From: Volvox africanus
Lineage: Eukaryota; Chlorophyta; Chlorophyceae; Chlamydomonadales; Volvocaceae
Length of the DNA stretch: 64,000 bases
Assembly: GCA_030268105.1 (NCBI GenBank)
Contig: BSDZ01000042.1
Location: 295,350 to 359,349, forward strand
Direction: 5' to 3'
Every line of letters starts with the position of its first letter. Within the stretch, counting starts at the first letter, position 1. Below, one piece after another: positions 1 to 64,000 of this stretch. The translations under genes were made by a program, and so were the position numbers. Under the pieces are notes generated by a model. That model searched no databases. It was not told the DNA's origin and was given only the letters and a program-made list of their open reading frames with translations.

Positions 1-1538
1 TGTGAGGACACGTCCAGACAACTTCCTGCCTGAGAGAAGAGGGGCAAAGAGCGCACGGCGGTGCGGAGCCACTCACATGGATCACGTTCACAGTGGCATG
101 CAAACTGTACAACTTAACTTTATGAGCTGCGCCGCGTAGCAAGGCGCATCAGCCTGACAGAGCCGGTAACGGCAGGTGTGATGTAGTCCGGGTTTAAATC
201 ACCTGCAGGACAGGTTCTGCTGCGCGCACTCCGCATACTTGCCCAGCCATGCAGCGCAGGGACCCAGAAAGGAAAACCCTAAAACCACATCAATGTGGCC
301 TTGACGAAGTGCCACATCTGACATAACCATTCCTTGATGCCATTTTATAGACTCTTTTACTCTCGTTCCCAATCCTGGAAATACGCATCCCTACGTACGC
401 ACACGTAAACCTACCTACCTGCCGAACAGCCATCGGAGGGTGAGCTCCTGGAGCCTTGTAAGATTGCTGAGGGCCACCAGGCCCCGGCTGAACGCCCACT
501 ACAAACAGCCCGGTGGAAGGGGATAGAGGGAATACACGAGACCTGGTGCTGCTGTTATGAATCGCTACAAATTACTAACCACCATCTAGAGAGATACAAC
601 TGGGTGTGAGTTTAATGGTACTGCCTTCATTTAAGGTCAAGAAGGTGGAAATAGTGAACGTAAACTACGTACCCGCCAAGGCCGTTAAAAAGTACCAACG
701 AATAGAGGCGATCAAGTAAAACGACAGTGGGTTTTGAAACGTGAAACAGCGGCGCGAAAAGAAATAAGAGAGTCAGTCCGCTGAGATGGATTACAACGGC
801 GGAAAGCGACGGTGCGTGCGAAGGCAACAACTCGAGCTGAGGCGCACAGTTTATCGCCGCGACCCAGTGGCCCCATCCGCAAGGAGCGGGCCTTATCCAG
901 AACGACACGACGCTGACGATGACGTAGCATAGCCGCACAAAACAAAAGCCAAACAGCCCAGCCCTGCCCACCATATGCCAAATGAGGTGCTAGGAAGCTG
1001 GCTGGTGAAACAACGAGTGAGGGAAGAGATGGGAAAATAGTAGTGGTGGTAGTAACAGCGTAAGAAACGCAGAAGACGCACAGCCGGTCGACGGGGAACG
1101 ACAAGACTCCGCCCGCCCTTTCCGGATGCAAGGGGAACGACAAGAGCAAGCCATGGCACGTGCAAAATTGGAAGCAGCACGGAGAAGACGTGATTTCCAG
1201 CTATGATGCATCAGAGTTGGAGCTCCGCGGCAAAAACAATAAGGCCAGTTGGCACACGGCGATGAAGGCACCATAATATGGCTGATACTTTCGGACACCA
1301 CACTAGGACATTAACACTCGCAGCAACTCGAGCCAATACGGACTGATACGAGCCCTACAATTTGCCCCATCCACTCTTCCTCAGAGATATAATGAGGGTG
1401 CTGACAAGATGTGACAAACGTTCTATGCAATCGACACAAATGCATGACGTTACTTGATGAAATACTCCATCGCAATCCTTGAGCCACCGCAATTCGCACG
1501 CACCTAACCCCCACAACTCCGAACTCACAAGCGCCCAC
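1..1538. other. No confident gene; expected 3' exons of the F-box-like gene
   Basis: The minus-strand F-box-like gene must continue into this stretch, because its second exon ends at a good donor (minus-strand CAG|GTGGGC) at 1539/1538. Open stretches on the minus strand around 630-1150 contain Leu-rich runs, but none could be joined with a convincing acceptor and frame. Nothing else is recognised here. Confidence 0.3.
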
Positions 1539-2619
1539 CTGTGCACTCGGATCCAGCCCCGGCGCTCCAAGATTCCATAGCTTCAGAGACACAAGTTGTG
1601 TGAGGCCTGCCAAATTGGTCAGTTGCTGTGGGAAATCCCAGGCGAGGGTATCATAAACGTGAAGCTTTACCACCGGCGGCTGGCAGGCAGACAGACCCTG
1701 CAACGCGGCAACCTCCAGACGCGGGTGCCGCAGCTGAGAGCGATGCAGGCCTACAGTGCGGGCATAGGGGAATCGCTGCAGTAGGCGCTGCAGCAGGGGC
1801 GGCGAAAACATGGCGCCAAGACCAGGACCAGTGCCAGTGGCAATCCCCGTCAGCAGCTGGCCGGTGAGGCTAAGGCCCCTGCCTGCGCCAGCACCGTCAC
1901 CTGTGGGACCGCTGCTACCATTGCCGACAGTCGCCGTGGTGGTGGTGGCGATCCAGTTGCCGGCTTCAGTTGTAGCCGTGTCGCCGAACTGAGTTGCATT
2001 TGCGTCGCTGTTGGCGCTGGTATCGTGTTGGCGTCCCAAACGAGTAGCTCCGCTACGCTGGTAGCGTTTCGCCGTTATCTCTTCCTGGTTTTGGCGCTGA
2101 CACTGTTGTTGCTGCTTGATCGACTCCAGATATCGTTCCACAACCTCAATCTGCTGTGAGCCAACAGGCCCCGAAGGTAACGTGATGTCGCTAACGAAAG
2201 GTAAGTGAAGGATAGTCACCAGAGGCAAGATTGCGTGGCGCCATGCGCGTGACACTAACGCAAAAGGGCCCAGATGAGATGGCAACAGCAGCTTGGCCAC
2301 CTCCTGCAAAGATGGCGCGGGATGAGGCAACAAGACAAACTCCCAAACTGATGCATAAGGTTTGAAATGTTCAATATTATGGATTCCGTTTAAATTTATA
2401 GTATAACGTTATGGCTCCATTTGGAATTAAAGGTTTCATTACTAGGGACTCTGCATATTAACGCATAGAGGCTGGGCTAGAATACAGCAGAAACGTCTGT
2501 CTATTGTGCACATGACGATAACATGCATTCTGATGGGCAACTTTGAAAACCCATACCAGGAGCAGCTCAGTCGGTAACGCTGACCAATCGGGAGCATGAT
2601 GCGGTGCCATAGGTAGCAT
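1539..2619 (-). CDS. F-box-like protein with leucine-rich C-terminal part (5' exons only)
   Basis: Two exons can be joined in frame. Exon 1 (2619-2557, 21 codons from the first ATG) ends with LPTELLL before a GTATGG donor. Exon 2 (2303-1539, 255 codons) begins EVAKLLLP after an ATCTTTGCAG acceptor. The join gives LPTELLL-EVAKLLLP followed by ALVSRAWRHAI, the leucine/proline start and the LVSRxW end typical of an F-box (about residues 14-45). F-box proteins dock onto Skp1 in SCF ubiquitin ligases. After a Gln-rich run and a Thr/Gly-rich low-complexity linker (about residues 65-150), leucine-patterned segments such as LTNLAGLTQLVSLKL suggest leucine-rich repeats that recognise the substrate. 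The 3' end is unresolved because exon 2 runs to a CAG|GTGGGC donor. The F-box call rests on the spliced motif; the LRR call is weaker. Confidence 0.6.
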
Positions 2620-4123
2620 ATTAAAGTCTCCAGGCTTGACTACAGGACATGATAGATTTCCCTCCGAAAGGAACTCATGGATTGTATGCACGAATCATGT
2701 GTACGGACGACCGAGGGACGGAATTGGCCGAGCAGAGCACGGGAACAGAAAGACACAGAAACGTGTAATCATCACTATCATTATAATTACCAATGTCATT
2801 ACCATTGGCATCATCATCAAAGTGGTCCTGTGATTCACTCGGGCGTACGGTAGGCCCTGAATGGTTTACCCTCGCATTTTTCCTCACTGCACGGTTCTTT
2901 CAGACTCCTTGCTTCTTCGGCCATCATGACCTGACTATCTCAAAACTCAAGGCAAGATTGAAACGTGCATGTGCAACTTTATCAGCCTATATAGCTCGCT
3001 TGCAAGGGGTGAAGATGGTTTCCTGAACTGATGCGATTTCAGCTCCGCGGAAGTTTCGAGTGTATTTTCGCGCTCCATTGCCCTAAACCAGCTGAAAGGT
3101 TCTCATAAGATGGCTTTGCATATTTCCTGGCTGTTCGCCCGTAGAAGTATGACCTGGTAGGACGGCAAGCGTAATGGAGCCAAGAAAGCTGCCGACTGTG
3201 GATCCCGCCCAGAGCTTTATTACATGCTAAAAGGTGGCTCTGTGGTACTTGCCTGAACTTCGTTAAACTTTCGCCACATCCGTATTGTACCGGCAACGTG
3301 ATACCGGACAGCAGTAGTCCGCTTCATATTCGAGCTCAGATGCGGCAGGAGCCTGCGGCTATAGCCTCTAAGCAGGATTATAGCATCCTTACCGCTTGCC
3401 CTAGATAACCAATGACAGCTCTTCAATTCAGCATTCTGCCTTCACTTTCAGGGCTTTTGTTCTAGCACTTCCCACCCCCCGCCCATCAGATCCATGCAGG
3501 CCAGGCGGACGACACCAAGCAAGAAGGCGCTTACGGCACCAAGTCCAGCTGTGTGCTCGAGTTTTCTGGCCTAGGTTCAGCAGAGTTGCTTGCCGGTTTT
3601 ACTTTTGAATGCCTGCTTTCAGTGCTGGTGCTTCAGGTGGTTTTGTCAGGGCAAAACTTGTTGAGGGGCCTCTCTTAGCAGTAGCTGTCTCGGTTTTAGC
3701 TCCTTGTTTGTTCGCAGTCGTGTTGTGGTGGGTGCCGTATCGCACCCCTTGTTTGGTGTCAGTTCAGCGCCTTCAGTGGCGCTAGCCTGTTTTTGCGATA
3801 TTGCAAGTAGCTTTTGCTCTGCAGTTGTGTAAGGCACTTGGCAGCTGATTGTTTTCGTCTCCCCCCCCTCTTTCCAGCAGTTTTCCAGTGCACAGCATGC
3901 CAGTAAGGCCAGTATAGCTCATAATACCATTCATACCAACTAAACACAAAACCCTTCGGAGCCAAAGGTCTTACAAATAGACAAAATGCACACACACTTA
4001 CCAATCAGCACCCCTACCGAGCTCCATGCATGCTGGGCATCTTGAGAGACGCCCAGAGTATCTGCTCTGGACCCGCCACATGCCAGGGTGTTTGGTCCTT
4101 CACGGGACCAAGGGCCCTATGCA
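2620..4123. other. Intergenic stretch without a recognised gene
   Basis: Only short open frames without family resemblance are present. A loose ATC/ATT-rich microsatellite-like run lies at about 2767-2820. The stretch includes the presumed 5' flank of the F-box-like gene (start at 2619, reading leftward). Confidence 0.3.
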
Positions 4124-4266
4124 ACCCGGTTGAGTGTCAGGCTCAACGTGGTACCATACGATACGTGGGATCCCATGTATCGTGGGCGTCACAAACTAGA
4201 TTGATTCAAAGATGTAATGGTACGAGTGTCCTTGCATAGCATTGCACAGTGATCACAACTTTTGCA

Positions 4267-4660
4267 TGACTAAACTATTCGTAGGATATTAAGTGCGCTA
4301 TTTCAGCTATCAAAGACTTACAAAATGGTACAACACGATAGCAGCAAGTTCTCAGAGCCCGCGCCGCAGCCTTTGCATCACGCACATGACTTGCACTGTC
4401 CAGGACAGGAAAGTCGACTCCTCAAAAACACACCTGAACAAGGACATTCAAAAGCTATGGCGTATTGACGAACAGGCAGGCTAGGTAGACAATACACCTC
4501 ATGCCCGGACGGATTTTCTAACCATGACAAGGATGTTTGGCCAAAAATCACACAGCAAAGTTGTTGGGGGCTGAAGAAAATTTTGCCTGCTCACTCCAGG
4601 CCTCACTATCTTCCTCCCTTACTCCGTTACTCCGTCCATACCTCCCTCCCTCCATCCTTC
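4267..4660 (+). repeat. Left inner arm of the inverted repeat
   Basis: The arm runs from the CTAAACTATTC block to the CT-rich CTCCATCC tracts and matches the reverse complement of about 5424-5823 with only scattered differences. It ends in pyrimidine-rich CTCCCT repeats that merge with the core. Confidence 0.65.
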
Positions 4661-4911
4661 CCTCCCACGCTCCCTCCCTCCTTTCTTTCGTACCCCAATG
4701 GTCCATACCTAGCTCTGGCTCTGCTGCTCAAGAAACAATAATTACTACTTCGAAAACTTCTTTTATTTTTCCATCAGGGCACCCAAGCAGATTGGTTTGC
4801 TGGGGTCGATTCAGGCCGGTAAGCCGCATTCATCATTCCCGCCCTTCCTCCCTCTCTTTCACCACTGGTTACCGCCACTCTTGTGCCAAAGGGCCCTCTA
4901 CCCAATAACTC

Positions 4912-5335
4912 GTGGTTAAAGGGAGGGAGGGGGGATTGATGAACGGAGGAAGGAATGAAGGGAGGGACCAAGGAATGGGGAAGGTAGGGACGGAGAAAGG
5001 GTGGCACGGGGAGAAAGAGGGACAGAGGGAGGATGGGGAAGGGAAGAGGGCGGGAGGAACGGTGGGACGGGGGGACCGACGGAGGGACGGATGGAGGGGG
5101 GAAAGGGATATAGGTAGGTAGTTACGGAGTGACGGAGGGACGGACGGAAGGAGGGGAGGGAGGGATGGACGGAAGGAGGGGAGGGAGGGATGGACGGAAG
5201 GAGGGGAGGGAGGGACGGACGGACGGAAGGGGGAGGGATGGATGGATGGAGGGAGGGACAGAGGGGGGAGGGGTGGAGGATGGGAGGGAAGGCTGAATGG
5301 AGATAAGGACATTGGGAGGGACGGAGGGATGGTGT
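4912..5335. repeat. Purine-rich GGGAGGGA-type core of the foldback element
   Basis: The plus strand is almost purely purine here, with repeated GGAGGGA/GGACGGA units including three consecutive copies of a roughly 30-bp unit at about 5130-5220. Such mirror-like polypurine tracts can form triplex or G-quadruplex structures, which is inference. The long proline/serine frames on the other strand are low-complexity artefacts. Confidence 0.6.
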
Positions 5336-5423
5336 AGTAGTTGAAAGCCGCAAAGGCCTCTCGAGATGCTGACAGGGTGCTACTGCACCTTGATATTGTG
5401 GCCGTACATGTACGACAACTACA

Positions 5424-5823
5424 GATGGAGGGAGGGGAGGATGGAGGAAGGTATGGACGGAGTAACGGAGTAAGGGAGGAAGATAGTGAGGCCTGGAGTG
5501 AGCAGGCAAAATTTTCTTCAGCCCCCAACAACTTTGCTGTGTGATTTTTGGCCAAACATCCTTGTCATGGTTAGAAAATCCGTCCGGGCATGAGGTGTAT
5601 TGTCTACCTCTGAGCCTGCCTGTTCGTCAATACGCCATAGCTTTTGAATGTCCTTGTTCAGGTGTGTTTTTGAGGAGTCGACTTTCCTGTCCTGGACAGT
5701 GCAAGTCATGTGCGTGATGCAAAGGCTGCGGCGCGGGCTCTGAGAACTTGCTGCTATCGTGTTTTACCATTCGTAAGTCTTTAGCAGCTGAAATGGTGCA
5801 TGCAATGTCCTCAGAATAGTTTA
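5424..5823 (-). repeat. Right inner arm of the inverted repeat
   Basis: Reverse-complement partner of about 4267-4660. It ends at GAATAGTTTA, the mirror of the left-hand TAAACTATTC. Confidence 0.65.
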
Positions 5824-6235
5824 ATTATACTGAAAAACGGAAAATAAAAAGTGCCTTAGAAATCGTTTAGATCAAAATATAATTGTATATAGTCGTATAT
5901 TCGTATATCATTCGAATTTATACGAACACATACTCGTTATAGAAAATAAACAAAACTCGTATATACTCATTATCGGTATAACAGAGCGCCAGCCAGAATA
6001 CTGCGCCATGGAGCAAGCTTGGAATGAAACAATATGACTCACACTAACTCTGGTGGCTTTGGGTGGACGTCACTCTACGTAGTGTCCTACGTATAATGGT
6101 ATTATGTGAAACTTATGTGAGATCAGGTTTGTGACTTCTCGTAAGATCATTCTAGTTTGTGAGGCCCACGATATATGGGATCCCACGTATCATATAGTTC
6201 CATGAAGAGTCCGACACTTGACTGGGAGACCTAGC

Positions 6236-6300
6236 TAACACAGCAGACATAGCAGACACAAACAGACACAGCAGACACAGGCAGACACAGCAGACAAACA
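6236..6300. repeat. Short GCAGACACA-type tandem repeat
   Basis: Degenerate tandem copies of (A)CAGCAGACA(CA), about seven units, lie just right of the foldback element and 5' of the MATE gene. Confidence 0.5.
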
Positions 6301-6444
6301 AATCTTATTTTCCAGACAAATTGATTATATAAGATTATATATAGTGCTGACTTCAGTGTTTGGACAGCGCGAACGTGGTTCCAAAGCTCAACGTCTTGCG
6401 TTCCGAAACAGAGCCGGCACTAGGTTTATGGTGCCAGACCAGGA

Positions 6445-9400
6445 ATGATGTACCGGAATCGATACGTAGATATGACTGTATGTCCTCATAGTTTTTTGAT
6501 TACTCTACGATGCAGAAATAACAATCGTCGTTCCTTGCGTTGGCATCAGCGGCATGCAGATGTTGGGCAGACGTTGGTCGTGGATTCATCCATTCGAGCT
6601 TCTCAATCGGATCTGATGGGGTCAGAAGATGGAAACCTGGCGGATGCAATACAAGGATCAAGGTACACTTTACCGGTGGGGTCAGGTGTGAAGGCACGCT
6701 GGATAGAATTGCACGTTGCACAAGTCCACGGTGACAATCTATACAGGCGTTCATACCTTTATTTTGCGAGAGCTTAGGCATTGTACCAAAAATGCTGGAG
6801 TTGCTTCTATACCGGTGGCTGACACATTGGCGCAGACGCAGGCAGAAGGCTATTGTAAACACCCTTGATGTTTTCTTTCAGGAAAGTATTAAAGCTTGAA
6901 GGCGACCAGATATCTGTACACAATGACTCCTCAAACCCGGGCGACCCTCCGGTTCGTGGTGTTGCGGCCTATGGCAAATCCCGGTCTCCGTACAAGGACC
7001 TCCGTACGCTGGACGCTGAGATCATATCTATTGGACTGCCGGTGAGGGATTCATGAGGGGAAGGCGAAGGGACGGGTACGCGCAATTGGAGACGACGAGC
7101 GCATGCAAGTAGACCGAGGATGGCAATAGCGAGGGGAGGGAGAGCGTCGCGGTAGGAAAAAGGAAAAATGCGCGAAGGTAAGGATGCTGGGGCTGAACAG
7201 TCTCCATGGTCTGGTGTGTCTTCCCGCTCTATATAACTTTATTGGTCCAAATGTCGCGACCTTGCCCTTACTTTATGTGAACACCCCAGATGCTGGCGAC
7301 CTTGGCCGCTGACCCCATCGCGGGTTTGGTGGACAGTGCCTACATGGGGCGGGCGGGATCAGCCCAGCTGGCGGCGGTCGGGGTGGCCCTTAGTATTTTC
7401 AATACTGCTACCAAACTATGTAACCTGCCATTGTTGGCCGTCACAACAAGCACGGTCGCGAAAGCTACGGGGGAGGCGCGCATGGCCGCTGAAGCAGCGG
7501 CGTCTGCCTCCGCCTCCGCTGCTTCTTCTGCATTAGCTAAGGGCACCGACGCGACGGCGGCGGCACCTGCAGCATCTCTTTCGACAGCAACAAAAGCGAA
7601 GGCTGCCGCTACGGCGTCTGATTCTGAACCGAGACAGGCCATTATTACTGAGCACGACATGAACAGCGACGGCCGCGATGTACGGCGGACCACATTGCCC
7701 TCAGCAGCAACCACCACAGCGGCAGATGCGGCAACGGAGCCTGGTGTTATTTCCGCGTCCTCTCTTGCGCAGGTTCGCGCAGCGTCTGCGTGCATCTGGT
7801 TGGCAGTGATGGTGGGTCTGCTGCAGGCATGTTTGCTGCTCGCTGCAGGCCCGCGGCTTGTGTCCATATGGGGCGTGGCGGCGTCCTCCCCGGTGGCCCA
7901 GCCCGCGCTGAGCTTCCTTCTGGTGAGGGCTGCTGGAGCACCCGTCACCATCCTCATGCTGACTCTGCAGGTGCTGAACCACTATGAACATGGGTTTCAA
8001 CAGGGTAGTAGGTCGGGTCCAGGGAGCGAGACGGTCTGCGGTGCGGCCCTGTGCAGGTGACGTGCAGGGAAGGGAAGGGAAGGCGAGACGTGTCAAGCAG
8101 CTTCCCAGGCATGACGCTGCTGGCACGGGGGACCGGGTGGGGGGCCTTATGGGAGAGGATTGGGTCTTTAGTGGGAAATGCAGATGCTGGTATGTGGAGG
8201 TCTAGTTGTATATTCACCTGTGTCGTGGAGCTGTGTCGTACTCTTCCGTACGGGTTTCTTTGCTGTGTATGACATCCTCCATCGCACTGACATCCTCAAT
8301 CGCACTGACACGGTGCTCACGGCATATGCCTTAGCTAGGCTTTCCCCTGTGGTACTCAGAAAGCGCCAGTCTCGCTGCACGCATTTACACTTGTAGAGCT
8401 TACAAACGCGTACCCCGTTGTCACGTGTCGCCCTTGTGTGGGGCGGACCCCACACGGTCCCACCTTACTGCAGGGCGTATTCCGCGGTTTGCAGGACACG
8501 CGTACGCCCCTGCAGGCGACCCTGGTCTCCAACGCTATCAATATTGCTCTTGCGCCCATTCTCATCTTCGGAGCGGGGCTGGGCGCGGTTGGGGCAGCGG
8601 TAGCCACGGTGATGGCTCAGGCCATACCCCTGTTCCTCATGGCGCGCGAGCTGCAGCAACTACTGGTGGTGTGTCCCCAACAACCGGAACACCAGCAGCC
8701 ACAGCAGCGGACCGTGGCGATGCACCGCCGGGATGAGTCAGCTCGGCCCGTCGCGGCGGCCAGCAGCAGCGGCAGCCCCTTTGGACCCAGCGGAGCAGGG
8801 TCACATACGCAGCGAACCGAGAGGTTTGTTGTTGTTTGAAGGGATCTCGAATCCGGCTTTTAGTTCATGCACCTGAAAGTAACCGCCACGGGCATGTTTT
8901 CTCACTTCTCAAATCAATGACAGCTGTAAAATCAGGTGGCGCTCAAAATAGTGAGTTTCGCTGCAACGCAATCCATGGGTCGGCGCCGTACTCGCCGTAT
9001 TCCACATGACATTTTGACATAAGCGTTAAGGGCCTGTTACCGCTCCGTGTATTCGTACCATTCAAACGTGCATCTGAGTCACGTGATGATTTTGTTGCTG
9101 AAACCGTCTACATATGCGGCCCCAACCTTGTCGGTTCTTTCCACATACCTGCGCTTCCCGCATCGCTGGACATAGTGTTAACGGTGTATTGGCCTGGGAC
9201 TGGTCTCAAGTGTCAAACATGCTACCTCTTTTTAAGCCAACCGGTGAGCTGGATGGTGGTGATGGCTTTAGTCGCAGGTGGGGTCCCAGGTGCCTGGGGA
9301 CAAACGAAGGGTGGGGGGAGGGCCTCCGGGATCTAGAGTGGTGCGGCGCTGCTCTGAGCAGGGGTTCACCACCTCCATTGTTTATGGAGAGGTATCTGGA

Positions 9401-11249
9401 TAAGTGGCTGCAAAAGGGAACTATCAGGTCGCAAGGGAATTAAGGATTTCCTGGTATCTTGTGTAAAATGGCTACTTCCGTTTACATATTTTGCAATTAA
9501 TGCCTTGGCACTGCTGACACAGCTTTCATGCGTCCTGATGGGCTCCGAAGGCACGCAAGCTCACCAGCCCACGGCCGCACCATCATCCCCACTCGTGGCT
9601 GCAGGCTTTCTGGTTCTTCGTAGCGCCTCTGCTACCGCCACGTACGCCATGGCTACGGCCCTAGTGGCCAGGGGAGGGCCTGCAGTGGCCGCCAGTCATC
9701 AAATATGCTTTCAGGTGAGGTGGGGGTTTTGGGGGTTGGAGAGGGCCTCTTCGGAGAAGTGGACATCGAGGGGCTGAAGGGGATGAAGACGCTGAAAAAG
9801 GGGCTGCGGGGCTTAGGGTTTGGACTTCCAGGCAGCCTTGAAGGATTGGGTGCGGCTCTAGGCGGTGGAGGCACTACTGGGCCACTGGGGTGGTTTCGCA
9901 AGATATTAAAGCGAGTCCAGAAAGGATAGGGGAACGGGGAAACTTATGGCAATGAATAAAGCGACTCCGCGCCACAAGGGGGTCAATAAATAATAAATTA
10001 ATGCATTACAGGTGGGATTGGTGACGGAGAGTATCCTGAAAAGTGTGATCTGATGAGGGGATTCGGGCAAATGCAACAGCCTGGACGGTTCGGGGCACCT
10101 GGAAACATCAGGAAATCAATTTTCATTGGTTCATTGGTTCAGCAGGGCCCCGCGCATCCTCGTCCCTCCCTTGTTCTCTGTCGCAGCTGTGGCTTGCTTG
10201 TTCGCTTCTTGCGGACGCGCTGGCAGTCGCCGCGCAGTCGCTGATGGCCCGTGACATTGGCGCAGGCAGTGTGGCTGGCGCCCGCCAAGTGGCCTCCCGG
10301 GTCAGCAGCCTTAGCCTGGGCTTGGGGCTAGTGCTGGCGGTGGCGCTTGCGTCCAGCTGGCGGCTGCTGCCCGGACTGTTTAGTTCGGATCCAGAGGTGC
10401 TGAGGCTGGTGACAGGTAGGTGGAGGAGGGATGGTTTCTGGGGGGCATCTAGGGCTGAGAAACCGCACGGGCAGAATAAACAGTTGCGACAGGGCAAAGG
10501 CAGGCCCACGTCGGTGAATTGGAGGATCATCCCAAATGTTACCTCAGTGTGACCCTTTCGAGCGTGGCGTGTTCGATGTTGTGAGGCCGGAGCCCGAAAC
10601 AAGGTGGGTGCGGTTCTGGGCGGCAGCTCGACAGGGAAACATGGACGTGATGAAGGGGTGGTAGGCACCTGCTCACATCCGTTAGACATGCTACACTCTT
10701 CGGCAAGCAAGATACCTTGCCGCATCAATGCCATTCATACACTGCAGGCTTCCAATCCTTGGCCCTTCCAATAGATGCCCATTTAATCCCGAACCCCTCT
10801 CTAAAGTAATCTTCTGTAACTGGCGCTCATCTTGTGTTCAGTGCACCTGTCCCACACTCCCTTACACAGCGTTCTTTCCAGTCGTCGCGGCCATGCAGCC
10901 GATCACTGTCTTGGCTATGGCCTGGGACGGCATCCTGTACGGAGCTGGCGGCTTTCGCTACGCTGCCGTATCCATGGCTTTGGCGGCGCTGCCTGCTATG
11001 GGAGTCATGCAGCTGAGAGGAGGCATGATAGTGCAGAAGTTTGCCCCGCTAAGGGTGCTGGGGCTGGGCGGGGCGGATGCAACGGCGGCAACAGGCTTGG
11101 TGGTGCAACTGACTGGTGACGAGCAGCTTTGCCTGGTTTGGGCAGGTGTAGCGGTGCTTATGCTCCTGCGCTGGTTGACAATTGTAGTTCCGTATTTCGC
11201 ATGCATAGGTCCCTTCAGCCGGCTTCGCACGGGGGACGGCAGGGATTAG
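6445..11249 (+). CDS. MATE-family efflux transporter, chloroplast/DinF-type (DETOXIFICATION 44-46 / EDS5-like)
   Basis: Eight exons join with consistent phases: 6445-6662, 6882-7041, 7290-7970, 8474-8823, 9176-9243, 9605-9714, 10187-10415, 10882-11249, giving 727 residues. MATE carriers export organic compounds by cation antiport across 12 helices. Supporting segments are EIISIGLP-MLATLAADPIAG and LVDSAYMGRAG (residues 117-148), QGVFRGLQDTRTPL across the exon 3/4 join (about 353), KPTGFLVLR (about 490) and LWLACSLLADALAVAAQSL (about 530), all classic DinF-branch positions. The Arg/Ser-containing N-terminus may be a plastid transit peptide (inference). An Ala/Ser/Thr-rich insertion at about residues 185-283 and a Gln/Ser-rich one at about 430-475 are absent from land-plant relatives. 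The first exon and the exon 4/5 join (weak GTTTGT donor) are the least certain parts; the other joins are strong. Confidence 0.88.
7290..7970 (+). other. MATE exon 3 (first helices plus low-complexity insertion)
   Basis: The exon follows a CACCCCAG acceptor, is preceded by exon 2 ending EIISIGLP, and ends at CTGCAG|GTGCTG. It encodes the ADPIAGLVDSAYMG core, then about 100 residues rich in Ala, Ser and Thr, then helices up to ILMLTLQ, which joins GVFRGLQ of exon 4 in phase 0. Confidence 0.8.
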
Positions 11250-11498
11250 CGGTTTCAGCCCAGCCATGTAAGTCCCCCACGCCCCAACCAGGGCACACGG
11301 GACCGCTGGCGGACTGACACAGTCCGGGAGGTTTTCGTCAGTGGCTGGGACACACGTTACAAGCGAAGACTGTTCTTCAGGGGAACATGTCTAGTTGCGG
11401 AATGTTGCGGAATAGTGTATGATAACTACGTACCATACCTGGCTTTTCTGCGCAGGCATGGGAAATATGTTGACAAAATGCAAGGCATGAAAATGTTG

Positions 11499-11503
11499 TG
11501 TAA
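11499..11503 (+). terminator. Candidate TGTAA poly(A) signal of the MATE gene
   Basis: TGTAA lies about 250 bp after the MATE stop codon. TGTAA is the established poly(A) signal of Chlamydomonas-type algae; the assignment here is by position only. Confidence 0.4.
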
Positions 11504-13585
11504 TGCACACGACTTCGTATTATGTGACTTAGTTGTGAGACCTGGCCAAGTTGGTTCTATTATTGCTGTTTGGGTTTTTGATGGAAACACATGTCCCAAT
11601 GATGTGCGCATCGATATCTTGCCGAGCTATTGCACTGGCAGCGGTACATATTGCACAGGGCTCCGCCCTAGCAAACCCTCCTTTCCGCGGTTGTACGGCT
11701 GGTCATCCTGCTGTATGATGTTTGCATCCTCGTGCAGTGTCGTCCACCTGCAGCTTCTTGTGTTTCTTCCCACTTCGCCCGCATTCGCCCGCACCCCTCA
11801 AACTGCGTCTATCTGTGTCATTGAAACAGGCTGCCCGGGCCCCTGGGTGCAACGGATGCCACTGCCATAGTGTCGTCAATTTCAGACACCACACCACACC
11901 CTCGTGGCAACTGTCCATTACCTGCCGCTGATATATAAGATCTGGTTGCTTGCATTGTGCATAGCTAGGCACAAAGAAGTCATTTCCAATTCCCGACCTG
12001 CAACGTCGACTTATTACCTTCGTCCGCCCTTTCTGTTGGCGTTGGTGCTCACTGCGATGGTGATGACGGTGTTTGCTGAAGACACCCAATGAGGAACCAG
12101 TTGCGTGCCAGGCTGAAAACAAAAAGCTGAGCCGTGTGTATTGCTGTGCCTACGAGATGAGTCGAGACGAGACGAGGCCCAAAGTCGCAACCGTTCACGT
12201 TTGTCACAAAGAGTCGCATGGCAAGGGTTTTGTTTGCAGGGCCCATCAAATAGGAAGAGAGAGCAAGGAGTGGGAACAGCATATGTCCATACATGGAAAG
12301 GAGAAGCTGTGAGGAAACAGACATACATGTTCTCGTGGAATGCATGATATTGCGTAAAGAAAGTCCAACCCTAAAAGCCCAAGACTACAAAACCCTAAGC
12401 AATAAACGATATCTATATTAAGGGTATCCCCTGCCAGCAAAGCGTGTTTAGGAAACAAAGAACACAGCACAGGTAAGACAATTAACTAGTGAGTAGTAGC
12501 AATAACAAAAGGGTCTTGTTCTTCCCGGAGCTGTACTGCGCTGTTGGTTTGGCTGGCTGCTGGGCGCTTAACATGCGATTCGGGCAAGGTGGGCGGCTGC
12601 CTGGATTCAGCCCCCCCTGCCAAGTCTCCACCGAAACCACGGAAGTGCCAGTCTCGCTCGCCGTCCTACACGCGCAACCTGGGTTTTGAGCTGAAGTGCA
12701 AGGTCGTCTCTATACCAAGAGCTAGTCCGGAGTCAACGTCACCGTTTCATGTAAAAGCCTCGTTCCTTATAATGTAACCCAATCCCACAGCCAAACATAT
12801 TTTACACGCTGCTTCCAGGGATTCCCTCCGATACAATATCTTGTTCCTCCTTTTTAATCAAAGCGCTGAAGTGATAGGCAAAAATCAACCATCTCCCTTC
12901 AACGATGTGGCGAAAACTCGTGATGGTTAGGATTACCGAATTATAGGATCCGTTTTCATTCCGAATTGCAGGAGCTCAAAGTTCATGACCCCGTAAGCTC
13001 CGCTGCTCTCACCGGTTCATTCATTATTCCTGGGATATAGCTTCAAGCTGTCGTCATTCGTACGCTGTAAGCCACTACATGCCGTATCGCCAACTTTGCA
13101 ACAGTCACACGATTTTCAGCAGCGCCCAATTAGGCGAGACACCTCCAGTGACCAAGCGCGTTCCCAGATTGCTAGTGCTTCAGCTGTTGGCCAATAGGTC
13201 TCCCATGCAATCGATATCACAATGAACAAGGCCGGAGAACCCCCCCCATTCCCAAACCAAACTACCGCGAGAGATGCTTGCCTCGTCCGACAATACACAC
13301 GCGCGCACACACATACCTCAACAGCAGTAGCTTGATGGCACCCGCGCCCAACCCCCCGACTCTCGCTGCTGACACCTTTCAAAGCTTTTACACGCATCCA
13401 CACATACAAAGACGCATACAAATCCTAAACCCTAAAATGCACAATCAAGCATGCGCACGACACGAAACGACCTGCAACGTCCCATATAGCGCGGTAGCTT
13501 CCTCCCTCCTCCCTCTGTAACCGTACTCAGGAATCTTCAACCACGCTCCACCACCACGTGCCTAATTAAGCCACCCACGACGCCT
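11504..13585. other. Convergent intergenic region between the MATE and ABCG genes
   Basis: It lies between the 3' ends of two convergent genes. A plus-strand open frame of about 150 codons spans 11415-11870 but resembles no family and has no supporting neighbours. Short CCCTAAA-like telomeric motifs occur near 12366 and 13425 without being arrays. No gene is supported. Confidence 0.35.
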
Positions 13586-13590
13586 TTACA
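13586..13590 (-). terminator. Candidate TGTAA poly(A) signal of the ABCG gene
   Basis: TTACA on the plus strand, TGTAA on the minus strand, about 100 bp beyond the ABCG stop codon at 13689. Assigned by position and the algal consensus. Confidence 0.4.
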
Positions 13591-13688
13591 TTAGCCTACA
13601 TGATCTACCGCCCCATCTTGTTGTACACACCACGGCCCAAACAACGAAACCAACCGTCGCGAGACGCAGAACCCCACCGGTCATCCGG

Positions 13689-25891
<12,203 letters not shown>

Positions 25892-28800
25892 TTTGCCCGT
25901 CTTCCCGAAACGAACAAGAAGCGTTCGTCCCTAGGGACGAGACGCAGAAAGCCAAGAAGGGATGTGAACCGTGAAGCTGTTGCCGGCTGCGGTTCAGTCG
26001 CCCCAACGGCTCCCTCCAACGAGGCAGGAGGAGAAGAAATCGCTATTAGGGGCGTTATTCCGTTGTGCCACCTTGTTCCACCCAAGATGCCGCCCAGTCG
26101 TACGACGCGCCTCCTGGACGAGTTCTGGAAGGGATGAGTCAAAGCCGCTGCTGGAGATGCCTGGGGTATGAAATCGATTTTACCGTTAGATGTGAATTGA
26201 TGGCTCGGCTCGCCTTGCATTAAGTGTTTTGCATTTGTTTGTTGGAATAAGGTTACGAGCAGACGACGTCTCTAATAAAACAGTGTTTTACCGGTGGACT
26301 TCTTAGGTCAAGCCAAAGCCGGTGCGGGTCAGCTGGCGGTTGCCGCGAAGGGTTACCGGAGGTCCAAGGTTAAATGGATTGGTTGGTTACGGTCGAATGG
26401 ATGGTGAACCAAATGTGGTTTCAGAGCGGGTCACTTCGGACAGGAACTTTAACAGGACTTCAAGTATATGTATACTAGAGAATCAACCGGTTTTGCTAGG
26501 TATCTGCTGTGTCAGTCCAGTATCGCGAACCGTCGGCGGGGGCGATGGAATCAGAGGACGTAACGGGTGTCGCAGTGTGGCGCGGGCAACTTGCACTGTC
26601 TTTTCAGAGTGTCACCGTTGACTGCCTATTTTGGTTGGAAATTCATGTGATACTGTACGAGGCGTGTCAGACTCACAGCATTATTGAAAAGTTGTTTTCT
26701 GTGCGCTGATTTTCGATTTTCAAAGAACCTCAAAGTTTAGCTGGCCACTGCTGGCCTTCCCTTGCTTGCTGCTCTCAGGAGATGTCGGACGTCACTTTCG
26801 CGGGCATCTATCCAGAAAGCTGCAACTACAGCAACATTTCAATCATGCTGTCCTCAATAAGCGCTGATGGTTGCGAGGAACAGATAACAGGCCTTGATGC
26901 GGTGTCTTGGGGACTGGCACGGTATTTTGCAATAAACACGTCTTTCCTATATATTCCAGTTAACCGACCGTTGAAGCCGGGGTAAACTCTAACCGGTCGT
27001 TCGGATATGAAGCTTCCCATGGCCGCACCAGATAATCTAGTGCTAATAGATACCGGATTCATTTGGAGAGTAAGTGGGGCATGCTGGGCGTGTCTGGGGC
27101 GGTCGGTCGTCGATGATGCAGTGAGCCATTCATCCTCGATCCGCAGAGCTCATGGGCAACCAGTTTCAGCTTTCAGGAAGGGAGGGTAGCGTGCAGTATG
27201 GCCAAGCAAGCAGCTCCCACGCTAGAATTCTCCTTCTTTGGGATTAGAAGCTGACATTGGACCCCCGCACCAACCATCTGCTCCGTTGGTCCATCTCTGA
27301 TCATGGCGGGCAAAAGCTTAATGGTAGGCTGGCCCAGGACGGGGCCGGGGACGGGGCCGGGGACGGGGGCGGGGACGGGGACGGGGACGGGGACGGGGAC
27401 GGGGACGGGGACGGGGACGGGGACGGGGACGGGGACGGGGACGGGGGCGGGGGCGGGGGCGGGGATGGGATTGGGGCTTCCCTCCTCCATCTCGGATGCT
27501 GAGATGACTGCTGTCCTGGAGGCCATGAGCCCCAATAAGGCGGATCTCAAGCGTACCTCTCAGTGCACGGGTTGCCGGAGAGACTTCGCAAGCACTTGAC
27601 AGCTGTGCTGCTGCCGGCAATCTGAGGGCCACCATAGATGATAGATAAGACGCTGAGGCAACTATATCAATATATCTTATATCTTGTTATGGGGCTTTTG
27701 TCGATCGAAATTGTTAGTTGCCAAGCCCTTGCTTGCATCGGCTGGCAGTATGTAACGGCTCCCCATAAAGGTTACATGCGCTCCTTGTAACGCCATGCCT
27801 GCTCCACGCAGCAGCCCATTATATTGTCAAGATACATCTATCTACCGTTCTAACATCGGCAAGTGCGTACTTAGTGATAAATATTAACCGGTCAGCCCTG
27901 CATAGAATTCCTAGCAGGAAATCTATCATGGCTGCCAGTGGTTCACCCCCACAGTCAGCCTGCTGATCAATCTTGCTTATCCCCAGAAATAAACTGCAAA
28001 TAATACATTACGTAGATCAACCATTTTATTAACAGAATAACCAGAAGAATCGCTGGTCCCAGAGAAACGGACTCGTGGAAAGGAAGGGTGTGGCGGCAGG
28101 TTATGGCTCAGTAGCCGTACAACACAAAACGCGCGCTACAGTTTTGATACTGCCTATGTACAGTAGTACGATCACCTAATTTTGTACGACCGCAATTCAT
28201 GTCAATTAAAGCCTATCATCATGACTTTCAACGTTTAACGTTCTTACTAAGACATAAGCTGCTGCGGTGTTTTTGTGGAATGAATGGTGGTAAGTGAGGG
28301 CTGCGGTGAGCTGCATTCACGGTCCATGCTTGACCTGTACCGGGTGCGGCGGTATCCCCCACACGACTACACAAGGATAACAAATGGCGCATGTGTGAAA
28401 GCATGAGTGCGTTACACATCATTGTGAGTACAGCATCAGGGATACTTCCCACATTAGCAACTATACCCGCTTTCATCGCACCGACGGCTCCACCATCCAG
28501 TGCCATGCACTACCGTGTGTCCCACATGCCTCGTGCCCAACACAAGCCTTAAGAACGGCACCTGGTCCCCATCCGCCGGGATATGCCCGTTTGCCAGTGG
28601 TCGGTGAAGGTGCGACAAACACCGCACCCTACAACCACGATATCACCCTGAACAGGATGGACGGAATACTGGGAATGAAGCCTTCCAGGCTACCCATATC
28701 TGCAGCTAAGAGACCTCGGAATGACTCGGACCGAATGAAGCCCGAAGCAGACGGACCCGCACTGGACTAATGTAAAACATTGTGCCTTCCATATCACACA

Positions 28801-29558
28801 AACTTAGGAAACAGCACAATTTAGTTAAGCCAGGCCAAGCAGGTCGGAGACGACCGCACTCCGCTGTAGGCTGCCGAACTTGAAAACAAACTTGAACAAA
28901 CAACAGGACATCACCATATCCCAATCACCGACTTGGGCCGATCAGAAGGGCAAATGTCCGCACGCTTTTCTCCCGCTAGTTTGGCGTTACTACAGCGGTT
29001 CGTCTGGTTGCCTCACATGTACTGCACGCAGAAAATATATACCTAATGCTGTGGGCAAATGAAAGGGATGCGACGAAACAGGTCCCCTCATGCCCCCATC
29101 GGCAAGCCCAAAACAGTTGTTGCAATGGCGCTGTTGTGGTGTGCGCTTGCTGAGGCTATGGAAGCGTGGTTTGCCCCGCAAACCAACAAGCCAACCTCTA
29201 GCGTTAGCCGCCATCGGCAGATTAATCGTTGCAAACACCGTGGAACGAATTTTTCGCTGTCCCAAACACACATATTTGTTTCAATCAGATACTTATCCAA
29301 GAACCTATCCTAAAATCCATAGACATCCAAATTGATGCATAAAAAACTAGACCTCAACCTTGTTTCCCAGATTTGGTACCGGCTCAAACCGTATTCAACT
29401 CGCGTCAATGCTCTCAATTTGGCTTTAGTTAACGCAACTAATACAATTGCTTAGCAATTACCTCCGCCATTTGCAACCTGTTTGCAGCTGCGAGCTGGCT
29501 GAGGGCGACGAAGCTACCACCTCGCAAAGTGACCACCCCATCCAGACCGCCCAGACGC
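25892..29558. other. Mostly non-coding interval
   Basis: It contains the presumed promoter side of the ABCG gene (start at 25891, minus) and the 3' side of the unknown minus gene ending at 29559. One plus-strand stretch, 26779-26985, follows a CTGCTCTCAG acceptor-like sequence and encodes a protein-like segment beginning EMSDVTFAGIYPESCNYSN. It could be an isolated exon but has no partner I can see. No other gene is supported. Confidence 0.35.
27333..27466 (+). repeat. GGGGAC/GGGGCC hexanucleotide minisatellite
   Basis: About 20 tandem GGGGAC units with GGGGCC and GGGGGC variants at both edges. The plus strand has regularly spaced runs of four to five G, a strong G-quadruplex pattern. The Pro/Val, Pro/Arg, Gly/Asp and Gly/Thr frames are artefacts. 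Confidence 0.88.
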
Positions 29559-30512
29559 TTAAGGGGACATCCCCAACCCCCCCCCAACCAAGCTCTCAAC
29601 CATGTGTGCACTTCCTACCGTGGCAGCGTTAGCGCATTGCCGGCCGTCACTGTCCCCGCCATCTCGCCCGCCCATTTCATACTGGCCCTCCTGATTCCCC
29701 CGGCCATACTCCCCAGCGCGGCCCTGCTGCGTCTCGGGCACCTTCGAAACACTTTTTGAAGCTTCACAGGGCACCACAGCAATGCTTGCGGCATACCCCA
29801 CTGACAAAATGCCCACGTCTCGAGGTGCGAGCGGCAAATTTGGCAATAGCCTGGCAGGCGGCGCCACCATGGGGCGCTGCATCTCGCTCCCCTCATCCAG
29901 GCAGCGTGAACCAGTGGCCCCCTCTCTGCTGGAGCCTTCACGCTGAAACTGGAGCTCCTGTGCGGCGGTGGAGATGCTGGGCGCTGTAGACGGCCAGCTG
30001 TTCGGCAGCTTACTGCGACTCAGATGGGAAAAGCGTCTCCTCGCTTCCTCCAGCGCGGCCATCATCCGTCGGCGACCAGCCGCGGCACGAGCCAGCGCCA
30101 AAGCGTGAACTGAATCCGTGCATAACAAACCACCCTCTGAGCTGAAAGCTGCCACGGGAGGGATAAGCCAGAATAATGGAGATACAAGACGGTACTTCTG
30201 CTTAACATGTCCGCCGACAGGTTGGCCAGACTTCGGCGCTACCGTTGGAAAAGGAGTATTGCCCACAAAGGATGTGATGAAAGAGCTGGAGGGGAAACAG
30301 CCAGATGCATCGCTAATGGAAGCGTCCGTTTCCACTGCCTGTGCCAAATCAGCATTAGCGATGGGCGCTGGAGCTATTGCACCGCCCGAAATGCAACATG
30401 ACGCAAAGTAAGCTGGCGTGACCGGAAGAGGGGGCGTGCCTGCATCCATCAAAACCAGCACTTCCACAGTAGCCGCAGAACAGATAATTGCGCCGCTTGT
30501 TTGAAACGTCAC
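29559..30512 (-). other. Long open stretch, probable terminal exon of the unknown gene
   Basis: About 317 codons without a stop on the minus strand, in the same frame as the preceding ~140-codon Ser/Asp-rich stretch, from which it is separated by a single TGA. Its length and coding-like composition argue against chance. No family is recognised. Confidence 0.4.
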
Positions 30513-32842
30513 ACTCTTGGCCTTTCAACGACCTTCACAGGCTGCCTTCGGCTGTGAAAGAGCAGAGCGCCTTGACAGGCGGCCCGCTGGCCGGAGCTGC
30601 CCACGGGGTGGGTCCAGTATCATAAAAGACGGAGTATGAATGCTATGCGGGCTATGAAGGCTGCACGGCTCATAACCGCCTGCAAGTCGGTCATCGTCGC
30701 TCCAGTCTGAACTACTGGGAAAGCACCTGCCGTCGCTGTCTCTATCACTGTCGGCGTGTGAGCTGCCTTGACTGCTGGAGGCGCTGCCCCCGGTGCTGCA
30801 CGTGGAGCCCATATCGCCGCGCTCATCGACCAGACAGCAAGTACTACTACTGATGTAGCTGCAGATCATAGTGCCATGCGCGCCACCCAGCGCTGGCACG
30901 TGGCATGTTGATGGCGAGGCCGGAACAACGGGCTGTGCTGCTGCTGCAACGTCTAAATGATCCTCATAATATTGTCGTTGATAAGGACATGTATTAAGCG
31001 CTTACATCTGCGGCGAAGAGCACGAAATTAGCAGCATCCCATCACAGACATAACGATAAAGAGGACAACAGGCATATGTATACTGAATCTAATAATCAAG
31101 ACGATATCAAACGCATTACATCTTCGTCCCTGAAGATTACAGCGCCACCATCGAGACGCCGACACCCCGTGACTCACCCGTGTGCTCTAATCCCTAGGCG
31201 CTGACATATGATGTTATGAAGATAGGTCAATCCAGCCCAAATGAAGCACAGTAATAATGTATTGGCAAGATTCATACCGCCAACACCGCCTCCTGCAGCC
31301 AACAGCTCACCATGTAATAACAATGATGTTAACGTTCATTTAGCTCAAGTTGGAGTGAATAGGGTTATTAAGTGTTACATCATCATTGCGCCCAGGATGT
31401 GGGAGGTGATCGCAAAGCTCAAAAAGGTAATATCGTGCTCAGTGAACGTATTAAACGGCGTTATTCATGGATAATGAAAAGATGATCATCCGACACATTT
31501 TCTGTTCAGCCGCACGCGAAGCGAAATTAATTTAAAAGGAGGTCTATACCAATCCATCACATCGGACCATGTCGTAAATCCCATTGAAAGTATGGAAAGT
31601 TGTAACAGACCTAAATTTAGGCAATAGAAACAACGCTCTATGCCGCACGTTCGCCTGCGAAAGTCCACTGCGAAAATTTTCATTTCGACGGCCGCCTGTT
31701 ATGATACACATTTGATATTTTGCCGTCTAGCACCATATCATCACGTAACGTGCTGACCTTAAACCGATGACTGAAAGATCACAGAGGATGATGCCGTTTT
31801 AGCATTACGTACATGCGCAAACAACGCCTTCCCAAAGGCATGGCTGCTACGACCTGGCAGGTAGCGTCCCTGTTGACCGCCATATGTAGCTTCACACGGC
31901 CAACCCGGGGGAGCAAACTTTTAAGCCGCGCGCTTGCTCGATCCTGCAATCCAAGCGAATCCACAGAACGACGTTGGTTGAATTCGGCCTTAATCAGGCA
32001 TAGTAGAAGTATGGCACTCACTTGGAGCATGCAGGCAGACTGCCGTTGTCTCTTCAAAGTCGTTTCCCCCTGAAACCCTATCCTTAAGGCCCCTGAGAAT
32101 GTCACACATGAGAATCTTACCTGAACGCCATAACTAACAAAACAAAGGATGCGATGACTCAGTCAGTGAGATCGTCCCGCGCGAACTGGTAGCAACCGAA
32201 GTCGCTTACTCTACTACTTCTCTGTTCTCGTACCTAGCACCGTCCTTGAACACCCAGACTATAGGGAGCCTTTTGCTGCGTCACATGCCTGGAGTATTTC
32301 AAGATTTCGAGGTTCATAAGAAGTACCCTGGGGCTTGACCCCGAAGCCTGGGACATGCGCTTCTAAAAGAACCCGAATTTTCTCTGCCACCAAATACCGC
32401 GGTATATATAAACGACCAAACCGTCCCTCGTGCCCAACATAATGCTTTTAAATAGGCAATGGCCTTTGACTGTGCAGATTGTTTTATCCAAACCCCTACC
32501 TTTTTGCAACAACCAGCGCAATCTTGCACATACCTGGAAATCCGCTACTCGCATCAACGGCACGCCTCTCTCCTCCGCCATAAAGCTCGCTCCCACGCAG
32601 CCCCACGCCCCCGCCAGCCGCAAGTCCCCGCTTTGAACCCAAGTTGGGGGCGGGTTCTGCTTCCCATTCCAGTCCAAGGCGCTGCCGGAGTCAAACTCGG
32701 TCCTGCTTATGATCGACTCTACCCCGGGTACCGATGCTGACACCCTGGTATGGTCAGCGTGACCAGATGTAGCCCCATCCTTACCACCAAACCCAACATC
32801 ACCACTTCCGTTGTACAGAGCTGCCAGGAAGCGTTTCCACAT
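29559..32842 (-). CDS. Unrecognised minus-strand gene (several exons; interrupted by one in-frame TGA)
   Basis: I do not recognise the family. Phase-0 exons can be chained: 32842-32534 (possible start ATG at 32842; ends MRVADFQ at a GTATGT donor), 32069-32022 (16 codons, GETTLKRQRQSACMLQ, after TTTCAG and before GTGAGT), and 31943-31809 (45 codons, starting DRASARLKSLLPRVG, ending at a GTAATG donor). Farther down, about 30950-29559 is a long open stretch entered after a TTGCAG acceptor. It is Ser/Asp-rich first, then has an Ala/Pro-rich part and an Arg-rich patch near GRRRMMAALEEARRR, and is broken by one TGA at 30527-30525 and closed by TAA at 29559. The link between 31809 and 30950 is not resolved, so this may be two genes. 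No membrane or enzyme motif is seen. Confidence 0.4.
32068..32127 (-). repeat. 60-bp dispersed repeat, copy 1
   Basis: Identical by eye to 34567-34626. On the minus strand it reads CGTTCAG|GTAAGATT... to ...GGGTTTCAG|GG, so it contains a GT-AG-bounded 51-nt core. Here its 3' end supplies the acceptor of the candidate exon 32069-32022. Confidence 0.65.
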
Positions 32843-33604
32843 CCCGTGACATCCATCACGGCGGTATCCGCCACAGATGGGACCTGACAGGTTACCATGC
32901 CGTGGGGGGATTCAGGTACACTCACACTTAGGTAAAATACACTGTTGTGGGATCACAAAGCTTAGGAAGGCTTATGGTACACAAAGGATAACATCCCCAG
33001 GGACATTCAGTGGGGAAACATATCTTTTCGATCGTAATTCGCGCCAATATGTGCTTGTACGGCAGCTCCAACGCTATAACGCTATGATCATGCCTCCACG
33101 CCCTCCACGACGTTTCGGTAAAATCTGCCCAGCCATCCAACACTCCATCACATGCTTTCAAGTTATAAGGTATTACATCTAACCACTAACAACCACCACA
33201 GAAGGCATACAGCCGCAGCGAACACGCAGAGGAAGCATGGGGCCTAAAGCACCGTCCGTCCGCGTCAGGGCCTTCATGGCCAATCCACCAGGAAGCCAGG
33301 GACAGACAGCGCGACGTACCGTATCGCAGCAGGAGGCAGGGGGCCCCGGGAAGATTAGGCGCCGGACGTGTAGCCGCTAGATCCCTCGTCATGTTGAATA
33401 ACTGCCCTTCTCGCAACACTTCCAGTATCTAACTTGAACGTTTCTTAATCCATCATCTCTTTTGCGTGGATGCCTGGAATGGGCAATGGAGGGTGGGCCT
33501 TCGTAAAACAATGGCGGGAGCGTACGTCGCGCTAGCATGCGAACAGCAGGATGAATTCCCATCCAAAGCGACTCGCAGCCACAATAGCCCACAGAGGCGC
33601 GCAC

Positions 33605-33672
33605 CCATGCACACACACACGCACACACACACACACATGCACACACACACACACACATGCACACGCACGCAC
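33605..33672 (+). repeat. (CA)n / CACACATG microsatellite
   Basis: CA-rich repeats with CACATG interruptions lie directly 3' (in minus sense) of the LRR gene stop codon. The TAG stop is immediately followed by GTGCGTGCGTGTG on the minus strand. Confidence 0.75.
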
Positions 33673-35386
33673 CTACAGAACGGCGCCGCTTCCCTCAGCC
33701 CGCTCTGCGTCCTCCTCTTCCATCGCCAAGGTATCACTATCATTCGCCGACCGAACGGTGGACCCCCCCGTGATCCCCCAGGATCCCTCAGAACCCCCCA
33801 GCGCGGGGGGCAGACTGGCCAGGCGGTTGAAGGAGAGGTTGAGCACACCCAGATGCTGGGGGGTGATGCCTGCGGGGCAGGACGGGAAAGGGTACCGCAT
33901 ACAGGTCCGAGGGATACAGTCCGAGGGACTGTCATCATTCGGGCCTCAGGATGAGCGCTGATCGAAAGGAGGCACCTGTGTGTGTAGGATAGGGGGGTAC
34001 ATCACCCGTGGCCACTAACCTGGCAGTCCCTACCTTCCCCGGTGTTTCGGGGCACCCTCATCCAGTCTCCCATGCCGACTTCTCCGAAATCAGTGGTTTT
34101 CCCAGGTTCAGCACCCACCACCAGCATCCTGTGTGTGTGAATTTGTGGATGTGCCGCAGCAGGAGGATGAGGGTGCACATAATGGGGAGTGGCGGACCCC
34201 AAACTGCCAAAAGAAGAGACTTCTCTCACCCTCTGCTAACGTCTCAATGTCGTTGCCGGACGCATTAAATACCACCAGGCCATCCAGTTTGAGCACCTCG
34301 GCCGGTACGGAACTCCAGCCATTGTGCCACACATCCGCCACATAGACAGCCTGGCACGGGCTGAGACGGAAGAACGGTGGAGAAGAGGCTGAGAGTGAAA
34401 CCCCGCTTTACCCTTCCCCACCCACCCATTGTGTGTGTGTGTGTGTGTCTCGGGGGGGGGGGGAAGAGAGGAGTAAGGGGGTTATGCGGCCCCGTGATCC
34501 AGTTCCTATCCCCGCAGTTCCCATACTCCTGCGCTTCCGGGCTTCACAACATGTACATGCATACAACCCTGAAACCCTATCCTTAAGGCCCCTGAGAATG
34601 TCACACATGAGAATCTTACCTGAACGTCCGCAACAACTTGTCGTACGGCTACGACGCTGCGTAAAAATCCTGAAGTTCGTTGCCGCCGCTCGGCTGCTCA
34701 CGGATGCAGTAGCGATAAGTGTACGCCAGCGCCGATACCCGGACAAGTAAGGGGGCCCGGGCACAAGGAGGAGATTGCCGACACTGCAACGTGACGTGAG
34801 CAAGAGATAAAGCACTCAGGATCCGCTGTCAAAGCGTACAGAAAGCCCTCAACTAGCGTATGGCTACCACTGACATCTCGGTATCATCGTCCGCGCTCGA
34901 AGCGGACCAGGGCTCCGTGTGGCTCACCAGGGCCTCCCCAAGGTTGTCCAGGGTGACACGACCGCCTGTGCGACGACGTCGACGTGGTCTCTCGCGCTCC
35001 CTCTGTTTCCGCTTCCGCTGGCCGGCTTCGCCAGTCGCATTAGCGTCGTCTTGCGCGCATGCAGTGCTGTAATCGATTTTAACGATATATTGTTATTGCT
35101 CGCGTCCTCACCTCCATCCGGCGCCGCCAGTTGCTCCCGCTGCTGATCGGTTACCGCCAGCAGCGAATTGTTTGCCTCACTGGCGCTATCGTTGCCTCCA
35201 TCAGAGTACCGCCGTCGCTTGCGACCGAACATATCAGTGGACGTTGCTGCGGTCGATGCGTCTCGGCCGAAAACCGAAAACCGACTCACCGAACGCCAGG
35301 AAAAAACCGCTACCCTCGTCGTCATCGTCTTCCAACAGGACCCGTACATCGGGGGCTTCAAAAACCTCATCGTCGTTGCTGATCAT
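33673..35386 (-). CDS. Small leucine-rich-repeat protein
   Basis: Five exons join with matching phases: 35386-35290, 35246-35112, 35049-34928, 34350-34230, 33869-33673 (672 nt, 223 residues). The N-terminus is acidic (MISNDDEVFEAPD and a run of Asp), and a basic patch GQRKRKQRERERPRRRRR (about residues 86-103) could be a nuclear signal. Then come LRR-type segments VTLDNLGEAL, SSVPAEVLKLDGLVVFNASG and HLGVLNLSFNRLASLPPAL (about 108-180), fitting LxxLxLxxNxLxxLP, and an acidic tail. LRRs bind proteins; the partner is unknown. The start at 35386 was chosen because it begins the acidic exon; an in-frame ATG at 35440 would add 18 residues of pyrimidine-tract-like sequence. The exon 3 acceptor (GCGCAAG) is atypical. 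Confidence 0.65.
33979..34129 (-). repeat. 151-bp dispersed repeat, copy 2 (LRR gene intron 4)
   Basis: Same sequence and orientation as 18759-18909, lying in the LRR intron 33870-34229. The flanks differ completely, so the boundaries are sharp. Confidence 0.75.
34567..34626 (-). repeat. 60-bp dispersed repeat, copy 2 (LRR gene intron 3)
   Basis: Identical to 32068-32127. It lies inside the 577-bp LRR intron 34351-34927, which also carries a (GT)n and poly-G stretch at about 34431-34460. Confidence 0.65.
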
Positions 35387-36186
35387 GCACGGGACGGGTA
35401 GGAAAGAGAAAGAAGAGAACGAAAACGATATGGAACCCATAACGGGAGGTACCGCATGATAGCAGCAGGTTGTGAAGAAGGCAGGGTGTACAAATAATTC
35501 GGCGTGCGTGGGTGCATTCAGTTTAAAGTTTTCGTTTGGGTGGACGCATATATGTGTGCGTGGTGGGTACCTGTGTGAACCACCTGCTACTACTCGCTGA
35601 ATCGCAAGAGACTAAGTGGAACGCATCTAGCATTGCGTGAGAGACAGGGGAAAGGACAAGCGAGCGATTACACGCTTATCACAAATGCTAACATCCATTT
35701 CCTTCATTGTAATTTACCCCATTATGGATAACACGCGTATCATATAATTCATGCTGTTAACTTCATTTTAAAATCAGAATTCCTGCGTGGTAAAGCCCCA
35801 ACCGGCCCGACTCTTGATGGGCCTTATCTAGCGCTGCGTATCTATACATGCATGGCAGCCGAATATCTATACACTGCACTAAAAAGCGCCGCCCTCTTAT
35901 CCATCCCAACTTACAGGTCACGAGGGACTTGGTTTGATGGCCCAGCTGCACCTCTGACCCCCCTCCTGGCGCCTCCTCCCCGCTGAGTGCCTCCTGAAGG
36001 GGGCGTGGGCATGATGGACATCACAACGTTGAAGTGGAGGGTGGCAGCTTAATATGATGGGCAGTTTAGTTCAGCCGTGGATCTTAGCCGCTTCCCTAAG
36101 AGGATGGGTCATGTCGGGCGTGCTTCCATGTCCGCCCTCAAATATCTCCCTTGTCCGTATTCCGATATGCGAATCAGTCGGTGTTG
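35387..36186. other. 5' flank of the LRR gene / 3' flank of the small ORF
   Basis: No gene is seen. A TTACA at 35911-35915 (TGTAA on the minus strand) is about 270 bp beyond the stop of the minus-strand ORF at 36187 and could be its poly(A) signal. Confidence 0.3.
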
Positions 36187-36549
36187 TTATTCGGCGTCGT
36201 GTGCCATAGGCCTTATCCCTATGCGTGGTTTCCTGTAGGCCTTATTGCTCGTGTCCCCTTCGGTTTCCTCAAAATGCTCATGTGGGTCAGCAAGCCCTCC
36301 CTGACGCTTCAGCGGCTCAAGTAGAGCTCCAAATCGCCCAGATCTTCGATCTGACCCAGAACGTGGGATGACATCATCATCATCATCATATCTGGGACCG
36401 TATCTTCCACCAAAGTAATGGCTTCCACCCTGCGAAACCAATGAACACACTGCCGGTGCTGGTCCAGTTGTGGTAAGGGCCATAAACAGCCATGCCAGGC
36501 GGCCCAAATGCCAGCGTGTCAAGGATGACAAATTACAATGCATACACAT
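36187..36549 (-). CDS. Hypothetical small protein, possibly secreted
   Basis: A 120-codon open frame from ATG at 36549 to TAA at 36187. I recognise no family. The N-terminus has a short hydrophobic segment (HLGRLAWLFMALTTT, about residues 14-28) followed by small residues, compatible with a signal peptide. The rest is polar, with GGSHYFGGRYGPRYDDDDD and a charged C-terminal half. A CGCAG just before the GGSHYFGG segment could instead be a splice acceptor, making the hydrophobic part intronic. An in-frame GTG upstream at 36615 is not needed. Confidence 0.35.
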   Translation of the reverse strand: MCMHCNLSSLTRWHLGRLAWLFMALTTTGPAPAVCSLVSQGGSHYFGGRYGPRYDDDDDVIPRSGSDRRSGRFGALLEPLKRQGGLADPHEHFEETEGDTSNKAYRKPRIGIRPMAHDAE

Positions 36550-37727
36550 CGTCCTCCATCTGCCCACTATCTGATTCCCCGATACCCACACGTCTACTTG
36601 CAACCTCACGGCCACTGCCCAAGCCGGCCAGAGGCGCCGAACTCTTATTTTTTCGCTAGGGCTCCCTCAATCAATTCCACTCCAGGGTGTTAAGGCCGAC
36701 CCAGATGGAGATATGGGCGTCCGTGTGCTGAGGGTTTAGCCAGCCTGACGGATCGCCTGCTGTAAAGGCGAGCAGCACGCACCAATTGTTGGACATGACA
36801 ACGAATGAAGCCGTCATACACGCTGCTGGCAAGCGCTAAATGGAATAACAAAAAGACGGGCCCATGCTGCCGGCACACAATTACATCCGTGTGCTGCCTT
36901 CAAAACGACTCAACGTCAAGGCGGGCCACTTTGCACGGAAACAACAGTGCGTTAGCGAGCAAGCTCAAGAGCTGCTGAATTTGGTGCATCACTCGAGTAC
37001 GCTATGCCGGATGCATACATACATGCATAACCCACCCGGACGTAGCCGGGCGGACCGCACCGCAACTGGTGTTTATGAGGGTCCAAATATAAGTGACCCA
37101 TTTTTGGGAGCGGGTGGTAGTTGCACACCTGGGCAAGAAGGGGAGAGGGGATCAAGGACCGCGGGAGGCGCAAGACAGCGTGAGGAGGGAGGCCCCGGGT
37201 ACAACCGTCGGCCGTGCATGTTTCCGCACTGAAGCAAACAGTTCTTTCTCTGCCCTCGGCAAACTATTCCCAAAGTGGATGCAGGAGGCGTTCGCAGTTA
37301 TCGCTTAGCTCAGCCGCGACGCAACCATATACCAAGGAGGAAAATGGACTTCTAAAAAGTAAAGAATATGCGTGGTGGCTTGACCCTTGAAGGATTCTCC
37401 TTACTTCAGTTGTCCAAGCTGCCTGGGGGTACGACGGTACGATTAACATTAGCGTTTGCCACAAAGATGGAAAATGCCAAAACCAAGACGAGAAAATAAT
37501 AATATCATTAATTCGTTTACAAAGAAAGTATGCATCATGCGAAGCTGGTGATAAAGCTCATAGCCTGAGACTTTCATGTCCATCACGCAAACCTATAAAT
37601 GCTGAATACCTTATTGACCATTTCGATATGATAAATCAACTTCTGCTATTATAATACGAGTCATACAGCTTTTATATCTTTCCCATTTTAGACGCAGCTT
37701 GCTAACGGCACGGCGGACTAAGGCGTT
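36550..37727. other. Intergenic stretch without a recognised gene
   Basis: A plus-strand open frame of about 120 codons (36864-37232) has no family resemblance and no splice context. The part from about 37480 on is AT-rich. Nothing is supported. Confidence 0.3.
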
Positions 37728-38240
37728 TGGTGCCTAAGCGCCCTGGCTTCAGCATAATTACTAGAAATCGAATATGAGTACCCCGGAAAGCTCTGATGAA
37801 TCACCGAGGATGCCTCGCAATGTGTCCGCTACGAATGCTACGGCAACTGACATCACCGCGGATGATTGGAGTAGCTCAATCAGACATTAGAAGCAGTCAT
37901 GCAAGAAGAGCGTGACAACATGAAGCGTTCAGGCATTATCAACAACTGCATGCAACATCAACTGCAAGGGTAAGGTCACTGTAATCGGTAAATTTATACG
38001 GGCAACTCTCACCTGCGCCTTGGTCGTCCTTTCAGTTATTGTTTACACTTTCCAGGCAGAACCCAGCAAATCCCTGTAACTCCTTCCTGCAAGACCTGAA
38101 ACTCTTGATGGCCAATTAACAGCAAGTTGTTTCACTTGGATTACAATTACACATGAAGCCAGTTGTTGTTTTCCAGTCTGGGTTATTTGCGCCTAAGGGC
38201 CCTACTTTTAGTATAATTGCAACTAATCGAATACGGGTAA
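37728..38240 (+). repeat. Diverged direct repeat pair upstream of the exon array
   Basis: About 37732-37785 and about 38188-38240 share the order CCTAAGnGCCCT, TAnAATT, AATCGAATAnG with point changes and small indels, roughly 70-75% by eye. The first copy leads into an ATG (37774) with a Ser/Thr-rich frame containing NVSATNATATDIT, compositionally like the first array exon; the second lies about 80 bp before the array. Confidence 0.45.
37899..38119 (+). CDS. Candidate small two-exon ORF or 5' exons of the array gene
   Basis: ATG at 37899 opens MQEERDNMKRSGIINNCMQH. A GGGTAAGG donor at 37970 and a TTTCCAG acceptor ending at 38055 join in matching phase to QNPANPCNSFLQDLKLLMAN and TAA at 38119. 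Alternatively, a GTAACT donor within the second exon (after 38078) is phase-compatible with the first array exon at 38320, which would make these the 5' exons of the array gene. There is no family resemblance and the signals are weak. Confidence 0.25.
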
Positions 38241-38319
38241 GCTGAAAAGGAACCCAAATACACTCAAGCGATGCTTTCAAGCATTAACCCATAGCCGCAG
38301 CTTGTTCTCATCAATTCAG

Positions 38320-38662
38320 GTCAGGAGGTGAAAACATCGGCCACTACGGAAACGACCACCACGAACGCCACCGCCACCGCCGCCACCAACGCCACCAACG
38401 CCATAACCGCCATCACCGCTACCACCGCTACCGCCTTCACCACCGCCACCACGGCGACCGACGCCAAGACCGCCAACATCGCCTCCATCGCCGCCGTACC
38501 GCCATGTCCGCCCCCACAGCCATCATGGCCACCAACGCTGTAAGTATCCTGGGGTATCTACGGGTAGTGCTCATTATTGGACCTTATACTGACATTTTTC
38601 GATTTGGCCTTTGCAGGCGGACACAACAGAGATACACCAATGAAATGAAAACAGGTACGTAA
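38320..38662 (+). repeat. Diverged first unit of the array
   Basis: Its 5' half differs from all other units (Thr/Ala/Asn-rich codons such as TTETTTTNATATAATNATNA), while from CTACCGCCTTCACC onward it matches the array. It is preceded by two acceptor-like AGs (at 38319 and 38324) and no intron 3 homology, so it marks the array boundary and is the likely founder exon. Confidence 0.7.
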
Positions 38663-41600
38663 TAGTCCGGGATTTAGTCTCAATGGTGGCACCTGCATTT
38701 TGATACCTTGCTCAACTGAGGGATAACATTAGGGTTAAGTATCGGTGCCGTACCTACTTCCCTCCCGATCTCACTCCCTCCCTCCAGTGTGCCCTCCTTT
38801 TCCCCCTTCTCCCCCCCCCCCTCGTTGTCGGCGAGCTACACCAACGGAATTGAAACGGGTACGTCATTATACGGGATCGAGTCTGAATGGGAAAAATGGT
38901 ATGTAGATACCTTCGCGACTGCCATCATGACAGCCACATGCACCGTCACCACGGCCACATACACCGTCACCGCTACCGCCTTCACCACCGCCACCACGGC
39001 GACCGACGCCAAGACCGCCAACACCGCCTCCATCGCCGCCGTACCGCCATGTCCGCCCCCACAGCCATCATGGCCACCAACGCTGTAAGTATCCTGGGGT
39101 ATCTACGGGTAGTGCTCATTATTGGACCTTATACTGACATTTTTCGATTTGGCCTTTGCAGGCGGACACAACAGAGATACACCAATGAAATGAAAACAGG
39201 TACGTAATAGTCCGGGATTTAGTCTCAATGGTGGCACCTGCATTTTGATACCTTGCTCAACTGAGGGATAACATTAGGGTTAAGTATCGGTGCCGTACCT
39301 ACTTCCCTCCCGATCTCACTCCCTCCCTCCAGTGTGCCCTCCTTTTCCCCCTTCTCCCCCCCCCCTCGTTGTCGGCGAGCTACACCAACGGAATTGAAAC
39401 GGGTACGTCATTATACGGGATCGAGTCTGAATGGGAAAAATGGTATGTAGATACCTTCGCGACTGCCATCATGACAGCCACCATCGCCACCGCCCAATGT
39501 AGGTAGAAAGGGAGGGAGGGAGGGCGGGAGGGAGATTGGGTGGGCGGTCCGAAGGACGGAGGGAGGGAGGGAGAGAGGCCACCATTCCCACCATCGCCAC
39601 CGCCGCCACCACGGCCACATGCACCGTCACCGCTACCGCCTTCACCACCGCCACCACGGCGACCGACGCCAAGACCGCCAACACCGCCTCCATCGCCGCC
39701 GTACCGCCATGTCCGCCCCCACAGCCATCATGGCCACCAACGCTGTAAGTATCCTGGGGTATCTACGGGTAGTGCTCATTATTGGACCTTATACTGACAT
39801 TTTTCGATTTGGCCTTTGCAGGCGGACACAACAGAGATACACCAATGAAATGAAAACAGGTACGTAATAGTCCGGGATTTAGTCTCAATGGTGGCACCTG
39901 CATTTTGATACCTTGCTCAACTGAGGGATAACATAAGGGTTAAGTATCGGTGCCGTACCTACTTCCCTCCCGATCTCACTCCCTCCCTCCCGTGTGCCCT
40001 CTCTTTCTCCCTCTCCCACCCCCGTTGTCGGCGAGCTACGCCAACGGAATTGAAACGGGTACGTCATTATACGGGATCGAGTCTGAATGGGAAAAATGGT
40101 ATGTAGATACCTTCGCGACTGCCATCATGACAGCCACATGCACCGTCACCACGGCCACATACACCGTCACCGCTACCGCCTTCACCACCGCCACCACGGC
40201 GACCGACGCCAAGACCGCCAACACCGCCTCCATCGCCGCCGTACCGCCATGTCCGCCCCCACAGCCATCATGGCCACCAACGCTGTAAGTATCCTGGGGT
40301 ATCTACGGGTAGTGCTCATTATTGGACCTTATACTGACATTTTTCGATTTGGCCTTTGCAGGCGGACACAACAGAGATACACCAATGAAATGAAAACAGG
40401 TACGTAATAGTCCGGGATTTAGTCTCAATGGTGGCACCTGCATTTTGATACCTTGCTCAACTGAGGGATAACATTAGGGTTAAGTATCGGTGCCGTACCT
40501 ACTTCCCTCCCGATCTCACTCCCTCCCTCCAGTGTGCCCTCCTTTTCCCCCTTCTCCCCCCCCCCTCGTTGTCGGCGAGCTACACCAACGGAATTGAAAC
40601 GGGTACGTCATTATACGGGATCGAGTCTGAATGGGAAAAATGGTATGTAGATACCTTCGCGACTGCCATCATGACAGCCACCATCGCCACCGCCCAATGT
40701 AGGTAGAAAGGGAGGGAGGGAGGGCGGGAGGGAGATTGGGTGGGCGGTCCGAAGGACGGAGGGAGGGAGGGAGAGAGGCCACCATTCCCACCATCGCCAC
40801 CGCCGCCACCACGGCCACATGCACCGTCACCGCTACCGCCTTCACCACCGCCACCACGGCGACCGACGCCAAGACCGCCAACACCGCCTCCATCGCCGCC
40901 GTACCGCCATGTCCGCCCCCACAGCCATCATGGCCACCAACGCTGTAAGTATCCTGGGGTATCTACGGGTAGTGCTCATTATTGGACCTTATACTGACAT
41001 TTTTCGATTTGGCCTTTGCAGGCGGACACAACAGAGATACACCAATGAAATGAAAACAGGTACGTAATAGTCCAGGATTTAGTCTCAATGGTGGCACCTG
41101 CATTTTGATACCTTGCTCAACTGAGGGATAACATAAGGGTTAAGTATCGGTGCCGTACCTACTTCCCTCCCGATCTCACTCCCTCCCTCCCGTGTGCCCT
41201 CTCTTTCTCCCTCTCCCACCCCCGTTGTCGGCGAGCTACGCCAACGGAATTGAAACGGGTACGTCATTATACGGGATCGAGTCTGAATGGGAAAAATGGT
41301 ATGTAGATACCTTCGCGACTGCCATCATGACAGCCACATGCACCGTCACCACGGCCACATGCACCGTCACCGCTACCGCCTTCACCACCGCCACCACGGC
41401 GACCGACGCCAAGACCGCCAACACCGCCTCCATCGCCGCCGTACCGCCATGTCCGCCCCCACAGCCATCATGGCCACCAACGCTGTAAGTATCCTGGGGT
41501 ATCTACGGGTAGTGCTCATTATTGGACCTTATACTGACATTTTTCGATTTGGCCTTTGCAGGCGGACACAACAGAGATACACCAATGAAATGAAAACAGG

Positions 41601-44600
41601 TACGTAATAGTCCGGGATTTAGTCTCAATGGTGGCACCTGCATTTTGATACCTTGCTCAACTGAGGGATAACATTAGGGTTAAGTATCGGTGCCGTACCT
41701 ACTTCCCTCCCGATCTCACTCCCTCCCTCCAGTGTGCCCTCCTTTTCCCCCTTCTCCCCCCCCCTCGTTGTCGGCGAGCTACACCAACGGAATTGAAACG
41801 GGTACGTCATTATACGGGATCGAGTCTGAATGGGAAAAATGGTATGTAGATACCTTCGCGACTGCCATCATGACAGCCACCATCGCCACCGCCCAATGTA
41901 GGTAAAAAGGGAGGGAGGGAGGGCGGGAGGGAGGGCGGGAGGGAGATTGGGTGGGCGGTCCGAAGGACGGAGGGAGGGAGGGAGAGAGGCCACCATTCCC
42001 ACCATCGCCACCGCCGCCACCACGGCCACATACACCGTCACCGCTACCGCCTTCACCACCGCCACCACGGCGACCGACGCCAAGACCGCCAACACCGCCT
42101 CCATCGCCGCCGTACCGCCATGTCCGCCCCCACAGCCATCATGGCCACCAACGCTGTAAGTATCCTGGGGTATCTACGGGTAGTGCTCATTATTGGACCT
42201 TATACTGACATTTTTCGATTTGGCCTTTGCAGGCGGACACAACAGAGATACACCAATGAAATGAAAACAGGTACGTAATAGTCCGGGATTTAGTCTCAAT
42301 GGTGGCACCTGCATTTTGATACCTTGCTCAACTGAGGGATAACATTAGGGTTAAGTATCGGTGCCGTACCTACTTCCCTCCCGATCTCACTCCCTCCCTC
42401 CCGTGTGCCCTCTCTTTCTCCCTCTCCCACCCCCGTTGTCGGCGAGCTACGCCAACGGAATTGAAACGGGTACGTCATTATACGGGATCGAGTCTGAATG
42501 GGAAAAATGGTATGTAGATACCTTCGCGACTGCCATCATGACAGCCACATGCACCGTCACCACGGCCACATGCACCGTCACCGCTACCGCCTTCACCACC
42601 GCCACCACGGCGACCGACGCCAAGACCGCCAACATCGCCTCCATCGCCGCCGTACCGCCATGTCCGCCCCCACAGCCATCATGGCCACCAACGCTGTAAG
42701 TATCCTGGGGTATCTACGGGTAGTGCTCATTATTGGACCTTATACTGACATTTTTCGATTTGGCCTTTGCAGGCGGACACAACAGAGATACACCAATGAA
42801 ATGAAAACAGGTACGTAATAGTCCGGGATTTAGTCTCAATGGTGGCACCTGCATTTTGATACCTTGCTCAACTGAGGGATAACATTAGGGTTAAGTATCG
42901 GTGCCGTACCTACTTCCCTCCCGATCTCACTCCCTCCCTCCAGTGTGCCCTCCTTTTCCCCCTTCTCCCCCCCCCTCGTTGTCGGCGAGCTACACCAACG
43001 GAATTGAAACGGGTACGTCATTATACGGGATCGAGTCTGAATGGGAAAAGTGGTATGTAGATACCTTCGCGACTGCCATCATGACAGCCACCATCGCCAC
43101 CGCCCAATGTAGGTAGAAAGGGAGGGAGGGAGGGCGGGAGGGAGGGCGGGAGGGAGATTGGGTGGGCGGTCCGAAGGACGGAGGGAGGGAGGGAGAGAGG
43201 CCACCATTCCCACCATCGCCACCGCCGCCACCACGGCCACATACACCGTCACCGCTACCGCCTTCACCACCGCCACCACGGCGACCGACGCCAAGACCGC
43301 CAACACCGCCTCCATCGCCGCCGTACCGCCATGTCCGCCCCCACAGCCATCATGGCCACCAACGCTGTATGTATCCTGGGGTATCTACGGGTAGTGCTCA
43401 TTATTGGACCTTATACTGACATTTTTCGATTTGGCCTTTGCAGGCGGACACAACAGAGATACACCAATGAAATGAAAACAGGTACGTAATAGTCCGGGAT
43501 TTAGTCTCAATGGTGGCACCTGCATTTTGATACCTTGCTCAACTGAGGGATAACATTAGGGTTAAGTATCGGTGCCGTACCTACTTCCCTCCCGATCTCA
43601 CTCCCTCCCTCCCGTGTGCCCTCTCTTTCTCCCTCTCCCACCCCCGTTGTCGGCGAGCTACGCCAACGGAATTGAAACGGGTACGTCATTATACGGGATC
43701 GAGTCTGAATGGGAAAAATGGTATGTAGATACCTTCGCGACTGCCATCATGACAGCCACATGCACCGTCACCACGGCCACATGCACCGTCACCGCTACCG
43801 CCTTCACCACCGCCACCACGGCGACCGACGCCAAGACCGCCAACACCGCCTCCATCGCCGCCGTACCGCCATGTCCGCCCCCACAGCCATCATGGCCACC
43901 AACGCTGTAAGTATCCTGGGGTATCTACGGGTAGTGCTCATTATTGGACCTTATACTGACATTTTTCGATTTGGCCTTTGCAGGCGGACACAACAGAGAT
44001 ACACCAATGAAATGAAAACAGGTACGTAATAGTCCGGGATTTAGTCTCAATGGTGGCACCTGCATTTTGATACCTTGCTCAACTGAGGGATAACATTAGG
44101 GTTAAGTATCGGTGCCGTACCTACTTCCCTCCCGATCTCACTCCCTCCCTCCAGTGTGCCCTCCTTTTCCCCCTTCTCCCCCCCCCTCGTTGTCGGCGAG
44201 CTACACCAACGGAATTGAAACGGGTACGTCATTATACGGGATCGAGTCTGAATGGGAAAAATGGTATGTAGATACCTTCGCGACTGCCATCATGACAGCC
44301 ACCATCGCCACCGCCCAATGTAGGTAAAAAGGGAGGGAGGGAGGGCGGGAGGGAGGGCGGGAGGGAGATTGGGTGGGCGGTCCGAAGGACGGAGGGAGGG
44401 AGGGAGAGAGGCCACCATTCCCACCATCGCCACCGCCGCCACCACGGCCACATACACCGTCACCGCTACCGCCTTCACCACCGCCACCACGGCGACCGAC
44501 GCCAAGACCGCCAACACCGCCTCCATCGCCGCCGTACCGCCATGTCCGCCCCCACAGCCATCATGGCCACCAACGCTGTAAGTATCCTGGGGTATCTACG

Positions 44601-47600
44601 GGTAGTGCTCATTATTGGACCTTATACTGACATTTTTCGATTTGGCCTTTGCAGGCGGACACAACAGAGATACACCAATGAAATGAAAACAGGTACGTAA
44701 TAGTCCGGGATTTAGTCTCAATGGTGGCACCTGCATTTTGATACCTTGCTCAACTGAGGGATAACATTAGGGTTAAGTATCGGTGCCGTACCTACTTCCC
44801 TCCCGATCTCACTCCCTCCCTCCCGTGTGCCCTCTCTTTCTCCCTCTCCCACCCCCGTTGTCGGCGAGCTACGCCAACGGAATTGAAACGGGTACGTCAT
44901 TATACGGGATCGAGTCTGAATGGGAAAAATGGTATGTAGATACCTTCGCGACTGCCATCATGACAGCCACATGCACCGTCACCACGGCCACATGCACCGT
45001 CACCGCTACCGCCTTCACCACCGCCACCACGGCGACCGACGCCAAGACCGCCAACACCGCCTCCATCGCCGCCGTACCGCCATGTCCGCCCCCACAGCCA
45101 TCATGGCCACCAACGCTGTAAGTATCCTGGGGTATCTACGGGTAGTGCTCATTATTGGACCTTATACTGACATTTTTCGATTTGGCCTTTGCAGGCGGAC
45201 ACAACAGAGATACACCAATGAAATGAAAACAGGTACGTAATAGTCCGGGATTTAGTCTCAATGGTGGCACCTGCATTTTGATACCTTGCTCAACTGAGGG
45301 ATAACATTAGGGTTAAGTATCGGTGCCGTACCTACTTCCCTCCCGATCTCACTCCCTCCCTCCAGTGTGCCCTCCTTTTCCCCCTTCTCCCCCCCCCTCG
45401 TTGTCGGCGAGCTACACCAACGGAATTGAAACGGGTACGTCATTATACGGGATCGAGTCTGAATGGGAAAAATGGTATGTAGATACCTTCGCGACTGCCA
45501 TCATGACAGCCACATGCACCGTCACCACGGCCACATGCACCGTCACCGCTACCGCCTTCACCACCGCCACCACGGCGACCGACGCCAAGACCGCCAACAC
45601 CGCCTCCATCGCCGCCGTACCGCCATGTCCGCCCCCACAGCCATCATGGCCACCAACGCTGTAAGTATCCTGGGGTATCTACGGGTAGTGCTCATTATTG
45701 GACCTTATACTGACATTTTTCGATTTGGCCTTTGCAGGCGGACACAACAGAGATACACCAATGAAATGAAAACAGGTACGTAATAGTCCGGGATTTAGTC
45801 TCAATGGTGGCACCTGCATTTTGATACCTTGCTCAACTGAGGGATAACATTAGGGTTAAGTATCGGTGCCGTACCTACTTCCCTCCCGATCTCACTCCCT
45901 CCCTCCAGTGTGCCCTCCTTTTCCCCCTTCTCCCCCCCCCCTCGTTGTCGGCGAGCTACACCAACGGAATTGAAACGGGTACGTCATTATACGGGATCGA
46001 GTCTGAATGGGAAAAATGGTATGTAGATACCTTCGCGACTGCCATCATGACAGCCACCATCGCCACCGCCCAATGTAGGTAGAAAGGGAGGGAGGGAGGG
46101 CGGGAGGGAGGGCGGGAGGGAGATTGGGTGGGCGGTCCGAAGGACGGAGGGAGGGAGGGAGAGAGGCCACCATTCCCACCATCGCCACCGCCGCCACCAC
46201 GGCCACATACACCGTCACCGCTACCGCCTTCACCACCGCCACCACGGCGACCGACGCCAAGACCGCCAACACCGCCTCCATCGCCGCCGTACCGCCATGT
46301 CCGCCCCCACAGCCATCATGGCCACCAACGCTGTATGTATCCTGGGGTATCTACGGGTAGTGCTCATTATTGGACCTTATACTGACATTTTTCGATTTGG
46401 CCTTTGCAGGCGGACACAACAGAGATACACCAATGAAATGAAAACAGGTACGTAATAGTCCGGGATTTAGTCTCAATGGTGGCACCTGCATTTTGATACC
46501 TTGCTCAACTGAGGGATAACATTAGGGTTAAGTATCGGTGCCGTACCTACTTCCCTCCCGATCTCACTCCCTCCCTCCCGTGTGCCCTCTCTTTCTCCCT
46601 CTCCCACCCCCGTTGTCGGCGAGCTACGCCAACGGAATTGAAACGGGTACGTCATTATACGGGATCGAGTCTGAATGGGAAAAATGGTATGTAGATACCT
46701 TCGCGACTGCCATCATGACAGCCACATGCACCGTCACCACGGCCACATGCACCGTCACCGCTACCGCCTTCACCACCGCCACCACGGCGACCGACGCCAA
46801 GACCGCCAACATCGCCTCCATCGCCGCCGTACCGCCATGTCCGCCCCCACAGCCATCATGGCCACCAACGCTGTAAGTATCCTGGGGTATCTACGGGTAG
46901 TGCTCATTATTGGACCTTATACTGACATTTTTCGATTTGGCCTTTGCAGGCGGACACAACAGAGATACACCAATGAAATGAAAACAGGTACGTAATAGTC
47001 CGGGATTTAGTCTCAATGGTGGCACCTGCATTTTGATACCTTGCTCAACTGAGGGATAACATTAGGGTTAAGTATCGGTGCCGTACCTACTTCCCTCCCG
47101 ATCTCACTCCCTCCCTCCAGTGTGCCCTCCTTTTCCCCCTTCTCCCCCCCCCTCGTTGTCGGCGAGCTACACCAACGGAATTGAAACGGGTACGTCATTA
47201 TACGGGATCGAGTCTGAATGGGAAAAATGGTATGTAGATACCTTCGCGACTGCCATCATGACAGCCAAATGCACCGTCACCACGGCCACATGCACCGTCA
47301 CCGCTACCGCCTTCACCACCGCCACCACGGCGACCGACGCCAAGACCGCCAACATCGCCTCCATCGCCGCCGTACCGCCATGTCCGCCCCCACAGCCATC
47401 ATGGCCACCAACGCTGTAAGTATCCTGGGGTATCTACGGGTAGTGCTCATTATTGGACCTTATACTGACATTTTTCGATTTGGCCTTTGCAGGCGGACAC
47501 AACAGAGATACACCAATGAAATGAAAACAGGTACGTAATAGTCCGGGATTTAGTCTCAATGGTGGCACCTGCATTTTGATACCTTGCTCAACTGAGGGAT

Positions 47601-50600
47601 AACATTAGGGTTAAGTATCGGTGCCGTACCTACTTCCCTCCCGATCTCACTCCCTCCCTCCAGTGTGCCCTCCTTTTCCCCCTTCTCCCCCCCCCCTCGT
47701 TGTCGGCGAGCTACACCAACGGAATTGAAACGGGTACGTCATTATACGGGATCGAGTCTGAATGGGAAAAGTGGTATGTAGATACCTTCGCGACTGCCAT
47801 CATGACAGCCACCATCGCCACCGCCCAATGTAGGTAGAAAGGGAGGGAGGGAGGGCGGGAGGGAGGGCGGGAGGGAGATTGGGTGGGCGGTCCGAAGGAC
47901 GGAGGGAGGGAGGGAGAGAGGCCACCATTCCCACCATCGCCACCGCCGCCACCACGGCCACATACACCGTCACCGCTACCGCCTTCACCACCGCCACCAC
48001 GGCGACCGACGCCAAGACCGCCAACACCGCCTCCATCGCCGCCGTACCGCCATGTCCGCCCCCACAGCCATCATGGCCACCAACGCTGTAAGTATCCTGG
48101 GGTATCTACGGGTAGTGCTCATTATTGGACCTTATACTGACATTTTTCGATTTGGCCTTTGCAGGCGGACACAACAGAGATACACCAATGAAATGAAAAC
48201 AGGTACGTAATAGTCCGGGATTTAGTCTCAATGGTGGCACCTGCATTTTGATACCTTGCTCAACTGAGGGATAACATTAGGGTTAAGTATCGGTGCCGTA
48301 CCTACTTCCCTCCCGATCTCACTCCCTCCCTCCCGTGTGCCCTCTCTTTCTCCCTCTCCCACCCCCGTTGTCGGCGAGCTACGCCAACGGAATTGAAACG
48401 GGTACGTCATTATACGGGATCAAGTCTGAATGGGAAAAATGGTATGTAGATATCTTCGCGACTGCCATCATGACAGCCACATGCACCGTCACCACGGCCA
48501 CATGCACCGTCACCGCTACCGCCTTCACCACCGCCACCACGGCGACCGACGCCAAGACCGCCAACATCGCCTCCATCGCCGCCGTACCGCCATGTCCGCC
48601 CCCACAGCCATCATGGCCACCAACGCTGTAAGTATCCTGGGGTATCTACGGGTAGTGCTCATTATTGGACCTTATACTGACATTTTTCGATTTGGCCTTT
48701 GCAGGCGGACACAACAGAGATACACCAATGAAATGAAAACAGGTACGTAATAGTCCGGGATTTAGTCTCAATGGTGGCACCTGCATTTTGATACCTTGCT
48801 CAACTGAGGGATAACATTAGGGTTAAGTATCGGTGCCGTACCTACTTCCCTCCCGATCTCACTCCCTCCCTCCAGTGTGCCCTCCTTTTCCCCCTTCTCC
48901 CCCCCCCTCGTTGTCGGCGAGCTACACCAACGGAATTGAAACGGGTACGTCATTATACGGGATCGAGTCTGAATGGGAAAAATGGTATGTAGATACCTTC
49001 GCGACTGCCATCATGACAGCCACCATCGCCACCGCCCAATGTAGGTAAAAAGGGAGGGAGGGAGGGCGGGAGGGAGGGCGGGAGGGAGATTGGGTGGGCG
49101 GTCCGAAGGACGGAGGGAGGGAGGGAGAGAGGCCACCATTCCCACCATCGCCACCGCCGCCACCACGGCCACATACACCGTCACCGCTACCGCCTTCACC
49201 ACCGCCACCACGGCGACCGACGCCAAGACCGCCAACACCGCCTCCATCGCCGCCGTACCGCCATGTCCGCCCCCACAGCCATCATGGCCACCAACGCTGT
49301 AAGTATCCTGGGGTATCTACGGGTAGTGCTCATTATTGGACCTTATACTGACATTTTTCGATTTGGCCTTTGCAGGCGGACACAACAGAGATACACCAAT
49401 GAAATGAAAACAGGTACGTAATAGTCCGGGATTTAGTCTCAATGGTGGCACCTGCATTTTGATACCTTGCTCAACTGAGGGATAACATTAGGGTTAAGTA
49501 TCGGTGCCGTACCTACTTCCCTCCCGATCTCACTCCCTCCCTCCCGTGTGCCCTCTCTTTCTCCCTCTCCCACCCCCGTTGTCGGCGAGCTACGCCAACG
49601 GAATTGAAACGGGTACGTCATTATACGGGATCGAGTCTGAATGGGAAAAATGGTATGTAGATACCTTCGCGACTGCCATCATGACAGCCACATGCACCGT
49701 CACCACGGCCACATGCACCGTCACCGCTACCGCCTTCACCACCGCCACCACGGCGACCGACGCCAAGACCGCCAACACCGCCTCCATCGCCGCCGTACCG
49801 CCATGTCCGCCCCCACAGCCATCATGGCCACCAACGCTGTAAGTATCCTGGGGTATCTACGGGTAGTGCTCATTATTGGACCTTATACTGACATTTTTCG
49901 ATTTGGCCTTTGCAGGCGGACACAACAGAGATACACCAATGAAATGAAAACAGGTACGTAATAGTCCGGGATTTAGTCTCAATGGTGGCACCTGCATTTT
50001 GATACCTTGCTCAACTGAGGGATAACATTAGGGTTAAGTATCGGTGCCGTACCTACTTCCCTCCCGATCTCACTCCCTCCCTCCAGTGTGCCCTCCTTTT
50101 CCCCCTTCTCCCCCCCCCCTCGTTGTCGGCGAGCTACACCAACGGAATTGAAACGGGTACGTCATTATACGGGATCGAGTCTGAATGGGAAAAATGGTTT
50201 GTAGATACCTTCGCGACTGCCATCATGACAGCCACATGCACCGTCACCACGGCCACATGCACCGTCACCGCTACCGCCTTCACCACCGCCACCACGGCGA
50301 CCGACGCCAAGACCGCCAACATCGCCTCCATCGCCGCCGTACCGCCATGTCCGCCCCCACAGCCATCATGGCCACCAACGCTGTAAGTATCCTGGGGTAT
50401 CTACGGGTAGTGCTCATTATTGGACCTTATACTGACATTTTTCGATTTGGCCTTTGCAGGCGGACACAACAGAGATACACCAATGAAATGAAAACAGGTA
50501 CGTAATAGTCCGGGATTTAGTCTCAATGGTGGCACCTGCATTTTGATACCTTCCTCAACTGAGGGATAACATTAGGGTTAAGTATCGGTGCCGTACCTAC

Positions 50601-53600
50601 TTCCCTCCCGATCTCACTCCCTCCCTCCCGTGTGCCCTCTCTTTCTCCCTCTCCCACCCCCGTTGTCGGCGAGCTACGCCAACGGAATTGAAACGGGTAC
50701 GTCATTATACGGGATCAAGTCTGAATGGGAAAAATGGTATGTAGATATCTTCGCGACTGCCATCATGACAGCCACATGCACCGTCACCACGGCCACATGC
50801 ACCGTCACCGCTACCGCCTTCACCACCGCCACCACGGCGACCGACGCCAAGACCGCCAACATCGCCTCCATCGCCGCCGTACCGCCATGTCCGCCCCCAC
50901 AGCCATCATGGCCACCAACGCTGTAAGTATCCTGGGGTATCTACGGGTAGTGCTCATTATTGGACCTTATACTGACATTTTTCGATTTGGCCTTTGCAGG
51001 CCGACACAACAGAGATACACCAATGAAATGAAAACAGGTACGTAATAGTCCGGGATTTAGTCTCAATGGTGGCACCTGCATTTTGATACCTTGCTCAACT
51101 GAGGGATAACATTAGGGTTAAGTATCGGTGCCGTACCTACTTCCCTCCCGATCTCACTCCCTCCCTCCAGTGTGCCCTCCTTTTCCCCCTTCTCCCCCCC
51201 CCTCGTTGTCGGCGAGCTACACCAACGGAATTGAAACGGGTACGTCATTATACGGGATCGAGTCTGAATGGGAAAAATGGTATGTAGATACCTTCGCGAC
51301 TGCCATCATGACAGCCACCATCGCCACCGCCCAATGTAGGTAAAAAGGGAGGGAGGGAGGGCGGGAGGGAGGGCGGGAGGGAGATTGGGTGGGCGGTCCG
51401 AAGGACGGAGGGAGGGAGGGAGAGAGGCCACCATTCCCACCATCGCCACCGCCGCCACCACGGCCACATACACCGTCACCGCTACCGCCTTCACCACCGC
51501 CACCACGGCGACCGACGCCAAGACCGCCAACACCGCCTCCATCGCCGCCGTACCGCCATGTCCGCCCCCACAGCCATCATGGCCACCAACGCTGTAAGTA
51601 TCCTGGGGTATCTACGGGTAGTGCTCATTATTGGACCTTATACTGACATTTTTCGATTTGGCCTTTGCAGGCGGACACAACAGAGATACACCAATGAAAT
51701 GAAAACAGGTACGTAATAGTCCGGGATTTAGTCTCAATGGTGGCACCTGCATTTTGATACCTTGCTCAACTGAGGGATAACATTAGGGTTAAGTATCGGT
51801 GCCGTACCTACTTCCCTCCCGATCTCACTCCCTCCCTCCCGTGTGCCCTCTCTTTCTCCCTCTCCCACCCCCGTTGTCGGCGAGCTACGCCAACGGAATT
51901 GAAACGGGTACGTCATTATACGGGATCGAGTCTGAATGGGAAAAATGGTATGTAGATACCTTCGCGACTGCCATCATGACAGCCACATGCACCGTCACCA
52001 CGGCCACATGCACCGTCACCGCTACCGCCTTCACCACCGCCACCACGGCGACCGACGCCAAGACCGCCAACACCGCCTCCATCGCCGCCGTACCGCCATG
52101 TCCGCCCCCACAGCCATCATGGCCACCAACGCTGTAAGTATCCTGGGGTATCTACGGGTAGTGCTCATTATTGGACCTTATACTGACATTTTTCGATTTG
52201 GCCTTTGCAGGCGGACACAACAGAGATACACCAATGAAATGAAAACAGGTACGTAATAGTCCGGGATTTAGTCTCAATGGTGGCACCTGCATTTTGATAC
52301 CTTGCTCAACTGAGGGATAACATTAGGGTTAAGTATCGGTGCCGTACCTACTTCCCTCCCGATCTCACTCCCTCCCTCCAGTGTGCCCTCCTTTTCCCCC
52401 TTCTCCCCCCCCCCTCGTTGTCGGCGAGCTACACCAACGGAATTGAAACGGGTACGTCATTATACGGGATCGAGTCTGAATGGGAAAAATGGTTTGTAGA
52501 TACCTTCGCGACTGCCATCATGACAGCCACATGCACCGTCACCACGGCCACATGCACCGTCACCGCTACCGCCTTCACCACCGCCACCACGGCGACCGAC
52601 GCCAAGACCGCCAACATCGCCTCCATCGCCGCCGTACCGCCATGTCCGCCCCCACAGCCATCATGGCCACCAACGCTGTAAGTATCCTGGGGTATCTACG
52701 GGTAGTGCTCATTATTGGACCTTATACTGACATTTTTCGATTTGGCCTTTGCAGGCGGACACAACAGAGATACACCAATGAAATGAAAACAGGTACGTAA
52801 TAGTCCGGGATTTAGTCTCAATGGTGGCACCTGCATTTTGATACCTTCCTCAACTGAGGGATAACATTAGGGTTAAGTATCGGTGCCGTACCTACTTCCC
52901 TCCCGATCTCACTCCCTCCCTCCAGTGTGCCCTCCTTTTCCCCCTTCTCCCCCCCCCCTCGTTGTCGGCGAGCTACACCAACGGAATTGAAACGGGTACG
53001 TCATTATACGGGATCGAGTCTGAATGGGAAAAATGGTATGTAGATACCTTCGCGACTGCCATCATGACAGCCACCATCGCCACCGCCCAATGTAGGTAGA
53101 AAGGGCGGGAGGGAGGGCGGGAGGTAGATTGGGTGGGCGGTCCGAAGGACGGAGGGAGGGAGGGAGAGAGGCCACCATTCCCACCATCGCCACCGCCGCC
53201 ACCACGGCCACATGCACCGTCACCGCTACCGCCTTCACCACCGCCACCACGGCGACCGACGCCAAGACCGCCAACACCGCCTCCATCGCCGCCGTACCGC
53301 CATGTCCGCCCCCACAGCCATCATGGCCACCAACGCTGTAAGTATCCTGGGGTATCTACGGGTAGTGCTCATTATTGGACCTTATACTGACATTTTTCGA
53401 TTTGGCCTTTGCAGGCGGACACAACAGAGATACACCAATGAAATGAAAACAGGTACGTAATAGTCCGGGATTTAGTCTCAATGGTGGCACCTGCATTTTG
53501 ATACCTTGCTCAACTGAGGGATAACATTAGGGTTAAGTATCGGTGCCGTACCTACTTCCCTCCCGATCTCACTCCCTCCCTCCAGTGTGCCCTCCTTTTC

Positions 53601-56600
53601 CCCCTTCTCCCCCCCCCCTCGTTGTCGGCGAGCTACACCAACGGAATTGAAACGGGTACGTCATTATACGGGATCGAGTCTGAATGGGAAAAATGGTATG
53701 TAGATACCTTCGCGACTGCCATCATGACAGCCACCATCGCCACCGCCCAATGTAGGTAGAAAGGGAGGGAGGGAGGGCGGGAGGGAGATTGGGTGGGCGG
53801 TCCGAAGGAGGGAGGGAAGGAGGGAGAGAGGCCACCATTCCCACCATCGCCACCGCCGCCACCACGGCCACATGCACCGTCACCGCTACCGCCTTCACCA
53901 CCGCCACCACGGCGACCGACGCCAAGACCGCCAACACCGCCTCCATCGCCGCCGTACCGCCATGTCCGCCCCCACAGCCATCATGGCCACCAACGCTGTA
54001 AGTATCCTGGGGTATCTACGGGTAGTGCTCATTATTGGACCTTATACTGACATTTTTCGATTTGGCCTTTGCAGGCGGACACAACAGAGATACACCAATG
54101 AAATGAAAACAGGTACGTAATAGTCCGGGATTTAGTCTCAATGGTGGCACCTGCATTTTGATACCTTGCTCAACTGAGGGATAACATTAGGGTTAAGTAT
54201 CGGTGCCGTACCTACTTCCCTCCCGATCTCACTCCCTCCCTCCAGTGTGCCCTCCTTTTCCCCCTTCTCCCCCCCCCCTCGTTGTCGGCGAGCTACACCA
54301 ACGGAATTGAAACGGGTACGTCATTATACGGGATCGAGTCTGAATGGGAAAAATGGTATGTAGATACCTTCGCGACTGCCATCATGACAGCCACCATCGC
54401 CACCGCCCAATGTAGGTAGAAAGGGCGGGAGGGAGGGCGGGAGGGAGATTGGGTGGGCGGTCCGAAGGACGGAGGGAGGGAGGGAGAGAGGCCACCATTC
54501 CCACCATCGCCACCGCCGCCACCACGGTTACATGCACCGTCACCGCTACCGCCTTCACCACCGCCACCACGGCGACCGACGCCAAGACCGCCAACACCGC
54601 CTCCATCGCCGCCGTACCGCCATGTCCGCCCCCACAGCCATCATGGCCACCAACGCTGTAAGTATCCTGGGGTATCTACGGGTAGTGCTCATTATTGGAC
54701 CTTATACTGACATTTTTCGATTTGGCCTTTGCAGGCGGACACAACAGAGATACACCAATGAAATGAAAACAGGTACGTAATAGTCCGGGATTTAGTCTCA
54801 ATGGTGGCACCTGCATTTTGATACCTTGCTCAACTGAGGGATAACATTAGGGTTAAGTATCGGTGCCGTACCTACTTCCCTCCCGATCTCACTCCCTCCC
54901 TCCAGTGTGCCCTCCTTTTCCCCCTTCTCCCCCCCCCCTCGTTGTCGGCGAGCTACACCAACGGAATTGAAACGGGTACGTCATTATACGGGATCGAGTC
55001 TGAATGGGAAAAATGGTATGTAGATACCTTCGCGACTGCCATCATGACAGCCACCATCGCCACCGCCCAATGTAGGTAGAAAGGGCGGGAGGGAGGGCGG
55101 GAGGGAGATTGGGTGGGCGGTCCGAAGGAGGGAGGGAAGGAGGGAGAGAGGCCACCATTCCCACCATCGCCACCGCCGCCACCACGGCCACATGCACCGT
55201 CACCGCTACCGCCTTCACCACCGCCACCACGGCGACCGACGCCAAGACCGCCAACACCGCCTCCATCGCCGCCGTACCGCCATGTCCGCCCCCACAGCCA
55301 TCATGGCCACCAACGCTGTAAGTATCCTGGGGTATCTACGGGTAGTGCTCATTATTGGACCTTATACTGACATTTTTCGATTTGGCCTTTGCAGGCGGAC
55401 ACAACAGAGATACACCAATGAAATGAAAACAGGTACGTAATAGTCCGGGATTTAGTCTCAATGGTGGCACCTGCATTTTGATACCTTGCTCAACTGAGGG
55501 ATAACATTAGGGTTAAGTATCGGTGCCGTACCTACTTCCCTCCCGATCTCACTCCCTCCCTCCAGTGTGCCCTCCTTTTCCCCCTTCTCCCCCCCCCCTC
55601 GTTGTCGGCGAGCTACACCAACGGAATTGAAACGGGTACGTCATTATACGGGATCGAGTCTGAATGGGAAAAATGGTTTGTAGATACCTTCGCGACTGCC
55701 ATCATGACAGCCACATGCACCGTCACCACGGCCACATGCACCGTCACCGCTACCGCCTTCACCACCGCCACCACGGCGACCGACGCCAAGACCGCCAACA
55801 TCGCCTCCATCGCCGCCGTACCGCCATGTCCGCCCCCACAGCCATCATGGCCACCAACGCTGTAAGTATCCTGGGGTATCTACGGGTAGTGCTCATTATT
55901 GGACCTTATACTGACATTTTTCGATTTGGCCTTTGCAGGCGGACACAACAGAGATACACCAATGAAATGAAAACAGGTACGTAATAGTCCGGGATTTAGT
56001 CTCAATGGTGGCACCTGCATTTTGATACCTTCCTCAACTGAGGGATAACATTAGGGTTAAGTATCGGTGCCGTACCTACTTCCCTCCCGATCTCACTCCC
56101 TCCCTCCAGTGTGCCCTCCTTTTCCCCCTTCTCCCCCCCCCCTCGTTGTCGGCGAGCTACACCAACGGAATTGAAACGGGTACGTCATTATACGGGATCG
56201 AGTCTGAATGGGAAAAATGGTATGTAGATACCTTCGCGACTGCCATCATGACAGCCACCATCGCCACCGCCCAATGTAGGTAGAAAGGGCGGGAGGGAGG
56301 GCGGGAGGGAGATTGGGTGGGCGGTCCGAAGGACGGAGGGAGGGAGGGAGAGAGGCCACCATTCCCACCATCGCCACCGCCGCCACCACGGCCACATGCA
56401 CCGTCACCGCTACCGCCTTCACCACCGCCACCACGGCGACCGACGCCAAGACCGCCAACACCGCCTCCATCGCCGCCGTACCGCCATGTCCGCCCCCACA
56501 GCCATCATGGCCACCAACGCTGTAAGTATCCTGGGGTATCTACGGGTAGTGCTCATTATTGGACCTTATACTGACATTTTTCGATTTGGCCTTTGCAGGC

Positions 56601-59600
56601 GGACACAACAGAGATACACCAATGAAATGAAAACAGGTACGTAATAGTCCGGGATTTAGTCTCAATGGTGGCACCTGCATTTTGATACCTTGCTCAACTG
56701 AGGGATAACATTAGGGTTAAGTATCGGTGCCGTACCTACTTCCCTCCCGATCTCACTCCCTCCCTCCAGTGTGCCCTCCTTTTCCCCCTTCTCCCCCCCC
56801 CTCGTTGTCGGCGAGCTACACCAACGGAATTGAAACGGGTACGTCATTATACGGGATCGAGTCTGAATGGGAAAAATGGTATGTAGATACCTTCGCGACT
56901 GCCATCATGACAGCCACCATCGCCACCGCCCAATGTAGGTAGAAAGGGCGGGAGGGAGGGCGGGAGGGAGATTGGGTGGGCGGTCCGAAGGAGGGAGGGA
57001 AGGAGGGAGAGAGGCCACCATTCCCACCATCGCCACCGCCGCCACCACGGCCACATGCACCGTCACCGCTACCGCCTTCACCACCGCCACCACGGCGACC
57101 GACGCCAAGACCGCCAACACCGCCTCCATCGCCGCCGTACCGCCATGTCCGCCCCCACAGCCATCATGGCCACCAACGCTGTAAGTATCCTGGGGTATCT
57201 ACGGGTAGTGCTCATTATTGGACCTTATACTGACATTTTTCGATTTGGCCTTTGCAGGCGGACACAACAGAGATACACCAATGAAATGAAAACAGGTACG
57301 TAATAGTCCGGGATTTAGTCTCAATGGTGGCACCTGCATTTTGATACCTTGCTCAACTGAGGGATAACATTAGGGTTAAGTATCGGTGCCGTACCTACTT
57401 CCCTCCCGATCTCACTCCCTCCCTCCAGTGTGCCCTCCTTTTCCCCCTTCTCCCCCCCCCTCGTTGTCGGCGAGCTACGCCAACGGAATTGAAACGGGTA
57501 CGTCATTATACGGGATCGAGTCTGAATGGGAAAAATTGGTATGTAGATACCTTCGCGACTGCCATCATGACAGCCACATGCACCGTCACCACGGCCACAT
57601 GCACCGTCACCGCTACCGCCTTCACCACCGCCACCACGGCGACCGACGCCAAGACCGCCAACATCGCCTCCATCGCCGCCGTACCGCCATGTCCGCCCCC
57701 ACAGCCATCATGGCCACCAACGCTGTAAGTATCCTGGGGTATCTACGGGTAGTGCTCATTATTGGACCTTATACTGACATTTTTCGATTTGGCCTTTGCA
57801 GGCGGACACAACAGAGATACACCAATGAAATGAAAACAGGTACGTAATAGTCCGGGATTTAGTCTCAATGGTGGCACCTGCATTTTGATACCTTGCTCAA
57901 CTGAGGGATAACATTAGGGTTAAGTATCGGTGCCGTACCTACTTCCCTCCCGATCTCACTCCCTCCCTCCAGTGTGCCCTCCTTTTCCCCCTTCTCCCCC
58001 CCCCCTCGTTGTCGGCGAGCTACACCAACGGAATTGAAACGGGTACGTCATTATACGGGATCGAGTCTGAATGGGAAAAATGGTTTGTAGATACCTTCGC
58101 GACTGCCATCATGACAGCCACATGCACCGTCACCACGGCCACATGCACCGTCACCGCTACCGCCTTCACCACCGCCACCACGGCGACCGACGCCAAGACC
58201 GCCAACATCGCCTCCATCGCCGCCGTACCGCCATGTCCGCCCCCACAGCCATCATGGCCACCAACGCTGTAAGTATCCTGGGGTATCTACGGGTAGTGCT
58301 CATTATTGGACCTTATACTGACATTTTTCGATTTGGCCTTTGCAGGCGGACACAACAGAGATACACCAATGAAATGAAAACAGGTACGTAATAGTCCGGG
58401 ATTTAGTCTCAATGGTGGCACCTGCATTTTGATACCTTCCTCAACTGAGGGATAACATTAGGGTTAAGTATCGGTGCCGTACCTACTTCCCTCCCGATCT
58501 CACTCCCTCCCTCCAGTGTGCCCTCCTTTTCCCCCTTCTCCCCCCCCCCTCGTTGTCGGCGAGCTACACCAACGGAATTGAAACGGGTACGTCATTATAC
58601 GGGATCGAGTCTGAATGGGAAAAATGGTATGTAGATACCTTCGCGACTGCCATCATGACAGCCACCATCGCCACCGCCCAATGTAGGTAGAAAGGGCGGG
58701 AGGGAGGGCGGGAGGGAGATTGGGTGGGCGGTCCGAAGGACGGAGGGAGGGAGGGAGAGAGGCCACCATTCCCACCATCGCCACCGCCGCCACCACGGCC
58801 ACATGCACCGTCACCGCTACCGCCTTCACCACCGCCACCACGGCGACCGACGCCAAGACCGCCAACACCGCCTCCATCGCCGCCGTACCGCCATGTCCGC
58901 CCCCACAGCCATCATGGCCACCAACGCTGTAAGTATCCTGGGGTATCTACGGGTAGTGCTCATTATTGGACCTTATACTGACATTTTTCGATTTGGCCTT
59001 TGCAGGCGGACACAACAGAGATACACCAATGAAATGAAAACAGGTACGTAATAGTCCGGGATTTAGTCTCAATGGTGGCACCTGCATTTTGATACCTTCC
59101 TCAACTGAGGGATAACATTAGGGTTAAGTATCGGTGCCGTACCTACTTCCCTCCCGATCTCACTCCCTCCCTCCAGTGTGCCCTCCTTTTCCCCCTTCTC
59201 CCCCCCCCCTCGTTGTCGGCGAGCTACACCAACGGAATTGAAACGGGTACGTCATTATACGGGATCGAGTCTGAATGGGAAAAATGGTATGTAGATACCT
59301 TCGCGACTGCCATCATGACAGCCACCATCGCCACCGCCCAATGTAGGTAGAAAGGGCGGGAGGGAGGGCGGGAGGGAGATTGGGTGGGCGGTCCGAAGGA
59401 CGGAGGGAGGGAGGGAGAGAGGCCACCATTCCCACCATCGCCACCGCCGCCACCACGGCCACATGCACCGTCACCGCTACCGCCTTCACCACCGCCACCA
59501 CGGCGACCGACGCCAAGACCGCCAACACCGCCTCCATCGCCGCCGTACCGCCATGTCCGCCCCCACAGCCATCATGGCCACCAACGCTGTAAGTATCCTG

Positions 59601-62600
59601 GGGTATCTACGGGTAGTGCTCATTATTGGACCTTATACTGACATTTTTCGATTTGGCCTTTGCAGGCGGACACAACAGAGATACACCAATGAAATGAAAA
59701 CAGGTACGTAATAGTCCGGGATTTAGTCTCAATGGTGGCACCTGCATTTTGATACCTTCCTCAACTGAGGGATAACATTAGGGTTAAGTATCGGTGCCGT
59801 ACCTACTTCCCTCCCGATCTCACTCCCTCCCTCCAGTGTGCCCTCCTTTTCCCCCTTCTCCCCCCCCCCTCGTTGTCGGCGAGCTACACCAACGGAATTG
59901 AAACGGGTACGTCATTATACGGGATCGAGTCTGAATGGGAAAAATGGTATGTAGATACCTTCGCGACTGCCATCATGACAGCCACCATCGCCACCGCCCA
60001 ATGTAGGTAGAAAGGGCGGGAGGGAGGGCGGGAGGGAGATTGGGTGGGCGGTCCGAAGGACGGAGGGAGGGAGGGAGAGAGGCCACCATTCCCACCATCG
60101 CCACCGCCGCCACCACGGCCACATGCACCGTCACCGCTACCGCCTTCACCACCGCCACCACGGCGACCGACGCCAAGACCGCCAACACCGCCTCCATCGC
60201 CGCCGTACCGCCATGTCCGCCCCCACAGCCATCATGGCCACCAACGCTGTAAGTATCCTGGGGTATCTACGGGTAGTGCTCATTATTGGACCTTATACTG
60301 ACATTTTTCGATTTGGCCTTTGCAGGCGGACACAACAGAGATACACCAATGAAATGAAAACAGGTACGTAATAGTCCGGGATTTAGTCTCAATGGTGGCA
60401 CCTGCATTTTGATACCTTGCTCAACTGAGGGATAACATTAGGGTTAAGTATCGGTGCCGTACCTACTTCCCTCCCGATCTCACTCCCTCCCTCCAGTGTG
60501 CCCTCCTTTTCCCCCTTCTCCCCCCCCCCTCGTTGTCGGCGAGCTACACCAACGGAATTGAAACGGGTACGTCATTATACGGGATCGAGTCTGAATGGGA
60601 AAAATGGTATGTAGATACCTTCGCGACTGCCATCATGACAGCCACCATCGCCACCGCCCAATGTAGGTAGAAAGGGCGGGAGGGAGGGCGGGAGGGAGAT
60701 TGGGTGGGCGGTCCGAAGGAGGGAGGGAAGGAGGGAGAGAGGCCACCATTCCCACCATCGCCACCGCCGCCACCACGGCCACATGCACCGTCACCGCTAC
60801 CGCCTTCACCACCGCCACCACGGCGACCGACGCCAAGACCGCCAACACCGCCTCCATCGCCGCCGTACCGCCATGTCCGCCCCCACAGCCATCATGGCCA
60901 CCAACGCTGTAAGTATCCTGGGGTATCTACGGGTAGTGCTCATTATTGGACCTTATACTGACATTTTTCGATTTGGCCTTTGCAGGCGGACACAACAGAG
61001 ATACACCAATGAAATGAAAACAGGTACGTAATAGTCCGGGATTTAGTCTCAATGGTGGCACCTGCATTTTGATACCTTGCTCAACTGAGGGATAACATTA
61101 GGGTTAAGTATCGGTGCCGTACCTACTTCCCTCCCGATCTCACTCCCTCCCTCCAGTGTGCCCTCCTTTTCCCCCTTCTCCCCCCCCCTCGTTGTCGGCG
61201 AGCTACGCCAACGGAATTGAAACGGGTACGTCATTATACGGGATCGAGTCTGAATGGGAAAAATTGGTATGTAGATACCTTCGCGACTGCCATCATGACA
61301 GCCACATGCACCGTCACCACGGCCACATGCACCGTCACCGCTACCGCCTTCACCACCGCCACCACGGCGACCGACGCCAAGACCGCCAACATCGCCTCCA
61401 TCGCCGCCGTACCGCCATGTCCGCCCCCACAGCCATCATGGCCACCAACGCTGTAAGTATCCTGGGGTATCTACGGGTAGTGCTCATTATTGGACCTTAT
61501 ACTGACATTTTTCGATTTGGCCTTTGCAGGCGGACACAACAGAGATACACCAATGAAATGAAAACAGGTACGTAATAGTCCGGGATTTAGTCTCAATGGT
61601 GGCACCTGCATTTTGATACCTTGCTCAACTGAGGGATAACATTAGGGTTAAGTATCGGTGCCGTACCTACTTCCCTCCCGATCTCACTCCCTCCCTCCAG
61701 TGTGCCCTCCTTTTCCCCCTTCTCCCCCCCCCTCGTTGTCGGCGAGCTACACCAACGGAATTGAAACGGGTACGTCATTATACGGGATCGAGTCTGAATG
61801 GGAAAAATGGTATGTAGATACCTTCGCGACTGCCATCATGACAGCCACATGCACCGTCACCACGGCCACATGCACCGTCACCGCTACCGCCTTCACCACC
61901 GCCACCACGGCGACCGACGCCAAGACCGCCAACATCGCCTCCATCGCCGCCGTACCGCCATGTCCGCCCCCACAGCCATCATGGCCACCAACGCTGTAAG
62001 TATCCTGGGGTATCTACGGGTAGTGCTCATTATTGGACCTTATACTGACATTTTTCGATTTGGCCTTTGCAGGCGGACACAACAGAGATACACCAATGAA
62101 ATGAAAACAGGTACGTAATAGTCCGGGATTTAGTCTCAATGGTGGCACCTGCATTTTGATACCTTGCTCAACTGAGGGATAACATTAGGGTTAAGTATCG
62201 GTGCCGTACCTACTTCCCTCCCGATCTCACTCCCTCCCTCCAGTGTGCCCTCCTTTTCCCCCTTCTCCCCCCCCCCTCGTTGTCGGCGAGCTACACCAAC
62301 GGAATTGAAACGGGTACGTCATTATACGGGATCGAGTCTGAATGGGAAAAATGGTATGTAGATACCTTCGCGACTGCCATCATGACAGCCACCATCGCCA
62401 CCGCCCAATGTAGGTAGAAAGGGAGGGAGGGAGGGCGGGAGGGAGATTGGGTGGGCGGTCCGAAGGAGGGAGGGAAGGAGGGAGAGAGGCCACCATTCCC
62501 ACCATCGCCACCGCCGCCACCACGGCCACATGCACCGTCACCGCTACCGCCTTCACCACCGCCACCACGGCGACCGACGCCAAGACCGCCAACACCGCCT

Positions 62601-63987
62601 CCATCGCCGCCGTACCGCCATGTCCGCCCCCACAGCCATCATGGCCACCAACGCTGTAAGTATCCTGGGGTATCTACGGGTAGTGCTCATTATTGGACCT
62701 TATACTGACATTTTTCGATTTGGCCTTTGCAGGCGGACACAACAGAGATACACCAATGAAATGAAAACAGGTACGTAATAGTCCGGGATTTAGTCTCAAT
62801 GGTGGCACCTGCATTTTGATACCTTGCTCAACTGAGGGATAACATTAGGGTTAAGTATCGGTGCCGTACCTACTTCCCTCCCGATCTCACTCCCTCCCTC
62901 CAGTGTGCCCTCCTTTTCCCCCTTCTCCCCCCCCCCTCGTTGTCGGCGAGCTACACCAACGGAATTGAAACGGGTACGTCATTATACGGGATCGAGTCTG
63001 AATGGGAAAAATGGTATGTAGATACCTTCGCGACTGCCATCATGACAGCCACCATCGCCACCGCCCAATGTAGGTAAAAAGGGAGGGAGGGAGGGCGGGA
63101 GGGAGATTGGGTGGGCGGTCCGAAGGACGGAGGGAGGGAGGGAGAGAGGCCACCATTCCCACCATCGCCACCGCCGCCACCACGGCCACATGCACCGTCA
63201 CCGCTACCGCCTTCACCACCGCCACCACGGCGACCGACGCCAAGACCGCCAACACCGCCTCCATCGCCGCCGTACCGCCATGTCCGCCCCCACAGCCATC
63301 ATGGCCACCAACGCTGTAAGTATCCTGGGGTATCTACGGGTAGTGCTCATTATTGGACCTTATACTGACATTTTTCGATTTGGCCTTTGCAGGCGGACAC
63401 AACAGAGATACACCAATGAAATGAAAACAGGTACGTAATAGTCCGGGATTTAGTCTCAATGGTGGCACCTGCATTTTGATACCTTGCTCAACTGAGGGAT
63501 AACATTAGGGTTAAGTATCGGTGCCGTACCTACTTCCCTCCCGATCTCACTCCCTCCCTCCAGTGTGCCCTCCTTTTCCCCCTTCTCCCCCCCCCTCGTT
63601 GTCGGCGAGCTACACCAACGGAATTGAAACGGGTACGTCATTATACGGGATCGAGTCTGAATGGGAAAAATGGTATGTAGATACCTTCGCGACTGCCATC
63701 ATGACAGCCACCATCGCCACCGCCCAATGTAGGTAGAAAGGGAGGGAGGGAGGGGCGGGAGGGAGGGCGGGAGGGAGATTGGGTGGGCGGTCCGAAGGAC
63801 GGAGGGAGGGAGGGAGAGAGGCCACCATTCCCACCATCGCCACCGCCGCCACCACGGCCACATACACCGTCACCGCTACCGCCTTCACCACCGCCACCAC
63901 GGCGACCGACGCCAAGACCGCCAACATCGCCTCCATCGCCGCCGTACCGCCATGTCCGCCCCCACAGCCATCATGGCCACCAACGCT
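38320..63987 (+). CDS. Putative giant exon-amplified gene for a Thr/Ala/Pro-rich repeat protein (both ends open)
   Basis: Each array unit offers exon A (151 nt in the simple form), intron 1 (77 bp, GTAAGT...TACTGAC...TTTGCAG), exon B (38 nt), intron 2 (133 bp, GTACGT...CCCTCCAG), exon C (69 nt with nine C) and intron 3 (75 bp, GTACGT...ATGACAG). First set: A 38320-38539, B 38617-38654, C 38788-38858, next A 38934-39084. Intron phases are 2, 1, 1, so A+B+C gives 86 codons and the frame stays open. The peptide is Thr/Ala-rich (TVTATAFTTATTATDAKTAN), then VPPCPPPQPSWPPTL, RTQQRYTNEMKT and VCPPFPPSPPP. The composition recalls hydroxyproline-rich cell-wall or matrix glycoproteins (inference). About 43 A, 42 B and 42 C exons are in view. 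No start, signal peptide or end is certain. A non-coding satellite containing a gene fragment remains possible. Confidence 0.45.
38540..38616 (+). other. Representative array intron 1 (77 bp)
   Basis: Donor GTAAGT, branch-point-like TACTGAC 26 bp before the 3' end, T-rich tract and TTTGCAG acceptor. The exon frame meets TAA at the second base of the donor, so the segment cannot be translated through in that frame. Two units (43368 and 46334) have GTATGT donors instead. Confidence 0.6.
38663..39207 (+). repeat. Example unit, simple type with intact acceptor (543-545 bp)
   Basis: This type has CTCCCTCCAG before exon C and no G-rich insert. Ten such units end at 39207, 45783, 47538, 50505, 52800, 55984, 57847, 58391, 61575 and 62118. 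Length differences come from 9, 10 or 11 C in exon C, or from a 1-bp insertion in intron 3. Confidence 0.85.
39208..39867 (+). repeat. Example unit, G-rich-insert type (659-672 bp)
   Basis: Exon A is interrupted after CCACCATCGCCACCGCCCAATGT by AGGTAGAAAGGGAGGG... through GGGAGAGAGGCCACC, adding about 117-129 bp. In the exon frame this brings a TAG, so the insert must be spliced out or bypassed for translation. Splicing intron 3 from the exon C donor to the AG before AGGCCACC keeps the frame. 671/672-bp versions have one extra 12-bp GGGAGGGAGGGC step. Confidence 0.85.
39868..40407 (+). repeat. Example unit, acceptor-less type (540 bp)
   Basis: CTCCCTCCAG is CTCCCTCCCG here, and the following tract is CCCTCTCTTTCTCCCTCTCCC rather than the poly-C version, with GCC instead of ACC in the next exon block. 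Ten units share this exact form (ends 40407, 41607, 42818, 44029, 45240, 46995, 48750, 49961, 51045, 52256). The reading frame across the altered site remains open. Confidence 0.85.
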
Positions 63988-64000
63988 GTAAGTATCCTGG

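Follow-up and report, generated by a model that had tools for sequence, protein, structure and literature searches.

A higher-order macrosatellite probably derived from exon-intron DNA beside a leucine-rich-looking gene family in Volvox africanus

We analyzed a 64,000-nucleotide stretch of the V. africanus genome (the window; positions 295350-359349 of contig C41, at the right end of this 359,349-b contig) and found that it ends in a tandem array of units composed of segments A, B and C. This ABC array is probably a nested, higher-order, multi-locus macrosatellite that arose from exon-intron DNA located before a family of leucine-rich-looking genes. Gene-derived macrosatellites are a known kind of repeat, and the array is unusual in its origin. 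A giant protein encoded by the ABC units is not supported by our results, and the neighbouring arrays of a second small unit, D, offer a more promising lead than coding by ABC.

The initial annotation had placed a tandem array of about 127 exon pieces from position 38,320 on. Both statements were borne out, as the array extends to the end of the contig and the window contains 43 copies of exon A, 42 of exon B and 42 of the tail of exon C (coordinates of representative features are shown in Table 1). The units fall into two length classes, 540-545 b and about 656-672 b, and short and long units alternate as dimers and trimers, which gives the array a higher-order organization when unit types are judged by length. 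Long head-to-tail arrays of near-identical units, present at several loci and in variable number, have the properties of a satellite. Copy numbers of exon B were 1, 1, 11, 12, 19 and at least 42 (window) at the different loci, as unequal exchange predicts, in agreement with the earlier proposal that length varies by unequal crossing-over. From the higher-order pattern and this range of copy number, we infer that a segmental duplication present in multiple copies was most likely the setting in which the arrays grew, through unequal exchange or gene conversion.

Table 1. Positions of representative features of the array and its flank in the window
Feature	Position	Strand	Remarks
Flank repeat, ~9 kb before the array	29496..38319		Three further copies on C32 and one on C15, at 99.7-99.8% identity
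ABC tandem array	38320..64000	+	Reaches the right edge of the window, where contig C41 also ends
Intron 1 (A|B), first copy, 77 b	38540..38616	+	GTAAGT ... TACTGAC ... TTTGCAG
Exon B, first copy, 38 nt	38617..38654	+
Decayed D-type intron inside the ABC unit	38735..38828	+	92/96 aligned positions identical to a D intron
Tail of duplicated exon B	38836..38858	+	The sole part of exon C that is not intron or junction sequence
Intron 3 (C|A), 75 b	38859..38933	+	In the second family, the intron directly after B is identical at 57/75 positions
Exon A, short type, 151 nt	38934..39084	+
G-rich insertion of long-type A, first copy	39499..39577	+	Brings a stop into the Thr/Ala frame

Of the three introns that had been proposed for the unit, one, the A|B intron, has good signals. 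The signals of the A|B intron are good under a strict rule (one intron per unit plus 120 b), which was drawn up after this intron had been seen; by the same rule, 37 of 2000 dinucleotide shuffles contained at least one intron. We then surveyed 80 complete units (41 on C41, 28 on C32 and 11 on C15). Exon A was 151 nt long in 48 units, 267 nt in 25 and 279 nt in 7, and exon B had a 38-nt match in 78 of the 80. Exon C could be delimited in 76 units, with lengths of 69 nt (29 units), 70 nt (26), 66 nt (14), 72 nt (3), 71 nt (2), 68 nt (1) and 73 nt (1); its acceptor was AG in 61 and CG in 15. The suggestion that the unit originated in exon-intron DNA is supported, and its splice signals were probably inherited from a transcribed source. 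The ABC array itself would be untranslated, being either intergenic or part of the leader or an intron of longer transcripts.

D arrays and the adjoining gene family

Of the four D arrays examined, three (of 3, 7 and 38 copies) lie on C32 and the fourth (82 copies) lies on C15. All of them are preceded by ABC sequence, with 1, 11 and 19 copies of exon B on C32 and 12 on C15, and all then run into an exon of a leucine-rich-looking gene. The full order of flank, ABC, D and gene was seen twice, both times on C32. Upstream of the first D array of C32 lies a protein-kinase-like remnant (Pkinase, E 1.7e-09), and the sequence upstream of the C15 array resembles positions 25,823-29,372 of the window. 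A genome-wide search revealed 1,068 exact matches to the start of D, 346 matches to exon B within two mismatches and 18 D-to-gene junctions, and reversed control patterns gave none. As a side observation, the arrays coincide with contig ends of this genome: C15, C32 and C6 start inside D arrays, and C41 ends in ABC. The downstream gene product is leucine-rich by eye; the Pfam leucine-rich repeat stayed below the cut-off in protein P0002 (best E 0.069, 13.2 bits versus 27), and the first exon of the gene alone had no Pfam match. One gene copy at 42 kb of C15 (88% identity) was left out, since we judged it to be unpolished sequence.

The D unit (163-166 b) consists of a 69-nt exon and a 94-97-b GT-AG intron. 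Among 124 units chosen by a near-intact donor, the exon measured 69 nt in 121, the donor GTAAGT was present in 121 and TGTTAG in 123. In addition, the phase of D is compatible with the gene exon. A protein search with the gene exon returned three partial V. africanus proteins, VaNZ11_012076, VaNZ11_010803 and VaNZ11_012015 (on C76, C41 and C75, respectively). Splicing the last D exon to the following gene exon gives a translation identical to the C75 protein (P0003), whose sequence is absent from the unspliced translation. The 141.0-Mbp genome of strain 1101-NZ-11 has been published (PMC10291315), and its gene models are described there as based on stranded mRNA-seq, HISAT, StringTie and TransDecoder (PMC10291315). 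The database proteins appear to stem from this pipeline, and P0003 was probably built from mRNA-seq. This one protein model suggests that the D unit at the edge of the array can be spliced to the next exon of the neighbouring gene, and the inner units are probably unused.

It might be argued that D forms a true exon array, in which many D exons are spliced consecutively into the gene and encode a hydrophobic 23-residue repeat of variable number. In such a scheme, unequal exchange would change the number of phase-symmetric, 69-nt exons, and ABC would provide spliced leader exons. The regular exon length and splice sites, the fitting phase and P0003 all favor this possibility, and the constancy of exon length (121 of 124) also counts against a satellite. 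However, runs of strictly spliceable 69-nt D units up to the gene comprise only 3, 7, 13 and 4 units in the arrays of 3, 7, 38 and 82; the run of 13 stops at a GTTAGT donor (which is still GT) and that of 4 at a lost donor. A D array read as one long frame was rejected on the same grounds. P0003 begins inside the intron before the last D exon, and is thus informative on the last unit alone. Furthermore, a query of six D repeats joined to the gene found no protein of about 173-551 aa among the 7,997 scored candidates that shared most words with it, a null result weakened by the poor mapping of repeats. For a copy of the gene exon at 289-290 kb of C41, ~290 nt of upstream sequence were read and contained no D exon, whereas D lies ~90 nt away from the copies at the arrays.

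Among 126 D units, sequence diversity was 0.0160 in the exon and 0.0087 in the intron (0.0076 without the C-run), which favors a satellite. Of 11 variable sites in the 121 exons of 69 nt, 9 change the amino acid, which argues against consecutive coding exons. On the other hand, the density of variable sites was no higher in the exon (0.159) than in the intron (0.200, or 0.155 without the C-run), which counts against a satellite. Taken together, use of D as a series of consecutive exons, with or without ABC leader exons, seems unlikely.

The flanking repeat and a second array family

The flank that precedes the window array is itself repeated. Copies of about 9 kb are also present ~3 kb downstream of all four gene copies. 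The flank lies directly before ABC at two places on C32, at one on C15 and in the window. The C15 place has just one ABC unit, and no D was found in the 27 kb that follow; another flank copy, on C32, stops where the contig ends. At 83-97% identity, the final 631 b of the flank are present on many contigs (61 matches, with 40 of the 61 candidates scored). One dispersed copy, on C57, leads into an array with a period of 1,344 b that was also detected on C51, C53 and C56 (40 of 1015 candidates scored) and in which diverged forms of A, intron 1 and B occur together with D-like pieces. The module common to both families is A, a 77-b intron, B and an intron of ~75 b, and divergence between the families ranges from about 8 to 26% among segments.

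Such dispersal, and the dispersed flank copy leading into a diverged array, would be expected if the flank and arrays belonged to a mobile element that carries tandem repeats inside it, as do Helentron-like elements. However, many dispersed flank copies are arranged in tandem (for example, with a 6,958-b period on C57, C51 and C53), which indicates segmental duplication, and none of the eight larger window ORFs examined (of 13 with at least 200 aa) matched a Pfam family. A mobile-element origin is therefore quite improbable, and a macrosatellite within a segmental duplication remains our preferred explanation. A search of the window against Rfam gave nothing at the gathering score.

Exon C and coding potential of the ABC unit

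Comparison with the D unit and with the second family clarified the nature of exon C. The decayed D-type intron (Table 1), whose ends are altered, accounts for most of exon C and most of the end of the B|C intron. Exon C consists of ~40 nt of the pyrimidine tract of another intron, followed by a tail copied from exon B. Its final 23 nt and the start of intron 3 form a diverged duplicate of the end of B and the start of intron 2; the score of this alignment was 85, and 1000 shuffles gave a mean of 28.3 (s.d. 4.8, maximum 46). Exon C is absent from the second family, since B there runs straight into the homologue of intron 3 (57/75 identical), while in the window family a D-type intron piece between B and the duplicated B tail gives rise to exon C. 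These alignments trace exon C to a recombination junction, as its by-product. In the simplest history, an ancestral module of A, intron, B and intron would have acquired the D-type intron piece and the B tail by recombination before amplification. Exon C was accordingly rejected as a coding exon on account of its length (66-73 nt), variable acceptor and junction origin.

We also examined whether the units could be translated, defining a fit to the A-B-C model as a unit that is in frame, free of stops and equipped with an exon-C acceptor. A uniform open unit of 151, 38 and 69 nt, as described earlier, was not confirmed. The model was fitted by only 4 of the 41 units in the window and by 20 of all 80, so that most units are not open, in-frame and spliceable. 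The failures in the window comprised 10 units without a C acceptor, 10 out of frame, 15 with stops and 2 without a motif. The sequence under this model does not give the continuous product of more than 3,500 residues that had been proposed. When C is skipped, A and B are open and in frame in 43 of the 74 testable pairs (6 of the 80 units were left out because a motif was missing), and the remaining 31 carry a stop and have a length that is not a multiple of three. In the window, 19 testable units are of the short type and 20 of the long type, with at most three short units in succession as judged by unit length; a reading frame would thus end within a few units. In favor of coding, long A could be kept in frame by 5 internal GT-AG excisions or 6 later acceptors; the sequence before the acceptors is purine-rich. 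Two other frames were rejected: the Pro-rich frame of A, which resembles pherophorins by eye, is interrupted by a stop in the second family, and B cannot be read into the frame of D and the gene because their phases, worked out by hand, are incompatible. It may be added that 160 matches to the pherophorin domain were found in the V. africanus genome and that none of 14 control genomes had a match, as is consistent with a volvocine alga.

The existence of a second, diverged family made a test of coding possible, using one copy per family. Differences between families amounted to 28/167 positions in A, 10/38 in B, 8/76 plus one gap in intron 1 and 45/534 in the flank. For A and B combined, dN was 0.208 and dS 0.230 (ratio 0.90, one copy each), and 10, 15 and 13 changes fell at codon positions 1, 2 and 3, respectively. 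For A alone, dN/dS was 0.89 in the Thr/Ala frame and 0.71 and 0.79 in the other two. A ratio near 0.9 and changes at all codon positions mean that point changes carry no sign of protein constraint; in this single pair of copies, no purifying selection on the reading frame was seen. Within arrays, diversity was 0.022 in A, 0.045 in C, 0.0020 in B and 0.0019 to 0.0064 in the introns (0.0019 in intron 1); A and C are thus more diverse than the introns. Some features nevertheless count against a satellite: B is equal to intron 1 in diversity, no indel separates the families in A (167 nt) or B (38 nt), and both of the compared copies keep the Thr/Ala frame open.

These results also bear on the initial suggestion of a very long gene whose A, B and C exons are spliced together to encode a giant Thr/Ala/Pro-rich protein of the wall or matrix that varies in length. 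The good signals of the A|B intron, the equal lengths of A and B in both families and the open pairs of short A and B would fit such a gene. However, an ABC protein query (using three frames of A) had no database match at about 108-345 aa among 4,174 candidates, although this null is weak since reads from identical repeats map poorly. With an exon C that is a recombination by-product and lacks its AG in 15 of 76 units, frames that are mostly broken, alternating short and long units and a dN/dS of about 0.9, a giant protein is very improbable.

Relation to known systems

No publication on these arrays was among the papers listed in our literature searches, and several known systems are comparable in part. 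Transcripts of the distal-most unit of the human D4Z4/DUX4 array are spliced to sequence beside the array, as described in PMC8350899. The likeness lies in a variable tandem array whose last unit, here D, appears to be spliced to a flanking gene exon; D4Z4 units, however, contain a protein gene, whereas ABC and D are small exon-intron modules whose own products would be hypothetical. The units of the human NBPF genes are coding exons. These Olduvai repeats are gene-derived, form triplet higher-order repeats and are located within genes, according to PMC9584774. ABC units resemble them in being gene-derived and amplified as higher-order groups, but NBPF repeats are reported to lie within genes and the ABC unit shows no conserved reading frame. 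Helentron elements of the Pacific oyster are reported to carry satellite-like arrays (PMC7492417). Here, too, tandem arrays are associated with dispersed sequence; in contrast, the tandem copies are macro-units, and the eight window ORFs contained no Pfam family.

Satellites are usually regarded as DNA without gene structure. In this multicellular green alga, a small exon-intron unit whose splice sites look intact forms arrays beside genes, with more than 1,000 copies in all, and at one locus an annotated protein matches the edge unit of an array spliced into a gene. Thus, our results raise two testable questions. One is whether satellites of exon origin contribute exons to genes; the other is how identical splice sites that recur up to 80 times consecutively are handled by the splicing machinery.

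A divergent gene-exon copy

In a stretch of contig C15 (C15:39001-43500), one copy of the exon of the leucine-rich-looking gene downstream of the exon D arrays stood at 88%, with numerous small differences, and looks like unpolished assembly. Clean copies of the exon adjoin it.

Simple repeats and a kinase remnant

Four simple repeats, all long, were present in the window to the left of the ~9-kb flanking repeat (see table). On contig C32, a protein-kinase C-terminal half lies immediately upstream of a single ABC unit.

Coordinates of features in the window and on C32
Feature	Location	Strand	Pfam match
(TGTGTA) array, ~49 copies	window 19432-19724		
(TGTGTA) array, ~49 copies	window 21058-21355		
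(AAAT) run, perfect, 126.5 copies	window 22504-23009		
(AT) run, perfect, 32 copies	window 24743-24806		
Flank open frames, leucine-rich by eye (LNLSFNRLASLPPAL, SSVPAEVLKLDGLVVFNASGN)	window 33676-34407	-	LRR_1, one frame, E 0.2 (under cut-off)
Short ORF, start MSTPESSDESPRM	window 37774-37890		
Protein-kinase C-terminal half	L020 (C32:895001-905000) 7118-7708		Pkinase, E 1.7e-09

Open frames and tandem copies of the flank

Of the minus-strand frames in the flank, just one matched LRR_1, weakly and short of the cut-off (E 0.2). The short ORF near the flank end is common to the window and the flank copies on C57 and C23, and its ends differ from copy to copy (window, C57 and C23). Flank-like sequence is repeated in tandem on C57, C51 and C53 with a 6,958-b unit, and the same contigs carry the diverged 1,344-b arrays.
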